A stretch of DNA of 64,000 nt, from positions 310,001 to 374,000 of the forward strand of contig NZ_BMYQ01000002.1 in NCBI RefSeq assembly GCF_014652355.1. Direction: 5' to 3'. The notes under the pieces were generated by a model that was not told the DNA's origin, ran no database searches, and saw only the letters and a list, made by a program, of their open reading frames with translations. Each line of letters opens with the position of its first letter. Position 1 is the stretch's first letter. Positions 1 through 64,000 of this stretch are shown here, piece by piece. The position numbers and the translations under genes are program-made. The DNA comes from Gemmobacter lanyuensis. GTDB taxonomy: Bacteria > Pseudomonadota > Alphaproteobacteria > Rhodobacterales > Rhodobacteraceae.

Positions 1-1386
1 CTGCAAGGCTGTGTCGGCAGACGCCTCATCCCCCTCGGCCAGCGCCTTTTCTAGCCCCGCCAAGGCGGCGAAAGACCCCGAAATCCGCTTGTCCCCCGTC
101 AGCGGATTGGCCTGGAACAGCGCGCCGCGGGCGAAGCTGCCGGGAAAGCTGCCATCGTAGAAATCCGACAGATAGGCCCGATGCGCGGGACCAGAGAGGC
201 CGAGCGCCGCCGCATCCTCATCCGTCACCGCCCAGCCGATGTCATCGTGGCAGCGGATATAGGTGGCATAGGTCGCATTGGTCAGCCGGTCGGGAAAATG
301 GCTGCGCAGGACATGGGTCATCATCCGCGTGTCGCGCGTGGCAAGCGCCCCCCAGAACTGCACCATCAGGCTGTTGTGATAGGCAAGGTTTCCTTCCTTG
401 CCGTCATGCCGCCCCCGGCCCAGATAGGGCAGCATCTCCGCGGGCGCGACGATGGCCTCTTCCAGATGGATCACCGCCGGGGCCGCAATGCGACAGCAGG
501 CCCGCAGCGCCTGCAGGATCATGTGGACCTCCGGCTCTGACTGGCAGCGGGTGCCCATGCGTTTCCACATGAAGGCCACCGCATCCAGCCGCAGCACATC
601 CACCCCCTGATTGGCGAGGAAGAGCATGATCTGGGTGATTTCCAGAAACACCTCTGGGTTGGCCCAGTTCAGATCCCACTGATGTTCGTTGAAGGTGGTC
701 CAGACCCATTTCCCGAAATCGGGGTAATGGGTGAAGTTGCCCGGCGCATGTTCGGGAAAGACCTCGACCAGCGTTTCCTCAAATCGCTTTGGCACTTCGG
801 GCGAATCGAACATCAGGTAGTAGTCCTGATAGCGACGGTCGCCCGCGCGGGCGGCCTCGGCCCAGGCATGTTCCTTGGCGGTATGGTTCAGAACCAGATC
901 GACGCAAAGGTTGATCCCCCGTTCGCGCAGCGCGGTCGCGACGGTCGCCAGATCCTCCATCGTGCCATAGGCCGGGTTGATCTGGCGGTAATCCATCACC
1001 GAATAGCCACCATCGCTATCGCCTGGGCGCGGCTTCAGACAGGGCATGAGATGGACATAGCTGATGCCCAGATCCTGTAGGTAATCAAGTTTATCAACCA
1101 CTTGGGGTAACGTTCCCGCAAAGCGGTCGATGTAGAACACATAGCCCGCGCGGTCGGACCGTTGGAACCAGTCCGGCTCCAGATCGCGCTGCAGGTCAAG
1201 GCGGCGAAGATCGGCAGGTCGGGCCTTCCATCCGGTCCGCAGCGCGTCGAGCAGCCGGGCGCGAAAATCCGCATACCCCGGCAGATGACCATAGAGCGTC
1301 TCAAGCATGGGCCAGAGATCGGGCGCACTGCGGTTCAGCCGCAGGGTAAAGATCTCATCATCCTTGATGCTAGCCTTGCGTGCCAT
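1..1386 (-). CDS. Amylosucrase (GH13 family), 3' end missing
   Basis: The gene begins at the ATG ending at 1386, behind the ribosome site GGGAGG, and runs off the left edge without a stop (462 codons seen). The translation reads as a GH13 alpha-glucan enzyme: after an N-terminal helical part come YVHLMP, then the (beta/alpha)8 motifs DLVLNHT and VLRLDAVAF, the latter holding the catalytic Asp near residue 265. The phrase [19 protein letters not shown] matches amylosucrases better than other amylases. Amylosucrases use sucrose as glucosyl donor to build alpha-1,4-glucan and release fructose. A sucrose hydrolase or phosphorylase of the same family cannot be excluded, because the C-terminal half is missing. 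Confidence 0.85.
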
Positions 1387-1440
1387 CTCTGCCTCCCTGA
1401 ATGGGGGCAGCATATGGGTTTGAAAGCGGTTTGGAAAGCC

Positions 1441-1941
1441 TCAGCCGATGATCAGCCGGGTCTGCAGTTCAATTCGCTCGGCGATCCAGCGCAGGTCTGC
1501 CGGGTCAAAGGCGACGCAGCCCGCCGTGGGGTAGTGCGGCCTGCGCCAACGGTGCAGGAAGATCGCCGAACCCCGGCCGGGCGTGGCATTGGGCCAGTTC
1601 CAATCGGTGATCAGCACAAGGTCATAGAGCGGATCGGCGCGGCGCATCTTTTCATGGCCAAAGGGGTGGGGCGCGCGGACCAGATGGTTGTAATCCGGGT
1701 CGGTGCCATCATCGGACCAGAGGTCACAAGGCCCGATCGGCACCGCCCAATCCGGCAGGCCCGACAGGCGGTCGGGGCGATACATCATGCCGACGATGCG
1801 ATGCACCCCGGCCGGGGTCGCGCCATCGCCTTCCCGCTTTTGCGCGGCGGGCACGATACCACCCCGGCCGACGACCGAAGGGAAGCGCCGCCCGCGAAAC
1901 CGCGTGCCCCAGCGGGTGACGACAAGGTCCAGCGCGTTCAT
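1441..1941 (-). CDS. L,D-transpeptidase (YkuD-fold) family protein
   Basis: A 166-residue protein carrying the L,D-transpeptidase catalytic signature near its C-terminus: a His (HRWRRPHYP) followed by TAGCVAF, where the Cys is the nucleophile; the usual Ser before Gly-Cys is Thr here. Family members cross-link peptidoglycan through 3-3 bonds or attach proteins to it. No signal peptide is visible, so either export is atypical or the protein acts in the cytoplasm. Its ATG overlaps the stop of the upstream GTP cyclohydrolase gene by four bases (ATGA), which implies translational coupling. The Cys and His are clear; the substrate is unknown. Confidence 0.8.
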
Positions 1942-3026
1942 AGCAGGTGGCCCGACTTGCGCGCCTTAGTGGCCAGATAGGCACGGTTCTGCGGGGTTTC
2001 GCCCACTTTCAACGGCACGCGTTCCACCACGGCGATGCCCTGCCCCTCCATCATCGCGATCTTGCGGGGGTTGTTCGTCAGCAGCCGTACCGAAGAAAAT
2101 CCGAGCCGCCGCAGGATGCTGGCGCCGATGCGGAAATCGCGTTCATCATCCTCGAACCCAAGGCGATGGTTCGCCTCGACGGTGTCAAACCCCTGATCCT
2201 GCAGGGAATAGGCGCGCATCTTGTTCGCAAGGCCGATCCCGCGCCCTTCCTGGTTCAGATAGAGCAGGATGCCACCGCCATCGGCCCCCATCTGCGCCAA
2301 GGCGGCGCGCAGCTGCGGGCCACAATCGCATTTCAGGCTGCCCAGCACATCACCGGTGAAACAGGCGGAATGCAGGCGCGCCAGAACTGGCTTGTCGCGC
2401 GGGGGCTGGCCGATCTCGATGGCGTAATGTTCTTCGGCGCCATTTTCGGGGCGGAAGATATGCACCCGCCCGACCTCTGACGCGACCATCGGCAGCCGGG
2501 CCGACACGATTTCATGCATGGCGCTGGCCTCGGCCAGGGCAGGCGTCGCCTCGCGCAGGTCGATCAGCGTCAGGTTGGAAAAGGTCGCCGCTTCGGCCCC
2601 GTTCGGCACCGGAACCAGCAGCGCGGCGGGCAGAAGATGCGCCGATTTCGCAATCTGGATCGCGGCGCGGTGCAGGGCGGCACCCCCGTCGCGCAGGCAG
2701 AGGAACGGCCCCTTCATCGGCTGGCGCAGATCATCGGCGGGGTCTGCCATGGCCCGCAGCCAGCTCACCCCCAGATCGTCCGGAACGGCCAGCCGCGCCA
2801 CATCCCCGTCATAAACCTGCGCCTTCAGCGTTTCGGCCCGGCGGCTGGTCAGCGCCAGTTCCGGCCGCCCGATGCAGCGCAGATCGGCCAGGCGATCCTC
2901 GGTCAGCGCCTCGACCGCGACGGCCAGCGCGGCCTCTTCGCCCTGGCACAGCACCACAGGCACCCCCATGCGAAGGTCGCCCCGTGCGCGGGCCAGTCGT
3001 TCGGTAATGCTGGGGGCAAGTGGCAT
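1938..3026 (-). CDS. ribA: GTP cyclohydrolase II with extra N-terminal domain
   Basis: A 362-residue protein whose C-terminal ~200 residues are a GTP cyclohydrolase II: the zinc cysteines lie in [16 protein letters not shown], followed by [13 protein letters not shown] and LLTNNPRK. It opens GTP to the first riboflavin precursor. The first ~150 residues are not part of the catalytic domain; they sit where bifunctional RibBA proteins carry DHBP synthase, but I do not see that enzyme's acidic catalytic motif, so they may be a degenerate remnant. The open frame continues upstream to 3317, but the ATG at 3026 follows AAAGGA and begins the family-like sequence, so I use it. Coupled to the following transpeptidase gene. 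Confidence 0.9.
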
Positions 3027-3180
3027 GGCATGTCCTTTCCGTCGCCCTGATGTAACGGGGCGCGCGAAGAATTGAAACATAAGACGGCCTGCCGACACGT
3101 CCGCGTGAAAACTCTGTCGCAAATCTTGCCGGAACCGTGTGGGCTTCGCATCTGTTGGACATGAACAAACGGGGGCAGAG

Positions 3181-3867
3181 ATGGCACAACTCCGCAAGAT
3201 CCTTCTGGTCGATGATGATGACGACCTGCGCGAGGCGCTGAGCGAACAGCTGGTGATGACCGAAGACTTCGACGTGTTCGAGGCCGCGACCGGCCTTGAA
3301 GGCATGGAGAAGGCCAAGGCCGGTGCCTATGACATCGTCATTCTGGACGTGGGCCTGCCCGACACCGACGGGCGCGAACTCTGCCGTCGGATGCGGAAGC
3401 AGGGGGTGAAATGCCCCATCCTGATGCTGACCGGGCATGATTCGGATGCCGACACGATTCTGGGCCTTGATGCTGGCGCGAACGACTATGTGACCAAGCC
3501 CTTCAAGTTTCCGGTGTTGCTGGCGCGCATCAGGGCGCAACTGCGGCAGCATGAGCAATCCGAAGACGCGATTTTCCAGCTTGGCCCTTACACCTTCAAA
3601 CCGGCGCAGAAGCTTTTGGTCGATGAGAAAGACCGCAAGGTCCGTCTGACCGAAAAGGAAACCAATATCCTGAAGTTCCTTTACCGCGCACAACAAGGCG
3701 TGGTGGCCCGCGACGTGCTGCTGCATGAGGTCTGGGGCTATAATGCCGGGGTCACGACCCACACGCTGGAGACGCATATTTATCGGCTGCGGCAGAAAAT
3801 CGAGCCCGATCCGTCGAATGCGCGACTTCTTGTGACGGAAAATGGCGGTTATCGCCTCGTCGCCTAG
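3181..3867 (+). CDS. OmpR/PhoB-type response regulator
   Basis: A 228-residue two-domain regulator. The receiver domain (residues ~5-120) shows the acidic pocket LLVDDDDDL, the phospho-acceptor Asp56 in VILDVGLP, and the conserved Lys in YVTKPFK. The C-terminal winged helix (~130-228) contains [13 protein letters not shown] and the recognition segment [16 protein letters not shown], so it should bind DNA as a dimer. Start at ATG 3181 because GGGGGCAGAG precedes it and the protein then begins [10 protein letters not shown]; an upstream in-frame start at 3139 only adds unsupported residues. No sensor kinase lies next to it, so it is an orphan here. Divergent from ribA. Confidence 0.9.
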
Positions 3868-3903
3868 GGCATATTTACGTTAATTTAACCGCCAAAGGTC
3901 TTA

Positions 3904-3931
3904 TTGTTGCCTGTATGGCATACTATATGAT
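3904..3931 (+). promoter_or_regulatory. Predicted sigma-70 promoter of candidate sRNA
   Basis: TTGTTG at 3904-3909 and TATGAT at 3926-3931 are separated by 16 bases, close to the housekeeping consensus. Start of transcription is expected near 3938. Fifteen bases upstream of the -35 lies an 11-bp perfect palindrome, GTTAATTTAAC (3879-3889), a possible operator. Confidence 0.5.
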
Positions 3932-3937
3932 CGGCGC

Positions 3938-4047
3938 AGGGCTATCGGTCGCGGGGCCGATGACCCAAGAGTTCCCCTCGCCACATCGGGGTCATGATGT
4001 GGCTCCTCCCTGTTGGACTGGCCGGGCCTCGTGCCCGGCCTTTTTTT
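3938..4047 (+). ncRNA. Candidate trans-acting small RNA with anti-SD-like segment
   Basis: The interval has no convincing reading frame but has an RNA-gene layout: a promoter just upstream, then three stem-loops. Stem 1 is ATCGGTC/GGCCGAT with loop GCGG (3944-3961). Stem 2 is GCCACATC/GATGTGGC with an 8-nt loop (3980-4003). Stem 3 is an intrinsic terminator (4020-4047). Between stems 2 and 3 an unpaired stretch TCCTCCCTGTTGGACT could pair with Shine-Dalgarno sequences; CU-rich anti-SD motifs of this kind are known from alphaproteobacterial sRNAs. The alternative is a long 3' UTR product of the response regulator. I cannot assign it to a named family. Confidence 0.55.
4020..4047 (+). terminator. 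Rho-independent terminator
   Basis: Perfect 8-bp stem GGCCGGGC/GCCCGGCC with loop CTCGT followed by seven T residues. It ends the candidate sRNA (or the transcript of the response regulator). Confidence 0.85.
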
Positions 4048-4143
4048 GCGCGGTGACGCGAAGTGCCACATTCTCCCCGTTGGAATCCGGCAGACCCGTG
4101 CTTAAATTTCCCGACAGACGCATTCCGCGTCAGAGGATGTCAG

Positions 4144-4458
4144 ATGATCGGACGTTCCGCCTTTACGGTCGTGGCCCTTGCTGCGATGACGCTGCCGGCC
4201 TTGGCCGATGATGTGACCTTCACCCTCTCGAACATGTCGAGCGCCGACCTGACCGAGTTCTATGCCTCGCCCGTCGGCAACGACAATTGGGAGGAGAACA
4301 TCCTTGGCGGTGGTGTCCTGTCTGCCGGGGCCAGCGGCGAGGTGACGATCAACGGGGCGCAGGGCTGCGATTATGACCTGCGGATGGTCTTTGCCGATGG
4401 CGATGTGGTCGAGGACAGCTCGAACATCTGCGACACCGCGACCTATACAATTCAGTGA
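4144..4458 (+). CDS. Small exported protein, function unknown
   Basis: A 104-residue protein. Residues 1-21 are a signal peptide with a hydrophobic core and the cleavage motif LPALA before DD, so the mature ~83-residue acidic protein should be periplasmic or secreted. It has two Cys (in GCDYD and SNICD) that could form a disulfide after export. The segments LTEFYASP, NWEENILG and CDYDLRMVFADG look like a recurring family of small Rhodobacteraceae exported proteins, but I know no function for it. Start at ATG 4144, with GAGG about 8 bases upstream; the open frame extends back to 4063 without similarity to an exported protein. It is followed closely by the exonuclease gene. Confidence 0.75.
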   Translation: MIGRSAFTVVALAAMTLPALADDVTFTLSNMSSADLTEFYASPVGNDNWEENILGGGVLSAGASGEVTINGAQGCDYDLRMVFADGDVVEDSSNICDTATYTIQ

Positions 4459-4524
4459 CCCGGGCGGAGGGTGCTTGCCGCACGGCTCCACGCCTCCTAG
4501 AGATGGGGGCGAAGGAGCCGCGCA

Positions 4525-5313
4525 ATGACATTCACCCTCGCCACCTGGAACATCAACTCGGTCCGCCTGCGCGAGGCGCTGGTCTGCCGCCTGCTGCAGG
4601 AAGAGGCGCCTGACGTTCTATGCCTGCAAGAGATCAAGACCCCGGTCGAGAAGTTCCCGCTCGAACAGTTCCACGCGCTTGGCTATCGCCACATGGTGGC
4701 GCGGGGGCAAAAGGGCTATAATGGCGTGGCGATCCTGTCCAAACTGCCGATCACCGATGTGGGCGGGCGCGATTTCGCCACGCTGGGCCATGCCCGCCAT
4801 GTGGCGGGGCAACTGGAAAACGGCGTGACCATCCACAATTTCTATGTGCCTGCCGGGGGCGACATCCCCGACCGCGAACAGAATGTGAAGTTTGGCCAGA
4901 AGCTCGATTTCCTGACCGAGATGCGCGATTGGGCCCATGCGGAAAAGCCCCAGAAGGCCATTCTGGTGGGCGATCTGAACATCGCCCCGCGCGAAGATGA
5001 TGTCTGGAACCACAAATCGCTGCTGAAGATCGTCAGCCATACCCCGATCGAGGTGGAGCATCTGGCACAGACCCAGGATGCGGGCGCCTGGGTCGACGTA
5101 ACGCGGCAGGATATCCCCGAGGGGCGGCTTTACAGCTGGTGGAGCTATCGCGCCGCCGATTGGGATGCCGCCGACAAGGGCCGCCGTCTGGACCATGTCT
5201 GGGCGACGCCCGATATCTCGGGGGCGGCGCATGGATCGCGCATCCTGCGGCCGGTCCGGGGCTGGGAACAGCCCTCGGACCATGTGCCGGTCTTTGCCAG
5301 CTTCGATCTGTAA
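4525..5313 (+). CDS. xth: Exodeoxyribonuclease III (AP endonuclease)
   Basis: A 262-residue member of the exonuclease III / AP endonuclease (EEP) superfamily, of normal length. It begins with the typical TLATWNINSVR, carries the metal-binding Glu in LCLQEIKTP, the catalytic pair in LVGDLNIAPRE, and ends with the conserved catalytic His in PSDHVPVFASF. The enzyme cuts DNA at abasic sites and removes 3'-blocking groups in base-excision repair. The ATG at 4525 is preceded by GAAGGAG with good spacing. It converges with the SGNH hydrolase gene, only six bases separating the two stop codons. Confidence 0.93.
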   Translation: MTFTLATWNINSVRLREALVCRLLQEEAPDVLCLQEIKTPVEKFPLEQFHALGYRHMVARGQKGYNGVAILSKLPITDVGGRDFATLGHARHVAGQLENGVTIHNFYVPAGGDIPDREQNVKFGQKLDFLTEMRDWAHAEKPQKAILVGDLNIAPREDDVWNHKSLLKIVSHTPIEVEHLAQTQDAGAWVDVTRQDIPEGRLYSWWSYRAADWDAADKGRRLDHVWATPDISGAAHGSRILRPVRGWEQPSDHVPVFASFDL

Positions 5314-5319
5314 GGCGCC

Positions 5320-5961
5320 TCAGGCGATCAACTTGCCCACCGCCGCGGCCACCGCGGCGCCGAGGGCCTCATGCGCGTCGGCCTCGAAATGCACACCGTC
5401 GAGGGCGCTGACCGCGATCACATCGCCCGCATCCAGAAAACCCACGCCGCGCGATTGCGCCAGGGCCTGATACAGCGGTGGCAGCGCCCGCGCCTTGGCG
5501 GCACCGCCCCAGAAATCGGCGGCCAGCACGCCGACCTCGACCACCGGGGGCGGGCAGATCAGCAGCACGCGAAAGCCGCCGTGGCGGGTCTGCATCTCGG
5601 CGCTGGACGCCAGATCCAGCAGCCCGGCAATGCCGCCCATGATCGTTTCGGGGCTGGCGCCGAAGCGGGTTTTCACGTCATTCGTGCCCAGCATGATCGT
5701 CAGCACATCAATCGGCCCATGGCTTTGCAGCGCCTGCCGCAAGGCGGGGTGGCCGTTCATCAGCCCGTCCATCCCCGGGTCATCGAACTGCGCGGTGCGC
5801 CCGGGCAGACCTTCCTCGACCAGCTCCCAAGCGGGGCCAAGATGCTGCCGGGCGACACCGGGCCAGCGCACGGTCGGCCCGAACCGGGCATAGGTTTCAC
5901 GGTCGGCCATAGGCGGGGTGCCGTGGGTGTTGCTGTCGCCAAAGGTCAGAAGTAGGGGCAT
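5320..5961 (-). CDS. SGNH/GDSL-family esterase (arylesterase-like)
   Basis: A 213-residue SGNH hydrolase. Block I GDSNTHG provides the Ser nucleophile close to the N-terminus, IMLGTNDVK is block III with the oxyanion Asn, and DGVHFEADAH supplies the Asp and His of the triad. No signal peptide is visible, so it probably acts in the cytoplasm. Enzymes of this group hydrolyse small esters or remove acyl groups from sugars or cofactors; the natural substrate cannot be read from sequence. The ATG at 5961 follows AAGGAG. It is divergent from the thioredoxin-domain gene, the two sharing a ~110-bp upstream region. Confidence 0.85.
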   Translation of the reverse strand: MPLLLTFGDSNTHGTPPMADRETYARFGPTVRWPGVARQHLGPAWELVEEGLPGRTAQFDDPGMDGLMNGHPALRQALQSHGPIDVLTIMLGTNDVKTRFGASPETIMGGIAGLLDLASSAEMQTRHGGFRVLLICPPPVVEVGVLAADFWGGAAKARALPPLYQALAQSRGVGFLDAGDVIAVSALDGVHFEADAHEALGAAVAAAVGKLIA

Positions 5962-6073
5962 CGGGCTCTCCTTGTCCGGGGCAGGCTAACGGTTGTGGCG
6001 GGTGTTGCAAATCCCCTTGGCCTTTCGCGCGGCTGCGCCCATATAAAGGCAAAGATTTTGCACGAGGATCCAC

Positions 6074-6988
6074 ATGTTCGGACTGGATGGAACCAAAGCC
6101 GCTGCCGCACCTGCCACGGGTGACCTGATCAAGGACAGTTCGGAAGCCACCTTCATGGCCGATGTCATCGACGCCAGCCGCGAGGTGCCGGTGATCGTTG
6201 ATTTCTGGGCACCCTGGTGCGGCCCCTGCAAGCAGCTTGGCCCCGCGCTGGAGGCGGCGGTCACTGCGGCCAAGGGCCGGGTGAGGATGGTGAAGATCAA
6301 CGTCGATCAGAACCAGATGATCGCCTCGCAACTGCGGATTCAGTCGATCCCGACGGTCTATGCCTTCTGGCAGGGCCAGCCGGTCGATGGCTTCCAGGGG
6401 GCGCTGCCCGCGTCCGAGCTGGGCAAGTTCGTCGAGCGCGTCGCGGCCCTTGCGGGGGATGGCGGTCTGGGTGAGGCGCTGGAAACCGCCGAACAGATGC
6501 TGGGCGAAGGCGATGCCGTCTCTGCCGCAGAGGTCTTTGCCGCCATTCTGGGCGAAGAGCCGGAAAATGCGGGCGCTTTTGGGGGGCTGATCCGCGCGCA
6601 TCTGGCGGCCGGCAATCTTGATCAGGCCGAGGCTTTCCTTGCGGGCGTTCCCGCCAAGATCGCCAATGCCAAAGAAATCGAGGCCGCCCGCGCCCAGATC
6701 GAGCTTGCCAAACAGGCCGCAAGTGCCGGCCCCGAGGCCGATCTGCGCGCCGCCGTGGCCGCTGACCCCGACAACCATCAGGCGCGCTTTGATCTGGCCG
6801 TGGCGCTGAATGCGGCAGGCAAGGTGGATGAGGCTGTGGATGAGCTGCTCGATCTGTTCCGGCGCAATCGCGACTGGAACGATGGCGCGGCGCGGACGCA
6901 GCTTTTCACCATCTTTGATGCGCTGAAACCGCAAGACCCCATCGTACTGCGCGGTCGTCGTAAACTTTCGTCGATGATATTTGCCTGA
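6074..6988 (+). CDS. Thioredoxin-domain TPR co-chaperone (CnoX/YbbN-like)
   Basis: A 304-residue protein with an N-terminal thioredoxin domain (about 18-130) containing the active site WAPWCGPC and the cis-Pro segment IQSIPTVYAF, then an alpha-helical C-terminal half made of TPR-like repeats. This architecture is that of CnoX/YbbN, which protects proteins from chlorine or oxidative damage and passes them to GroEL or DnaK. A full CGPC pair suggests retained redox activity, unlike E. coli CnoX. RBS GAGGATCCAC precedes the ATG. It lies 26 bases upstream of the Lon-domain gene, so the two are likely cotranscribed. Confidence 0.88.
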   Translation: MFGLDGTKAAAAPATGDLIKDSSEATFMADVIDASREVPVIVDFWAPWCGPCKQLGPALEAAVTAAKGRVRMVKINVDQNQMIASQLRIQSIPTVYAFWQGQPVDGFQGALPASELGKFVERVAALAGDGGLGEALETAEQMLGEGDAVSAAEVFAAILGEEPENAGAFGGLIRAHLAAGNLDQAEAFLAGVPAKIANAKEIEAARAQIELAKQAASAGPEADLRAAVAADPDNHQARFDLAVALNAAGKVDEAVDELLDLFRRNRDWNDGAARTQLFTIFDALKPQDPIVLRGRRKLSSMIFA

Positions 6989-7014
6989 ACCGCGCTGCGG
7001 CCTAGGTTAGTCGC

Positions 7015-7659
7015 ATGATCAAACCCGCTGACCTGCCCGATGTGATTCCGATCTTCCCTCTGCCGGGGGCGTTGCTTCTGCCGCGCGCCCGGTTGCCCCT
7101 GCATATCTTTGAGCCGCGCTATCTGGCGATGCTTTCGGATTGCATGAAGACCGATCACCGCCTCATTGGCATGATCCAGCCGCGCGAGGTGCCCGGCTCG
7201 GCCGAGCGGCGCCTTCAGGCCATTGGCTGCGCAGGCCGCCTGACCGGCTTTTCCGAAACCGAGGACGGGCGCTACATGATCACCCTTTCGGGCATCTCGC
7301 GGTTCCGCGTGGCCGAAGAGGTGGCTGGGTTCCAGCCCTATCGCCGCTGCCAGGTGGAATGGGCGCCTTTCACCCGCGATCTGGGACCTGCCGAAACAGA
7401 CCAGGCCTTCCAACGGACCGAATTTCTCGCCCTGCTGGGCCGTTATTTCGAGGCGCAGGGGCTTTCGACCGATTGGGGCAGCCTGCATGAGGCCGACCCG
7501 GAACTGCTGATCAACTCACTCTCCATGTTGTGCCCCTTCGATCCGTCTGACAAACAGGCGCTGCTGGAGGCGCCTTCCCTGCCGACCCGGCGCGAGACGC
7601 TGGTCACGCTGATGGAAATCGCCCTCCGCGGCGGCACGGATGGAGAAAGACTGCAATGA
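7015..7659 (+). CDS. Lon protease substrate-binding (LON-N) domain protein
   Basis: A 214-residue stand-alone LAN/PUA-like domain similar to the N-terminal domain of Lon: [26 protein letters not shown] is the family's hallmark beginning (positions ~9-35), followed by [15 protein letters not shown]. There is no ATPase or protease part, as is normal for this family. It may bind misfolded or specific proteins; the true role is not established. It sits after the thioredoxin co-chaperone and overlaps the Trm112-like gene by four bases (ATGA), making a three-gene proteostasis-flavoured operon. Confidence 0.88.
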
Positions 7660-7838
7660 CCGATCATGTGGTGGTGGAACGCCGGATGCTGGAGGCGCTG
7701 GTCTGCCCGGTGACCCAGGCGCAGCTGACCTGGGATGCCGAGCGGCAGGAGCTGATTTCCAAGGCGGCCAATCTGGCCTTCCCGGTGCGGGATGGCATTC
7801 CGATCATGCTGGTGTCCGAGGCTCGCCCGCTGGAATGA
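7656..7838 (+). CDS. Trm112/YcaR-like small zinc-ribbon-type protein
   Basis: A 60-residue protein of the Trm112 family: [16 protein letters not shown] near the N-terminus, [19 protein letters not shown] at the end. Only one Cys remains in the position of the usual CxxC pair (CPVT), so zinc binding is probably lost, as in many bacterial members. Eukaryotic and archaeal Trm112 activates methyltransferases; the bacterial function is less clear. The start codon overlaps the preceding stop, indicating translational coupling. Confidence 0.88.
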
Positions 7839-7857
7839 CGGGCCACAGGACGACAGG

Positions 7858-9084
7858 TTAGATCGGGCGCCCGGCCAGAAGGCGCGGCAGATCGTCCGAA
7901 AGGCCCGCCGCCTGCCGCATGAAGCCGCGCCGCAACCCCGGCAGGGCATTGACGACCCCAAGGCCCAGATCGCGGCCCAAGCGCAGCAGCGGGTTGTTGT
8001 TGGAAAACAGCCGGTTGACCGTATCCATCCCCAGCGCAAGCGTCGTGGAATCAAACCGCCGCCATTGCTGATACCCTTCCAGCGTGACGGGGCTGCCAAT
8101 GTCATCGCCGCGGCGATGGGCATCGACCACCACCTGCGCCAGCGCGCCTACGTCACGAAGGCCGAGGTTCAGGCCCTGACCGGCAATCGGATGCACCCCA
8201 TGCGCGGCATCCCCCACCAGCGCCACACGCGGCGCGATGAAGTGGTTGGCCAGCGTCAGGTTCAGCGGATAGGTAAAGCGTGCCCCGGCCAGTTCGATCT
8301 GGCCCAGAAAATCGCCAAAGCGCGGGCGCAGCACCTCAAGATAGGCGGCATCGTCCAGCGCCTGTATGGCGCGGGCGGTGGCGTCCGTCTCGCTCCAGAC
8401 GATGCTGGAATGGTGGCCCCCGGCCAGCGGCAGGATCGCCAGTGGCCCGGCGGGCATGAAGAACTGATGGGCGGTGCCTTCGTGGTTTTTCTCATGCCGG
8501 ATCGCGGTGACCAGCGCGGTCTGCCCATAGCCCCAGCCGGTGCGCCGGATGCCCGCACGCGCGGCGGTGCCCGACTGGCGCCCGTCGCAGCCCACCAGAA
8601 GCCGCGCCGAAATCTCGCGCCCCGAGGCAAGTGTCACGCTGATCCCCTGCGGCCCCGGCGTTTGCGCCACGACCGTTTCCCCCGACAGCAGGGTGATGCG
8701 CGGTTCCGCCTGCATTGCAGTCAGGAAGGCCGCGTAAAGATGGCGATCCTCGACCATATAGCCCATCGGGCCTTCCTCAAGCTCGGCGCTGTCAAAGCCG
8801 AGGAAGAAGGGCGAAGGCCCCTGTCCGGCGATGCCGTCGCTCGCCTTGATCTTCAGGATGGGCTGGAAGCTGTCGATGCGGGGCCAGACGCCCGTGGCCA
8901 TCAACAGGCGTTTGGACGCCAACGCCAGCGCATAGGCGCGGCCATCAAAGCCCGCCTCGGCCCTTTGGGGGGCGGGGCGGCTGTCCACCACGGTGACAGA
9001 AAGCCCGCCTTGCGCGAGCGCGAGCGCGAGGGCCGGGCCATTCAGCCCGCCGCCCGCGATAAGAATGTCTGTTTCCGGCGTCAT
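7858..9084 (-). CDS. UbiH/UbiF-family FAD-dependent hydroxylase (ubiquinone pathway)
   Basis: A 408-residue flavoprotein monooxygenase. The FAD-binding Rossmann motif is at the N-terminus (ILIAGGGLNGPALALALAQ), the second motif LLVGCDGRQS is mid-protein, and the third, ALVGDAAHGVHPIAGQGLN, is diagnostic of the UbiH/COQ6 family. It should hydroxylate an aromatic ring carbon of a ubiquinone precursor at the membrane. Which position (C5, C6 or C1) is ambiguous without phylogeny. I use ATG 9084, because the sequence becomes family-like there; the open frame extends to 9267 only in antisense of the amidase gene. Divergent from the amidase. Confidence 0.88.
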   Translation of the reverse strand: MTPETDILIAGGGLNGPALALALAQGGLSVTVVDSRPAPQRAEAGFDGRAYALALASKRLLMATGVWPRIDSFQPILKIKASDGIAGQGPSPFFLGFDSAELEEGPMGYMVEDRHLYAAFLTAMQAEPRITLLSGETVVAQTPGPQGISVTLASGREISARLLVGCDGRQSGTAARAGIRRTGWGYGQTALVTAIRHEKNHEGTAHQFFMPAGPLAILPLAGGHHSSIVWSETDATARAIQALDDAAYLEVLRPRFGDFLGQIELAGARFTYPLNLTLANHFIAPRVALVGDAAHGVHPIAGQGLNLGLRDVGALAQVVVDAHRRGDDIGSPVTLEGYQQWRRFDSTTLALGMDTVNRLFSNNNPLLRLGRDLGLGVVNALPGLRRGFMRQAAGLSDDLPRLLAGRPI

Positions 9085-9161
9085 GGCGCAAATATGGCGT
9101 GCCGCACGGGATTGTCCATGCGCCGATGCGTCGCTAGCGTGGCGAAAAACGGAGGCGCGCG

Positions 9162-10490
9162 ATGAACAAGTGGCTTGGGCGGACGGCGGCGGATCTGGGG
9201 CGGGCGATCGGGGCGGGCAAGCTGCACCCGGTCGAGCTGACCGAGGCTTATCTCGACGCCATCGCAAGCCATCCCGAGGCCAAGCGCATCTATGCCCGCA
9301 CCACCCCGGCGCGCGCGCAGTCGATGGCGATCTCGGCCGCCGGGCGGGCGCGGGCGGGCACGCGGATCGGCCCGCTCGATGGGGTTCCGCTGTCCTGGAA
9401 GGACAATTTCGATGCTGCGGGCGCGGTCTGCGAGGCGGGTTCTGCCCTGCTGCGCGGACGCATTTCCGAAAGCGATGCCGAAGTGCTGCATACCGCCACG
9501 GCGCAGGGGCTGGTTTGTCTGGGCAAGACGCATATGACAGAACTGGCCTTTTCGGGGCTGGGGCTGAACCCGGTCACGGCCACGCCGCCCTGCATCAACT
9601 TTCCCGGCGCGGTGCCGGGGGGATCGTCTTCGGGCGCGGCGGCTTCGGTCGCCTTTGGTCTGGCACCTGCCGCCATCGGGTCGGACACGGGCGGGTCGGT
9701 GCGGGTGCCTGCGGCCTGGAACGACCTTGTGGGCCTGAAAACCACGCATGGCCGCCTGTCGCTGAAGGGGGTCGTCCCGCTGTGCGAAAAGTTCGACACG
9801 GTCGGCCCCTTGGCTACCAATGTGGAAGATTGCGCGCTGATCCTTTCGGCGCTGACCGCGCGGCGGGCTGCCGACCTGAAAGGGGCCAGCCTGTCGAACG
9901 CCCGTTTCGCCGTGCTGGATACCGTCGCGATGGAGGATCTGCGCGAAGCCCCCGCCAAGGGGTTTGAAGATGCGGTCTCGCGCATGGCCCATGCCGGGGC
10001 GGACATCATCCATATCGACGCCCCCGAGGTGGCCGAGGCCATGTCGCTGGCCGGGCTTTTGTTCACGCCCGAGGCCTATGCGATCTGGGGCGACACCATC
10101 GAGGCCGCGCCCCACAAGATGTTCCCCCCGGTGTTGGAGCGGTTCCGCTCGGGCGGCACGGTCAAGGCCACCGATTACATCCGCGCCTGGCGGCGGCTTG
10201 AGGAATTGCGCAAGATCTGGGAACGCCGCGTGGGCGGGTTTGATGCGGTGCTGCTGCCCACCTCTGCCATCCTGCCGCCCGATGCGCAGCGCCTGATCGA
10301 CGATCCGGCCTATTTCGCGGCGGAAAACCTGCTGGCCCTGCGAAACACCCGCATTGGCAATCTGATGGGCGTTTGCGCGCTGACGCTGCCCACCGGGCAG
10401 CCGTCGTGCGGAATTTCGCTCATGGCGCCGGCGATGCAGGAGGAGCGCCTGCTGCGCTTGGGCGCGGCGGTCGAACGGGTGCTGGGCTAG
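9162..10490 (+). CDS. Amidase signature family hydrolase
   Basis: A 442-residue amidase-signature enzyme. The Ser-cisSer-Lys triad is readable: Lys80 in PLSWKDNFD, the glycine/serine-rich block PGGSSSGAAASVAFGL, and the nucleophile region IGSDTGGSVRVPAAWN. These enzymes hydrolyse amides; relatives include GatA, allophanate hydrolase and aryl-acylamidases. No GatB/GatC partners lie nearby, so a tRNA-amidotransferase role is unlikely. A purine or xenobiotic amide substrate is possible. The ATG at 9162 follows GGAGGCGCGCG. Confidence 0.85.
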   Translation: MNKWLGRTAADLGRAIGAGKLHPVELTEAYLDAIASHPEAKRIYARTTPARAQSMAISAAGRARAGTRIGPLDGVPLSWKDNFDAAGAVCEAGSALLRGRISESDAEVLHTATAQGLVCLGKTHMTELAFSGLGLNPVTATPPCINFPGAVPGGSSSGAAASVAFGLAPAAIGSDTGGSVRVPAAWNDLVGLKTTHGRLSLKGVVPLCEKFDTVGPLATNVEDCALILSALTARRAADLKGASLSNARFAVLDTVAMEDLREAPAKGFEDAVSRMAHAGADIIHIDAPEVAEAMSLAGLLFTPEAYAIWGDTIEAAPHKMFPPVLERFRSGGTVKATDYIRAWRRLEELRKIWERRVGGFDAVLLPTSAILPPDAQRLIDDPAYFAAENLLALRNTRIGNLMGVCALTLPTGQPSCGISLMAPAMQEERLLRLGAAVERVLG

Positions 10491-10628
10491 GCCCATCGGC
10501 GCGGGGCGAAAAAGCCACAACCCCGCCCCCGCCCCCCGAAAGCGCGTCGCGTTTTGCTGGACCGGGCGGGACTTGCCCGCTATCCTTTCGGAAAACGGGG
10601 CGCTACGACCCCGACGAGAGGCAGATAA

Positions 10629-11807
10629 ATGGCGTTTCCAGAGCGGTTTTCGAACCTGCCGGACTATGCGTTTCCGCGTCTGCGGAAGCTGGTCGATCAC
10701 TTGAAGCCCGGCGGGGCCCCGATTGCGATGACGATCGGCGAACCCAAACATGCGATGCCCGATTTCGTCGGCCCGATTCTGGCGGCCAATCTGGACGGGT
10801 TCGGCGTCTATCCGCCCAACGACGGCACGCCCGAACTTCTGGCGGCCATCGGGGGCTGGTTGCAGCGCCGGTATGGCGTGACGTTGGGTGAAGATCGGCT
10901 GATGGTGCTGAACGGCACGCGTGAGGGGTTGTTCAACGCCTGTATCGCGCTTTGCCCGGAAACCAAGCGCGGCAAGCCGCCGGTCGTGCTGATGCCCAAT
11001 CCCTTCTATCAGGTCTATGCCGTGGCCGCGCTGACCGTGGGGGCCGAGCCGGTCTATGTGCCTGCCACCGCCGCCACCGGTCATCTGCCTGATTATGCGG
11101 GTCTTCCGGCCGAGCTGCTGGACCGCGTGACCGTGGCCTATATCTGTTCGCCCGCGAACCCGCAGGGCGCCGTGGCCAGCCGCGATTACTGGAAGACCCT
11201 GCTGGCGCTGGCAGAAAAGCACGATTTCCAGATTTTCGCGGATGAATGCTATTCCGAAATCTGGCGCAGCGCGCCGCCCCCCGGCATTCTGGAGGTCGCG
11301 GCCGAGGTGGGCGCCGATCCGGAACGCGTGGTGGCCTTCCATTCGCTGTCGAAACGGTCGAACCTGCCGGGGCTGCGGTCGGGCTTTGTGGCCGCCGGTC
11401 CGCAAAGCATGTTGCGCCTTCGCAAGCTGCGCGCCTTTGCCGGGGCGCCGTTGCCCCTGCCGCTGCAGCGCGTGGCCGAGGCCGCCTGGAATGATGAGGC
11501 GCATGTCGCGGCGTCACGCGCGCTGTATCAGCAGAAATTCGCGTTGGCCGACCAGATCTTTGCCGGGATGCAGGGCTATCAGTCGCCTGAGGGGGGCTTC
11601 TTCCTCTGGCTGCCGGTCGAGGATGGCGAGGCGGCGACGCTGAAGCTCTGGACCGAGACTGGCGTGCGGGTTCTGCCGGGGGCCTATCTCTCGCGCGAGG
11701 TTGCGGGGGATAATCCGGGCAAGCCCTATATCCGCGTCGCGCTGGTGGCGTCGAAAGAGGAAACGGAACGCGGCCTGCAGACGCTGCGCGACTGCCTTTA
11801 CGGGTGA
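10629..11807 (+). CDS. dapC: Aminotransferase, DapC-like (succinyl-diaminopimelate)
   Basis: A 392-residue fold-type I PLP enzyme of class I/II. The PLP lysine is Lys242 in HSLSKRSNLPGLRSGF, preceded by FADECYSEIW; PNPFYQVYAVAA and SPANPQGAV are further family blocks. Together with MTIGEPKHAMPDFV near the N-terminus it resembles alphaproteobacterial N-succinyl-LL-diaminopimelate aminotransferases of lysine and peptidoglycan biosynthesis. The next pathway gene, dapD, is also in this window, though 52 kb away. Another acidic amino-acid transaminase activity is possible. It is followed after six bases by ftsK, hence probably one transcript. Confidence 0.78.
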   Translation: MAFPERFSNLPDYAFPRLRKLVDHLKPGGAPIAMTIGEPKHAMPDFVGPILAANLDGFGVYPPNDGTPELLAAIGGWLQRRYGVTLGEDRLMVLNGTREGLFNACIALCPETKRGKPPVVLMPNPFYQVYAVAALTVGAEPVYVPATAATGHLPDYAGLPAELLDRVTVAYICSPANPQGAVASRDYWKTLLALAEKHDFQIFADECYSEIWRSAPPPGILEVAAEVGADPERVVAFHSLSKRSNLPGLRSGFVAAGPQSMLRLRKLRAFAGAPLPLPLQRVAEAAWNDEAHVAASRALYQQKFALADQIFAGMQGYQSPEGGFFLWLPVEDGEAATLKLWTETGVRVLPGAYLSREVAGDNPGKPYIRVALVASKEETERGLQTLRDCLYG

Positions 11808-11813
11808 GATGAG

Positions 11814-14800
11814 ATGGCCCTGTATCAGATGCGTCAACGTGATCCGCTTGTAGACCCCTCGACCCAGGCCGTGCTGGAACGCCGCGCGCGTGAGCTGATC
11901 GGGCTTGCGCTGTGCTTTGCCGCGCTGCTCTTTGCGGTCATGCTGCTGTCCTATTCGCCCGAGGATCCGGGCTGGATGGTCGCCTCGGATCAGCCGGTGA
12001 ACAACTGGCTGGGGCGTCTGGGGGCTTCGGTCGCATCGACGCTGATGATCATCACCGGGCGCGGGGCTTGGGCCATTCCCACCATCCTGCTGGCTTGGGG
12101 TGCGCGCTTCCTGCTGCATCGCGGGGCCGAACGGGCCGTAGGGCGCGTGGTCTTTGCGCTGATCGCGGTGGCGATGGCCTCGGTCTTTGCGGCGACGCAT
12201 GTGCCGGGCGATGGCTGGGCGCATTCCTTCGGGCTGGGGGGCCTTTTCGGCGATACCGTGCTGGGCGCGATGCTGGGCGTGGCGCCGGTCAAGGCGACCT
12301 TCGGGCTGAAGCTGCTGTCGCTGATCATGGGGCTGGCGCTGCTGGCCATGATGCTGTTCGTCACCGGCTTTGATCTTGAGGAATTGCAGGTGATCCGGCA
12401 TTTCCTCGCGGTCGGGTCGGTGCTGACCTATTCGCAGATCATGGAATGGGCAGGGCAGGGCACGGCGGGGGCGCTGAATGCGGCTTCGGCCATGCAGGAA
12501 CGTCAGCGCCAGCGCAAGGCGGATGCCCAGGCGCTCCGCACCTCGCAGCCAGAGGCGCATCGCTTCGCGCCGGTCAATCTGGCGCCGCCGCAACCCATGG
12601 CCGTTCCGACGGCGCCGCCCATGGCGGTGGCCGCAGCCGCGGCAGCCCGGCGCAACCGCGTGATCCGCGCCGGGGCTGAGCCTGAGCTGCCGCTGATGCC
12701 CGAGGCGGATCCCTACGCCGATTACCTGCCCGAGGGCGACGACGCCCTGTTTGAGCCGATGCCCGCGCCGATGCCCGTCATGGCGGCGCCGCCGATGGCC
12801 CGCCGCCCCGACGCGGGTCTTTACGCGCCCGCGCCGATGATGGCCCCGCCCTCGCGCAAGAAGGAAGGATTCCTCAGCCGTTTCCGCCGCGCCCCCGAAC
12901 CCGAACTTCCCCCCCTGCCGATGTTCGAAGACCCCGAAATGCCCAGCGATCTGCCGCCCGAAGACCGTATCAAGGCCCGTATCTCGGATGTGATCCGCAG
13001 TCGCGTGCGGCATGGCATGGGCGCGGCTGCCCCGCAGCCGCATATGACGCCGCTGCAGGCCGCCATCGCGCGGCGGGAACCTGCGCTGTCGAAGCGCGGT
13101 CTGGGCGGTGTGACGCGGGTTGAACCGCCGTTGGTCGCGGCCCCCGCAAATGCAGCGGCAACCGGGCCGATGAATGCGGTATCGGCGGCAGTTGCCTCGG
13201 CCGCGGCGCGTGCGGCGGCGGCACAGGCCCAACTGGCCGAACATCAGGCTGCGGCGCCCGCGTTTGCGCGCCCCGCCCCGCCCGTTGCGCCGGCCCCCGT
13301 GGCCCCTGTGCTGATGGCAGAACCTGCGCCGACGATGCCGGACCTGTCTACCGCGCCTTCGGCTGCGCCTGCCGCTGCTGCCCGCGTGGCGGCGCAGACC
13401 CCGGCCGCTGCTGCCGCGGCTGCTGCCGTTGCGGCGGCAATCCGCGCCGGGGCGGCCCGTGCCGCAGCCCCCGCCCCCCGCATGGCTGGCGCCGTCCGTG
13501 CCGAAACGCCGGCGCCGCTGTCCCGCCCGGGTGGGGCGGCCCCGCTGACCCGCCGCGCCGAACCGGCCGCCTTCCATCCGCAACCCGAAGAAATCGCGCC
13601 TGCCCGCCCCGCCCCGCTGTTGCGCGCGCCTGCGCCCGCGCCCGGTGTTGCGCCCATCCCTGCCCCGCAGCCCGCGCGTTTCGTGGCGCCCGAGCCGGTG
13701 CAGGAAGACTGGCAGGTCGAGGATGATTTCGACCGCGCCTTCGATCGCATTGCCGCAGGCGAAGACAACTTTGACGATCTGCCGCCAGAGGCTGGCGACT
13801 GGTTGCCGGACGACAATTACGAACCCGACTTCGACCCGACCCCGGTTGTCCCGGCGGTCCATGCGCCCGCCAATACCGCGCCGCTGCGGCTCGCGCCCTC
13901 GCGCCATGATACCCCGGCGGCCGCGCCCCGCATTGCCGCGCCGCTGATCGCGCCCGAGGTGAAGCGCGGTGTGGTGCAGCATCCGGCGAAAAAGCCCGTC
14001 GCGCCGTCAACCCGCGCCGTCGCCGAAGCCCAGCCCCGCCTGCGGTTCGAAGATCAGGTGCAGCCGGACTATGAACTGCCGCCGCTTTCGCTGCTGTCCT
14101 CGCCCTCGACCATCCAGCGCCATTCGCTGTCGGATGAGGCGCTGGAGGAAAACGCCCGCATGCTGGAAAGCGTGCTGGACGATTACGGCGTGAAGGGCGA
14201 AATCGTCAGCGTCCGGCCCGGTCCTGTGGTGACGATGTATGAACTCGAACCGGCGCCGGGTTTGAAGGCCAGCCGCGTGATCGGCCTTGCGGATGACATC
14301 GCGCGCAGCATGTCGGCCCTGTCGGCGCGGGTGTCCACCGTGCCGGGGCGCAGCGTGATCGGGATCGAACTGCCCAACGCACAGCGCGAAAAGGTGGTGC
14401 TGCGCGAAATCCTGTCGGCCCGCGAATTCGGCGACAGCGCCATGCGCCTGCCGCTCGCGCTTGGCAAGGATATCGGCGGCGACCCGGTGGTCGCGAACCT
14501 TGCCAAGATGCCCCACCTGCTGATCGCGGGGACCACGGGGTCGGGCAAGTCGGTGGCGATCAACACCATGATCCTCTCGCTGCTCTACAAGCTGACGCCC
14601 GAGGAATGCCGCCTGATCATGATCGACCCGAAGATGCTCGAACTCTCGGTCTATGACGGGATCCCGCATCTTCTGTCGCCCGTGGTGACGGACCCGAAGA
14701 AGGCCGTCGTCGCCCTGAAATGGGTCGTGGGCGAGATGGAAGAGCGCTATCGCAAGATGTCGAAGATGGGGGTCCGCAACATCGACGGCTACAACGGCCG

Positions 14801-15581
14801 CGTGCGCGAGGCCATCGCCAATGGCGAGATGTTCAAGCGCACCATCCAGACCGGCTTTGACGAGGACACCGGCGAGCCGGTTTTCGAAACCGAGGAATTC
14901 CAGCCCGTCGCGATCCCCTATATCGTGGTGATCGTGGACGAGATGGCCGACCTGATGATGGTCGCCGGGAAAGAGATCGAAGCCTGCATCCAGCGCCTTG
15001 CACAAATGGCGCGGGCCAGCGGCATCCACCTGATCATGGCGACGCAGCGGCCTTCGGTCGATGTGATCACCGGCACGATCAAGGCGAACTTCCCGACGCG
15101 GATTTCCTTCCAGGTCACCTCGAAGATCGACAGCCGCACCATCCTGGGCGAACAGGGCGCCGAACAGCTGCTGGGCATGGGTGACATGCTCTATATGGGC
15201 AATGGCGCGCGCATCACCCGGATCCATGGCCCCTTCGTCAGCGACGAAGAGGTCGAAGAGATCGTGAACCACCTGAAATCCTTCGGGCCGCCGCAGTATA
15301 TGTCGGGTGTGGTCGAAGGCCCCGAGGATGATGTCGCCAGCGATATTGATGCCGTGCTGGGCCTGAACACCGGCGGCAATACCGATGGCGAGGATGCGCT
15401 TTACGATCAGGCCGTGGCGATCGTGGCCAAGGACCGGAAATGTTCGACCAGCTATATCCAGCGCAAGCTGGGCATCGGCTATAACAAGGCCGCACGTCTG
15501 GTCGAGCAGATGGAGGAGCAGGGGGTCGTCACCGCAGCCAACCATGTGGGCAAGCGCGAAATCCTGATCCCCGAGGCGTAA
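11814..15581 (+). CDS. ftsK: DNA translocase FtsK
   Basis: A 1255-residue FtsK/SpoIIIE protein. Four transmembrane helices lie in the first ~190 residues. A long Ala/Pro-rich, low-complexity linker follows (about 200-760). Then comes the motor: alpha/beta RecA-like domains with Walker A GTTGSGKS at 906-913 and Walker [14 protein letters not shown], and a C-terminal gamma winged helix (about 1190-1255) that reads KOPS sites. It pumps chromosome ends through the closing septum and activates XerCD at dif. The linker is unusually long. Starts seven bases after dapC; a terminator follows at 15599-15625. Confidence 0.96.
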
Positions 15582-15598
15582 TCTCACCCGCCGATTGC

Positions 15599-15625
15599 AA
15601 GGCCCGCCCTCGTGGCGGGCCTTTT
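15599..15625 (+). terminator. Rho-independent terminator after ftsK
   Basis: Stem GGCCCGCC/GGCGGGCC (extended by AA/TT) with loop CTCGT and a run of four T residues, 18 bases after the ftsK stop. Confidence 0.8.
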
Positions 15626-15689
15626 CGATTGCACCCCCTACAGGCCGCTTGCCAGACGCCCCGCGATCTGACATCATTTCACCTGAGCC

Positions 15690-15727
15690 GTGACGATGGC
15701 GTCGTCACAAAGGTCCGAATCGGACCT
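15690..15727. promoter_or_regulatory. Two adjacent perfect inverted repeats (candidate operators)
   Basis: Repeat 1 is GTGACGA-N5-TCGTCAC (15690-15708). Two bases later repeat 2 is AGGTCCGA-A-TCGGACCT (15711-15727). Both have perfect arms and lie 93-130 bases upstream of the creatinase start, between the ftsK terminator and that gene. Neither is followed by T residues, so they look like protein-binding sites rather than terminators. A looser GGGACC...GGGTCT dyad lies at about 15767-15782. Confidence 0.5.
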
Positions 15728-15819
15728 GCCGCTTGCAGTAAATCTGCCAAAGTCCTGTACGCCGGGACCTTTCGGGGTCTTGGTCATGCATATGCCAGAT
15801 CCCTTGATAGAGGTCTGAC

Positions 15820-17025
15820 ATGACTGAACGTCCGCAAATGTATCGCTTCCATCAGGGCGACCGCGTTCTTCCCTTTGCCGCGTCGGAATATGACGCGCGT
15901 CTGGCCGGCCTGCGCAAGAGCATGGCCGCCGAAGGGGTCGATGCCTGCGTCTTCACCTCGATGCATAACATCGCCTATTACTCGGGCTTCCTCTACTGCT
16001 CGTTCGGGCGGCCCTATGGCCTTGTGGTGACCAACACCGAAAGCGTGACCATCAGCGCCGGTATCGACGCCGCCCAGCCCTGGCGCCGTTGCCATGGTGA
16101 CAACATCACCTATACCGACTGGCAGCGCGACAACTACTGGCGTGCGATCCTGTCGGTGACCGGCTCGGGCAAGGTGATCGGTTATGAAGGCGACCACCTG
16201 ACGCTGCTGCAATCGGACAAGCTGCGCGGCTTCCTGTCGCCCTCCAAAACCGTTGACATCGCCCCGGCCACCATGCGCCAGCGCATGATGAAATCGGCGG
16301 CCGAGCTGGAAATCATCCGTCACGGCGCCGCCGTGGCCGATGTGGGCGGCTTTGCCATCCGTGATGCCGTGAAGGAAGGCGCGCGCGAGATTGATATCGC
16401 CATGGCCGGCCGCGATGCGATGGAACTGGAAATCGCCAAGCGCTTCCCCGATGCCGAATACCGCGACACCTGGGTCTGGTTCCAGTCGGGCATCAACACC
16501 GACGGCGCGCATAACCCCGTCACCGCCCGCCAACTGCAGCGCGGCGACATCCTGTCGCTGAACACCTTCCCGATGATCTCGGGCTATTACACCGCCTTGG
16601 AACGGACGATGTTCGTGAAAGAGGTCGATGCGGCCAGCCTGAAGATCTGGGAAGCCAACGTCGCGGCCCATGAATATGGCATGTCGCTGCTGAAGCCCGG
16701 CGCCTCTTGCGCGGAAATCACCGCCAAGATCAACGCCTTCTTCGAAGAGCGCCAGCTGCTGCAATACCGCACCTTCGGCTATGGCCACTCGTTCGGCGTG
16801 CTGTCGCACTACTATGGCCGTGAAGCCGGTCTGGAACTGCGCGAAGACATCGACACCGTGCTGGAGCCGGGCATGGTGATCTCGATGGAGCCGATGCTGA
16901 CCATCGCCGAAGGCCAGCCGGGCGCCGGTGGCTACCGCGAACATGACATCCTCTTCATCACCGAGGATGGCAACGAAGACATCACCAAATATCCCTACGG
17001 CCCGGAATTCAACGTCGTGGGCTGA
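15820..17025 (+). CDS. Creatinase (creatine amidinohydrolase), M24 fold
   Basis: A 401-residue pita-bread (M24) protein that reads as creatinase almost throughout: YYSGFLYCSFGRPYGLVVTN, QPWRRC, TDWQRDNYW, WFQSGINTDGAHNPVTAR, QYRTFGYGHSFGVLSHYYGR and GAGGYREHDIL all match the Pseudomonas enzyme as I remember it. Creatinase splits creatine into sarcosine and urea without metal, using an active-site His. Length is normal. RBS GAGGT precedes the ATG. No creatininase, sarcosine oxidase or transporter is adjacent. A different guanidino or proline-peptide substrate is possible but less likely given the close match. Confidence 0.88.
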   Translation: MTERPQMYRFHQGDRVLPFAASEYDARLAGLRKSMAAEGVDACVFTSMHNIAYYSGFLYCSFGRPYGLVVTNTESVTISAGIDAAQPWRRCHGDNITYTDWQRDNYWRAILSVTGSGKVIGYEGDHLTLLQSDKLRGFLSPSKTVDIAPATMRQRMMKSAAELEIIRHGAAVADVGGFAIRDAVKEGAREIDIAMAGRDAMELEIAKRFPDAEYRDTWVWFQSGINTDGAHNPVTARQLQRGDILSLNTFPMISGYYTALERTMFVKEVDAASLKIWEANVAAHEYGMSLLKPGASCAEITAKINAFFEERQLLQYRTFGYGHSFGVLSHYYGREAGLELREDIDTVLEPGMVISMEPMLTIAEGQPGAGGYREHDILFITEDGNEDITKYPYGPEFNVVG

Positions 17026-17050
17026 TCCTTCGGGACAGGGTGAAACGGGA

Positions 17051-17079
17051 AAGGGCAGGCCGCGCGGCCTGCCCTTTTT
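17051..17079 (+). terminator. Rho-independent terminator after creatinase
   Basis: A 13-bp arm, AAGGGCAGGCCGC, is followed directly by its complement, ending in five T residues. It lies between the convergent creatinase and chrR genes and may also slow transcription from the other side. Confidence 0.85.
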
Positions 17080-17084
17080 CCATC

Positions 17085-17735
17085 TCAGATCCGGAACAGC
17101 GGCTGTAACAGCCGTGGCATCATGCTGTTGAACCGCAGTGGCGCGTCAGTCGCGGCCAAGCAGATGCAGGGCGGGCCTGCTTCGGCGGTGGGGGTATGTT
17201 CCAGCTCTTCATTGGCGATTTCCACATCGCCTGGGCCGAACCGGTCGGTCGCGTCGCGGAAGGCACCTTGCAGCACCAGCGTCAGTTCCGTCCCGCGGTG
17301 GCCGTGATCCGGCACCGCCTGCCCCCCGGGGATGTAAAGCAGCCGCGCCCGCGCCCCGGCCGAGGTCGGCAGGATCGCCTGCCGCACGCCCATGCCCAGC
17401 GGGCGCCACTTCACCGATTCCAGATCGCCGCCGATGTAATCCTGCAAAGGCGTTGGCAGAACGCTGCGGCGTGGGGCGGGCCGCTGCGCCGTGCGCGGGG
17501 TCATGGGCAGGCTGTCGATGCGGGCGAGGCAATCATCCAGGCTGCTGTCCGACACGCTGGCCGAACAGCCATCCAGCACCGTCGCCCCCACGGCATCAAA
17601 GGCCCCGGCGCGGGCGCGGCAGTCATCGCACATCGACAGATGTGTGGCGACGACAAGATTGAAGGCTTCGGGCAGGCTACCCGCGGCATAGGCCATCAAG
17701 AGGCTGTCGTTCAGGTGGTGGCGGATCGTCGACAT
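17085..17735 (-). CDS. chrR: Zinc-dependent anti-sigma factor ChrR
   Basis: A 216-residue ChrR homologue. The N-terminal anti-sigma domain has the zinc-binding His-x3-Cys-x2-Cys in ATHLSMCDDCRARAG. The C-terminal cupin (about 95-216) contains ILPTSAGARARLLYIPGG, then HGHRGTELTLVLQGAF, and ends APLRFNSMMPRLLQP, as in Rhodobacter sphaeroides ChrR. ChrR holds RpoE inactive until singlet oxygen or organic peroxide triggers its release. Start chosen at ATG 17735 to match the family beginning MSTIRHH, with AAGGC upstream; ATG 17750 and GTG 17753, overlapping the rpoE stop, are alternatives. Cotranscribed with rpoE. Confidence 0.93.
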   Translation of the reverse strand: MSTIRHHLNDSLLMAYAAGSLPEAFNLVVATHLSMCDDCRARAGAFDAVGATVLDGCSASVSDSSLDDCLARIDSLPMTPRTAQRPAPRRSVLPTPLQDYIGGDLESVKWRPLGMGVRQAILPTSAGARARLLYIPGGQAVPDHGHRGTELTLVLQGAFRDATDRFGPGDVEIANEELEHTPTAEAGPPCICLAATDAPLRFNSMMPRLLQPLFRI

Positions 17736-17749
17736 CGGTCTTGCCTTCA

Positions 17750-18292
17750 TCACTTCATCTGCGCCCGCAGCCGGTCAAGTGCCAGCCGCAGCCGTGATTT
17801 GATCGTTCCAAGCGGCAGCCCGGTTTCTGCCGCGATCTCAGTATGGGTCAGGTCCCCGAAATAGGCCTTTTCAATCAAGCTGCGCTGGGTTTCGGGCAGG
17901 GTGGACAGCGCCGCCCCAAGCCGTTCGGTATCCTGTGCCAGTTCAAGCGCCGCCTGCTGGTCGGGTTCCGCCTCGGGGCCCCAGGGCAGATCCTCGGGCT
18001 CGGGGCGTGCGGCGCGGCGCAGGGCGTCGATCCGCCGGTTCCGCGCGATGGTGAAGACCCAGGTCGTCACGCTTGCGCGTTCGGGATCGTAAAGATGGGC
18101 CTTTTGCCAAAGGGTGGCCATCACGTCCTGCATGCATTCCTCGGCAAGCGCCTCGGCGGCGCCGGATTTCATCAGAAACCCTTTGACGCGCGGGGCATAG
18201 TGTCGGAACAGCGCGGCAAAGGCCGTCCGGTCCTGTCGATCGCGCACCGCAAGCAGAAGTGCCGTCCAGTCTTCTTCTGCTGTCGTTGTCAC
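17750..18292 (-). CDS. rpoE: ECF sigma factor RpoE (singlet-oxygen stress)
   Basis: A ~180-residue group IV sigma factor: region 2 from AAFAALFRHYAPRVKGFL through VTTWVFTIARNRRIDALRR, and region 4 from LPETQRSLIEKAYFGDLTHTEIA through GTIKSRLRLALDRLR. Its anti-sigma partner chrR follows with overlapping stop and start. I place the start at GTG 18292, behind AAAGGG, which gives the family length. ATGs at 18391/18388 remain in frame, but they coincide with the expected transcription start and would add a ~32-residue N-terminus I do not recognise. A TGATCC-N16-CGTATC promoter upstream implies autoregulation. Confidence 0.9.
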   Translation of the reverse strand: MTTTAEEDWTALLLAVRDRQDRTAFAALFRHYAPRVKGFLMKSGAAEALAEECMQDVMATLWQKAHLYDPERASVTTWVFTIARNRRIDALRRAARPEPEDLPWGPEAEPDQQAALELAQDTERLGAALSTLPETQRSLIEKAYFGDLTHTEIAAETGLPLGTIKSRLRLALDRLRAQMK

Positions 18293-18397
18293 GCTCTCGA
18301 CGCCCTTTCGCAATCCGGCCTGCCGCGCAGCATAGGGGCGGCGCAGAAGCTGTGCATCCGGAAAAATAGAGGTTGTGTGAGCGATCATCATGGCGGT

Positions 18398-18425
18398 GAT
18401 ACGCGCGCAATTCCCTTTCGGATCA
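18398..18425 (-). promoter_or_regulatory. Predicted sigma-E (RpoE) promoter of rpoE-chrR
   Basis: On the minus strand: TGATCC (18425-18420), 16 bases, CGTATC (18403-18398). TGATCC is the -35 type reported for the Rhodobacter RpoE-ChrR regulon. The element is identical in sequence and spacing to the one driving the divergent gene, which makes chance unlikely. Confidence 0.75.
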
Positions 18426-18451
18426 CAGGGCGACGTGCTTTTTATGGCGGG

Positions 18452-18479
18452 TGATCCGGTCGGCGCCCTGCCGCGTATC
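18452..18479 (+). promoter_or_regulatory. Predicted sigma-E (RpoE) promoter of the FAD-oxidoreductase operon
   Basis: TGATCC (18452-18457), 16 bases, CGTATC (18474-18479), with a start of transcription expected near 18486 and the first gene starting at 18512. Same elements and spacing as the divergent rpoE promoter. Confidence 0.75.
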
Positions 18480-18511
18480 CGTTGAAAATGCGTAGCCAGA
18501 CAGGACACCCC

Positions 18512-19804
18512 ATGCCCTTTGAAATGCCGCCCGCCCCGCGTCGCCGTGTTGCCGTGATCGGTGGGGGGATCTCGGGGATGGCCGCCGCGCATTTTCTGGC
18601 CGATCAGGCCGAGGTCACGCTGTTCGAGGCCGCGCAGCGCCTTGGTGGCCATGCCCGGACCGTGGTGGCGGGCAAGCGGGGCGACCAGCCGGTCGATACA
18701 GGTTTCATCGTCTTCAACAATGAAAACTATCCGCATCTGACGCGGCTTTTTGATGACCTGCGCGTGCCGACCAAACCCAGCAACATGAGCTTTGGTGCCT
18801 CGTTCGGGGGCGGGCGGATGGAATATGCTCTGGCCAGTCTCGATACGCTGTTTGCGCAACGCTGGCGCGGGATGGATCCGCGCTTCTTGCGGATGCTGCG
18901 TGATATTCTGCATTTCAACGCCAATGCCGAACGCGCGTTGAAATATCCGGGCATGACGATCCGCGAATTCCTGCGGGAACTGGGGACGGGCGCCTGGTTC
19001 CGTGACCGTTATCTGCTGCCCTTTTCGGGGGCGATCTGGTCAACCCCTGCGGCAGATATTCTCGATTTTCCGGCCCATGCGCTGATTACTTTTTTCCGCA
19101 ACCACAAGCTCATGAATACCTCGGGGCATCACCAGTGGTATACGGTCGATGGCGGGTCGGTCGAATATGTCCGTCGGCTGCAGGCCGGGCTTGAGGCGCG
19201 CGGCGTCCAACTGCGCCTTGGGGCCGGGGTGGCCGGTGTGCGTCGGTCCGAAGGCCCGCAGGTCCGCGCCTATGGCGGGGACTGGGAAAGCTTTGATGAG
19301 GTGGTCTTCGCGCTGCATTCCGATGATGCGCTGCGCTGCCTTGCCGACCCCACGCCGGAAGAGCGCGCAGCACTGGAGGCCGTGGGCTATCAGCCGAATG
19401 AGGCCATCCTGCATTGCGATCCGTCGGCCATGCCCAAGCGGCGCAAATGTTGGTCAAGCTGGGTCTATGTCGAATCGCAACTGCCCATGACGGATCGCGT
19501 CTCGCTGACCTATTGGATGAATTCGCTGCAGGGCATCCCCGAGGAAGACCCGCTGTTTGTGACACTGAACCCCGCCGCCCCGCTGCGCGAGGAGTTGATC
19601 TATGACAGCGTGACCTTCCGCCACCCGGTCTTTGACCTTGAGGCTCTGGCGGCACAGCGCGCGATCCGCGCGATGAACGGCACCCGCGATACCTGGTTCT
19701 GTGGCGCCTGGATGCGGAACGGTTTTCACGAGGATGGCATCGCCAGCGCTGTCGAGGTTGTCGAGGCGATGGCCAGCCGCAACCGGCAGCAGGCGGCGGC
19801 ATGA
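18512..19804 (+). CDS. FAD/NAD(P)-binding amine-oxidase-like protein (UfaD-like candidate)
   Basis: A 430-residue flavoprotein with the dinucleotide-binding motif VAVIGGGISGMAAAHFLA and the amine-oxidoreductase sequel LGGHARTV, later INTP-type SGAIWSTPA and a C-terminal CGAWMRNGFHEDG with a second FAD contact. This family accompanies rpoE-chrR and DUF1365/cyclopropane-synthase-like genes in many proteobacteria; in Rhodobacter a related flavoprotein (UfaD) desaturates methylated fatty-acyl chains on the way to furan fatty acids. Equivalence to UfaD is inference. Start at ATG 18512, behind AGGA and downstream of the predicted transcription start; the open frame reaches back to 18482. Overlaps the next gene by four bases. 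Confidence 0.85.
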   Translation: MPFEMPPAPRRRVAVIGGGISGMAAAHFLADQAEVTLFEAAQRLGGHARTVVAGKRGDQPVDTGFIVFNNENYPHLTRLFDDLRVPTKPSNMSFGASFGGGRMEYALASLDTLFAQRWRGMDPRFLRMLRDILHFNANAERALKYPGMTIREFLRELGTGAWFRDRYLLPFSGAIWSTPAADILDFPAHALITFFRNHKLMNTSGHHQWYTVDGGSVEYVRRLQAGLEARGVQLRLGAGVAGVRRSEGPQVRAYGGDWESFDEVVFALHSDDALRCLADPTPEERAALEAVGYQPNEAILHCDPSAMPKRRKCWSSWVYVESQLPMTDRVSLTYWMNSLQGIPEEDPLFVTLNPAAPLREELIYDSVTFRHPVFDLEALAAQRAIRAMNGTRDTWFCGAWMRNGFHEDGIASAVEVVEAMASRNRQQAAA

Positions 19805-20556
19805 TGGCGGGGGTCGATCACATCGCGGGGCAGACCTTCCACGGCCGCAAGGGGGCCGTGACCAACGCCTTCCGCTATGGGGTCGATTACCTGCTGCTGG
19901 ATGCCGAGGAGCCGCCCGCCGCCCCGCGGCTTTTCTCTCGCAACCGGGGCAATCTTCTGTCGCTGTGGGATGTGGATCATGGCGGGCCGCCCGGTGCGGG
20001 GCGCGGGGCGGCCTGGCTGCGTGAGGTCTTGGCCCAACACGGCCTGCCCAGCCCTCGGCGGATTGAGCTTCTGGCCCAGCCGCGTGTCCTGGGCCATGTG
20101 TTCAACCCGGTCAGCTTCTGGCTCTGCCATGGTGATCAAGGGGTGCAGATCGTGGTGGCCGAGGTGACGAATACCTATGGCGACCGCCATTCCTATCTCT
20201 GCCATCGCGTGGATCTGGCGCCAATCACGGCCGCTGACCGGATCGTGGCGCGCAAGATCTTTCACGTCTCGCCGTTTCAGCCCATCGCGGGCGAGTATGA
20301 ATTTCGCTTCGACCTGCGCCCCAATCGGATCGGGATCTGGATCGACCATAGCCATGCGGGGGGCGGTATTTTCACCAACCTCATCGGTGTCCGTCGGCCG
20401 CTGACCACCGGGGGCATCCTGCGGGCTTGCCTGCGCCGTCCCCTTGGGTCGCGCCGGGTGCTGGCGTTGATCCATTGGCAGGCGCTGCGGCTGTTTCTGA
20501 AGGGGGCGGGGTTCCGCAATCGCCCCACCCCGCCCGAGCAGGAGGTGAGCCGATGA
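19801..20556 (+). CDS. DUF1365 family protein
   Basis: A 251-residue DUF1365 protein. Recognisable blocks are HGRKGAVTNAFRYGVDYLLLD at the N-terminus, LSLWDVDHGG, VLGHVFNPVSFWLCH and FHVSPFQPIAGEYEFRF. Its biochemical function is unknown. It is nearly always found with the FAD oxidoreductase above and usually with a cyclopropane-fatty-acid-synthase-like methyltransferase, which is absent here. Starts inside the stop of the previous gene and its own stop overlaps the SDR start (ATGA), so the three genes are translated as a unit under the predicted RpoE promoter. Confidence 0.9.
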   Translation: MMAGVDHIAGQTFHGRKGAVTNAFRYGVDYLLLDAEEPPAAPRLFSRNRGNLLSLWDVDHGGPPGAGRGAAWLREVLAQHGLPSPRRIELLAQPRVLGHVFNPVSFWLCHGDQGVQIVVAEVTNTYGDRHSYLCHRVDLAPITAADRIVARKIFHVSPFQPIAGEYEFRFDLRPNRIGIWIDHSHAGGGIFTNLIGVRRPLTTGGILRACLRRPLGSRRVLALIHWQALRLFLKGAGFRNRPTPPEQEVSR

Positions 20557-21293
20557 GCTCGCATCTGCAGGGCAAGCGATACTGGCTGGTCGGCGCGTCA
20601 GAGGGGCTGGGCGCGGCTCTGGCGCAGGGCATGGCGGACCGGGGCGCGCGGCTGGTGCTTTCGGCCCGCAATGCTGACCGTCTGGCCGAGGTCGCGGCCC
20701 CCCTGGGCGCCGAGATCGCGCCGATGGACGTGGCCAAGCGCGAGGATGTGCGCCGCGTGGCCGAAACCGTCGGGCCGGTCGATGGTCTGGTCTGGCTGGC
20801 GGGCATCTATTGGCCCATGCGCGCGCAAGACTGGAACCCCGATCAGGTCGAGGCGATGTGCGACGTGAACTTCACCGGCTGCGCGCGGGTGATCGGGGCA
20901 GTGCTGCCCGGCATGGTCGCGCGCGGGCAGGGGCATCTGGTCATCACCGGGTCGCTCTCGGGCTTTCGGGGGCTGCCGGGGGCGGTGGGCTATGGCGCGT
21001 CCAAGGCGGGCTGCATGTCGCTGGCGGAAACGCTGCATGCCGATCTGCGCGGCACGGGGGTGCGGGTGCAGCTTGCAAACCCTGGTTTCATCCGCACGCG
21101 CCTGACCGCCATGAACGATTTCGCCATGCCGCAAATCATGGAGCCTACCGCGGCGGCGGACCATATGCTCCGCCTGATGGAGAGCAACCGCTTTTCCGCC
21201 AGCTTCCCCACGCCGTTCCAATGGCTGTTCCGGGGCGGAAATTTCCTGCCCGATGCCTTGTATTACCGCCTCTTCGCCCCGAAATCGCGCTGA
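20553..21293 (+). CDS. Short-chain dehydrogenase/reductase
   Basis: A 246-residue classical SDR. The cofactor motif is VGASEGLGAALAQ near residue 14, the catalytic Ser lies in LVITGSLSGF and the YxxxK pair is YGASKAG. Substrate unknown; by context it may act on a lipid or oxidised acyl product of the RpoE response. ATG 20553 is used because it overlaps the DUF1365 stop and begins the SDR fold; the frame is open back to 20427 but inside the preceding gene. Only 30 bases separate it from the next gene, so read-through into the SGNH pair is possible. Confidence 0.88.
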   Translation: MSSHLQGKRYWLVGASEGLGAALAQGMADRGARLVLSARNADRLAEVAAPLGAEIAPMDVAKREDVRRVAETVGPVDGLVWLAGIYWPMRAQDWNPDQVEAMCDVNFTGCARVIGAVLPGMVARGQGHLVITGSLSGFRGLPGAVGYGASKAGCMSLAETLHADLRGTGVRVQLANPGFIRTRLTAMNDFAMPQIMEPTAAADHMLRLMESNRFSASFPTPFQWLFRGGNFLPDALYYRLFAPKSR

Positions 21294-21323
21294 ACCGCGG
21301 GAACGGCGGGGCATGGGGGTGTG

Positions 21324-22235
21324 ATGCGGTGGCTGGTGGTTTTGCTGTTGGGGATAGGCGTCCTGTGGTGGCTTTGGTCGGCGCGCACGCTTTCGCCCGC
21401 GGCCTTTGCGGCCCGCTATACCGAGCCGCTGCCGCCGCAACCGCCCGCCGCCGTCTATCATCTGGGCCACAGTCTTGTGGGGCGCGACATGCCCGCCATG
21501 CTGGCGCAGCTTCTGCGGCACCGCTATCACAGCCAGCTGGGCTGGGGCGCCTCGCTCAACCAGCATTGGCAGGGCGCCGTCCCCGGTCTGGCCGAGGAAA
21601 ACCGCCCCCCCGCCTATCGTCCCGCACAAGAGGCGCTGGCCTCGGGCGAATACGATGCCGTCGTGCTGACCGAGATGGTCGAGCTGCGCGATGCCATTCG
21701 GTATCATGATAGCGCCCGCGCGCTGGCAGATTGGGTGCGCCTCGCCCGTGGCGCCCGGCCGGATGTGCGGGTTTACCTGTATGAAAGCTGGCACCGTCTG
21801 GATGATCCGCAGGGGTGGTTGGAGCGGCTGGACCGCGATCTGCCCGATCTGTGGGAGGGCGCGCTTTTGCGGCGCGCGATGGCGCAGAGGGATGTCGGCA
21901 CGGTTTATGTGATCCCTGCCGGCCAAGTCATGGCGGCGCTGGTGCGGCGGATCGAGGCAGGCGAGGTGCCGGGCCTGAGCGGGCGGCGCGATCTCTTTGG
22001 CCTGATGCCCGATGGGTCGCCCGATCCGATCCATCTGAACGATCTGGGCGCCTATGTCGTGGCGCTGACCCATGCCGCCGTCCTGACGGGGCAAAGCCCT
22101 GTGGGCCTGCCCCATGCGCTGCGCCGCGCCGATGGCACGCCTGCCACCGCGCCGACTGCCGAGGCCGCGCGCATCATGCAAGAGGTGGTCTGGCAAGTGG
22201 TCAGCCGCTATGCTCTGACCGGCGTATCCGGTTGA
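21324..22235 (+). CDS. Membrane-anchored SGNH-like hydrolase
   Basis: A 303-residue protein. Residues 2-22 are one hydrophobic segment (WLVVLLLGIGVLWWLW), which should anchor it in the inner membrane with the rest periplasmic. The body is SGNH-like: GHSLVGRDMP gives a Ser near residue 52, and DPIHLNDLGAY gives the Asp and His near the C-terminus. VYLYESWHRL and VIPAGQVMAALV recur in the neighbouring gene, so the two are paralogues. A likely job is adding or removing acyl groups on an extracellular polysaccharide; this is inference from the SGNH fold and the glycosyltransferases downstream. ATG 21324 preferred over GTG 21321. Confidence 0.72.
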   Translation: MRWLVVLLLGIGVLWWLWSARTLSPAAFAARYTEPLPPQPPAAVYHLGHSLVGRDMPAMLAQLLRHRYHSQLGWGASLNQHWQGAVPGLAEENRPPAYRPAQEALASGEYDAVVLTEMVELRDAIRYHDSARALADWVRLARGARPDVRVYLYESWHRLDDPQGWLERLDRDLPDLWEGALLRRAMAQRDVGTVYVIPAGQVMAALVRRIEAGEVPGLSGRRDLFGLMPDGSPDPIHLNDLGAYVVALTHAAVLTGQSPVGLPHALRRADGTPATAPTAEAARIMQEVVWQVVSRYALTGVSG

Positions 22236-22247
22236 AAGGCTTGCCGC

Positions 22248-24668
22248 ATGTCCTTTGTTGCCCTGCTGGCTGAGGTTCTGTTCATCGGGCACAGCCTTGT
22301 CGGCCCCAATCTGCCGCCCATGGTCGAGGCGGGGTTGGCCCTGCGCGGGGCCGCGGGCGCAGAGGTGCAGGCGCAGATCATCAATGGCGCCTCTCTCAAA
22401 TATCAGTGGGACAATGCGGCCACGGCCGAGGGCGTGGATGGCAAGGCGGCGCTGGCCACGGGCAAGGTGGACGCGCTGATCCTGACCGAGGCGATTCCCT
22501 TGGCGGGGCAGGTGGAATGGGCCGACAGCGCCGGGCAGGTGGCGGCCTGGGCGGGCCTCGCCTGGCAGAGCAACCCGGAGACGCAGGTTTTCATCTACGA
22601 AACCTGGCACAGCCTGAAATCCGGCACCGGGGTGACGATCCCGGATGATCCGGGCGGGGATGTGCCTTGGCTCGATCGGGTCCAGGCCGACCTTCCGGTC
22701 TGGCAAGGCCTGACCGAGGCGGCCAATGCCGCCCGCCCGCCTGCGGCCCCTCCGGTGCGGCTGATTCCGGCGGGGCAGGCCATGGCGCTGGCGGCAAAGG
22801 CCGCAGCGGCGGGCGATCTGCCGGGCATCACCCGGATTGAGGACCTTTTCACCGATGACATCCACCCCAATGGGCGCGGCACCTATCTGGTGGCCATGGT
22901 GCATCTGGCGGCGCTGACCGGGCAAAGCCCCGAGGGGTTGCCGCCCATGCTGGGGCGCCGCTGGCAAAGCCGCGATGCGGTGGTGTCGGACGATCTGGCG
23001 CGGGCGCTGCAACGCATTGCCTGGCAAGCGGTGCAGGAAACCCCGGCCCGCGCGACGCCCGCGCCCGCCGCCGCACCCGCCCCGCAGGCCGCGCTGACCC
23101 CCATCACCAATCCGTCACTGGGCTTCGGCCTGTCGGGCGTCAATGACTGGTCCGTGCAGCAGCCCTTTCTGGATGTGATGAAGACCGCCCGCCCCTGGAC
23201 CGCGCATCTGGGCGACCAATGGGGGGGCATGGATCATGCGGCCCTGGCGGCGGGCGGTTGGCTTGATGACAGCGGCTGGCCCAAGGCGCTACCGCCGGGG
23301 GTGCGGGGCATCACCACGCTGGTGCTGACCGATCTGCCAACCGACGCAGGCGGGGTGGCGGGGCGCTATCTCTTGCGTTGGCGCGGCACGGGGGAGGTGC
23401 GGCTTGAGGGCCGCGCCCAGGATATCCGGCCCGAAGAGGGCGGGCTTTCCTTCGCCTATACCCCCGGCGAAGGGGCAGTGCTGATCACCCTTGCCGCCAT
23501 TGATCCGGCCGATCCGATCCGCGGTATGACGCTGGTTCGCACCGACCGGCAGGCTGCGCTGGATGCGGGGCAGATCTTCAACCCCGATTGGCTGAACCGC
23601 CTGCGCGGAGTGCGGCTGATCCGGTTCATGGACTGGATGATGACGAATGATTCGCCGCTGGCGCGGATCGAAGATAGCCCCAAACCCGATGACTACACCT
23701 GGGCGCGCGTGGGTGTGCCGCCCGAAATCATGGTCGCGCTGGCGAATGAACTGGATGCCGATCCCTGGTTCACCCTTCCGCATCTGGCCTCGGATGATCT
23801 GGTGCGCTTTTATGCGGAAACCGTGGCCGATCTGCTGGAACCGGGCCGCGTCGCCCATGTCGAGTTTTCCAATGAGGTCTGGAACTGGCAATTCGCCCAA
23901 GCCCGCTGGGCCGAGGAGCAGGGCAAGGCCCGTTGGGGCGCCGAGGGGACCTGGCTGCAATTCTACGCCCTGCGCGCGGCCGAAGTGGCGGGCATCTGGG
24001 CCGAGGTTTTCGGCCCCGAGGCGCGTGACCGTCTGGTCCGCGTGGTCGCCACGCAAACCGGGGTGCCGGGGGCCGAGGATGCGATCCTGAACGCGCCCCT
24101 TGTGGTGGCAGAAGGCCGCCCCGCGCCGAAAACCGCCTTTGATGCCTATGCCGTCACCGGCTATTTCGCGGCCCTTCTGGGCAGCGAGGCAAAGCGCCCC
24201 ATGCTGCAAGGCTGGCTGCGCGACAGCGCCGCCGCCAATCCGGCGCAGCCCTATGCCGGGGCCATCATCCTAGCGGCCGAGGAATTGCTCGATGGCCGCC
24301 ACTCTGGCTTGCCCGAGGATACGCTGCAGGATCTGACCACCCGGATCTGGCCGCATCATCAGGCGGTGGCCCGCGCGAATGGCCTGCGGCTGATGATGTA
24401 TGAAGGCGGCAGCCATGTCGTGGGCTATGGTCCGGTGGTGGACGATGACCAGATCACCGCCTTCCTGCAGGCGCTGAACTACACGCCCGAGATGGGGGCC
24501 CTTTATGGCCGCCTGCTGACTGCTTGGGGCAAGGTGGCCGATACACCCTTCAACGCCTTCGTCGATGTTTATCGCCCGACGAAATGGGGCAGTTGGGGCG
24601 CGTTGCGGCATTTGGGCGATGACAACCCGCGCTGGCAGGCTCTGGCACGGGGGTGTGACCCGTGCTGA
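22248..24668 (+). CDS. SGNH-like domain fused to glycoside-hydrolase-like region
   Basis: An 806-residue two-part protein. Residues 1-240 are an SGNH-like domain paralogous to the gene upstream: GHSLVGPNLPP, FIYETWHSL, IPAGQAMALA and DDIHPNGRGTY. An Ala/Pro linker follows (about 264-282). The rest contains LIRFMDWMMTN, WFTLPHLASDDLVRFYAE, HVEFSNEVWNWQFAQ and MMYEGGSHVVGYG; the EFSNEVWN and YEGG segments look like the acid/base and nucleophile Glu of clan-A (beta/alpha)8 glycosidases. No signal peptide is evident at the annotated ATG. It may trim or deacylate the polysaccharide made by this locus. Family assignment of the C-terminal part is tentative. Confidence 0.7.
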   Translation: MSFVALLAEVLFIGHSLVGPNLPPMVEAGLALRGAAGAEVQAQIINGASLKYQWDNAATAEGVDGKAALATGKVDALILTEAIPLAGQVEWADSAGQVAAWAGLAWQSNPETQVFIYETWHSLKSGTGVTIPDDPGGDVPWLDRVQADLPVWQGLTEAANAARPPAAPPVRLIPAGQAMALAAKAAAAGDLPGITRIEDLFTDDIHPNGRGTYLVAMVHLAALTGQSPEGLPPMLGRRWQSRDAVVSDDLARALQRIAWQAVQETPARATPAPAAAPAPQAALTPITNPSLGFGLSGVNDWSVQQPFLDVMKTARPWTAHLGDQWGGMDHAALAAGGWLDDSGWPKALPPGVRGITTLVLTDLPTDAGGVAGRYLLRWRGTGEVRLEGRAQDIRPEEGGLSFAYTPGEGAVLITLAAIDPADPIRGMTLVRTDRQAALDAGQIFNPDWLNRLRGVRLIRFMDWMMTNDSPLARIEDSPKPDDYTWARVGVPPEIMVALANELDADPWFTLPHLASDDLVRFYAETVADLLEPGRVAHVEFSNEVWNWQFAQARWAEEQGKARWGAEGTWLQFYALRAAEVAGIWAEVFGPEARDRLVRVVATQTGVPGAEDAILNAPLVVAEGRPAPKTAFDAYAVTGYFAALLGSEAKRPMLQGWLRDSAAANPAQPYAGAIILAAEELLDGRHSGLPEDTLQDLTTRIWPHHQAVARANGLRLMMYEGGSHVVGYGPVVDDDQITAFLQALNYTPEMGALYGRLLTAWGKVADTPFNAFVDVYRPTKWGSWGALRHLGDDNPRWQALARGCDPC

Positions 24669-25489
24669 GCGTGATCCTTCCCGCCTCGAATGAGGCTGAT
24701 TACATCGGCGCCTGCCTGCAGGCGCTGTTTGCGGGCCACAAGGTGCCGGGCGGGGCCGAAGTGGTGGTGGTGGCGAATGGCTGCACCGATGCTACGGCGA
24801 CAATCGCCCGCGGCTATGCCGATGCGGCAGCGGCGGCGGGCTGGGGCCTGCAGGTGCTGGACCTGCCGCGCGGTGGCAAGATCGGCGCGCTGAATGCGGG
24901 TGATGCCGCGGCGCGCGGCGATCTGCGGGCCTATCTGGATGCCGATGTGCTGGTCAGCCCGGCCCTGATGGCCGAACTGGCGGGCGTGCTGGCGGCCGCT
25001 TCCGGGCCGCTTTATGCCAGCGGCACGCCAGTGGTGGCCCGTGCCCGCAGTGCGGTGACCCGGGCCTATGCACGCTTCTGGCAGACGCTGCCCTTTGTCC
25101 GCAGCGTGGCGCCGGGGTTTGGCCTTTTCGCCGTCAATGCGGCGGGGCGGGCGCGCTGGGCGGCCTTTCCGCCGGTCATCTCGGATGACACTTTCGTACG
25201 GATTCATTTCCGGCCTGCTGAACGGGTGCAGATTGCGGCGACCTACAGCTGGCCGATGATCGAGGGGTTCCGGGCGCTTGTCCGGGTGCGCCGCAGGCAG
25301 GATGCAGGCGTGCAAGAGCTTCTGCGCCTGCGCCCGGATCTGATGCTGAACGAAGGCAAGGCACCTTTGACCCCCGCCGGGCTGATCGCACGGGCGCTGC
25401 GGCACCCGCTGGGCTTTGCCGCCTATGCGGCGGTTTCCATCGCGGTGCGGATGCGCCGGGGTGGGACGGGCTGGACGCGCGGGCGCTAA
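24662..25489 (+). CDS. Glycosyltransferase family 2
   Basis: A 275-residue GT-A glycosyltransferase: SVILPASNEADYIGACLQAL opens it, then VVVVANGCTDATA, LPRGGKIGALNAG, and the metal-binding AYLDADV. ISDDTFVRIHF further down is the catalytic-acid region. The start is GTG 24662, overlapping the preceding stop (GTGCTGA). It likely transfers one sugar to a lipid-linked intermediate at the inner face of the membrane. Its stop overlaps the convergent glycosyltransferase by a few bases. Confidence 0.85.
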   Translation: MLSVILPASNEADYIGACLQALFAGHKVPGGAEVVVVANGCTDATATIARGYADAAAAAGWGLQVLDLPRGGKIGALNAGDAAARGDLRAYLDADVLVSPALMAELAGVLAAASGPLYASGTPVVARARSAVTRAYARFWQTLPFVRSVAPGFGLFAVNAAGRARWAAFPPVISDDTFVRIHFRPAERVQIAATYSWPMIEGFRALVRVRRRQDAGVQELLRLRPDLMLNEGKAPLTPAGLIARALRHPLGFAAYAAVSIAVRMRRGGTGWTRGR

Positions 25490-26259
25490 AGGCTGCCGCG
25501 CAGGTCAAGCCAGCCGCAGCGCCGGGCCAGCTCTTCCACCGGGGTGCCGGTATCAACCGTCATGCCCGCGCGGAACCCGGCCGAACGCCGCGCGCGCCAC
25601 AGATCGCGGCGCAGATGCAGACCTGACCGGCTGATCTTGGTGATGGGGCTGCGCAGCGGCAGCTGCCCCGCCCATTTGCGCTGCATCGCACGGTAGCAAG
25701 CGACGTAGTCGGGCCCCAGCGCCTCGTGAAAGCGGTCATTGTGGATGCAAGGAAGGCTGGTTGCATAGGCGCCCCGCCCGGCCGCGCGGGCCTGCGTGAC
25801 GATGTCGGTGCCGTAGAAATGCCAGCCTGCCAGGGTTCCATCAAAGCGCAGCCCGCTGTCGCGGCGCAGGATGATGACCATCTCATCAAAGCTTTGCACC
25901 GGGACCGGCGCCATGGCGACGCGGCCCACGATCTGCCCCAGCGACGACGACCAGACCGGCCCGAAATGCGCGCCATCCAGCCCGACGCCAAAGGGCGACA
26001 CCACCGCCCAATCCGCAGGCAGATCGGCGATGCGCCGGGCCAGCAGATCCTCCCACCCCCGGGGGAAATAGACATCGTGATGGGCGAAAATCACCACGGG
26101 CGCGGTCGTCGCATCCAGCGCGCGATTATAGGCCACGGCGGCCGAGGGCGCGTTCCATTCCACATGCAGCGGCACATGGGCCGTCATCGGCGACCGGCGC
26201 AGGTTGGCGTCCAAAAGCTCTTCAGAATTGCTGGCAACGGCAAGAACGAAATCTGTCAC
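25486..26259 (-). CDS. Glycosyltransferase (GT2/GT-A-like)
   Basis: A 257-residue protein with FVLAVASNSEELLDANL at the start, VAYNRALDATTAPVVIFAHHDVYFPRGWEDLL (nucleotide-sugar region with HHD in place of a canonical DxD), and WHFYGTDIVTQARAAGRGAY further on. This resembles the GT-A proteins that take UDP-sugars in polysaccharide loci. The donor is unknown. It is translated from an ATG overlapping the stop of the GT4 gene upstream (26256-26259), so the two glycosyltransferases are coupled. Confidence 0.75.
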   Translation of the reverse strand: MTDFVLAVASNSEELLDANLRRSPMTAHVPLHVEWNAPSAAVAYNRALDATTAPVVIFAHHDVYFPRGWEDLLARRIADLPADWAVVSPFGVGLDGAHFGPVWSSSLGQIVGRVAMAPVPVQSFDEMVIILRRDSGLRFDGTLAGWHFYGTDIVTQARAAGRGAYATSLPCIHNDRFHEALGPDYVACYRAMQRKWAGQLPLRSPITKISRSGLHLRRDLWRARRSAGFRAGMTVDTGTPVEELARRCGWLDLRGSL

Positions 26260-27446
26260 GATGGCCCCCGGATCAGCAGGGCGAGCTTTGTCGTCTCACG
26301 GTCAATATCGTGCCGGGCCAGCACGCGGGCGCGGCCCGCCAAGCCCATCTCGGTCAGGCGCGGCAGTGGCGTTTCGGCCAGCGCGCCGATGGCGCTGGCC
26401 AGCGCCTCGGCATCGCCCGCGGGCACCAGCCAGCCGGTTTCGGGCGTCACCAGTTCCGGCAGACCGGCGATCGAGGTGGCAATGACCGGGCGGCCTGCCG
26501 CCATGGCCTCCATCACCACCATGGGCAGCCCCTCGGCGAAAGAAGGCAGGATCAGCGCCTGTGCCTGACGCAATTCCGCGCGCACGCCGGCCTCATCCAG
26601 CCAGCCGGTCAGGGTGATGTGGCGGCGCAGCGTCTGTTGTTCGATCATCGCCTCGATCTCGCCGCGCAATTCGCCATCGCCCACCAGCGTCAGACGCAGG
26701 CCGGGGTGCTGGCGGGCGGCGCGGGCCACGGCCTCGATCAGCAGGGAAAAGCCCTTCTGTTCGCTGAAGCGCCCCACCGCCACCAGCCGCAGCTTTTCAG
26801 GCAGCGGCGCGGGGGCAGGAAAGCGCTGCGGCTCGATCCCGCAATGCACCACCTTGATGCGCCCGCGATCATCGAACCGCGCCCACCGCCACAGCTGGCT
26901 GCGCCCGAAGCTTGATACCGCGACGGTAAAGGCAGCCCGCGCGATCTTGGAGCCGAGCGAGAGGGCGCGCGGGGCATCAAATTCCTCGGGGCCATGCACG
27001 GTGAAGGACCAGCGCGGCCCGCCGAGCGCATGACACAGGCAGGCGACTGTGGCCGAATTGGTGCCGAAATGCGCGTGGACATGGCGAATTTCCAGCTCGC
27101 GGCAGCGGCGGGCCAGCCAGGCCGCTTCGGCCAGATAGATCAGATGCTTGTTCGTGGTGCGCGCCCGCCGCCCCATCTGCAGCGCCAGACGCAGCGCGCG
27201 CAGCGCCCGCAGCGGATGGGTAAGATACCAGAGCATCGCGTGCAGGATCAGCACCACCCGGCCCCGTTCCAGCACATGTTCGGTGCGCTCATCCTCGGCC
27301 TTGTCCTCGGGGTCGCGCAGGCTGCGCCGATCCGACCGCATGGCAAAGCGATGCACGGAAAATCCGATCCGCTCCAACGCGTGGATCTCGCGCCGGATGA
27401 AGGTATGCGACGCACGGGGATAGGTGTTGACGAGATAAGCGATTTT
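26256..27446 (-). CDS. Glycosyltransferase family 4 (GT-B)
   Basis: A ~396-residue GT-B enzyme. The N-terminal Rossmann part starts KIAYLVNTYPRASHTFIRREI and has HVHAHFGTNSATVA; the C-terminal donor-binding part has LVAVGRFSEQKGFSLLIEA, LTLVGDGELR and the E-x7-E region LPSFAEGLPMVVMEAMAAGRPVIAT. It is related to WcaL/colanic-acid-type transferases. Start taken as GTG 27446, where the conserved KIAYLVNTYPR begins; GTG 27491 adds 15 Pro-rich residues. Divergent from the flippase gene, with overlapping 5' regions. Confidence 0.87.
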   Translation of the reverse strand, partial: KIAYLVNTYPRASHTFIRREIHALERIGFSVHRFAMRSDRRSLRDPEDKAEDERTEHVLERGRVVLILHAMLWYLTHPLRALRALRLALQMGRRARTTNKHLIYLAEAAWLARRCRELEIRHVHAHFGTNSATVACLCHALGGPRWSFTVHGPEEFDAPRALSLGSKIARAAFTVAVSSFGRSQLWRWARFDDRGRIKVVHCGIEPQRFPAPAPLPEKLRLVAVGRFSEQKGFSLLIEAVARAARQHPGLRLTLVGDGELRGEIEAMIEQQTLRRHITLTGWLDEAGVRAELRQAQALILPSFAEGLPMVVMEAMAAGRPVIATSIAGLPELVTPETGWLVPAGDAEALASAIGALAETPLPRLTEMGLAGRARVLARHDIDRETTKLALLIRGPS

Positions 27447-27564
27447 CACGGGCGGGTCCGGCGCGGGTTCAGGGAATGGTAGCTTGTCCACAGCCCTGAC
27501 GGAAGCTTGTGGCGAGAGAATGGCGCGATTGACCCTTTGCCATGGCGGCCCTACGGTCGCGCGG

Positions 27565-28899
27565 ATGAAGGATGGTCGCTCTCCGGTATTTGCGCGGGTT
27601 TTGCGCGGGTCTGCCCTGACGGCGGGGTCTTATGCCATTTCGCAGGCGCTGCGTCTGGTGTCGAACCTGATCCTCACGCGGCTTCTGTTCCCCGAGGCCT
27701 TTGGTCTGATGGCGTTGGTGTCGGTCTTTCTGGTCGGGCTGGCGATGTTTTCCGATGTCGGGCTCGGCCCTGCCATCGTGCGCAGCCCGCGCGGCGACGA
27801 CCGTGACTTTCTGGATACCGCCTGGACGGTGCAGGTGCTGCGGGGGGCGCTTCTCTGGGCGCTGACCTGTGCGCTGGCCTGGCCGGTGGCGCAGGTCTAT
27901 GACGCACCCGACCTTGCCCTTCTGCTGCCTGCGGCGGGGATGACGCTGTTCATCGCGGGGTTCAACCCCACGCGGATCGAGACGGCGAACCGCCATCTGA
28001 TGCTGGGACGGCTGACGGCGCTGGACCTTGCGGCGCAGATCATCGGGATTGTCGCAATCGTCATCCTGTCCTTCGCGCTGCGGTCGGTCTGGGCACTGGT
28101 GATCGGGGCGATCATCGGGGCGTTGGCCAAGCTGGTGCTGACCGATCTGGGCCTGCCCGGGGCGCGCAACCGGCTGCGCTGGGATACGGCGGCGGGGGGC
28201 GAGCTGATCCATTTCGGCAAATGGATTTTCCTGTCCACGGCCTGCAACTTTCTGCTGTCGCAGGGCGACAAGGCGATTCTGGGCGCCTATCTGCGGCTGG
28301 ATGAGCTTGGCATTTACAATGTCGGCTATTTTCTGGCGTCTTTCCCGGTGCTGCTGGGCGGTTCGGTCGTGGGGCGGGTCTTGATGCCCATCTACCGCGA
28401 CCATCCGCCCGCCGCCGACCAGGCCAACTTTGCCCGCCTGCGCAAGTTGCGGGTGGCGATGACGGGTGGGATGCTGGCGATGCTGGCAGTCATGGGGGGG
28501 CTGGGGCATCCGCTGGTGGGGCTGCTCTATGACCCGCGCTATGCCCATGCGGGGGCGATTGTCGTGGCCATTGCCTGCGTGCAGATCCCGGTGGTGCTGG
28601 GCATGACCTATGATCAATCGGCGCTGGCCGCCGGGGATTCGCGCAATTTCTTTGTCGTCATGGCCCTGCGCGCGGGCGCGCTGAGCGGGGCCTTCTGGGT
28701 CGGGGCCGCGCTGGACGGGCTGCGCGGCGCGCTGATCGGGCAGTTTATCGCGGCCACCGTGATGCATCTGCCGATCATCTGGCTTGCCCGGCGTCACGGC
28801 GCCTGGGATCCGCGGCATGATCTGGCCTTTGGTGCCCTGGGGGCCATGCTGATCGCCGGCATCCTGTGGTGGAATGCGGCAATTTTGGGGCAAATCTGA
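27565..28899 (+). CDS. Wzx-type polysaccharide flippase (MOP family)
   Basis: A ~444-residue integral membrane protein with about 12 hydrophobic helices. It starts VLRGSALTAGSYAISQALRLV and contains ILTRLLFPEAFGLMALV, the classic opening of lipopolysaccharide/EPS flippases, and FGKWIFLSTACNFLLSQGDKAIL mid-protein. It should flip undecaprenyl-PP-linked repeat units to the periplasm. Start ambiguous: ATG 27565 begins the family-like part; ATG 27520 and 27484 are in frame but add sequence antisense to the GT4 gene. A terminator overlaps and follows the stop. Confidence 0.87.
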   Translation: MKDGRSPVFARVLRGSALTAGSYAISQALRLVSNLILTRLLFPEAFGLMALVSVFLVGLAMFSDVGLGPAIVRSPRGDDRDFLDTAWTVQVLRGALLWALTCALAWPVAQVYDAPDLALLLPAAGMTLFIAGFNPTRIETANRHLMLGRLTALDLAAQIIGIVAIVILSFALRSVWALVIGAIIGALAKLVLTDLGLPGARNRLRWDTAAGGELIHFGKWIFLSTACNFLLSQGDKAILGAYLRLDELGIYNVGYFLASFPVLLGGSVVGRVLMPIYRDHPPAADQANFARLRKLRVAMTGGMLAMLAVMGGLGHPLVGLLYDPRYAHAGAIVVAIACVQIPVVLGMTYDQSALAAGDSRNFFVVMALRAGALSGAFWVGAALDGLRGALIGQFIAATVMHLPIIWLARRHGAWDPRHDLAFGALGAMLIAGILWWNAAILGQI

Positions 28900-28940
28900 C
28901 GGGTAAAAACCGTGCATCTGCGCAGTATTTGCCCCTTTTT
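28887..28940 (+). terminator. Long-arm terminator overlapping the flippase stop
   Basis: GGGGCAAAT (28887-28895) pairs with ATTTGCCCC (28927-28935), directly followed by TTTTT. The loop holds a small inner hairpin (ACGG/CCGT). The 5' arm is inside the last codons of the flippase gene. Confidence 0.65.
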
Positions 28941-29004
28941 GGCCATGTTCGCAGCCTAGCGTTCATCCTGCAGATGTGACGCCCCAAGGAGGAGGCAAGG
29001 CAAC

Positions 29005-29226
29005 ATGGCGATCGGCGTGGTGTTTTCTGGCGTTCTGTCGGGTTTGGCCGGGGTGATCTGGTCGGCTTGGGCGGGTCATGCGCTATGGGTGACGCTGTTG
29101 GCCTATCCCGTTGTCGGTATCCTCGGCGCTTTGGTCTTCCTGCTTTGCGCCCTGACGCTGATGTCTTTGCCGCCCGTGCGGATGGCGCTGCGCACCCAGC
29201 CGACGCGTGCATCGCAAATCCACTAA
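29005..29226 (+). CDS. Small two-helix membrane protein, unknown
   Basis: A 73-residue protein that is mostly two hydrophobic segments (VVFSGVLSGLAGVIWSAW and TLLAYPVVGILGALVFLLCA) with a short polar tail ending TRASQIH. I do not recognise a family. Reality is supported by a very strong ribosome site, AAGGAGGAGGCAAGG, before the ATG, and by flanking terminators at 28887-28940 and 29254-29290 that isolate it as its own transcript. Its place between the flippase and the priming transferase suggests a role in, or regulation of, polysaccharide production at the membrane. Confidence 0.7.
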   Translation: MAIGVVFSGVLSGLAGVIWSAWAGHALWVTLLAYPVVGILGALVFLLCALTLMSLPPVRMALRTQPTRASQIH

Positions 29227-29253
29227 GCACAGCCCCCATTTCCCATTGGTTTG

Positions 29254-29290
29254 GAAACAGTCGTCGCAGGTCGACGGGGCTGTTTCTTTC
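29254..29290 (+). terminator. Terminator after the small membrane protein
   Basis: GAAACAG/CTGTTTC outer arms and CGTCG/CGACG inner arms around loop CAGGT, with a small bulge, then TTTC. It lies 28 bases after the stop. Confidence 0.6.
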
Positions 29291-29666
29291 GCTCTTGCGG
29301 CATGCCGTCCGACCTAGGACTGACCTCTGGCGGGGGTCCGGGCACCGAATCACCTGAAATGATTGAAATGCAGTCACTTGGTGTTTGCATCTTTGGGTTG
29401 TGCCCTGTGTGAATGTGGCATCATTTTGGCGAAGATGCGGCAAAATTTCCCCGCTCTTTCTGCATCGCATACATCCAAAGGTCGCGGTTTGCTGTCGCCA
29501 AGGGAATGGTCGTCACGATAAAATGGATATGAGGACAGCCAAACCCCGAGTGTGAGTCATGTTCAGCACGTCCATCCGCCCGCAGCCGGTTGCAAACCGG
29601 GTTCCATGCTCCGGTCAGGTCGTGTCGCAGGTTTTGGTGTTTCCGATTGTTTTTGGGTGACTGACA
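29291..29666. promoter_or_regulatory. Non-coding upstream region of the priming transferase
   Basis: 376 bases without a credible gene, more AT-rich than the surroundings, as expected of a regulated promoter region. It holds the perfect inverted repeat CCGGTT-GCA-AACCGG (29586-29600), about 67 bases before the start of the ExoY-like gene, which could be an operator. I could not fix a single convincing -35/-10 pair. Confidence 0.45.
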
Positions 29667-30380
29667 ATGGCTGCACCGCATTTGCATATCCACTGTGCCA
29701 CCTCGGTTCTTGCCGATGCGGCGGATCTGGCGCCGCGCACGGCGGCCAATGCACAGGCGCGCCCTGCGAAGGGCGGGCTTTACCGTCGGATGTTCAAGCG
29801 CGCCTTTGACGTATCCGCGGTGATCCTGTCTGCGCCCATCGTTGTACCGATCGTCGCGGCCCTTGCGGTGGCGGTATCGCGCGACGGGGGCAAGGCGTTC
29901 TATACGCAGCAGCGTGTCGGGCAGAAGGGCCGTATTTTCCGCATGTGGAAACTGCGGTCGATGGTGCCAGATGCCGATGCCCGGATGCTGCAATATCTTG
30001 CGGAGAATCCGACCGCACGGGCGGAATGGGATGTAACGCAGAAGCTGCGAAATGATCCGCGGGTGACGCCTTTGGGTCGGTTCCTGCGCAAAAGCTCGCT
30101 CGATGAACTGCCGCAACTCTGGAATGTGCTGATCGGCGACATGAGCCTTGTCGGCCCCCGGCCGATGATGCCGAACCAGCAGGCGCATTATCCCGGCGTG
30201 GCATATTATGCCGTGCGGCCGGGGATCACCGGCTACTGGCAAACGGCCGGGCGAAACCGCACCACCTTTGCGGCGCGCGCCGATTATGATGCGGCTTACG
30301 AACAGGACCTGTCGCTTGCCACCGACCTGAAGCTTTTGGCGCAGACGGTCGGGGTGGTTTTCAACGGCACCGGTTACTGA
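29667..30380 (+). CDS. Undecaprenyl-phosphate sugar-1-P transferase (ExoY-like, priming)
   Basis: A 237-residue bacterial sugar transferase. One hydrophobic re-entrant segment (about 48-72, VSAVILSAPIVVPIVAALAVAV) precedes the catalytic region: FYTQQRVGQKGRIFRMWKLRSM, LRKSSLDELPQLWNVLIGDMSLVGPRP (Asp-Glu catalytic pair) and VRPGITGYWQTAGRN. The short form without extra membrane helices is that of ExoY/PssA. It puts the first sugar phosphate (often galactose or glucose) on undecaprenyl phosphate and so starts repeat-unit assembly for this locus. Monocistronic: a terminator follows 19 bases later. Confidence 0.92.
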   Translation: MAAPHLHIHCATSVLADAADLAPRTAANAQARPAKGGLYRRMFKRAFDVSAVILSAPIVVPIVAALAVAVSRDGGKAFYTQQRVGQKGRIFRMWKLRSMVPDADARMLQYLAENPTARAEWDVTQKLRNDPRVTPLGRFLRKSSLDELPQLWNVLIGDMSLVGPRPMMPNQQAHYPGVAYYAVRPGITGYWQTAGRNRTTFAARADYDAAYEQDLSLATDLKLLAQTVGVVFNGTGY

Positions 30381-30399
30381 GAGTGATTTGAGCGTGTCC

Positions 30400-30437
30400 C
30401 CCGCCGTCGGCCAAGCTGACGGCGGGTTATTTCTTTC
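30400..30437 (+). terminator. Rho-independent terminator after the priming transferase
   Basis: Nine-bp stem CCCGCCGTC/GACGGCGGG with a nine-base loop, then TTATTTCTTTC. It also separates this gene from the convergent chain-length gene. Confidence 0.8.
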
Positions 30438-30443
30438 GGGCGG

Positions 30444-31694
30444 TCATCCCTGCCGCATCCGCCCGGGAAACAGACGCTGCCAGATGGATTTGCGTGGCGC
30501 GACCAGCCCCAGATCAGGGATCGAAATCACCGGACGGATGTCCAGCTCGCGCTGCATCTGCGCGGCACTGCGTAGCACGGGGTGCATCAAATCCAGCGCG
30601 AAGGCCAGGCCCAGCCCCGCGATCAGGCTTGCGAGGGCCCCGGCCATCGCAATCTTCTTGCGCCCCCCGCCAGCGGGATATTCCGGCACGATGGCACGTT
30701 CCAGCAAGGTGAAATGCTCGCTGTGGTTTTCCTCTTCGAGACGCAGGCTGGTTTCGGCCTCGGCCTTGCGGGCGGTTGCGGCCTCATACTGGCTTTGCAA
30801 CTGCTGCAATTGCCGGTCATAGGCGCCCAATTGACGCTCCACCTCGGGGGACTGGGCTTCTTGGGCAAGCAGCGCGTCCCGCTGGGCTTCAAGCCCGGCA
30901 AGCTGCTGATTCAAGACACCTTCCTGAACGCTCAGGTCTTCGATCCGACGGCGGTCGGTTTCGCGCAGCCGTTCTTTCGCCTGCAGCGCGGCGCGTTCCG
31001 CCTGCACCGCCAAGACCTGCTGGGAGACGCGGCGCAGATCGGTTTCCAAGGCGGCTCGGTCGGTCGTGCTGCCCCGTGTCAACGCCCCCACATTGGCATT
31101 CTTGTAGGCGGTGACCTCGGTCTCCAACGTGGCGATCTGACTGGCGAGGCGCGTCGCCTCGGCGGTGAAAAAGGTCAGGGAATCCCGCGCCCGGCTGGCC
31201 TGTTGCGCCACGGACATGTCCAGCACCCCCTGCGCAAAATCATTGGCCACGCGCGCCGCCTGTTCGGCCGTGCCCAGCCGCGCGGTGATCAGCAAGGCCG
31301 AAACCGAAGTGGGCTGGCCAAAGGTCTGCTGGCTGGCCGAGGCAATGCTTTGGAACGTCACGGCACTGCGCAGCGCAAAGAGCTTTTGCTCCACGCTCAT
31401 TCCGGGGGCATCGGTGAAAAGACCGTGCCGATCCATCACGGCCAAAAGCGCATCGCGCGTGGTCAACCGTTGCTCGATGGTCTGCAACAACCGTGCGATT
31501 TCTGTCGTGGCCGCATCTCCGGCGCCGATCACGGGGGTTTCCACTTGGATCACCGCGACGCTTTCATACACCTGCGGTTTGGACAGTGCGACCAACACCG
31601 ACAGGACAGCGCCGACCACACAGACCAGCGCAATCAGCGGCCAGCGGCGGACGAGCAAGCTCAGGAATTCATCGAACGACTGGATCGGCCCCAT
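30444..31694 (-). CDS. Polysaccharide chain-length determinant (Wzz/GumC-like)
   Basis: A 416-residue polysaccharide co-polymerase: an N-terminal Wzz domain starting FLSLLVRRWPLIALVCVVGAV (first membrane helix ~18-38), a long periplasmic coiled coil (about 160-340, Gln/Arg/Glu-rich heptads), a Pro-rich PEYPAGGGRKK, and a second membrane helix (IAMAGALASLIAGLGLAFAL). There is no kinase domain; the ATPase partner is encoded just upstream (31698-32648), so the Wzc function is split as in GumC/ExoP-type pairs. It sets chain length and links polymerisation to export. Confidence 0.87.
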   Translation of the reverse strand: MGPIQSFDEFLSLLVRRWPLIALVCVVGAVLSVLVALSKPQVYESVAVIQVETPVIGAGDAATTEIARLLQTIEQRLTTRDALLAVMDRHGLFTDAPGMSVEQKLFALRSAVTFQSIASASQQTFGQPTSVSALLITARLGTAEQAARVANDFAQGVLDMSVAQQASRARDSLTFFTAEATRLASQIATLETEVTAYKNANVGALTRGSTTDRAALETDLRRVSQQVLAVQAERAALQAKERLRETDRRRIEDLSVQEGVLNQQLAGLEAQRDALLAQEAQSPEVERQLGAYDRQLQQLQSQYEAATARKAEAETSLRLEEENHSEHFTLLERAIVPEYPAGGGRKKIAMAGALASLIAGLGLAFALDLMHPVLRSAAQMQRELDIRPVISIPDLGLVAPRKSIWQRLFPGRMRQG

Positions 31695-31697
31695 GGA

Positions 31698-32648
31698 TCA
31701 GCCTTCCGACCGGCGAAACAGCTTGCCATAGCGGTAGCGCCGCAAGCTGCGTTCCTCGGCGCGGTTCAGCACCACGCCCATCAGTTGGGTCCGCCCTTCG
31801 AACAGGCGTTCGCAGGCGCGCACGTCCTCGGCCGTGGTCTTGGTGGCATCTGCAACAAGCAGGACGGCATCGACATGCGGCAGGATCGAAATCACATCAT
31901 CCGAGCCGAGGGCATGCGGCAGGTCCAGCACCACGACCGTGGGGTCCAGATGGTCAACCACGGCCTTCAACGTGGCGGTGGTGCGCGGGTCAAGCAGTGT
32001 CTCGGCCGCCCGCGGCACCGGGTCGCTGTTCAGGGCCAGCGCGAAATTCCCGCCGACGCGCCGCAAGTGGGATTCCAGCGGCTGATCCCCGGACAGCACA
32101 TCGGGCAGTGATCCGGGGGCAAGCCCGAACAGCCGGGCAAGATCCGGGTGGCGCAGTTCCAGATCCACCAGCACGGTCTTCGCCCAGCTGAGCCGCGCGA
32201 GCGATAGGGCCAGATTGGCTGCGACCATGCTTTTGCCACAGCCATGTGTGGGTGAGGTCACGGCGATCCGTTTCCAGCCACGTTCCTGCATGGCATGCAC
32301 CAGCCGCGTCCGCAGAATATCGAATTGCGCGGTGATGGCATGATCCGCCGTATCTGGAAACAGACCGTTTCGCAGCAGATTTTCGCGGTCAAGCGTGACC
32401 GCATTCAGCGTCTCCCAGACCCGTTCGGGCCGATGGCGAACCGGGGGCGGATTGAAAATCTCGATGGTGCCGGCGTGGCTTTGTGGCCGCGCTGCCGGAG
32501 CGGTGCGTCCGCGGAACAGCGAGATCCCGGTTGCACGCTGCCCCGCCCCTTGGGCCAGTCGATCAGCAAAGTCATCGTCACCCTGCATGAAATCCACCAT
32601 ATCTAGGACGGGAGGGGCGCCACCCTGCAAGATTTTGTAGTGCGTCAT
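31698..32648 (-). CDS. CpsD/CapB-like BY-kinase or ATPase partner of the chain-length protein
   Basis: A 316-residue cytosolic P-loop ATPase. Walker A is SPTHGCGKSMVAANLALSLA, Walker A' is VLVDLELRHPDL and VVLDLPHALGSDDV follows, as in CpsD tyrosine kinases. The C-terminus (RRYRYGKLFRRSEG) has only two Tyr rather than a dense cluster, so autophosphorylation may be reduced. Start taken at ATG 32648 (MTHYKILQGG); GTG 32705 is in frame and possible. Three bases before the chain-length gene, so cotranslated with it. Confidence 0.82.
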   Translation of the reverse strand: MTHYKILQGGAPPVLDMVDFMQGDDDFADRLAQGAGQRATGISLFRGRTAPAARPQSHAGTIEIFNPPPVRHRPERVWETLNAVTLDRENLLRNGLFPDTADHAITAQFDILRTRLVHAMQERGWKRIAVTSPTHGCGKSMVAANLALSLARLSWAKTVLVDLELRHPDLARLFGLAPGSLPDVLSGDQPLESHLRRVGGNFALALNSDPVPRAAETLLDPRTTATLKAVVDHLDPTVVVLDLPHALGSDDVISILPHVDAVLLVADATKTTAEDVRACERLFEGRTQLMGVVLNRAEERSLRRYRYGKLFRRSEG

Positions 32649-32966
32649 CGGCCGGTCCGGGCTCCAACACAGCGACACGGGGGCCGCGGGGGTCACATTG
32701 AACACCCGCCTTGCGGCGGAAAATGTTGTCGGAATAACCCAAGGTTCACCCGAAGGTGACGCTGCGCTGGATTCGTCCGGGCCCCCGCCCAGTTACCGAC
32801 CTTTATCAGAAACGCCTTCAAAATGGAAGAGCGGCCGCCCTTCGGATGCGCGGCGCGATGGCGCGACAACCCTTCGCACCCATCGGCGAATTCCCTGCCT
32901 TTTTCTTGCCTTGCGGGACGCTGCCGCGCGCTTAGGATGGCTGCACGTCACCAGGAGTTGGGTGCA
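32649..32966. other. Divergent intergenic region between CpsD-like and GT2 genes
   Basis: About 318 bases containing the promoters for both directions. I see a small hairpin TCACC-CGAA-GGTGA near 32745-32760 and nothing I would call a gene; frames that cross it are antisense or out of phase with neighbours. Confidence 0.5.
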
Positions 32967-33914
32967 ATGACGATTGTTGATGCGGTTGTGATCGGGCGCA
33001 ATGAAGGCGCCCGCCTTGTTGCTTGTCTTGATAGTTTGCGCGGACGCGTCCGCAGATTGATTTACGTAGACAGCGGTTCCACTGACGACAGTCTGATCAC
33101 CGCTGCAGCCCATGGTGCCGAGGTCGTGGCGCTGGACCCGCGTTTGCCGTTTACGGCGGCGCGGGCACGGAATGCCGGTCTGATTTGGTTGACCGCCGAT
33201 CCGCCTGATTTCGTGCAGTTGGTCGATGGGGACTGCATTGTCCAGTCCGGCTGGCTGACCAAGGCTGCCCGCTTTCTGGAGGAGCATCCCGATGTCGTCG
33301 TGGTCTGCGGGCGGCGGCGTGAACGCTATCCGGAACGTTCGGTCTACAATCGGCTTTGCGATCAGGAATGGAACACGCCGCTTGGTGAGACGCTCGCCTG
33401 CGGCGGGGATGCGCTGATGCGATATGCGGCGGTGGCGGCGGTCGGCGGGTTTGATGCCACGCTGATTGCGGGCGAAGAGCCCGAACTTTGCCTGCGTCTG
33501 CGCCGGGCCGGGGGGCGGATCTGGCGGCTGGATCTGGAAATGACGCTGCATGATGCCGCGATGCTGCGCTTTGGCCAGTGGTGGCGCCGGGCCCGGCGGG
33601 CAGGCTATGCCTTTGCCGAAGGGGCCTATCGCTATGGGCGGGCACCCGAGCGGCACTGGTTGCGTGAAACCCGCCGCGCGTTGGTTTGGGGGTTGGGGGT
33701 GCCGATTGTGGCGGCCTTGGGCAGCGTGCTGAGCCCGGCAGCGCTGCTGATCCTGACGGTCTGGCCAGCGCAGGTGTTGCGGCTGACCCCGCGGCTCGGG
33801 GTGGAGGCCGCGGTTTTCACTGTGCTCGCCAAACTGCCCGAGGCGCAGGGCGTGATCAGTTTTCATCTGGTCCGGTGGATGGGACGGCAGCCGGAACTGA
33901 TCGAATACAAATAG
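32967..33914 (+). CDS. Glycosyltransferase family 2
   Basis: A 315-residue GT2 enzyme: IVDAVVIGRNEGARLVACLDSL, then YVDSGSTDDSL, TAARARNAGLIW, and the metal site FVQLVDGDC; GGFDATLIAGEEPELCLRLR is the acceptor/catalytic region. The last ~70 residues hold hydrophobic helices that tie it to the membrane. ATG 32967 follows CAGGAG; the open frame extends to 32823 without similarity to the family. It resembles ExoA-like transferases of succinoglycan loci. Converges with the WecG-type gene, three bases apart. Confidence 0.87.
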   Translation: MTIVDAVVIGRNEGARLVACLDSLRGRVRRLIYVDSGSTDDSLITAAAHGAEVVALDPRLPFTAARARNAGLIWLTADPPDFVQLVDGDCIVQSGWLTKAARFLEEHPDVVVVCGRRRERYPERSVYNRLCDQEWNTPLGETLACGGDALMRYAAVAAVGGFDATLIAGEEPELCLRLRRAGGRIWRLDLEMTLHDAAMLRFGQWWRRARRAGYAFAEGAYRYGRAPERHWLRETRRALVWGLGVPIVAALGSVLSPAALLILTVWPAQVLRLTPRLGVEAAVFTVLAKLPEAQGVISFHLVRWMGRQPELIEYK

Positions 33915-33917
33915 GCC

Positions 33918-34664
33918 CTAGCGCATCCGCAGGGCGCGCAGGGCCTCAAGCGGCAAAAGCTTGAGGCATGCCCAATAGCGCGGGATCAGCCGCTTGGGAT
34001 TGGTCATCATCCGCCAGGCCCATTCCATGGCAATCTGCTGCACCCAGACCGGCGCGCGTCTTTGCGTGCCGGCCAGAAAATCCAGCCCGGCGCCGATGCT
34101 GGCAAAGCCGACCTGCGGCGCCAAGGCGCGGCCCCGCGCCGCCAGCCGTTCCTGTTTGGGCGCGCCAAGGGCAAGCAGGGCAAGGCCGATCCCGGCCTCA
34201 TCCAGCTGGCGCAGGATATCGGCGGCTTCGGGGCCATCCGGGTCAAAGCCCATCGCCGGGGCCAGGGTCAGCGGAATTTGCAGCCCTGGAACTTCGGCCT
34301 GCAATGTGACCGCGGCGCTGGAAAGGGCTGCGGCCGTCGATCCGACCAGCGCCACCGGCACGCCCGCCTGCGCGGCAAGCCTTGCAAGTGGCAGCACCAT
34401 GTCCGACCCGGCCACGCGCTGAACCGGCCGGCGCGCCATGCGCGACAACCAGACGATCGGGTTCCCGTCGGCCACGACCAGATCCTGCGCGGCATAGGCC
34501 CGTCGAAAGCTTGCGTCGCCGCGCAGCTTCACCAGATGATCAAGGTTGATGGTTGCAAGGGCGAAACCCTGCCGCTGCGCTAGCCTGTCGCGCACCGTCG
34601 CAAGCAAAGCGGCAGCGTGGGGCTGGCTGACGGTCAGGGTGACGTCCGGATAAACAAACTGCAT
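33918..34664 (-). CDS. WecG/TagA/CpsF-family glycosyltransferase (GT26)
   Basis: A 248-residue GT26 enzyme. Key blocks are ATINLDHLVKLRGD, DLVVADGNPIVWLSR (catalytic Asp region), VALVGSTAAALSSA, LALLALGAPKQERLAA and FASIGAGLDFLAGTQRRAPVWVQ; the C-terminal helix set binds the membrane. Enzymes of this family add N-acetylmannosamine, N-acetylmannosaminuronate or a related sugar to a lipid-linked acceptor. I use ATG 34664 (MQFVYPDV), because homologues begin there; ATG 34697 is in frame. It stands alone on its strand among plus-strand genes. Confidence 0.85.
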   Translation of the reverse strand: MQFVYPDVTLTVSQPHAAALLATVRDRLAQRQGFALATINLDHLVKLRGDASFRRAYAAQDLVVADGNPIVWLSRMARRPVQRVAGSDMVLPLARLAAQAGVPVALVGSTAAALSSAAVTLQAEVPGLQIPLTLAPAMGFDPDGPEAADILRQLDEAGIGLALLALGAPKQERLAARGRALAPQVGFASIGAGLDFLAGTQRRAPVWVQQIAMEWAWRMMTNPKRLIPRYWACLKLLPLEALRALRMR

Positions 34665-34814
34665 GTCGATACCTGTTACTTCCTTTCGCTTTAGCATGGC
34701 TGCCGGTGTTTTTCAGTATGCAGGAGCAGGAAAAACACTTTGTTTCCCGGCTTGCCACGGTCCCGCATGGGGTGATGATGGACAGCGGGGGGCGCGCTCG
34801 CGTAGCCAAGGGGG

Positions 34815-35720
34815 ATGACCGACCCACGATCCCCTTCGGGCCATCCGCACCGGCAGGCCATCGACCTCGCGCGCTTTTTGGCGGCGTTCGGGATTGTCGT
34901 GGCACATGCGACCGTTTCTCCGCGGGATTGGGTGGGGCATCTGGCCCTTGCGCTGTTCCTGATCCTGACGGCTTTTCTGGCGGTGCAGTCCGTGGCGCGG
35001 GCTGGCGGGCGCTATGGCTGGCTGCGGCGGGCGCGTCGGTTGTTCCTGCCGTGGGTGTTCTGGTCGGTGCTCTATCGTCTGCTGGATCTGGCGATTTCGG
35101 ATGATCCTGACCGGTTCATCCCCCTGCGTGAGCCCTTTTCCCTGCTGGTCGGCCCGGCGGTTCATTTGTGGTTCTTGCCCTTTGTCATTCTGGCCATGAT
35201 CCTGGTGCAGCCCGTCGCCCTTTGGGTGACCGACGCGCAGAGGTTGGCCCGGGCGCTTGGTCTGCTTTTGCTGGGGGGAGTTGGTCTGTTCTGGGTGCAT
35301 GGCGCGTTCATCCTGCCTGAGCCGTTTCCCCAATGGGCCTTCGCACTGCCGCTTTATGCCTATGGCCTGTTGCTGGCCCCTGCCCATCGGCTGGGCCGGG
35401 TCGGATGGCTTTTGGGGGGGATGGCGGTGCTTTCGGGGCTGATGTGGTGGGTCGATCCGCAGCCCTGGCCGCTGACGGCGCTGGGTGCGGCGCTGTTGTT
35501 CGAACTGTTCTGGCGCCTGCCGCTGCGCCACCCGATCCTGCCGTGGCTGGGCAGCGTGGCCTTCGGCATCTATCTGATGCATCCGTTCTTCATGCTCTTT
35601 GCCTACAAGGCCTTCGGTGAGGATGTCGGCTGGCCGCTCAAGACGGCAGTGGCCTTCGGTCTGTCCTGGGCGGCGACCTTGGGCATACAGCGGCTGCCCG
35701 TGCTGCGGACCATGGTTTGA
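34815..35720 (+). CDS. Acyltransferase family 3 membrane protein
   Basis: A 301-residue polytopic protein with about 8-9 hydrophobic helices. The opening HRQAIDLARFLAAFGIVVAHA holds the conserved Arg and the catalytic-type His of the acyltransferase-3 family, and SVAFGIYLMHPFF near the C-terminus is the second diagnostic block. Such proteins O-acetylate or O-acylate sugars of exopolysaccharides. It heads the long plus-strand run that ends with the PPTase and zapE. The ribosome site (AAGGGGG) is unusually close to the ATG. Confidence 0.85.
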   Translation: MTDPRSPSGHPHRQAIDLARFLAAFGIVVAHATVSPRDWVGHLALALFLILTAFLAVQSVARAGGRYGWLRRARRLFLPWVFWSVLYRLLDLAISDDPDRFIPLREPFSLLVGPAVHLWFLPFVILAMILVQPVALWVTDAQRLARALGLLLLGGVGLFWVHGAFILPEPFPQWAFALPLYAYGLLLAPAHRLGRVGWLLGGMAVLSGLMWWVDPQPWPLTALGAALLFELFWRLPLRHPILPWLGSVAFGIYLMHPFFMLFAYKAFGEDVGWPLKTAVAFGLSWAATLGIQRLPVLRTMV

Positions 35721-35757
35721 CGGGCACCCCAATGCTAGACTGCGTCCCACCCGCTAC

Positions 35758-35763
35758 AGGAGG
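35758..35763 (+). promoter_or_regulatory. Strong Shine-Dalgarno that supports a CTG start
   Basis: AGGAGG, six bases before CTG 35770. No ATG, GTG or TTG lies in frame at a suitable distance; the nearest GTG (35824) would delete the first half of the first membrane helix. This site decides the start of the polymerase-like gene. Confidence 0.55.
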
Positions 35764-35769
35764 TCGCCC

Positions 35770-37179
35770 CTGATCACGCCGAACCCCATTGCCTGGCTTG
35801 CACTGCTTGGCTGGCCGTTTGTCGTGCTGGTGCTCTATCGGCGCCTGCCGCCGGATCGGGCGCTGATCTGGACGATTCTGGGCGCCTATCTGGCCCTGCC
35901 TCCTGTGATTGCGCTGAATTTCCCGGTGATCCCGGACCTGAGCAAGGAAAGCCTGCCGAACCTGATGGCCTTGTCCATGGCCCTGTTCGTGCTGAAGGAT
36001 CGCATCAGCCTGCTGCCCGACAGTCTGGTCGGGCGGGTGCTGATCGCCATTTTCGTGCTGTCGCCTTTTGCCACGGTGCTGACCAATGCCGAACCCGTGG
36101 CCAAGGGACCGGCGCTGATTCAGGGAATGCGGCTTTACGACAGTGTCGCCGCCGTCGCCAATCAGGCGATTGCGGTGCTGCCCTTCTTTCTGGCGCGGCG
36201 CTACCTTGCCACGCCCGAGGCGATGCGGGCCATTCTGGTGGCGCTGGTCGGGGCCGGGCTGGTCTATTCGATCCCGATGCTGATCGAAATGCGCCTCTCG
36301 CCGCAGATGAACGTCTGGATCTATGGCTATTTCCAGCATGATTTCTTTCAGACCATCCGCGCGGGCGGCTATCGGCCGGTGGTCTTTCTGCCCCACGGGC
36401 TTTGGGTGGCGTTCTTCGCCCTCATGGCGGCGCTGAGCGCGCTGATCCTCTTGCGCGCAAGTCCGGTAGAGCGGCGGGCGCGCATGGCGTTGGCGACGCT
36501 CTGGCTCATGCTGCTTCTGGTCTTGTGCAAAAGCATGGGGGTTCTGGTCTATGCGGCGGGTCTGGTGCCGCTGCTGATGCTGGCCCCCCGCCGGGTGCAG
36601 GTCCTGCTGGCGGCGGCCGCGGCGGCGCTGGTGCTGTCCTATCCCTTGTTGCGGGGGGCGCATCTGCTGCCCATGTCGGAGATCACCGCCTTTGCCGAAC
36701 GGTTTTCGCCGGAACGTGCGGGCTCGTTCCAGTTCCGCGTGGATAATGAGGAAAACCTGCTTGCGAGGGCCGAGCTGAAACCCTGGTTCGGTTGGGGCGG
36801 ATATGGACGCAACCTGATCTATGATCCGATCACCGGGGCGGGGCAGTCCATCGCAGATGGGGCCTGGATCATTACGCTGGGGATCTATGGCTGGTTGGGC
36901 TATCTGGCGCAATTCGGTCTGCTGGTGCTGCCGCTGCTGCTGCTGGCGCGGGAAACCCTGCGCCAGAAGGTCGAGGTGTCGCCTTGGGTCGCCGGGGTCA
37001 GCCTGATCCTTGCGGCCAATCTGGTCGATCTTCTGCCCAATGCGACAATCATTCCCTTCACCTGGCTGATGGCCGGGGCCATTTTGGGGCGGGCCGAGGC
37101 GCTGGCCCGTAGCCGCCGCACCGCCCCGGTTGAAGCGCGTCGCGCTGCGCGGGCGCGACCCTCGAAAACGGTGATCTGA
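35770..37179 (+). CDS. O-antigen ligase/polymerase-like (Wzy/WaaL) membrane protein
   Basis: A ~469-residue polytopic protein with around 11 helices and a large periplasmic loop: FQHDFFQTIRAGGYRPVVFLPHGLWVAFF and WFGWGGYGRNLIYDP resemble the O-antigen ligase (PF04932-like) group. It likely polymerises repeat units or ligates the chain. The reading frame opens with CTG ATC ACG CCG AAC directly after AGGAGG, so a CTG start is probable. The frame is open back to 35599, but that part is antiphase to the acyltransferase gene and unlike a membrane protein. Its stop overlaps the next ATG by one base (TGATG). Confidence 0.78.
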   Translation: MITPNPIAWLALLGWPFVVLVLYRRLPPDRALIWTILGAYLALPPVIALNFPVIPDLSKESLPNLMALSMALFVLKDRISLLPDSLVGRVLIAIFVLSPFATVLTNAEPVAKGPALIQGMRLYDSVAAVANQAIAVLPFFLARRYLATPEAMRAILVALVGAGLVYSIPMLIEMRLSPQMNVWIYGYFQHDFFQTIRAGGYRPVVFLPHGLWVAFFALMAALSALILLRASPVERRARMALATLWLMLLLVLCKSMGVLVYAAGLVPLLMLAPRRVQVLLAAAAAALVLSYPLLRGAHLLPMSEITAFAERFSPERAGSFQFRVDNEENLLARAELKPWFGWGGYGRNLIYDPITGAGQSIADGAWIITLGIYGWLGYLAQFGLLVLPLLLLARETLRQKVEVSPWVAGVSLILAANLVDLLPNATIIPFTWLMAGAILGRAEALARSRRTAPVEARRAARARPSKTVI

Positions 37180-38168
37180 TGCGCGTCGATCTGGGCATCT
37201 TCGCGCATGATGAAGGGGCGACCATCGGCCGGATGGTGGCCGGGGTTCTGGCGCAGGACAGGGGCGGGCTTGATCTGCGGGTGTTGGTGCTGGCCAATGG
37301 TTGCACCGATGACACCGCCGCCCGCGCCCGCGCCGCCGGGGCCGAGGTGGCGGATCTGCCCGAGGGCGGGAAAAGCCGCACCTGGAACCGCTTCGTCCAT
37401 GATCTCTCGCGCTCTGATGCCGAGGTGCTGATCTTTGCCGATGCAGATATTGAGCTGCCCACGCCCGACACGCTTTTGCAGCTGGTGGCGCTGTTGCAGG
37501 CGCGCCCGGGGCTGCATGTCGCAAATTCTCGCCCGGTGAAAGATATTGTTGCGCGCCCCGAGGGGCTTGGCCTGCAAGATCGGCTGATCGCCATGGCCGG
37601 GGGCACGCTGGATGATTGGCGCACGGCGATCTGTGGGCAGCTTTACGCCATGCCAGCCGCGCGGGCGAGGGCGCATCACCTTCCCATCGGTCTGCCGGTT
37701 GAGGACGGGTTTCTGCGCGCCATGGTCCTGACCGATGGTCTGACCGCGCCCGAGGATCTGTCGCGTCTGGACGGGGCTGGGGCCTGGCATGTCTATGCCT
37801 CTGAACGCAGCATCGGCGCGCTGATCCGGCATCAGGTGCGGATCGTTATCGGATCGGCCATCAATAGCGCCATTTTCGAAACAATCGTTGCCCTGCCGCC
37901 GGATCAGCGGGTGGGGGTGCTGCGGTCCGCGGCCGAGCAGGAGGGGTGGTTGCCCCACCTGCTGCACCGCCGTTTGCCGCGCTGGCCGCAGGGCTGGGTG
38001 CCGGTGCATTTCCTGCTGAAGCGCAGCCAGAATCTGTTGCGCGACCGCCGCAGATTGTGGGCGCCAAAGGGGCTGATCCTGCTTGTCGCGGGGTTTGGCT
38101 TTGATCTGATTGTTTACCTGCGCGCACAAATCCAGATGGCAAGAGGCACCGGTGCCGGGTATTGGTAG
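37179..38168 (+). CDS. Glycosyltransferase family 2
   Basis: A 329-residue GT2 enzyme: VDLGIFAHDEGATIGRMVAG, VLVLANGCTDDTAARA, LPEGGKSRTWNRFV and the metal-binding FADADIELP. LPVEDGFLRAMVL is the catalytic region, and a C-terminal hydrophobic helix (LILLVAGFGFDLIVYL) gives membrane contact. It is close in pattern to the GT2 at 24662-25489 (NGCTD, GGKxxxxN), so the two may handle similar donors. Translation is coupled to the polymerase-like gene (TGATG). About 215 bases separate it from the PKS. Confidence 0.85.
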   Translation: MRVDLGIFAHDEGATIGRMVAGVLAQDRGGLDLRVLVLANGCTDDTAARARAAGAEVADLPEGGKSRTWNRFVHDLSRSDAEVLIFADADIELPTPDTLLQLVALLQARPGLHVANSRPVKDIVARPEGLGLQDRLIAMAGGTLDDWRTAICGQLYAMPAARARAHHLPIGLPVEDGFLRAMVLTDGLTAPEDLSRLDGAGAWHVYASERSIGALIRHQVRIVIGSAINSAIFETIVALPPDQRVGVLRSAAEQEGWLPHLLHRRLPRWPQGWVPVHFLLKRSQNLLRDRRRLWAPKGLILLVAGFGFDLIVYLRAQIQMARGTGAGYW

Positions 38169-38383
38169 GCCAAAAGTGATGAAAACCCCATCCGTTTAGC
38201 ATGAAATGCGGCGGAATCGTGGCATTGTCCGAAGCTGGGGGATGATCGGTTCCGCCGGTCGCCTCGGGTATCGCCGCGCCGCAGCTTGCGCTAGATTATA
38301 GCTTGGGTGGGGCCAAATTTTTTGGCATTTCGGCGGCAAGGCGCATGGGGCTGCGCCCTGCATCCGGCATGTGGTGAGACGTG
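38169..38383. other. Intergenic region upstream of the PKS
   Basis: 215 bases, the only sizeable gap in the plus-strand run from 34815 to 52100, and thus the best place for a dedicated PKS promoter. An AT-rich patch GATTATAG (38293-38300) and the T-run at 38319-38324 stand out; I could not define a full promoter or terminator. Confidence 0.35.
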
Positions 38384-41300
38384 ATGACCGGTGCGGATTT
38401 CACCCCCGACGGGGTGGCAGAGACAGATATTGCGATTGTCGGCATGGCAGCCCATCTGCCCGGCGCGCCGTCGATTGTTGAATATTGGGAAAACCTGCGA
38501 AACGGGATCGAAAGCATCCGCCACCTGTCGGAAGCCGAGCTGCTGGCCAATGGCGAAAGCCCCGCCCGCCTGCGCCAGCGCAACTATGTGCCCGCCGCCG
38601 CCATTCTGGACCAGTTCGAACATTTCGATGCCGAGTTCTTTGGCTTCAGCCCGAAAGAGGCCGCGATCCTTGATCCGCAGCACCGCCATTTTCTTGAGGT
38701 CGCATGGGAGGCGCTTGAAAACGCAGGCCATGTGCCGGACCGGTTCAAAGGCTCCATCGGGGTTTATGCGGGCTGCGGGATGGGCAGCTATTTCTATTTC
38801 AACCTGTGTTCCAACCGCGATCTGGTGGATGGCACGGGGATGTTCCTGCTGCGCCATACCGGGAACGACAAGGATTTCCTCTCGACCCGGGTCAGCCATG
38901 TCTTTGACCTTCGGGGGCCGTCGATCAATATCCAGACCGCCTGTTCCACCAGCCTTGTGGCGGTGCATTATGCGACGCAGGCCCTGCTGAACGGCGAATG
39001 TGACATGGCGCTGGCCGGGGGCGTGACCATCGAATTGCCCCATGGCCGCGGCTACCTGTTCCAGGAGGGTGAGATCCTTTCCCCCGACGGGCATTGCCAC
39101 GCCTTCGACCATCGCGCGCAAGGGACGGTCTTCGGGTCGGGGGCGGGCTGTGTGGTGCTGCGCCGTGCGGTCGATGCACTGCGCGACGGGGATCACATCT
39201 GGGCGATCCTCAAGGGCAGCGCGGTCAACAATGACGGGGCGGCCAAGGCCGGCTATCTGGCGCCCTCGGTCGAGGGGCAGGCCGCCTGCATCGCTGAGGC
39301 GCAGGCCATCGCCCGGATTTCCGCCGATACGGTGGATTATGTCGAATGTCATGGCACTGGCACCTATCTGGGCGACCCGATTGAGGTGGCGGCCCTGACG
39401 CAGGGCTTTGCCCAATCGGCCCAGACGGTCGGCACCTGCCGCATAGGCAGCGTGAAGACCAATATCGGCCATCTGGATACCGCGGCGGGGGTGGCGAGCC
39501 TCATCAAGGTCGCCCTTGCCCTGCATCATCGGCAGATCCCGCCGACCCTCGGGTATGAGGCCCCAAACCCCGCGATTGATTTCGAAACCTCGCCCTTCCG
39601 GGTGAATGACCGGCTGACCGACTGGCCCGCGGGCGCCCATCCGCGTCGGGCGGGGGTCAACAGTCTGGGCGTGGGCGGCACCAATGCCCATGCCGTGGTG
39701 CAAGAGGCCCCGGCCCGCGCGCCGTCCGACGACAGCATGTGGCCCTTCCAGCCCATCGTCGTGTCTGCCCGGTCCAAGGCTGCGCTGGATGCGGCCTGCG
39801 GGCGGCTTGCAGCACATCTGCGCGCGCATCCCGAACAGCCGCTGGCCGATGTCGCCTTCACCCTGAAAGAGGGGCGGCGCGCCTTTGAAAAGCGCCGGGT
39901 GCTGGTGGCGGAAAGCCATGCCCAGGCTGCTGACCTGCTGGAAGGCAAAGACCCCCGCCGTATCTTCAGCCATGACCATCTGGGTGACGACCCCGAGGTC
40001 GTGTTCATGTTCCCCGGTGGCGGCGCGCAATATGCCGGCATGGCCCGCGACCTTTATGAAACCGAGCCTGAATTCCGCGATTGGATGGACCGTGGCCTTG
40101 CCGTGCTGCAACCGCGGCTGGATTACGATCTCCGCGCGCTCTGGCTGCCTGAGGTCGATGCGATGGCCGCGGCGAATGAGCGGCTCAAGCGCCCCTCGGT
40201 CCAGCTGCCGCTGATCATGATCACCGAATATGCGCTGGCCAAGCTTTACGAAAGCTGGGGCGTCAGCCCTGCCGCGCTGATCGGGCACAGCATGGGGGAG
40301 AACACCGCCGCCTGTCTGGCGGGGGTGATGTCGTTTGAGGATTGCATCGGCCTTGTCCACCTGCGCGGGCAGCTGTTCGACACCGTGCCGCCGGGGGGGA
40401 TGCTCTCGGTCCCGATGGAGGAGGCCGAGCTGCGCCCGCTGCTGACCGGCGATCTGGATATGGCCAGCGTGAATGCGCCGGGCCTTTGCGTGATTTCCGG
40501 CCCGGATGCGGCGCTGGCCGATCTGGCGGCACGGCTGGCCGCCGCGGGTGTCGAAACCCAGCGCATCGCCATCGACATCGCCGCACATAGTCGCATGCTG
40601 GACCCGATCCTTTCGCGGTTTGAGGCTTATCTGCGGTCCATCCCGCTGCAGGCGCCGCGCCTGCCGGTGATTTCCAACCGCACGGGCCTGCCGCTGACAG
40701 CGGAACAGGCGACCAGCCCGGAATACTGGGTGCAGCATCTGCGGAATACGGTTCTGTTCCAGCCCGGCATGGCGCATCTCATGTCCACCCCCGGGCGGGT
40801 CTATATGGAGATGGGGCCGGGCCGGGCGCTGTCGTCGCTGGCGCAGGCGAATGGTGTGGCGGCAGGGCAGGTGATCCCGGCGTTGCGGCATCCGGAACAG
40901 GCGATCCCCGATGACCAATGGCATATGGCCAGCCTGCTGCGTCTTTGGGCCTGCGGCGTGGCGGTGGATTGGGAGCCGATCTGGGGGGGCGCCCGCCGCT
41001 GCAAGTTGCCGCTGCCGGGCTATGCCTTCCAGCGTAAACCCTATTTCATCGCTCCCGCGCAGCCCGCGCTGGTCGAGGCTGATCCCCTTCCGATGAAGCT
41101 GCCCGATCCGGCCGATTGGGGCTGGACCCCGGCCTGGCGCGCCAAGGCGGTGGTTGAAGAGGATGAGGCCGCGCCCCGGACCTGGCTCGTCTTTGTCGAT
41201 GATACCGGGCTGGGGGATCGTGTGCTGGCGCGGTTGCAGGCGGCGGGGCATCAGGTGGTGCCGGTGCGCCCCGGTGATGCCTTTGCCCGCGATGGCAAGG

Positions 41301-44300
41301 GGGGCTATGTCCTCAACCCCGAACGGGGGCGCGACGGCTATGAGGCGCTGCTGCGCGACCTTTCGGCCCATGGTCGTGTGCCGGATCGCATCGCGCATCT
41401 GTGGTTGGTTACCGCCGAGGAACGCTTCCGCCCGGGATCAAGCTTCCTGCACCGCAATTTGGAACAGGGCTTTCAGGCGCTGCTGTCGCTGGCGCAGGCG
41501 ATTGCGGGCGAAGACCTGCCCCGCCCGCTGCACCTGACCGTGCTGACGACAGGCGCCGCGCAGCACAAGGACGAAGGGCTTCCCTATCCGGAAAAGGCGA
41601 CCATCGCCGGGCCGGTGCGGGTGATCCCGCGCGAATTGCCGGGTGTGACCTGCGCCACGCTGGATGTGGTATTGCCTGCCACGGCGCGGGGGTGGCGCGC
41701 GCGTCCCGATCCTGCCGCGCTGGACCATCTGGCCGATCAGGTAGCCGAGGATCTGCTGGGCGCGCCCGGCAATCACATGGCACTGCTGCGGGGAGAGCGG
41801 CGCTATGAACGCGGGCTGAAAAAACTGGCCCTGCCGCTCGCCGCCCTCGATCTGCCGCAGGGGGCGGCGGTGATGATCACCGGTGGGTTCGGCGGTATCG
41901 GTCTGACGCTGGCGGAACGTCTGGCGGCGGAGTGCAAGGCGCGCATCCTGCTGGTGGCCCGGCGCGATCTGCCACCGCGTGAGGCCTGGGCTGCGCATCT
42001 GGCCCGCTTCGGTCAGGCCGAGGCGGTGTCGCGCCGGATTCTTGCCGTGCAGCGGCTGGAAAGCCTCGGCGCGCAGGTCATGGTCGCGCAGGCCGATGTC
42101 TGCAACGCCGAAGAGATGCGCGCCGCCGTGGCCTCGGCCACAGCGGCCTTCGGGCCGCTGCGCGTGGTGATCCATGCCGCCGGGGTGGTGGATGATGGCC
42201 CGCTGCTGACCAAGACGCCCGCCGCGGTGGAACAGGTGATGGCGCCCAAGCTTTTGGGGACACAGGTTCTCGACCAGCTTTTCCCCGATGGCAGCCTTGA
42301 CCTGCTGGTCCTTTTTGCCTCGTCCTCGACCGTGACAGGCCCGGCGGGGCAGGTCGATTATGTGGCGGCGAATGAATATCTGAACGCCTATGCCCAATCC
42401 CGTCAGGGTGGAAAAACCCGCGTTCTGGCGCTGAACTGGGGCATCTGGGCCGATGTCGGCATGGCGGCCGAGGCGATGGCCGACCGCAGCCCCGGCACCC
42501 CCGACCCGGCGCCCGTGCAGCACCGCCCGCTGCTGGACGCCGTCTGGCAGGATCGGAGCGGCACCCGCATCTTCACCACCGAACTGACGACGGACCGTTG
42601 GATCCTTGATGGCCACCGCACCCGCGCCGGGCAGGCGCTGATCCCCGGCACCGGCTATCTGGAACTGGCCGCCGAAGCGGCCGCCGAGGCAGGCCTGCCC
42701 GCGTTTGAGCTGCGCGATCTGACCTTCCTACGTGCGCTTGAGGTGCCGGATGGCGCCCGCCGCAGCCTGCGCCTGAAGCTTGATCCCACCAATGAGGGCT
42801 ATGGGTTCGAGGTCCGGTCGAGCCATGACTGGAAGGGGCGTATCGGGTTTGCCCTGAACGCGCAGGCGCGGCTCTTGCCGCTGCGCGCGGCACCGGGGCA
42901 GATCGACCCTGCTGCCATCGCCGCGCGCTGTGGTGCTGTCACGGAAGACCCGCGCGGTCTGCGGTCACCGCAGGAGGATCACCTTACCTTTGGCCCACGC
43001 TGGCGGGTGCTGCACCGCATGGCGCTGGGCGCCGGGGAGGGGCTGGCCACGCTGACCCTGCCGCTGGCCGCTCAGGTGGACCTGAAAGAGGGGTGGCTGA
43101 TGCACCCCGCGCTGATGGATCTGGCGACGGGCTGGGCCATGGGGCTGATCGCGGGCTATCGGCCCGATCACCTTTGGGTGCCGGTGTCCTATGGCCGGGT
43201 GCGGGTCTGGGGGCCGATCCCGGCGCGCATCCTCAGCTGGGTCCGCAATGCTGCCCCCAATGCGGCGGCGGGGCCGGTGGCGGTTTTCGACGTGACGCTG
43301 GCGGATGACACGGGCCGCGTTCTGGCCGAGATTTCGGGCTTTACCATCCGCAAGCTGGAAGGTGGCCTTGCCCCCGCCCCGCTGGCTGAACGCGATCTCG
43401 AATTCGACACCCCCGACCCGGCCAAGCCCCCTTCGCCGCAAGAGGAACGGCTGCTTCACAACCTGTCGCAGGGGATCTCTGCTGCTGAAGGGGCGGATGC
43501 CTTTGCCCGCGCGCTTGCGGCGGGTGGGGCGCAGATCGTTGTCTCCTCGCTTGATCTGCCGACTTTGGTGCGACAGGCCGAGCGGGTTGAAGCCCCGCGG
43601 GCCGAGGGCCAAAGCTTTGCCCGCCCGGATCTTGAGAGCGATTATGTCGAACCCCGCACGCTGGTCGAACGCACGCTGGTCGGGTTTTGGCAGGATCTGC
43701 TGGGCGTCGGGCAGGTGGGGGTCGAGGATGATTTCTTCGCCCTCGGCGGCCATTCGCTGATTGCCGTGCGGCTCTTTGCCATGGTGAAAAAGGCCTTCCG
43801 GGTGGATTTCCCGATTTCCATCCTGTTCGAGGCGCCCACCATCGCCGCCTGCGCCCAGCTGATCGAAAATCGCATTGGCCCGCAAGAGGCGGAAGAAGAC
43901 CGCCCCGAACCCGCCATGCGACGGCAGTTCACCCATCTGGTGCCGATGCACGAAGGCAGTGGCGGCGCGGGGACGCCGTTCTTCCTGGTGGCGGGGATGT
44001 TCGGCAATGTGCTGAACCTGCGGCATCTGGCGCAGATCCTGGGCCGGGATCGGCCCTTCTACGGCTTGCAGGCGCGGGGGCTGTTTGGCGATGCCCCGCC
44101 CCACACCACCCTGCCCGAGGCCGCGCGCGACTACATCGCCGAGCTGCGTCAGGTGCAGCCGCATGGCCCCTATCTGCTCGGCGGTTTTTCGGGCGGTGGC
44201 CTGACCGCCTGGGAAATGGCGCGCCAGCTGGAAGAAGCGGGCGAGGTTGTGGCGGCTCTGGTCCTGCTGGACACGCCGCTGCCGATGCGCCCGGCGCTGT

Positions 44301-44770
44301 CGCGCGTCGACAAGGCCCTGATCAAGCTTGCGGAACTGCGTGAAAAGGGGCCGCGCTATCTGATCGACTGGGCCAAGGCCCGCTATGCCTGGGAACGCGA
44401 AAAACGCCGCCCCAAGGCGCCGACCGACGCGCTGCACCAGTTCCACAATGCCGAGATCGAAGCCGCCTTCCGCGCGGCCCTGCCGGTTTATGATCTGCAA
44501 CCGCGGCAGGGCGTCACGGCGCTTTATCGCCCGCCGCTGGATCGCAAATGGCAGGTTTCGGGTGGCAACTGGGTCAGCACGGCCAAGGAATATGTCTTTG
44601 CCGACAATGACCTGACACGCTTTGCCCCGCGCCTTACGGTGCATGAGGTTCCGGGCGACCATGACAGCATGGTCCTTGATCCGCATGTGCGGGTGCTTGC
44701 GGCGCGTCTGCGTGAGCTCTTTGCCGCGGCCGAACCCCGTGTGGCGGATCTGCAAGAGGCGGCCGAGTGA
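38384..44770 (+). CDS. Type I polyketide synthase, KS-AT-KR-DH-ACP-TE
   Basis: A 2128-residue single-module PKS with all catalytic residues visible. KS (about 12-440): Cys187 in QTACSTSLV, His323 in ECHGTGT, His363 in TNIGHLD. AT (about 545-850): Ser636 in GHSMGE, with IAAH around His735 where specificity motifs lie, so the extender is uncertain (malonyl likely). KR: structural half ~870-1150, then GGFGGIGL at 1167, Tyr1326. DH: His1411 (H-x3-G-x4-P) and Asp1579 in HPALMD. ACP Ser1791 in LGGHSL. TE: Ser1936 in GFSGGG, His2093. No ER or methyltransferase: an unsaturated chain, possibly made iteratively. DH after KR is not the usual order. ATG 38384 preferred to GTG 38381. Confidence 0.93.
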   Translation: MTGADFTPDGVAETDIAIVGMAAHLPGAPSIVEYWENLRNGIESIRHLSEAELLANGESPARLRQRNYVPAAAILDQFEHFDAEFFGFSPKEAAILDPQHRHFLEVAWEALENAGHVPDRFKGSIGVYAGCGMGSYFYFNLCSNRDLVDGTGMFLLRHTGNDKDFLSTRVSHVFDLRGPSINIQTACSTSLVAVHYATQALLNGECDMALAGGVTIELPHGRGYLFQEGEILSPDGHCHAFDHRAQGTVFGSGAGCVVLRRAVDALRDGDHIWAILKGSAVNNDGAAKAGYLAPSVEGQAACIAEAQAIARISADTVDYVECHGTGTYLGDPIEVAALTQGFAQSAQTVGTCRIGSVKTNIGHLDTAAGVASLIKVALALHHRQIPPTLGYEAPNPAIDFETSPFRVNDRLTDWPAGAHPRRAGVNSLGVGGTNAHAVVQEAPARAPSDDSMWPFQPIVVSARSKAALDAACGRLAAHLRAHPEQPLADVAFTLKEGRRAFEKRRVLVAESHAQAADLLEGKDPRRIFSHDHLGDDPEVVFMFPGGGAQYAGMARDLYETEPEFRDWMDRGLAVLQPRLDYDLRALWLPEVDAMAAANERLKRPSVQLPLIMITEYALAKLYESWGVSPAALIGHSMGENTAACLAGVMSFEDCIGLVHLRGQLFDTVPPGGMLSVPMEEAELRPLLTGDLDMASVNAPGLCVISGPDAALADLAARLAAAGVETQRIAIDIAAHSRMLDPILSRFEAYLRSIPLQAPRLPVISNRTGLPLTAEQATSPEYWVQHLRNTVLFQPGMAHLMSTPGRVYMEMGPGRALSSLAQANGVAAGQVIPALRHPEQAIPDDQWHMASLLRLWACGVAVDWEPIWGGARRCKLPLPGYAFQRKPYFIAPAQPALVEADPLPMKLPDPADWGWTPAWRAKAVVEEDEAAPRTWLVFVDDTGLGDRVLARLQAAGHQVVPVRPGDAFARDGKGGYVLNPERGRDGYEALLRDLSAHGRVPDRIAHLWLVTAEERFRPGSSFLHRNLEQGFQALLSLAQAIAGEDLPRPLHLTVLTTGAAQHKDEGLPYPEKATIAGPVRVIPRELPGVTCATLDVVLPATARGWRARPDPAALDHLADQVAEDLLGAPGNHMALLRGERRYERGLKKLALPLAALDLPQGAAVMITGGFGGIGLTLAERLAAECKARILLVARRDLPPREAWAAHLARFGQAEAVSRRILAVQRLESLGAQVMVAQADVCNAEEMRAAVASATAAFGPLRVVIHAAGVVDDGPLLTKTPAAVEQVMAPKLLGTQVLDQLFPDGSLDLLVLFASSSTVTGPAGQVDYVAANEYLNAYAQSRQGGKTRVLALNWGIWADVGMAAEAMADRSPGTPDPAPVQHRPLLDAVWQDRSGTRIFTTELTTDRWILDGHRTRAGQALIPGTGYLELAAEAAAEAGLPAFELRDLTFLRALEVPDGARRSLRLKLDPTNEGYGFEVRSSHDWKGRIGFALNAQARLLPLRAAPGQIDPAAIAARCGAVTEDPRGLRSPQEDHLTFGPRWRVLHRMALGAGEGLATLTLPLAAQVDLKEGWLMHPALMDLATGWAMGLIAGYRPDHLWVPVSYGRVRVWGPIPARILSWVRNAAPNAAAGPVAVFDVTLADDTGRVLAEISGFTIRKLEGGLAPAPLAERDLEFDTPDPAKPPSPQEERLLHNLSQGISAAEGADAFARALAAGGAQIVVSSLDLPTLVRQAERVEAPRAEGQSFARPDLESDYVEPRTLVERTLVGFWQDLLGVGQVGVEDDFFALGGHSLIAVRLFAMVKKAFRVDFPISILFEAPTIAACAQLIENRIGPQEAEEDRPEPAMRRQFTHLVPMHEGSGGAGTPFFLVAGMFGNVLNLRHLAQILGRDRPFYGLQARGLFGDAPPHTTLPEAARDYIAELRQVQPHGPYLLGGFSGGGLTAWEMARQLEEAGEVVAALVLLDTPLPMRPALSRVDKALIKLAELREKGPRYLIDWAKARYAWEREKRRPKAPTDALHQFHNAEIEAAFRAALPVYDLQPRQGVTALYRPPLDRKWQVSGGNWVSTAKEYVFADNDLTRFAPRLTVHEVPGDHDSMVLDPHVRVLAARLRELFAAAEPRVADLQEAAE

Positions 44771-45750
44771 TGCCCACGGTCCTGACGGTGATCCTCAACT
44801 GGCGCACCCCCGACATGACCCTGCAAGCCGCCGAGGCAGCCCTGCGGGCGATGGAGGGGGTCGAAGGCGCGATCACCATCGTCGACAATGATTCCGGCGA
44901 CGGGTCCTATGAGACGATGCTGGCCGAGGTTGCCGCGCGCGGCTGGGACAGGGGCGCCGTGCCGGTGCGGGTGCTGCAATCGGGGTGGAACGGTGGCTTT
45001 GGCGCCGGGAATAACTACGGTATCCGCGCGGGGCTGCCGGGCGGGCAGCGGCCCGATTTTGTCTATATCCTGAATTCCGACGCCTTCCCCGCGCCCGATG
45101 CCATCCGCGCGCTGCGGGATCACCTGATCGCCCATCCTGCAACCGGCTTCGCGGGCAGTTTCATCCATGGCGATGACGGGGCGCCGCATCAGACGGCCTT
45201 CACCTTCCCCTCGGTCTGGTCCGAGCTTGAGGGCGCGGCCCGGCTTGGCCCGATCTCGCGCCTGTTGCGGCGGCATGTCGTGGCGCGCCCGGTGCCTGCG
45301 GCAACCTGCCGGGTCGATTGGCTGGCCGGGGCAAGCCTGATGATGCGGCAGGATGTGCTGGACCGGATCGGCCTGTTTGACGAAACCTTCTTTCTGTATT
45401 TCGAGGAAACCGACCTCTGCCTGCGCGCGGCGCGGGCGGGGTGGCCCACCGATTACGTCCCCGCCTCGCGCGTGATGCATATCGGCTCGGTTTCGACCGG
45501 GATGGGGCGCTGGACGCGCATCCCGAAATTCTGGCTGGACAGCCGCCGCCACTATTTCACCAAGAACCATGGCCGCATTGGCGCGCATCTGGCGACGCTG
45601 GCGCATGTGTCGGGGGGCGCGCTGTGGCGGCTGCGGCTTTTGGTGCAACGGAAAGAGCGGGGCGATCCGCCGCATTTCCTGCGTGATCTGATCCGGCATC
45701 ATCTGCGGGGGGCTGGTGCCTGCAAGACCAAGGCCCGCCCTGCGGAATAG
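44770..45750 (+). CDS. Glycosyltransferase family 2 (WbbL/rhamnosyltransferase-like)
   Basis: A 326-residue GT2 enzyme: TVILNWRTPDMTLQAAEAAL, ITIVDNDSGDGS, GWNGGFGAGNNYGIRAG and the metal site YILNSDAFP, then FDETFFLYFEETDLCLRAARAGW, the hallmark of rhamnosyltransferases such as WbbL. The ATG overlaps the PKS stop by one base, and the NRPS starts 34 bases after its stop. A glycosyltransferase translationally coupled between PKS and NRPS suggests that the PKS/NRPS product, or a lipid-linked acceptor, is glycosylated. Confidence 0.87.
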   Translation: MPTVLTVILNWRTPDMTLQAAEAALRAMEGVEGAITIVDNDSGDGSYETMLAEVAARGWDRGAVPVRVLQSGWNGGFGAGNNYGIRAGLPGGQRPDFVYILNSDAFPAPDAIRALRDHLIAHPATGFAGSFIHGDDGAPHQTAFTFPSVWSELEGAARLGPISRLLRRHVVARPVPAATCRVDWLAGASLMMRQDVLDRIGLFDETFFLYFEETDLCLRAARAGWPTDYVPASRVMHIGSVSTGMGRWTRIPKFWLDSRRHYFTKNHGRIGAHLATLAHVSGGALWRLRLLVQRKERGDPPHFLRDLIRHHLRGAGACKTKARPAE

Positions 45751-45784
45751 CGGTATGGCCGCCATCGGGCGGAAGGAGTGTGTG

Positions 45785-48700
45785 ATGACCCCGTTTTCCT
45801 GTTTCCTGATCGGGAATGAAACCCTGACCCGCGAATGCGGTGACATGCTGCTGGCCCGTGGCCATCAGATTGCTGCGCTGGTAACCCGCGCGGCAGAGCT
45901 GCGGGCCTGGGGGCAGGGGCGGGGGCTGGTGGTCATTGATCAGCGCCCGGGGTGGGAGGCGGATCTGCCGGGACCGGCCGATTGGCTGCTCTCGGTGGCG
46001 AACCTGTCGCTGGTGCCGCCTGCGGCGCTGGCACAGGCCACGCGGGGCGGGGTCAATTTTCACGATGGCCCCCTGCCGCGCCATGCCGGGCTGAATGCCC
46101 CGGTCTGGGCGCTGCTGGAAGGCGAAGTGGAGCATGGCATCACCTGGCATTTGATCACCCCCGGCGTGGATGAAGGCGACATTCTGCTGCAACGCCGCTT
46201 TGCCATTCTGCCCGGTGATACGGCGCTGACGCTGAACACGCGCTGCTTTGAAACCGCGCTGGACAGCTTCCCCGACCTGCTGACCGCGCTGGAAAGCGGC
46301 GTGCCCGCACGGCAGGCGCAGGATTTCACGGCCCGCAGCCTGCATCTCCGGGCGGATCGGCCCGCCGGAGCCGGGCGGCTCGATTTCACGCAGGCGGCTG
46401 CGGATCTGGAGCGTCTGGTTCGTGCGCTGGATCATGGCACCTATTGGAACCCGCTGACCACCGCCAAGATCTGGGATGGCGCGCGGCATATCGTGGTGGG
46501 TGGGGCCGAGGTGGTGGCAGGCAGCGGCGTGCCGGGTCAGATCCTTGCCGCAACCGCCGAGGAAGTGACCGTGGCCTGCGGGCAGGGCGCGCTGCGTCTG
46601 ACGCGGCTGACCTGCCAAAAGGGCTTTCCGGTGGATGCGACGCGCCTGCCCAACCCGCTGCCCAACCCCACGCCTGCCGAGGCGCTGGCCCTGACCGCGG
46701 CGCTGGCCGGTGTGGCCCCGACCGAGGGCGCCATGCGCAAAGCGCTGCTCGCGCTGAACCCTGCCGAGGTTCCGGGCGCCAGCGCCGCCACGGTGCCGGC
46801 CTTCTGGCAACAGGTGCCGGTCGCTTTGCCGTCGCTGGCGCTGGCTGCGTTGGCGGCGGTGCGGCTGTCGGGCAAGCCCGAGGCCGATCTGGCCTATGGC
46901 GCCGCCCATGCGACCGAGGGCATCCTGTCGGATTGGGTGCCGCTGACGGTGGAGGCCCAAGGACCCCTGCCCGAGGCGCTGGCCCGGACCGAGGCCGCGC
47001 TGCAGCGGGCCGAGGCCGCGCCGGCCTTTGCGCTTGATCTGCTGGCGCGGGATCGACGTCTGTTCGGGCTGCAACCGCCCGCCTTTGGCCTTGGTCTAGC
47101 GCCAGTGCCGGGCACGGTGGTCACGCTGACGCCGACTGCGCTGCACTTTGATGCAAGTCGTCTTACTGCCGATCAGGCGCAGGCGCTGGCGGCGCGGCTG
47201 ATGGCCTTTGTCGCCGCCGCAACCGGCGATGCGCCGGTTGAAACCCTGCCCATCCTGACCGAGGCAGAGCGGATCGCGGCGCTGGAAGCGCCCAATCGCA
47301 CCGCCAAAGCCTATGACGCCACGCTTTGCGTGCATCAGGCCTTTGAGGCGCAGGTCGCCCGCACGCCCGAGGCCACGGCCGTGGTGTTCGAGGGCCAGTC
47401 GCTGACCTATGCCCAGCTGAACGCCCGCGCCAATCAGGTGGCCCATGTGTTGATCGGCCTAGGGGTGCAGCCCGGAACGCTGGTGGGGCTGCATATGCGC
47501 CGCTCGCTCGACCTTCTGGTGGGGGCCCTGGCCATTCAGAAGGCCGGGGGCGCCTATGTGCCGATGGACCCGGCCTATCCTGCCGACCGCACCGCGCTTT
47601 ATCTGGAAGACAGCGCCTGCCCGGTGGTGGTGACCGACAGCAGGCTTGCCGCGCAGCTGCCGCCGCATGGCGCGGCGGTGATCTGCCTTGATACCGACCC
47701 TCGCCTTGCGGGCGCCGGGGTTGAAAACCCGCAATCCGGCGTCAGTTCCGCGGATCTGGCCTATATGATCTATACCTCGGGCTCGACCGGGCGGCCCAAG
47801 GGCGTGATGGTCGAACATCGCAACGTGGCCAATTTCTTTGCGGGCATGGATGACCGTATCGACCATGCCGAAGGTGCGGTCTGGCTGGCGGTCACCTCGC
47901 TCTCCTTCGACATTTCGGTGCTGGAGCTGTTCTGGACGCTGGCCCGCGGCTTCAAGCTGGTGCTGACCAGCGACGAAAACCGGGCGCTGGTGTCGAACGG
48001 GCGCATCACCTCGGCCAAGGGGATGGAGTTCTCGCTTTACTACTGGGGCAATGATGACGGGGCGGGGCCGAAGAAATACGAATTGCTGCTGGAAGGTGCC
48101 AAATTCGCCGACCGTCACGGGTTCTGCGCGGTCTGGACGCCGGAACGTCACTTCCACGCCTTTGGCGGCCCCTATCCGAACCCCGGCGTGACCGGGGCGG
48201 CCGTCGCGGCGGTGACGAAACGCATTGGGGTGCGGGCCGGGTCGGTCGTGCTGCCGCTGCATCACCCGGCGCGCGTGGCCGAAGATTGGGCGGTGATCGA
48301 CAACCTGACCAACGGGCGCGCGGGCCTTGCGGTGGCCAGCGGCTGGCAGCCCGATGATTTCGTGTTGCGCCCCGAGAATACCCCGCCCGACAACCGCGCC
48401 GCCATGTTCGCCGGGATTGATCAGGTCCGCCGTCTGTGGCGGGGCGAGAGGGTCGATTTCCCGACCCGGACCGGCAGCTTCGGTGTGGTGACACAGCCGC
48501 GCCCTGTTTCGCCGGAGCTCGAGGTCTGGATCACCACGGCGGGCAACCCGGCCACCTGGCGCGAGGCGGGCGAGATTGGCGCCCATGTCCTGACCCACCT
48601 TCTGGGTCAGAGCATTGAGGAGGTCGCTGAAAAGATCCGCATCTATCATGCGGCGCTGCGCGGTGCGGGGCATGATCCGGCGCGCTTCAAGGTGACGCTG

Positions 48701-50350
48701 ATGCTGCACACCTATGTCTGCCGCGACCGCGAACAGGCCCGGCGCGTGGCCGAAGGGCCGATGAAGGCCTATCTCGGCGCGGCGGTGGGGTTGGTCAAGC
48801 AATACGCCTGGGCCTTCCCCGCCTTCAAGAAGCCGCAAGGCATTGAAAAGCCGGAAGACATCGACCTGCGGACGCTGTCGGGGGAAGAAAGCGACGCGAT
48901 CCTCGACTTCGCCTTCCAGCGGTATTTTGAGGATTCGGGCCTGTTTGGCACGGTGGATGATGCGCTGGCGCGGGTCGAAACGCTCAAACGCATCGGTGTG
49001 ACCGAGGTCGCCTGCCTGATCGATTATGGCATCGCCCCCGAGGTGGTGATGGAAGGGCTTTATCCCCTGGCCGAGGTGCTGCGTCGCGCCAATGCCGGGG
49101 CTGGCCCGGCCGAAGATGATTTCTCGATCGCCGCGCAGATCATCCGCCATGGGGTGACGCATCTGCAATGCACCCCCTCGATGGCGCGGATGATCCTGAT
49201 GAATGACGAGGCGCAGATGGCGCTGGGGGAGGTGAAGACCCTGCTTCTGGGCGGTGAGGCGCTGCCCGGCGCCTTTGTCCGCGAGCTGCGTCGGGTGACG
49301 CAGGCGCGCATCCTGAACATGTATGGACCGACGGAAACGACGATCTGGTCCACGGTCGAAGAGGCCGGGGGGGATGAGGGCGTCTGCAATATCGGCACCC
49401 CTATCGCCAATACGCAGGTCTATGTGCTGGACGACCAGCAGCAACCCGTGCCGCCCGGTGTGGCGGGCGAGCTGTGGATCGGCGGCGATGGCGTGACGCG
49501 CGGCTATTGGCAGCGCCCCGACCTGACGGCCGATCGCTTCCGCCCCGATCCCTTCACCGGGGCAGGGCGCGGGCGGATGTATCGCACCGGCGATCTGGTG
49601 CGGCTGCGGGGGGATGGCAAGCTCGATTACCTCGGGCGAAGCGACCATCAGGTCAAGCTGCGCGGCTATCGGATCGAGCTGGGCGAGATTGAAAGCACGC
49701 TGGAAACCCTGCCGGGCGTGACGCAGGCGGTGGTCTTGGCGCGCGAGGATCAGCCTGGCGATCTGCGGCTGGTGGCTTACCTGACCGGGCCTGCGCGCGA
49801 AGCGACGCTGCGCCCTGCACTGGCCGCGCTGTTGCCCGAACATATGGTGCCTGCGCATTTCGTGACGCTGCCGTCTTTCCCGCTGACACCGAACCGCAAG
49901 GTGGACCGCAAGGCCCTGCCACCGCCGCAGGTGCAATCGGTGGAGGAGGTGACACCCGACCCCGCCCCGGCCGAGGGCGATCTGCTGGCCCGGATCGCGG
50001 CCGTCTGGCAAAAGGTGCTGGGTGTGCCGAAGGTCGGGCCGCGCGACAATTTCTTTGCGCTGGGGGGCCATTCGCTGTTGGCGGTGCAGGCGCATCGGGA
50101 ATTGCGCGACGGGTTGGGCCTGACGCGGCTGTCGATCACCGATATCTTCCGCTTCCCGGTCTTGTCGGCGCTGGCGGCCCATCTGGGCGATGCCCCGCGC
50201 CCCGCGCCGGCGCCCCCCGCTGCCCCGCGCGCGCCGGTGGTGGTGGCGCCGGTCGCACCGCCGCCGCTCGCCCCGGCGAATGACCGGGCCGATGCGCGGG
50301 CCGAGGCGATGGCCCGCCGTCGGGCGTTGAGGGCTGGCCGCGATGGATGA
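45785..50350 (+). CDS. NRPS: formyltransferase, adenylation with inserted luciferase-like monooxygenase, PCP
   Basis: A 1521-residue MupA/Atu3671-type protein. Residues 1-290: methionyl-tRNA-formyltransferase-like domain, NFHDGPLPRHAG with Asn91/His93 and GVDEGDILLQ. About 320-510: condensation-like C-terminal half without HHxxxDG. A domain: LTYAQLNARAN, YTSGSTGRPKGVMVEH (664), FDISVLELF, then interrupted at ~730-1100 by a flavin-dependent luciferase-like monooxygenase (starting MEFSLYYWGNDDG), and resumed at THLQCTPS, MYGPTE (1179), YRTGDL and NRKVDRKAL (Lys1372). PCP Ser1430 in LGGHSL. The ten specificity residues read D709 I710 L713 Q1128 L1154 G1156 M1179 I1187 W1188 K1372, the glycine code. 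No TE. ATG follows GAAGGAG. Confidence 0.92.
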   Translation: MTPFSCFLIGNETLTRECGDMLLARGHQIAALVTRAAELRAWGQGRGLVVIDQRPGWEADLPGPADWLLSVANLSLVPPAALAQATRGGVNFHDGPLPRHAGLNAPVWALLEGEVEHGITWHLITPGVDEGDILLQRRFAILPGDTALTLNTRCFETALDSFPDLLTALESGVPARQAQDFTARSLHLRADRPAGAGRLDFTQAAADLERLVRALDHGTYWNPLTTAKIWDGARHIVVGGAEVVAGSGVPGQILAATAEEVTVACGQGALRLTRLTCQKGFPVDATRLPNPLPNPTPAEALALTAALAGVAPTEGAMRKALLALNPAEVPGASAATVPAFWQQVPVALPSLALAALAAVRLSGKPEADLAYGAAHATEGILSDWVPLTVEAQGPLPEALARTEAALQRAEAAPAFALDLLARDRRLFGLQPPAFGLGLAPVPGTVVTLTPTALHFDASRLTADQAQALAARLMAFVAAATGDAPVETLPILTEAERIAALEAPNRTAKAYDATLCVHQAFEAQVARTPEATAVVFEGQSLTYAQLNARANQVAHVLIGLGVQPGTLVGLHMRRSLDLLVGALAIQKAGGAYVPMDPAYPADRTALYLEDSACPVVVTDSRLAAQLPPHGAAVICLDTDPRLAGAGVENPQSGVSSADLAYMIYTSGSTGRPKGVMVEHRNVANFFAGMDDRIDHAEGAVWLAVTSLSFDISVLELFWTLARGFKLVLTSDENRALVSNGRITSAKGMEFSLYYWGNDDGAGPKKYELLLEGAKFADRHGFCAVWTPERHFHAFGGPYPNPGVTGAAVAAVTKRIGVRAGSVVLPLHHPARVAEDWAVIDNLTNGRAGLAVASGWQPDDFVLRPENTPPDNRAAMFAGIDQVRRLWRGERVDFPTRTGSFGVVTQPRPVSPELEVWITTAGNPATWREAGEIGAHVLTHLLGQSIEEVAEKIRIYHAALRGAGHDPARFKVTLMLHTYVCRDREQARRVAEGPMKAYLGAAVGLVKQYAWAFPAFKKPQGIEKPEDIDLRTLSGEESDAILDFAFQRYFEDSGLFGTVDDALARVETLKRIGVTEVACLIDYGIAPEVVMEGLYPLAEVLRRANAGAGPAEDDFSIAAQIIRHGVTHLQCTPSMARMILMNDEAQMALGEVKTLLLGGEALPGAFVRELRRVTQARILNMYGPTETTIWSTVEEAGGDEGVCNIGTPIANTQVYVLDDQQQPVPPGVAGELWIGGDGVTRGYWQRPDLTADRFRPDPFTGAGRGRMYRTGDLVRLRGDGKLDYLGRSDHQVKLRGYRIELGEIESTLETLPGVTQAVVLAREDQPGDLRLVAYLTGPAREATLRPALAALLPEHMVPAHFVTLPSFPLTPNRKVDRKALPPPQVQSVEEVTPDPAPAEGDLLARIAAVWQKVLGVPKVGPRDNFFALGGHSLLAVQAHRELRDGLGLTRLSITDIFRFPVLSALAAHLGDAPRPAPAPPAAPRAPVVVAPVAPPPLAPANDRADARAEAMARRRALRAGRDG

Positions 50351-50975
50351 TCTGGCCGCCCTTGCCCGCGCTGCGCGGGATCTTCTGCCGCAGGGGCATG
50401 GCCTGGGCGTTACCGATCCGCGTGCGGCCCACCCCGCCTTTCCGGGCGAAACGGTCGCGGGGGTGGCCAAGCGGCAATCGGAATTCCGTGCAGGGCGCCA
50501 TGCCGCGCGGGCGGCGCTGGCCGAACTGGGCCTGCCTGACCGCCCCATCCCCGCCGGGGCGGATCGCGCACCGATCTGGCCGCTGGGTCTGATCGGGTCG
50601 ATCAGCCATAGCGACCGCCTTTGTCTGGCTGCCGTAGGTCGTGGGCGGGGCATCGGCGTTGATCTGGAACCCGCCGAACCACTGGAGCCGCAGATCCATC
50701 GCATGATCCTGTCGCCCGAGGATCGCGGGTCCGAGGGCGCGGTGATCTCGGGCCTGGAGACCCGGCTGATCTTTTCCGCCAAGGAAGCCGCCTATAAGGC
50801 GCAATATCCGCTGTCGCGGCAGCTGTTTGATTTTCAGACGCTGGCCGTCACGGTGCAGGGGGATCGCTTCGAAGCGCGCTTCCGCCGTGACATTGCCCCA
50901 TTTACCCCGCAGTCTGTGCTGCAAGGCCGCTGGGCGCAGGTGGCGGGGCATTTCCTCTGTGTCGTGGCGCTCTGA
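50343..50975 (+). CDS. 4'-phosphopantetheinyl transferase (Sfp/EntD type)
   Basis: A 210-residue PPTase: GSISHSDRLCLAAVG, then GIGVDLEPAEPLE with the metal-binding Asp, and IFSAKEAAYKAQYP with the metal Glu and CoA-binding Lys, in the EntD-like arrangement. It transfers phosphopantetheine from CoA to carrier proteins; the adjacent targets are the PKS ACP (Ser1791) and NRPS PCP (Ser1430). It overlaps the NRPS gene by eight bases, so its production is tied to that of its substrates. Confidence 0.92.
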   Translation: MDDLAALARAARDLLPQGHGLGVTDPRAAHPAFPGETVAGVAKRQSEFRAGRHAARAALAELGLPDRPIPAGADRAPIWPLGLIGSISHSDRLCLAAVGRGRGIGVDLEPAEPLEPQIHRMILSPEDRGSEGAVISGLETRLIFSAKEAAYKAQYPLSRQLFDFQTLAVTVQGDRFEARFRRDIAPFTPQSVLQGRWAQVAGHFLCVVAL

Positions 50976-51011
50976 CCTTTTCGAGAGCGGCCGGTCACGG
51001 TATACAAAGGC

Positions 51012-52100
51012 ATGCGACAGACCCTGATCGAGATCTATGAGGCCCGCGTGGCCGAAGGCCGCCTGCGGCCCGACCCGGCACAACATGCCGTGCTTCCCCT
51101 GCTGGAAAGCTTGCGCGGCTGGCTGGAACAGAACGCCGGGCGCAAGATCGGCCTGTTTGCGGGGCTTTTCGCCAAGCCGGTGGCACCCCCCAAGGGGCTT
51201 TACCTCTGGGGGGGCGTGGGGCGCGGCAAATCGATGGTCATGGACCTCTTTGTCGAACATCTGGACATGCCGCAAAAGCGGCGCGTGCATTTCCATGCCT
51301 TCATGCAGGAAATCCACAAGGGGATGCACGCCGCCCGGCAGCGGGGTGTGGATGATGCGCTGCGGCCCGTCGCCGATGCCGTGGCCAAGGAAATCCGCCT
51401 GCTTGCCTTTGATGAAATGCAGATCACCGACATCACCGATGCGATGATCGTGGGGCGGCTGTTTCAGATGCTGATGGATCAGGGGGTGGTCATCGTCACC
51501 ACCTCGAACCGCCCGCCCGAGGATCTGTACAAGAACGGCCTCAACCGCGCGCTGTTTCTGCCCTTCATCGATTTCCTGCGCGACAAGCTGATCGTGCATG
51601 AGCTGGAAAGCCCGAATGACTATCGCCAGCACCGGCTGCAGGGGGCGCAGGTCTATTTCCATCCGGCGGGCAAGGTGGGGCGGGCGATCAACGACATCTG
51701 GGCCGATCTGTCCGGCGGCACCGTGGGCGAGGTTCTGCGCCTGCCGGTGAATGGGCGCGAGGTCGAGCTGCCGCATTTCGCCAATGGCGTGGCCCGCGCG
51801 ACCTTCTGGGATCTCTGCGCCCGGCCTTTGGGCGCTGCGGATTACCTGGCCATCGCACAGGCGGTCAAAGTCTTGATCCTTGAGGATATTCCGCAACTTT
51901 CAGCCTCAAACTACAATGAGGCCAAGCGGTTTGTGACGCTGATTGATGCGCTGTACGAAGGCAAGGTCCGGCTCATCTGTTCGGCGGCCGATGTGCCGGA
52001 ACGGCTTTACACCGAAGGCACCGGCGCGTTTGAGTTTGAGCGCACAGCCAGCCGCCTTCGGGAAATGCAGGATGCCGCCTGGGGTCAGGACCGGGCCTGA
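51012..52100 (+). CDS. zapE: Cell division ATPase ZapE (AFG1-like)
   Basis: A 362-residue AFG1/ZapE AAA-type ATPase. Walker A is LWGGVGRGKSMVMDLF, Walker B is LLAFDEMQITDI, and VVIVTTSNRPPEDLYKNGL and ICSAADVPERLY complete the family blocks. ZapE associates with the FtsZ ring in E. coli; mitochondrial AFG1 assists respiratory protein turnover. Length is normal. It begins 36 bases after the PPTase, so it may be read from the same transcript, but it is a core gene and not part of the biosynthetic pathway. Confidence 0.92.
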   Translation: MRQTLIEIYEARVAEGRLRPDPAQHAVLPLLESLRGWLEQNAGRKIGLFAGLFAKPVAPPKGLYLWGGVGRGKSMVMDLFVEHLDMPQKRRVHFHAFMQEIHKGMHAARQRGVDDALRPVADAVAKEIRLLAFDEMQITDITDAMIVGRLFQMLMDQGVVIVTTSNRPPEDLYKNGLNRALFLPFIDFLRDKLIVHELESPNDYRQHRLQGAQVYFHPAGKVGRAINDIWADLSGGTVGEVLRLPVNGREVELPHFANGVARATFWDLCARPLGAADYLAIAQAVKVLILEDIPQLSASNYNEAKRFVTLIDALYEGKVRLICSAADVPERLYTEGTGAFEFERTASRLREMQDAAWGQDRA

Positions 52101-52138
52101 CCCGCCGTGCCTCGCCCCCCGGACCGGGGGCCATCGTG

Positions 52139-52786
52139 TCAGACCCCGACGAAGCCTTTGCTGGCGCCGTCGTATTGTTCCAGCACGCCTTCGCCGATGT
52201 TGTTCCACAGCCCGTGCAGCGTCAGGTCTTCGGCCTCGACTGCCGCGCGCACGAAGGGGAAGGTCATCAGGTTCTCAAGGCTGACCATGACCGCCTCTTT
52301 CTCCAACGCGGCAGCGCGGTCGGCGTCGGGCAGATGGGCGATGCGCTCATAGCCGGGGCGCAGGATATCCATCCAGCGGCCCACGAAGCTGGTTTTTTCC
52401 AGCAGGTGCGGGGCATTGCCGGAACACATGTCGTCGCAGCCCTTGACGCCCCCGCAGTTGGAATGGCCGATCACGATGAGATGTGCGACCTTGAGCGCCG
52501 TGACCGCATATTCCACCGCGGCCGAGGTGCCGTGATTGCCGCCATCGGGGCTATAGGGTGGCACGAGTCCTGCAATATTGCGGTGAATGAAGAACTCGCC
52601 CTCATCGGCCCCGAAGATCGAGGTGACATGAACCCGGGAATCGCAGCACGAAATGATCATGGCGCGCGGGTGCTGACCCAGCTCTGCCAGTCGCCGATAC
52701 CAGGCCTTATTGTCATGGTAGGTGGTGGCGCGGAAACCGTTGTAGCGGCTGACCAGATAGTTGGGCAGCGGTCTGGCGTGGTCCAT
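52139..52786 (-). CDS. Beta-carbonic anhydrase
   Basis: A 215-residue beta-class carbonic anhydrase. The zinc ligands are visible: Cys in MIISCCDSRVH (with the Asp-Arg dyad), and His/Cys in IGHSNCGGVKGC. It interconverts CO2 and bicarbonate in the cytoplasm. ATG 52786 is used because GGAGG lies just upstream and the protein then begins MDHARPLPNYL; the open frame extends to 52930 without homology. It converges with zapE. Confidence 0.93.
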   Translation of the reverse strand: MDHARPLPNYLVSRYNGFRATTYHDNKAWYRRLAELGQHPRAMIISCCDSRVHVTSIFGADEGEFFIHRNIAGLVPPYSPDGGNHGTSAAVEYAVTALKVAHLIVIGHSNCGGVKGCDDMCSGNAPHLLEKTSFVGRWMDILRPGYERIAHLPDADRAAALEKEAVMVSLENLMTFPFVRAAVEAEDLTLHGLWNNIGEGVLEQYDGASKGFVGV

Positions 52787-52929
52787 CGAGTCCTCCGTCA
52801 GGCAGATTGCGCCCGTGATAGGGTGCAATCGCAGAAAATTCGAGCGGTTTCTTCGCCCGGCGGCAACGAATTCTTCAGCCTGCCGTTTCAGCATGGCGGA
52901 CGGGTGAATCCAGTGGGTTGGGTGTGACA

Positions 52930-53313
52930 ATGATGAAAAGGGTAACGGTCTTGCGACCGAAGGATCAGCTGCGCCAGAACGCCGAACCGGTCGCGGCGCT
53001 TTACCGGGATCTCGGCACCGCGCAGGCGGAACAGATCATCATGCGGGTTCTGGGGGAACTCGCACTGACCATGTCGGGGCTTGCAGCACAGGTCCGCGCA
53101 CATGAAATGCAGGATCTGGCACGACCGCTGCGGCGTCTGCAGCGCATGTCGGATCAGTTGGGGTTGATCAGCCTCGCGCAGGTTGCGGGGGATTTGCGGC
53201 TCTGTCTTGATCGGCGTGACGACACGGCCTTTGCCGCAATCTGGGCGCGGCTGCTGCGGGTGGCGGAACGGTCCCTGGTGATTGATCGCAATTTGCTGGA
53301 CCAGTCGGTTTGA
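52930..53313 (+). CDS. HPt-like small helical protein
   Basis: A 127-residue, all-helical protein. LAAQVRAHEMQDLARPLRRLQRMSDQLGLISLAQVAGDL has the spacing of a four-helix HPt-like bundle, but the expected phospho-acceptor His with HxLKG is not present; a His occurs in RAHEMQDL. I do not recognise a named family. Start at ATG 52930 or 52933; the ribosome site is weak. It shares its upstream region with the divergent carbonic anhydrase and is followed by the aminopeptidase gene. Function unassigned. Confidence 0.65.
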   Translation: MMKRVTVLRPKDQLRQNAEPVAALYRDLGTAQAEQIIMRVLGELALTMSGLAAQVRAHEMQDLARPLRRLQRMSDQLGLISLAQVAGDLRLCLDRRDDTAFAAIWARLLRVAERSLVIDRNLLDQSV

Positions 53314-53377
53314 CGCGGCGGGCCTTGCGGGTGGCAGTGAATGGGCTAGGCTCTGCCCATTCCGAAGGAGACCCGTG

Positions 53378-54754
53378 ATGACCCCCAGCTTCGCCGACCC
53401 CGCCAGCCCCTCGCGCCCGCTTTATGTTGTGCCGCAAGACGGGCTTGAGGGCTGGTTGGACAGCCTTCCGGTCGAAACCGCCGTTTGGCTGCGCGACAGC
53501 GCCTTTGCCGCCGCCCTGGGCGAGGTGGCGCTGCTGCCGGGGGCCGGGGGCACCGTGGAGGGCGCCGTCATCGGCCACGGCACCGCCAAGGCCCGCGCCC
53601 GCACGCGGTTCGGCCTGTCCAAGGCGGTTGCGGCCCTGCCGGCGGGTGATTGGCATTTTGTGGGCCTTCCGGCCGAAACGGCGACCGAGGCCGCCTTGGG
53701 CTGGCTGCTCGCCCAATACCGATTTGACCGCTACAAACCCGCGGCCAAGGTGCTGCCCGGCCTGAAATGCCCGGATGGCGTGGATGAGGCGCGTGTTCTG
53801 GCCATGGCCGCGGGGGAATATCTGACCCGTGATCTGATCAACACCCCCGCGCAAGACCTCGGCCCGGCAGAGTTGGAGGCGGCGTTCCTCTCGCAGGCCG
53901 AACGCTTTGGCGCCGCGACGCAGGTCATCTCCGGCCCTGATCTGGAACACGATTTCCCGATGATCCATGCCGTGGGCAAGGGATCGGACCGCGCGCCGCG
54001 CCTGTTGTCTCTGCGCTGGGGTAGCCATGGGCCAAGCCTGACACTGGTGGGCAAGGGGGTCTGCTTCGACACGGGCGGGCTGAACCTCAAGCCCTCCTCC
54101 GGCATGCAGCTGATGAAAAAGGACATGGGCGGGGCCGCCACGGTGATGGGGCTGGCGCAGATGATCATGGCGCTGAACCTGCCCCTGCGGCTGCGTGTCA
54201 TCGTGCCGGCGGTGGAAAACAGTGTCTCGGGCCGGTCGATGCGCCCGAAAGACATCCTCCGCTCGCGCAAGGGGCTGACGGTTGAGGTCAATGATACCGA
54301 TGCCGAGGGGCGGCTTGTGCTGGGCGATGCGCTGGCCTGGGCGGCCGAGGAATGCCCCGAGGTGCTGATCTCCATGGCCACCCTGACGGGGGCGGCGCGC
54401 GTGGCGGTGGGGCCCGATCTTGCGCCCTATTATACCGATGATGCCGCCATGGCCCACGCGTTGGAGGCCGGGGCCGCGGCGGGCGCCGATCCGGTCTGGC
54501 GCCTGCCCTTCCATGACGCCTATGAACCCGTGATCGAACCGGGAATTGCCGATCTCGACAATGCGCCGGGCTATGGCTTTGCCGGGTCGATCACAGCCGC
54601 GCTCTTCCTGCGCCGCTTTGCCGATCATCCGCGCTACATGCATTTCGATATCTATGGCCATACGCCGTCGGATGCCCCTGCCCGTCCCAAGGGGGGCGTG
54701 GGGCAGGGCGCCCGGGCGCTGCTTCTGGCCTTGCCCGAGATGCTGGGCCTCTGA
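53378..54754 (+). CDS. Leucyl aminopeptidase family (M17) metallopeptidase
   Basis: A 458-residue M17 peptidase. The two-metal site and signature are clear: LVGKGVCFDTGGLNLKPS, KKDMGGAATVMG, RSMRPKDIL and NDTDAEGRLVLGDALAWA. It removes N-terminal residues from peptides in the cytoplasm. ATG 53378 follows GAAGGAG; the ORF extends to 53282 inside the previous gene. It is joined to the NlpC/P60 gene by a TGATG overlap; this pair is a recurrent one and suggests recycling of peptidoglycan peptides. Confidence 0.92.
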   Translation: MTPSFADPASPSRPLYVVPQDGLEGWLDSLPVETAVWLRDSAFAAALGEVALLPGAGGTVEGAVIGHGTAKARARTRFGLSKAVAALPAGDWHFVGLPAETATEAALGWLLAQYRFDRYKPAAKVLPGLKCPDGVDEARVLAMAAGEYLTRDLINTPAQDLGPAELEAAFLSQAERFGAATQVISGPDLEHDFPMIHAVGKGSDRAPRLLSLRWGSHGPSLTLVGKGVCFDTGGLNLKPSSGMQLMKKDMGGAATVMGLAQMIMALNLPLRLRVIVPAVENSVSGRSMRPKDILRSRKGLTVEVNDTDAEGRLVLGDALAWAAEECPEVLISMATLTGAARVAVGPDLAPYYTDDAAMAHALEAGAAAGADPVWRLPFHDAYEPVIEPGIADLDNAPGYGFAGSITAALFLRRFADHPRYMHFDIYGHTPSDAPARPKGGVGQGARALLLALPEMLGL

Positions 54755-55587
54755 TGGACCGCCGCCTCACCCCCGCCAATGGCCGCGCCGCCCTGCGTCA
54801 CCTGCACGGCAAGGTCGAGGCCGCAAGCTTCACCGATGGCGAAGCCGCCCGCGTCGCCGTACCGGTGGCCGATCTGCTGAAAGCCCCCGAAGGCGCCCGC
54901 GACCGCCAGCTTCTGTGGGGCGAGGCCGTCACCCTCATCGACCGCCACCAGGGCTGGTGCTTCCTGCAGGCGGCAAAGGACGGGTTCTGCGGCTATCTGC
55001 GCGCCGATCAGATCGCAGCCCCACGCCCCGCCACCCATTGGGTCGCAACCCCCGGCACCCACTTGCTGACCGGCCCCAAGGTGCAATGCGCCACCGTCGC
55101 ACCGCTCTTCATGGGCGCGCAGCTCCAGGTCATCGGCCAGAGCGGCAGCTGGTCGGAAACGCTCGACGGCTTTGTCCCCTCCAGCCACCTGAAGCCGCTG
55201 GGCAGCCACCACAGCGACCCGGCCAGCGTGGCGCAAAGCTTCCTGCACAGCCCCTATCTCTGGGGTGGCAACAGCCGCGCTGGCATCGATTGCTCCGGCC
55301 TTGCCCAGATCGCTTTTGGCGCCTGCGGTTTCCAGATTCCCGGTGACAGCGACCTTCAGGCGGCCTGCGGCAGCGAAATCCCCGCCGAAGCCCCGCTCCA
55401 GCGCAATGATCTGCTGTTCTGGAAGGGCCATGTCGCCATCGCCCTCTCGGCCGACCGCATGATCCACGCCACCGGCGCCGCCATGGCGGTGATCGAAGAG
55501 GACATCCCCGCCGCCATTGCCCGCATCCTTGCCGCAGGCGATGGACCGGTGACAGCGCGCCGCCGCCTGCCCTTTCATCTTGGCTGA
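54754..55587 (+). CDS. NlpC/P60 family peptidase with SH3-like domains
   Basis: A 277-residue protein. Two SH3-like segments (about 30-150) precede the NlpC/P60 domain: YLWGGNSRAGIDCSGLAQ with catalytic Cys180, then GHVAIALSADRMIHAT with His226. These enzymes cut gamma-D-Glu-diaminopimelate bonds in muropeptides. No signal peptide is seen, so a cytoplasmic recycling role alongside the aminopeptidase is likely (comparable to dipeptidyl-peptidase VI). Confidence 0.9.
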   Translation: MDRRLTPANGRAALRHLHGKVEAASFTDGEAARVAVPVADLLKAPEGARDRQLLWGEAVTLIDRHQGWCFLQAAKDGFCGYLRADQIAAPRPATHWVATPGTHLLTGPKVQCATVAPLFMGAQLQVIGQSGSWSETLDGFVPSSHLKPLGSHHSDPASVAQSFLHSPYLWGGNSRAGIDCSGLAQIAFGACGFQIPGDSDLQAACGSEIPAEAPLQRNDLLFWKGHVAIALSADRMIHATGAAMAVIEEDIPAAIARILAAGDGPVTARRRLPFHLG

Positions 55588-55601
55588 AATATCCCGGGGG
55601 T

Positions 55602-55620
55602 CCGGGGGCAGAGCCCCCGG
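55602..55620. repeat. GC-rich hairpin of a common Rhodobacteraceae intergenic type
   Basis: CCGGGGGC-AGA-GCCCCCGG, a perfect 8-bp stem preceded by CCCGGGGGT, between the convergent NlpC/P60 and DUF2794 genes. Similar 'gggggtccgggggc...gcccccgg' elements recur after genes in this family of bacteria; there is no T-run, so it is at best a partial terminator. Confidence 0.5.
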
Positions 55621-55636
55621 CCTGTCCTGACCTGCC

Positions 55637-55981
55637 CTAGTCGATCGGCCGGATCATCTTGCGCTCGAACACGCGCAGCACGATGTCAAGCTCATGCCCG
55701 CGGCGCAGCACCTGCCCGCCTTCGCCCAGAACCGCATAGATGCCCTGCCGTGCCCTCAGCTTGGGGCGCTTTTCGATGCGATAGATCGGCACCTCGGCCG
55801 TGCGGCGAAAGATCGAGAACACTGCCACATCCTTCATCGCGGCGATCCCGTAATCGCGCCATTCCCCGGCGGCGACCATCCGGCCATAAACCGACAGGAT
55901 CAGCCCCAGTTCCTGCCGCTGGAAACTGACCACCTCATCGGGTGAGGGGAAGGGAATGGGGGTCGGTGGCACGATGGTCAT
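55637..55981 (-). CDS. DUF2794 domain protein
   Basis: A 114-residue protein of the alphaproteobacterial DUF2794 family: VVSFQRQELGLILSVYGRMVAAGEWRDY and AEVPIYRIEKRPKL are typical. It is basic and soluble, without membrane segments; no function is known. Homologues are generally single-copy and conserved in the group, which suggests a housekeeping role. Confidence 0.85.
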   Translation of the reverse strand: MTIVPPTPIPFPSPDEVVSFQRQELGLILSVYGRMVAAGEWRDYGIAAMKDVAVFSIFRRTAEVPIYRIEKRPKLRARQGIYAVLGEGGQVLRRGHELDIVLRVFERKMIRPID

Positions 55982-56223
55982 AATTCAATGCTGACACCAA
56001 CCTGCGGCCAAATCAACACCATGCCCGCCACGATGCAGCCGCCCAAAGACCTGCGAAATACCGAATCCGCGGCGCAATTTTGCCACCTTGCCGCAGCATC
56101 CTGAAAAGGTAGCGAGTGACCCCGGCGGTGCGGATCTTTGCCCCCACCCAGCCTGTGCTGCTGGGGCGCTCTGCTCGCCGGACGGCCCCCGTCGCAAGAC
56201 GGGGGCCGGTTCTCTTTGCGGCG
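55982..56223. other. Intergenic region with strong hairpins
   Basis: 242 bases between the DUF2794 start and the asparaginase stop. It contains CCCAGC-CTGT-GCTGCTGGG (about 56147-56165), GGCG/CGCC (about 56164-56180) and a 10-bp stem GGCCCCCGTC/GACGGGGGCC with a GCAA tetraloop (56184-56207), then TTCTCTTT. The last could end a plus-strand RNA; no protein gene is supported. Confidence 0.4.
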
Positions 56224-57219
56224 TCACAAAAAGCCGGGTGCCAGTTTCACGATGCCCGTCTCCATCCCGCGCCAGTTGCGCTGCACTGCATTCAGCCGTT
56301 TGCGCGCAGCCGGATGATCCGGGTCCAGTACCCCCAGATGCACCAGCAGCCCGACAATCGCCGCCTCTGACGCGCGGGTGCTGCCGTCCTCGATCTTCAG
56401 CGCGATCCCCAGATCCTGCTCGGGCAGGATGGCGACAAACACGGCCTCCGCCCCGGTCTTGAGCGCGACGCGCCCCTCCATCGCCCGCATCAGCTCGGTG
56501 CAGGCGCGGCCCTCGCCGGCGACGAAATCTGGGAATTGCGCCATGGCGCGGGTCAGGCGATGCGCCGCCCTTGCCCGCGCGTCGCCCGTTTCGCGCGCTG
56601 CGGCGAACCAGCCCATTGCCCGCGCGAGGCCCGCCACGGTGGTAGCGAAATTCGGGGCAGAACAGCCGTCGATGCCGAAGCCGGGGCTGGTTTCGCCCGT
56701 CACCTCCTCAAAGGCCGCGCGGATGGCCCGCTGCAGCGGGTGATCGGGATCGACATATTCGGGACCGGCCTTGATATGGCGGCTATAGGTCAGAAAGCCC
56801 GCATGTTTGCCCGAACAATTGTTGTGATACTGGCAGGGGCCTTCTTCGGCCCGGATCAGGCGATCCCGTTCGGCGCGGTCATAGGGTTCATGGCTGCCGC
56901 AGCGCAGATCGCTTTCGGCCAACCCCAGGCCCGTCAGCCAGTCGCGCACCGCCCCCACATGCAGCGCCGCGCCCTGATGGCTGGCGCAAGACAGCGCCAG
57001 CTGCGCGGGTGTCAGCCCCACGGCATCGGCCGCCCCGCTTTCCACCAGCGGCAGCGCCTGCAGCATCTTGCAGGACGACCGCGGAAAGATCACCCGCCCG
57101 GGATCACCCCAGGCGGCCGTGATCTCACCCTGCCCGTTGCAGATCACCGCATGGCCCTGATGCGTGCTTTCCAGCAGCTCTCCACGCCACAACTCCACCA
57201 TCGGCACAGCATTTGCCAT
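56224..57219 (-). CDS. L-asparaginase, Rhizobium etli type (PF06089-like)
   Basis: A 331-residue asparaginase of the AnsA/ReAII class, unrelated to the E. coli enzymes. Ser-Lys motif FPRSSCKMLQALPL, NNCSGKHAGFL, DGCSAPNFATTVAGLARAM and AGEGRACTELM are typical. It deamidates asparagine to aspartate. Start at ATG 57219, where the family sequence begins (MANAVPMVELWRGEL); the ORF to 57474 is antisense to the IalB-like gene. Confidence 0.9.
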   Translation of the reverse strand: MANAVPMVELWRGELLESTHQGHAVICNGQGEITAAWGDPGRVIFPRSSCKMLQALPLVESGAADAVGLTPAQLALSCASHQGAALHVGAVRDWLTGLGLAESDLRCGSHEPYDRAERDRLIRAEEGPCQYHNNCSGKHAGFLTYSRHIKAGPEYVDPDHPLQRAIRAAFEEVTGETSPGFGIDGCSAPNFATTVAGLARAMGWFAAARETGDARARAAHRLTRAMAQFPDFVAGEGRACTELMRAMEGRVALKTGAEAVFVAILPEQDLGIALKIEDGSTRASEAAIVGLLVHLGVLDPDHPAARKRLNAVQRNWRGMETGIVKLAPGFL

Positions 57220-57388
57220 TCCAGACCCCGTCACAGTTGCGCGATTCTCTGCCCACGTGGCTTTCGCGGCTTGCCATTTTCCTGATATGCAGGGATATCG
57301 GGTTGAATTCCGTCCTGCCACAGAAAAGCCGGGTCCACCGGCGCCGTGCAGGGCAGACAGAGGCATCTTCAGCTGGAGGCTGACGCAT

Positions 57389-57925
57389 ATGACATCCCTT
57401 CTCGCACGCACCCTCGGCGGGGCCGCGCTCGCCCTTGTGGCCGCGACCGGAGCGATGGCGCAGGAATCCACCAATCAGGTTGCGGTGATGACCGATTGGT
57501 CCGTCTTCACCGAACCCAAGGATGGAACCCCCAAGGAATGCTGGGGCGTGTCCAGCCCGAAGCAGACGGTGAACACCAAGGACGGTCAGCCGGTTTCGGT
57601 GCGCCGTGGCGACATCCTGCTGTTCATCACCTTCCGCGCCGGGGCTGGCGGGACGGGTGAGGTCAGCTTCACCGGCGGTTATCCCTTCGCCAGCGGCTCG
57701 ACCGTGAACGTCAATGTCGATGGCACCTCGTTCGAGCTGTTCACCGAAGGCGAATTTGCCTGGTCGGGCAGCGCCGAGGATGACGCCAAGATCATGGCCG
57801 CGCTGAAGAAGGGCTCCACCGCCGTTCTGACTGCCCGTTCGGGCAAGGGCACGCAGACGGCCGACACCTTCTCGCTGCGGGGCTTCACTGCGGCGATGGA
57901 AGACGCGGCCAAGCGCTGCAAGTGA
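57389..57925 (+). CDS. Invasion-associated locus B (IalB)-family exported protein
   Basis: A 178-residue protein with a signal peptide (residues 1-~25, LLARTLGGAALALVAATGAMAQ, cleavage after AMA). The mature part has TDWSVFTEPKDGTPKECWGVS, RRGDILLFITF, GGYPFASGSTVNV and ends AAKRCK, which is the IalB/PF06776 pattern with two Cys likely joined in the periplasm. Its role outside Bartonella is not known. ATG 57389 is preceded by GGAGG; a strong terminator follows the stop. Confidence 0.87.
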   Translation: MTSLLARTLGGAALALVAATGAMAQESTNQVAVMTDWSVFTEPKDGTPKECWGVSSPKQTVNTKDGQPVSVRRGDILLFITFRAGAGGTGEVSFTGGYPFASGSTVNVNVDGTSFELFTEGEFAWSGSAEDDAKIMAALKKGSTAVLTARSGKGTQTADTFSLRGFTAAMEDAAKRCK

Positions 57926-57945
57926 CCTGACGGTCCGCATGGATC

Positions 57946-57974
57946 AAAGGCCGCCTTTTCGGGGCGGCCTTTTG
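57946..57974. terminator. Bidirectional Rho-independent terminator
   Basis: AAAGGCCGCC pairs with GGCGGCCTTT around a 7-base loop, with T residues on both strands. It serves the convergent IalB-like gene and tonB. Confidence 0.8.
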
Positions 57975-57981
57975 CTTTGGG

Positions 57982-58767
57982 TCAGCCCAGCGTGATGGGC
58001 AGGATCAGCGTCGTCCCCTTGCCATCTGGCGGGGCGGCCACCGACCCCCGCGCCTGGGCATGGGCGGCGATTCTGGCATCAAGCCCCGCATCGCCGCTGG
58101 ATTGGCGGACCGAGACTGCCATCATCCGCCCCGCACCATCGATCTGCACCGATAGCACCAGCTTGGCCTTCGCCCCCGCGCGGGTGCGTTTCACATGGCT
58201 GGCCATCTGCCCCTGCACCTTGCGCTTCCATTTCGCCATGGCGCTGGCCTGGGCCGATCCTTGCACCGGGGCCGCCGCCACCCTGGCGGCCGGGGCTTCG
58301 GCTTTGCGGGTCGGTTTGCGATCCGGCTTCTTTTCGGCCTTCGGTTTCGGGTCCGGCTTTGGTTTGGGCTTGGGCGCGGGTTCGGGGTCCGGCTTGGGTT
58401 TGGGCTTCGGTTCGGACTGGGGCTGGGCGTCCGGTTTCAGGACGGGTTTGACCACAGGCTTGGGTGCGGGTTCAGGATCTGGCGCGGGGGGCTTTGGCTG
58501 AACTTCGGGTTCCGGCTCGGGCGGGACCGGGTCGGGCAGGGGGGCGGGCGGTGGCTCGGCCGCCACCATCTCGACCGGGGGCAGGGTTGTCAGGTCGATG
58601 ACGACGACCCGGCTTTCGGCATCCTTCTGCCCGAATTCGGGGTCGAGCCAGAGCGCGAGCGCCGCGCTTGCCGCAGCCAGCATTGCCACCGTCGCTGCGG
58701 CCAGAACCCAGAACAGCGGTTCCAGAGAGCGGCGGCTGCGGCTCAGGTGGTCGGACCAGTCGGTCAT
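57982..58767 (-). CDS. tonB: TonB energy-transducing protein
   Basis: A 261-residue TonB. One N-terminal membrane helix (about 20-42), a long Pro/Lys/Glu repeat segment (about 75-165, with PKPKPDPEPAPK-type units) that spans the periplasm, and a C-terminal TonB domain ending TLILPITLG with VSVRQSSGDAGLD. It passes proton-motive energy to outer-membrane receptors. Its ATG overlaps the exbD stop (ATGA). No receptor gene is in the window. Confidence 0.87.
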   Translation of the reverse strand: MTDWSDHLSRSRRSLEPLFWVLAAATVAMLAAASAALALWLDPEFGQKDAESRVVVIDLTTLPPVEMVAAEPPPAPLPDPVPPEPEPEVQPKPPAPDPEPAPKPVVKPVLKPDAQPQSEPKPKPKPDPEPAPKPKPKPDPKPKAEKKPDRKPTRKAEAPAARVAAAPVQGSAQASAMAKWKRKVQGQMASHVKRTRAGAKAKLVLSVQIDGAGRMMAVSVRQSSGDAGLDARIAAHAQARGSVAAPPDGKGTTLILPITLG

Positions 58768-59189
58768 GGCGCGGCCTCCAGCCCGACAAGCGCGACCTGC
58801 GTGAACCCTGCATCGCGCATCAGGCCCATGACCTCCATCAGCGCGCCATAGGGCACCGCCGCGTCGGCCCGCAGGAACAGCCGCGTATCGGGCTTGCCGC
58901 CCGTCGCCTGCTGCAGCCGCGCCGCCAGATCGCCCCGCGCCACCGCATCATTCCCGACCGAGAGCGTCAGATCCGGCTGCAAGGTGACATAGACCGGCGC
59001 CTCTGGCCGGTCCGTCGCGGCGCCCCCGGCTTGCGGCAGGTTGACCGGCACATCGACCGTCGACAGCGGCGCGGCCACCATGAAGATGATCAGCAGCACC
59101 AGCATTACATCGATAAAGGGGGTGACGTTGATCTCATGCGCTTCGGGCAGATCGTCATCTGCGGCCTCGGCGTGCAATCCTCCGGCCAT
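58764..59189 (-). CDS. exbD: Biopolymer transport protein ExbD
   Basis: A 141-residue protein with one membrane helix, EINVTPFIDVMLVLLIIFMVAAPL, in which the Asp of FIDV is the proton-carrying residue of the ExbB-ExbD motor; a periplasmic domain follows. It lies three bases after exbB and overlaps tonB, giving an exbB-exbD-tonB operon. Confidence 0.92.
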   Translation of the reverse strand: MAGGLHAEAADDDLPEAHEINVTPFIDVMLVLLIIFMVAAPLSTVDVPVNLPQAGGAATDRPEAPVYVTLQPDLTLSVGNDAVARGDLAARLQQATGGKPDTRLFLRADAAVPYGALMEVMGLMRDAGFTQVALVGLEAAP

Positions 59190-59192
59190 GGG

Positions 59193-60035
59193 TCACGCCC
59201 CCCTGAGCTTGCGAAAGTCGATGTCGCGCGACAAGAGGCGCAGCACCGCGGCCCCGGCATCCTGCAGATGCATCCGGTAGCCGCCAATGGCGCGCGTGAA
59301 ATGATTGTAGATCACGACCGCCGGGATCGCCGCGACAAGGCCGATTGCGGTGGCAAACAGCGCCTCGGCAATGCCGGGGGCGACAACGGCAAGATTTGTG
59401 GTCTTGGTTTCGGCAATGCCGATGAAGGCGTTCATGATGCCCCAGACCGTGCCGAACAGACCCACGAACGGCGCCACCGCCCCCACCGTCGCCAAAATAC
59501 CCGTGCCGCGGCGCAGCCGGGCCAGCGCCTGCCCCTCGATCCGCGCCACGAGTGAGGCCGCGCGCTCCTTCACCCCTTCGGCCCCGGCTTGGGGCAGGGC
59601 GGCGTCGGACCGGCTGTATTCCTCCAATACCGCGCGGGCCATGAAGGTTGCGGGGTCAGCCCGGCGTGGCAGGCCCTGCGCGGCGGCGGCCAGCGTTTCG
59701 GCCCCGCGCAACGCCCGGCCCGCGCGGCGCACCCGCCATCGCGCCAGCGCAAGTTCGACCGTTTTGAACAGCCAGACCGTCCAGGTCAGGAAAGAGGCGA
59801 CGAGCAGCGTGATCATCACCGATTTCACCACCCAATCGGCCTTGCGATACATGCCCAGCGGCGAAAGGTCATGCGCCTCGGGCAAGGGTGCGGCCTGCAC
59901 CACCGGGTCCGGGGGGGCAGGAGCCACAGGCGCGGTGATTGCAGGCGTCTGGGCCGGTGCGGGCGGTGCGGGTTGCGCCAATGCGCTGCCGCAGATCATC
60001 ACCGCGGCTAGGACGAGGAGGAAGGGGGTCCGCAT
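59193..60035 (-). CDS. exbB: Biopolymer transport protein ExbB (TolQ/MotA family)
   Basis: A 280-residue protein with an N-terminal signal sequence (about 1-20, ending ALAQP), a Pro/Ala-rich periplasmic stretch, and three membrane helices; [26 protein letters not shown] and [21 protein letters not shown] are the channel-forming family blocks. It assembles with ExbD around TonB. ATG 60035 is preceded by GAGG. A 10-bp inverted repeat flanks its probable promoter. Confidence 0.92.
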
Positions 60036-60046
60036 GGCGATCCTCT

Positions 60047-60100
60047 ATTTCCGACAGTTTTACTTTGATTCACGGGATGTATACTGAAATTGTCGGAAAT
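60047..60100. promoter_or_regulatory. Inverted repeat ATTTCCGACA upstream of exbB and rlmN
   Basis: ATTTCCGACA (60047-60056) and its perfect complement TGTCGGAAAT (60091-60100), 34 bases apart, extended by similar flanks (GTTT and, on the other strand, ATTT). The left copy ends 11 bases before the exbB start. The spacing suggests two dimer sites or a looped repressor. An iron-linked regulator is plausible from the tonB context but not shown. Confidence 0.5.
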
Positions 60101-60199
60101 GCACAGCCCCAAAATCCTTCACGGCGAATTTCCCTTTCCCCCTTTGGCAAATCCCTTGTTTTGCTGTATGGACCCCCTTCACCCGAAGGAATCCGTGCC

Positions 60200-61381
60200 A
60201 TGACCGCCCCCAACGCCCCGATCACCCAGGACGTGCTGACCATTCCGCGCAAGCTGCCGGAAGGCGGCAAGACGAACCTCGTCGGCCTGACGCGCGACCA
60301 GCTGCGCGAGGCGCTGATGGCGGCTGGAACGGCGGAAAAGCAGGCCAAGATGCGGGTGGGGCAGATCTGGCAATGGATCTACCATTGGGGCGTGCGCGAC
60401 TTTGCCCAGATGACCAATCTGGCCAAGGATTACCGCGCCCTTCTGGCCGAAAACTTCGTGATCGAAGTGCCTGAAATCGTGTCGAAACAAGTGTCGATGG
60501 ATGGCACCCGCAAATATCTGCTGCGCATCGCGGGCGGGCATGAGGTCGAGGCCGTCTATATCCCGGAAGAGACGCGCGGCACGCTTTGCATCAGCTCGCA
60601 GGTGGGCTGCACGCTGACCTGTTCCTTCTGCCATACCGGCACGCAAAAGCTTGTCCGCAACCTCACCGCGGGCGAGATCGTGGGGCAGGTGATGGTCGCG
60701 CGCGACGATCTGGACGAATGGCCGGTGCCGGGCGCCCCCAAGGATGAAACCCGGCTGGTCTCCAACGTCGTGCTGATGGGCATGGGCGAGCCGCTCTATA
60801 ACTTCGACAATGTCCGCGACGCCATGAAGGTGGTGATGGACGGCGAAGGCATCAGCCTGTCGCGCCGCCGCATCACCCTGTCCACCAGCGGCGTGGTCCC
60901 TGAAATCGCCCGCTGCGCCGAGGAAATCGGCTGTCTCATGGCGGTGTCGTTCCATGCCACCACCGATGAGGTCCGCGACCGTCTGGTGCCGGTGAACAAG
61001 AAGTGGAACATCGAAACGCTGCTGAACGCGCTGCGCGAATACCCGCGCCTGTCGAACAGCGAACGCATCACCTTTGAATATGTGATGCTGAAGGATGTGA
61101 ACGACAGCGATGCCGACGCGCGCCGTCTGGTCAAGCTGATCGCGGGCATCCCGGCCAAAATCAACCTGATCCCCTTCAATGAATGGCCCGGTGCGCCTTA
61201 TGTGCGGTCGGACTGGGAGCGGATCGAGGCCTTTGCCGACATCATCTACAAGGCGGGCTATGCCTCGCCCATCCGCACCCCGCGCGGCGAGGATATCATG
61301 GCTGCCTGCGGTCAGCTGAAATCTGCCACCGAACGTGCCCGCAAGTCGCGCGCCGAGATTGAGGCGGAAGCCGGGCTCTGA
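60200..61381 (+). CDS. rlmN: Dual-specificity RNA methyltransferase RlmN
   Basis: A 393-residue radical-SAM methyltransferase. The [4Fe-4S] cysteines are Cys137, Cys141 and Cys144 in [30 protein letters not shown] and [12 protein letters not shown] follow, and [11 protein letters not shown] near the C-terminus holds the catalytic Cys. It methylates A2503 of 23S rRNA and A37 of some tRNAs. ATG 60200, behind GAAGGAATC, is used; the frame is open back to 59939 in antisense of exbB. Confidence 0.95.
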
Positions 61382-61421
61382 TCCGCTTTGCACGGGGCGC
61401 TGCGGCTGTTACCCAGCGGGG

Positions 61422-62627
61422 ATGACCGCAGTTCCCGTTCTGACCAATGACATCGCCCGGCGGATCTTTCTGGACCGCCACGCCCTGGCCGAGCCGCCGA
61501 CCGGCCCGGCCAAGGGCGCTGATCTGGCCGCGCTGATCGACCGCATCGGCTTTGTCCAGGTGGACAGCATCAACACCGTCGCGCGGGCGCATCACATGAT
61601 CCTGTGGTCGCGGCGGCAAAGCTATCAGCCGCAGGATCTGGCCCGGCTGCTGGAACATGACCGCGCCCTGTTCGAACATTGGACGCATGATGCCAGCATC
61701 CTGCCCGTCGCGCTGTTTCCGTATTGGCAGCATCGCTTCGCGCGGGATCGGGCGCGCTTGGTGCAACGCTGGACGGGCTGGCAGCGCGCCGGATTCCACG
61801 AAAAATTCGATGAGGTTCTGGCCCGCGTCGCCGATCATGGCCCCGTCACCTCGGCCGAGGTGGGCGAGGGCGAGGCGCGCGGGTCCGGTGGCTGGTGGGA
61901 TTGGCATCCGTCCAAGGCCGCGCTCGAATACCTTTGGCGGGTGGGCGAGCTGTCCGTTACGCGGCGCGAGGGGTTCCGCAAGGTCTATGACCTGACCGAA
62001 CGGGTGATCCCCGCGGCCTGGCGCGGCCCTGCCCCCGATGCGGCCGCGACCCTCGATTGGGCCTGCACTACGGCGCTGGACCGGCTGGGCTTTGCCACCA
62101 CGGGCGAGATTGCTGCCTATTGGAACGCCGTCACCCCCGATGAGGCCCGCGCCTGGGCCGAGGCCGCGCAGGCGCGGGGCGAGGTTTGCCCGGTGATGGT
62201 GGAAAATGCCGATGGCAGCCTGCGCCGCCATCTGGCCCGGCCCGGCCTCTGGGAGAACCCGCCGCCTGAACCCCCGGCGCGGCTTCGGGTGCTGTCGCCC
62301 TTTGACCCGGCGCTGCGCGACCGCAAGCGGGCCGAGCGCCTGTTCGGCTTTCACTACCGGATCGAGGTCTTCGTGCCCGAACGGCTGCGGACCTATGGCT
62401 ATTACGTCTTTCCGCTGCTGGAAGGGGCCGCGCTGATCGGGCGGATCGACGCCAAGGCCCATCGGGATCAAAACTGCCTGCGTGTCCGCGCGCTCTGGCC
62501 GGAACGGGGCATCCGCTTTGGCCGCCAGCGTCAGGCGCGGCTCGAGGCGGAACTGGCCCGCCTCGCCCGGTTGGCGGGGGTGGACCGGGTCGAATTCGCG
62601 CCCGACTGGCTGTGCGACCCGGTCTGA
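61422..62627 (+). CDS. YcaQ-like winged-helix DNA glycosylase (HTH_42)
   Basis: A 401-residue protein of the YcaQ/AlkX family. FVQVDSINTVARAHHMILWSR contains the QxD catalytic motif of enzymes that unhook DNA interstrand cross-links; LFEHWTHDASILPVALFPYW and LRVLSPFDPALRDRKRAERLFGFHYRIE are further family blocks. Length is normal. ATG 61422 is preceded by GGGG; the ORF to 61335 overlaps rlmN. It could repair alkylation damage, which would suit a bacterium living near toxin producers, but that is speculation. Confidence 0.85.
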   Translation: MTAVPVLTNDIARRIFLDRHALAEPPTGPAKGADLAALIDRIGFVQVDSINTVARAHHMILWSRRQSYQPQDLARLLEHDRALFEHWTHDASILPVALFPYWQHRFARDRARLVQRWTGWQRAGFHEKFDEVLARVADHGPVTSAEVGEGEARGSGGWWDWHPSKAALEYLWRVGELSVTRREGFRKVYDLTERVIPAAWRGPAPDAAATLDWACTTALDRLGFATTGEIAAYWNAVTPDEARAWAEAAQARGEVCPVMVENADGSLRRHLARPGLWENPPPEPPARLRVLSPFDPALRDRKRAERLFGFHYRIEVFVPERLRTYGYYVFPLLEGAALIGRIDAKAHRDQNCLRVRALWPERGIRFGRQRQARLEAELARLARLAGVDRVEFAPDWLCDPV

Positions 62628-62632
62628 TCCGA

Positions 62633-63454
62633 TCAGCAGGGGGTGACGAAAGCGTCGATCGCGGCCACGGCCTCTTCGGCGGTTTCGACATATTGGAACA
62701 GGTTCAGGTCGTCGGCGCTGATGGTGCCCGCTTCGGCCAGGGCCTGCCAGTTGATGATCCGGTCCCAGAAATCGCGGCCGAACAGCAGGAACGGCACGCG
62801 CTTCATGCGACGGGTCTGGATCAGGGTCAGGCTTTCGAACATCTCATCCAGCGTGCCGAAGCCGCCGGGGAAGATGCAGATTGCCTTGGCCCGCATCAGG
62901 AAATGCATCTTGCGGATGGCGAAATAGTGGAAGTTGAAGGACAGGTCGGGCGTCACATAGGCGTTGGGCGCCTGTTCATGCGGCAGCACGATGTTCAGCC
63001 CGATGGACTGGCCGCCCGCCTCATGCGCGCCGAGGTTCCCGGCCTCCATCACGCCGGGGCCGCCGCCCGTCACGATGACATTGTCGCGGCCATAGCTTTC
63101 CATGCTGCGCTCGGTCATGATCCGGGCAAAGCGGCGGGCCTCTTCGTAGTATTTCGACAGCTCGGCCAGCATCGGGGTCTTGGCGGTTTCGGCGCGGTCC
63201 GGCGCGGGGATGCGCGCGCCACCAAAGAGCACGATGGTCGAGCGGATGCCGCGTTCATCTAGAATCATCTGCGGCTTGAGAAGTTCAAGCTGCAGGCGCA
63301 CCGGGCGCAATTCCTCGCGCATCAGGAAATCGCTGTCGGTGAAGGCCAGCCGATAGGCCGGGGCGCGGGTTTGCGGCGTATCGGGGATCCGGTGGGTGGC
63401 GGCCACGTCCTGCACACTGTCGCGGAAGGGATGGCTGCGGCTGTCGTCGTTCAT
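62633..63454 (-). CDS. LOG-family protein (cytokinin-riboside phosphoribohydrolase-like)
   Basis: A 273-residue Rossmann-fold protein. [18 protein letters not shown] and [15 protein letters not shown] are the GGGPG and PGGxGTxxE motifs of the LOG/TIGR00730 family; [17 protein letters not shown] lies between. Such enzymes release free bases from nucleoside 5'-monophosphates, or act as AMP nucleosidase-like proteins. ATG 63454 fits the family start; longer frames lead antisense into dapD. Divergent from dapD. Confidence 0.88.
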
Positions 63455-63536
63455 CAGGGTATCCTCTGGCGATTGCGCGGACCGGGTCTCCCGTCTATAC
63501 CTCCGCGCGATCCGTCGCCACAGGAAAGGACGTGCC

Positions 63537-64000
63537 ATGTCGAACGCCGCACTGGAAGCCGCCATTGAAGCCGCGTGGGAAGCCCGCGATGGCATCACCC
63601 CTGCGACAAAGGGCGAAACCCGCGATGCGGTGGAAGCCACGCTGGAAGCGCTTGGCGCCGGCACCCTGCGCGTGGCGGAAAAGCGCGGCAATGACTGGCA
63701 TGTGAACCAGTGGGCCAAGAAGGCCGTGCTGCTCGGCTTCCGTCTGAAGGACATGGAGCTGCAGTCGGGCGGCCCGCAGGGCAGCAGCTGGTGGGACAAG
63801 GTTGACAGCAAATTCGCCGGTTGGGGCGAGGCTGAGTTCAAGGGGGCGGGCTTCCGCGCCGTGCCGAACTGCATCGTCCGCAAATCGGCCTTCATCGCCA
63901 AGGGCGTGGTGCTGATGCCCAGCTTCGTGAACCTTGGCGCCTATGTCGATGAAGGCACCATGGTCGACACCTGGGCCACCGTCGGGTCCTGCGCGCAGAT
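63537..64000 (+). CDS. dapD: Tetrahydrodipicolinate N-succinyltransferase, 3' end missing
   Basis: The first 154 residues of DapD, cut by the right edge. [17 protein letters not shown] starts the N-terminal helical domain; [45 protein letters not shown] begins the left-handed beta-helix of hexapeptide repeats. It succinylates tetrahydrodipicolinate in the lysine/diaminopimelate pathway; dapC earlier in the window encodes the next step. ATG 63537 follows AAAGGA. Confidence 0.93.

Follow-up and report, generated by a model that had tools for sequence, protein, structure and literature searches.

An NRPS-PKS pair in an exopolysaccharide locus and its possible role in acyl decoration of the polymer

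The window, by which we mean the whole 64,000-nucleotide stretch of DNA analysed, contains a PKS, a glycosyltransferase (GT2e), an NRPS and a phosphopantetheinyl transferase (PPTase) in that order within an exopolysaccharide (EPS) locus, as assigned from open reading frame (ORF) calls and Pfam domains:

21321-22235, plus strand: u304, predicted SGNH-fold esterase/acyltransferase-like protein with an N-terminal TM-like stretch (no Pfam match; AF2, Foldseek)
22248-24668, plus strand: u806, SGNH-like N-terminal domain and probable TIM-barrel glycoside hydrolase (AF2, Foldseek)
24662-25489, plus strand: GT2a glycosyltransferase (PF00535)
25486-26259, minus strand: GT2b, weak GT2-like protein (PF00535 below cut-off)
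26256-27491, minus strand: GT1/GT4-type glycosyltransferase (PF13692, PF00534)
27484-28899, plus strand: Wzx-type flippase (PF13440)
29667-30380, plus strand: WbaP/EPS-type sugar-phosphate transferase, the initiating enzyme (PF02397; TIGR03022/TIGR03025 below cut-offs)
30444-31694, minus strand: Wzz-type chain-length protein (PF02706)
31698-32705, minus strand: Wzc-like tyrosine autokinase (TIGR03018/TIGR01007, below cut-offs)
32823-33914, plus strand: GT2c glycosyltransferase (PF00535)
33918-34697, minus strand: WecG/TagA/CpsF glycosyltransferase (PF03808)
34815-35720, plus strand: AT3 membrane acyltransferase (PF01757, Acyl_transf_3)
35599-37179, plus strand: multi-TM protein, Wzy/ligase candidate (no family match; 9 TM-like stretches; homologues in 42/86 loci)
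37179-38168, plus strand: GT2d glycosyltransferase (PF00535)
38381-44770, plus strand: type I PKS with one module, KS-AT-KR-DH-ACP-TE (Pfam; active sites invariant in 74 rows)
44767-45750, plus strand: GT2e, core glycosyltransferase (PF13641; 79/80 loci, 53/149 genomes)
45785-50350, plus strand: NRPS, formyltransferase, A domain (Gly predicted from the code DILQLGMIWK) with inserted luciferase-like monooxygenase, carrier
50343-50975, plus strand: Sfp-type PPTase (only 4PPT_N match in the genome)

The ORFs of the four core genes span 38381-44770 (PKS), 44767-45750 (GT2e), 45716-50350 (NRPS) and 50343-50975 (PPTase). An earlier note on this DNA had described PKS, NRPS and PPTase as co-ordered in an exopolysaccharide locus, which the ORFs and Pfam domains confirm, together with the two overlaps it reported: 1 bp is common to the PKS stop (TGA 44768-44770) and the GT2e ATG at 44770, and 8 bp are shared by NRPS and PPTase. 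The translational linkage it proposed for two glycosyltransferases holds for GT2e (44770-45750) but not for GT2d, which a gap of ~210 bp leaves uncoupled from the PKS. Its acyltransferase is indeed an Acyl_transf_3 protein, while its ‘Wzy/ligase-like’ gene at 35599-37179, the true start of which probably lies downstream of 35599, has the TM-like stretches and the homologues but no match in Pfam or NCBIfam, and remains unproven as a Wzy polymerase. The NRPS ORF is open from 45716, and its more likely start is ATG 45785, which is preceded by GGAAGGAG and lies 34 bp downstream of the GT2e stop.

Flippase, initiating transferase, Wzz and Wzc-like kinase of a Wzx/Wzy-dependent EPS set are all present (kinase and transferase with NCBIfam matches below cut-offs); no Wza outer-membrane exporter was seen by Pfam on the ORFs between ~16 and 59 kb. 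Whole-genome profile searches returned one PF16197-type PKS and one 4PPT_N PPTase, both at this locus, and 4 of the 13 GT2 (PF00535) matches listed in the 4.03 Mb genome fell at 24.6-45.2 kb of the window (one below cut-off; the listing lacks GT2d at 37179). The occurrence of the only PKS and PPTase of these types here, along with this concentration of GT2 genes, indicates that the grouping is not due to chance. Genes for AFG1, carbonic anhydrase, M17 and NlpC to the right had homologues in just 6-9 of 86 loci, and the end of the locus was therefore placed at 50975. A KR-like gene at 20427-21293 was considered as part of the PKS and rejected as a short-chain dehydrogenase (Pfam).

Pfam and NCBIfam resolved the NRPS into a formyltransferase (FT), a glycine A domain into which a luciferase-like monooxygenase (LLM) is inserted, and a carrier, with the LLM (residues 772-1121) matching TIGR04020 at E 3e-139. 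Neither a condensation (C) domain nor a TE was matched in the NRPS by Pfam, the FT being present instead, and by domain content the protein is an initiation-type module. In an alignment of the window protein with those of 84 of the 86 loci giving a hit (coverage >90%; 85 rows in all), the FT residues N114/H116/D152 (N-x-H...D), the A10 lysine and the carrier serine were invariant in 85/85, and the A-domain code varied chiefly at position 299. The FT part had ordinary relatives among solved structures, namely methionyl-tRNA and sugar formyltransferases. Phage origin of the NRPS was rejected, as the two phage matches were confined to the generic A/carrier region (22% of the query).

Glycine specificity of the A domain rests on its code only, and activation is inferred. 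The glycine module of linear gramicidin, whose substrate we take to be glycine, has differing residues and was of no help in checking the code. MOX-bearing Gly A domains are presumably of the myxothiazol type, and terminal amide-forming modules of this Gly-MOX kind have an upstream C domain and a terminal position; the window NRPS has the LLM insert but, with an FT and without a TE, neither of the other two features. For four MOX-containing Gly A domains, the excerpted text of PMC12283262 gives DILQLGMIWK, identical in all ten residues to the window code; in these, as in the window NRPS, the A domain encloses a luciferase-like domain. The domain that this paper describes in known systems splits glycine so that a terminal amide remains, whereas the window module, which has an FT but lacks a C-domain hit, is probably a chain starter. 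If glycine were cleaved here as in the known systems, a glycine starter would be destroyed, which counts against the reading we favour below. Several TIGR04020 monooxygenases in PKS/NRPS lines, of the same domain subfamily as the window LLM, are credited with hydroxylating growing chains or with Baeyer-Villiger reactions on them (PMC8739492, available in part). According to the portion of PMC4504003 consulted, the conglobatin PKS begins with an F-A(Gly)-PCP module, and the window resembles conglobatin/oxazolomycin initiation in having an F domain, a glycine A domain and a carrier that would start a PKS, but differs in that its A domain holds a monooxygenase and its PKS has one module.

Catalytic residues of the KS, AT, KR, DH, ACP and TE were invariant across the 74 rows of the PKS alignment, and no ER domain was matched by Pfam. 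PKS dehydratases usually carry Gln or His at D+4; this position is Gly in 74/74 rows, and the DH may for that reason be inactive, while its solved relatives are ordinary PKS dehydratases. The AT has ‘IAAH’ as an ambiguous specificity motif and its best solved relative is ZmaA, which uses special extender units; no supply genes for extenders of this type were seen. A multi-module antibiotic-type assembly line was rejected, given the single PF16197-type PKS in the genome.

The AF2 model of u304, which has no Pfam match, had a pLDDT of 89.9 and found 4i8i as its best Foldseek relative (E 2e-7), with GDSL esterases and OatA also matched; S51/D235/H238 (Ser and DxxH) were invariant in 10 rows. On this model u304 is a membrane-anchored SGNH-fold esterase/acyltransferase-like protein, with activity inferred. 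For u806 (pLDDT 72), Foldseek returned GH51 (E 3e-4) and PatB (E 1e-2), and the modelled C-terminal part is a probable TIM-barrel glycoside hydrolase (GH).

Other genomes, where the earlier note had proposed seeking the same gene order, kept PKS, GT2e and NRPS contiguous in 73 of 80 fetched loci, with the PPTase adjacent in 69 and GT2e present in 79. Of the 67 loci that span 20 kb or more, 61 (66/80 across all loci) held at least two further polysaccharide gene families of the window. Median identity was highest among the core genes for GT2e (67%), followed by PKS (64.5%), NRPS (61%) and PPTase (44%). Neighbourhoods in Roseobacteraceae, Rhizobiaceae, Phyllobacteriaceae and Hydrogenophaga differed in order and held polysaccharide genes in each; GT2e was not adjacent in Aminobacter, Shinella and Neorhizobium, and its best relative in Shinella was 40% identical and ~12 kb from the NRPS. 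One locus (L020) had a thin sugar context of a GT1/GT4 gene, GT2e and u304, and four other flanking ORFs tested there were unrelated or unmatched.

Polysaccharide context was present in 8 of 10 fetched plasmid loci, the exceptions being Aliiroseovarius (L101) and Methylobacterium (L102). The former has an FT-A(LLM)-PCP gene followed on one strand by KS-AT-KR-DH-ACP-C-A-PCP-TE, beside nos genes, and the annotation of the 31 kb read includes neither a glycosyltransferase nor a flippase; the latter, an unannotated record, has an NRPS-PKS pair and, among homologues of window genes, a single GT1-like gene. These diverged relatives had no homologues of the window Wzx, Wzz or GT2 genes, and on that comparison the FT-NRPS/PKS module is not exclusive to polysaccharide loci. 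In both, the FT module precedes the PKS, while the PKS gene comes first in the window; the co-linear arrangement in L101 supports an FT module to PKS direction.

Co-occurrence was assessed in 149 genomes, one per genus of the bacterial family. GT2e and Wzx each occurred in 53/149 genomes and together in 52, the glycoside hydrolase (u806 C-terminal part) in 51, all within the GT2e set of 53, and u304 in 30, of which 29 belonged to the core set of 56, leaving 27/56 core genomes without it. Where both were present, GT2e and Wzx lay >1.4 Mb apart in 2 of the 52 genomes and on different contigs in 7. The NRPS FT part occurred without a GT2e or Wzx orthologue in G022 and G144, and GT2e without Wzx in G062. 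E limits (GT2e ≤2.7e-110, Wzx ≤1e-120, GH ≤1e-100, FT part ≤2.3e-40, u304 ≤1.8e-70) were picked after inspecting gaps in the E values. Looser limits gave Wzx in 57 genomes and GH in 55 (52 shared in each case), with a Wzx relative but no GT2e orthologue in five genomes and a GH relative likewise in three; one of the five, G147, has the FT part, Wzx and u304, and its GT2e match (42% identical, 1.4e-60) was not counted. We left out G023 from the 31 genomes listed for u304 (9.6e-35, core-positive, closer to the u806 type), G015, G054 and G105 (near 1e-20) from the 58 listed for the FT part, and two weaker Wzx rows, G104 and G066, from strict and loose counts. Fisher values treat genomes as independent and ignore kinship.

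We thus observed the genes themselves, their conserved active-site residues and order, and their co-inheritance with the flippase, hydrolase and SGNH enzyme. Membership of the PKS and NRPS in the polysaccharide pathway is well supported at the sequence level, and the single pathway proposed in the earlier note is upheld by the contiguity of the core, its further polysaccharide families and the co-occurrence. The direction from FT module to PKS, the glycine, the product size, the sugar attachment and the SGNH and hydrolase roles are inferred. In the pathway envisaged, the PPTase would activate both synthases, and the NRPS would load glycine, which its FT domain would formylate. The inserted FMN monooxygenase would probably oxidise the N-formylglycine unit, and the resulting N-formyl(hydroxy)glycyl unit would be handed to the one-module PKS, which would add a malonyl-type C2 unit, reduce it and probably dehydrate it, and whose TE would release a short formamido-acyl group. 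The WbaP-like enzyme would initiate a Wzx-dependent exopolysaccharide, and GT2e, or acyl transfer by TE/AT3, would add the formamido-acyl group, or a sugar bearing it, to the repeat unit. No chemistry or structure is at hand for the polymer, and attachment rests on inference. Periplasmic or secreted SGNH enzymes and the glycoside hydrolase would then transfer or remove the acyl group and cut the polymer. We consider it reasonably probable that the NRPS-PKS pair makes a short N-formylglycine-primed acyl substituent of a Wzx-dependent polysaccharide, with processing by SGNH/GH enzymes. The wider proposal, that such a formamido-acyl EPS substituent occurs in about one third of the family's genera (53/149) with a dedicated SGNH and esterase-glycosidase system for its transfer or removal, is tentative, and we stop short of endorsing it.

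Alternatively, the cell could secrete the product as a free metabolite, whether signal, antibiotic or siderophore, perhaps after glycosylation by GT2e, with the PKS-NRPS genes merely sharing an island with the EPS genes. Such clusters are treated as secondary metabolism in print (PMC4337385 and PMC8273931, as far as their text was available), and L101, and apparently L102, have related modules outside any polysaccharide locus, such that the unlinked PKS-NRPS genes named in the earlier note as refuting its inference were partly found, though only in diverged relatives and with most plasmid loci still polysaccharide-linked. We nevertheless regard a free metabolite as unlikely, as the core is co-inherited with Wzx and GH in the 149 genomes, unlinked cases included, the four groups with varying gene order retain polysaccharide genes, and the ORFs searched in 21321-50975 included none for a dedicated small-molecule exporter.

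A nucleotide- or lipid-linked building block moved by GT2e, hence a backbone unit rather than a side decoration, would agree with the position of GT2e between PKS and NRPS and with its top median identity, but is improbable given the non-adjacent GT2e of Aminobacter, Shinella and Neorhizobium and the distant Shinella relative. Mono-modular wcbR/rkpA PKS genes lie among genes that make and export capsular polysaccharide (PMC3908369, consulted in extract), and the mono-modular type I PKS of the window likewise sits in a polysaccharide locus, a likeness of gene context without sequence comparison that would suit a role of the PKS-NRPS product in priming the polysaccharide or anchoring it as a lipid. 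The descriptions of these loci available to us, however, include no NRPS partner or glycine loading, both of which the window has, and the glycine-loading FT-NRPS, the PKS without an ER match and the WbaP-type starter favour a short substituent, making an anchor improbable. Among the products suggested in the earlier note, an acyl/aminoacyl decoration fits best and a lipid anchor poorly.

We found no published NRPS-PKS-made polysaccharide decoration, nor a published tie of the four-gene cluster to a polysaccharide, in our searches of the open-access literature. If the N-formylglycine-primed substituent is real, an NRPS-PKS assembly line would be producing a new class of polysaccharide decoration. 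The cluster is on record as a conserved ‘secondary metabolite’ cluster, and if it is part of an EPS pathway, searches for a free metabolite target the wrong extract, and the sugar coats of many aquatic bacteria would owe part of their chemistry to assembly-line enzymes. The four-gene set itself is already known, and what is more specific than in the earlier note is the NRPS anatomy (FT, LLM-interrupted Gly A, carrier). PMC4337385, in the sections available and citing Martens et al., reports a conserved Roseobacter NRPS/PKS/GT/PPTase cluster in 28/57 genomes with its product unknown, in agreement with the earlier note, which knew of no characterised product for this combination. The same four gene kinds occur together there and in the window, matched by gene content and not by sequence identity; that description, within the same sections, lacks the FT-A(Gly)-LLM anatomy, the polysaccharide tie and the SGNH/GH partners present in the window. 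For Phaeobacter inhibens, PMC4062626 lists Inhi_1972 as a PKS and Inhi_1974 as an NRPS, genes whose identity with the present cluster is an inference. Loci of Ruegeria and Tateyamaria relatives fit the Roseobacter four-gene description.

We assign the PKS-NRPS to the polysaccharide pathway mainly because it is co-inherited with the flippase Wzx and a hydrolase. The genes concerned, in a host genome of 4.03 Mb, are:

21321-22235: u304, SGNH-like protein
22248-24668: u806, SGNH-like and glycoside-hydrolase-like (GH) protein
27484-28899: Wzx, flippase
38381-50975: PKS (KS-AT-KR-DH-ACP-TE, one module), glycosyltransferase GT2 (GT2e), NRPS and Sfp-type PPTase, from ORFs and Pfam

Co-inheritance was assessed in 149 family genomes, one per genus, with identical handles in every search. 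GT2e orthologues occurred in 53 genomes, the NRPS formyltransferase (FT) part in 55 (52 in common with GT2e), the window Wzx in 53 (52 in common with GT2e) and the GH part of u806 in 51, all inside the GT2e set. u304 was present in 30 genomes, 29 of them within the 56 carrying GT2e and/or the FT part, while in the one left over (G118) a 100-residue piece of a GT2e, 69% identical, sits at a contig end. Fisher values ranged from ~1e-13 to 1e-38, without kinship correction. Where both GT2e and Wzx were present (n = 52), they lay within 25 kb in 43 genomes, more than 1.4 Mb apart in 2 and on different contigs in 7, and these last two groups indicate that the association is not one of physical linkage alone. 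Exceptions were one genome with GT2e and no Wzx (G062) and two with the FT part and neither a GT2e nor a Wzx orthologue (G022, G144); at looser limits, a Wzx relative lacked an accompanying GT2e orthologue in five genomes (including G147) and a GH relative in three.

The 1-bp PKS/GT and 8-bp NRPS/PPTase overlaps from which the earlier note inferred one pathway are exactly as it gave them, while its coupling of the glycosyltransferase gene at 37179 to the PKS is not borne out, a gap of ~210 bp separating the two. For the NRPS the likely start codon is ATG 45785, downstream of GGAAGGAG.

A cluster of the same four kinds of gene is already known in print: the accessible part of PMC4337385 describes a conserved Roseobacter NRPS, PKS, glycosyltransferase and PPTase cluster, in 28 of 57 genomes, with an uncharacterised product. 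Our literature search, confined to open-access papers, found no published polysaccharide link for the NRPS-PKS set. In the available excerpts, pCP157_02, the plasmid bearing one of our relatives (L094), has one large HSR-NRPS-PKS hybrid cluster treated as secondary metabolism (PMC8273931), and rkpA/wcbR PKS genes occur in capsule clusters (PMC3908369).

Related stretches numbered 379 in a scan of named genome contigs; the analysis used the 80 best, some of them short contigs, and by label these were mostly Rhodobacteraceae, with seven Hydrogenophaga and one Curvibacter MAG. The closest named relatives by NRPS were Gemmobacter, 8 of the 10 Gemmobacter-labelled loci being 78-81% identical over the best segment. 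The earlier note had proposed a search for the same gene order in other genomes, and PKS-GT2-NRPS was indeed contiguous on one strand in 73 of these best 80 loci, with GT2e in 79, PKS in 77 and PPTase in 69. Among the loci measuring 20 kb or more (n = 67), 61 held at least two further families homologous to the window's polysaccharide set (66/80 overall). For two loci weak in sugar context, five more ORFs apiece were examined. Those of Hydrogenophaga L032 were WecG, two GT1/GT4, PIG-L and an integrase gene; those of Curvibacter L020, which also has GT2e and u304, were one GT1/GT4, an FAD oxidase, a solute-binding protein and two without a match.

Several loci show local peculiarities. In Hydrogenophaga L040 a second NRPS, A(DIP2-like)-PCP-C-A-PCP-TE (18134-24082), adjoins the core directly before u304, and an ORF similar in size and place occurs in L034 (18780-24791; domains not determined). 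Another NRPS lies ~9 kb before the core PKS in Paracoccus liaowanqingii (L092:1-1626; record 97001-101056), adjoining a WecB/TagA gene. In Ruegeria sp. SCSIO 43209 (L090:22665-23451) the expected PPTase place holds a short hypothetical protein, then an annotated transposase, and a PPTase homologue was not seen anywhere else in this locus. A chromosome labelled Exiguobacterium profundum (MAG; L039, CP059262.1) carries a Rhodobacteraceae-type cluster at 66% identity, and the species label looks wrong.

Relatives without sugar linkage, which the earlier note held would refute its single pathway, do occur in diverged form among the plasmid loci: polysaccharide loci host 8 of the 10 fetched plasmid loci, in Ruegeria (two), Aminobacter, Paracoccus (two), Shinella, Parasedimentitalea and Neorhizobium (an unannotated record, judged from homologues), but L101 and apparently L102 are not so linked. 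PKS is divergent and GT2e non-adjacent in Aminobacter, Shinella and Neorhizobium. Aliiroseovarius L101 has a diverged FT-A(LLM)-PCP gene, where LLM is the luciferase-like monooxygenase, then a same-strand KS-AT-KR-DH-ACP-C-A-PCP-TE gene, on a plasmid stretch (12450-26189) beside nitrous oxide reductase (nos) genes, with no annotated glycosyltransferase or flippase. This setting indicates that the module pair serves other products too, and the L101 product is likely a free metabolite. In Methylobacterium L102, also an unannotated record, the NRPS lies upstream of the PKS and a GT1-like gene ~10 kb away is the only window homologue seen nearby. The FT residues are conserved in both relatives, as is a code of the Gly type, and the gene order in L101 supports, by sequence alone, assembly from FT module to PKS module.

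The catalytic residues of KS, AT, KR, DH, ACP and TE were invariant across 74 aligned PKS proteins; in the window PKS, DH comes after KR. The AT motif was IAAH in all 74, which differs from the textbook malonyl and methylmalonyl motifs, and the nearest solved AT was that of ZmaA. DH His and Asp were present, with Gly at the D+4 position in 74/74.

By Pfam and NCBIfam, the NRPS runs from the N and C parts of a formyltransferase, through an AMP-binding domain into which a luciferase-like MupA/Atu3671-family monooxygenase (TIGR04020, residues 772-1121) is inserted, to a carrier, with no match to a condensation domain; in Paracoccus marcusii (L094:13517-18108) the annotation divides it between two overlapping genes, one for the FT part and one for A(LLM)-PCP. 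FT residues N114, H116 and D152 and the carrier serine were invariant in 85 proteins. The window's specificity code is DILQLGMIWK (10 of 85 rows; DILQMGMIWK 62, DILQFGMIWK 10, others 3), which, in the accessible part of PMC12283262, is carried by all four Gly-activating domains with the monooxygenase (MOX) insert. The window module joins this Gly-MOX A domain with the FT-A(Gly)-carrier module that starts the PKS chain of conglobatin and, according to the same paper, of oxazolomycin (PMC4504003, in part). The monooxygenase role is the weakest point of our interpretation. MOX cuts the glycine backbone to leave a terminal amide (PMC12283262, in part), so here the enzyme would either stop at hydroxylation or act later; hydroxylation or Baeyer-Villiger steps are assigned to several other TIGR04020-type enzymes (PMC8739492, in part).

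A glycine-primed short acyl group, released by the TE, would then become a polysaccharide substituent, which fits better than a lipid anchor because the locus has a WbaP-type starter; the acceptor and joining enzyme are unidentified. u304- and u806-type enzymes fit an acylated polysaccharide, although their activities are inferred and untested. u304 follows the PPTase in several relatives, overlapping it by 4 bp in Ruegeria L089; its model (pLDDT 89.9) resembles SGNH/GDSL esterases and, less closely, the OatA domain, with Ser51, Asp235 and His238 invariant in 10 rows and a TM-like N-terminal stretch. The u806 model is of no more than fair quality (pLDDT 72; GH51 as best match, E 3e-4, with low TM-scores), and from it the N-terminal part appears SGNH-like and related to u304, the C-terminal part resembling clan-A glycoside hydrolases. 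GGxGxD motifs near the u806 C-terminus, in 8 of 11 aligned rows and absent from the window copy and the relative L088, together with profile matches to RTX proteins, suggest that the relatives bearing them are secreted. Such RTX-type relatives stand at the left ends of L055, L056, L064, L068, L070, L080, L081 and L082.

Directly left of the exopolysaccharide locus, window positions 17085-20556 hold genes for a ChrR-like zinc-cupin protein, a sigma-70 factor, a flavin amine oxidoreductase and DUF1365, resembling the RpoE/ChrR singlet-oxygen group.
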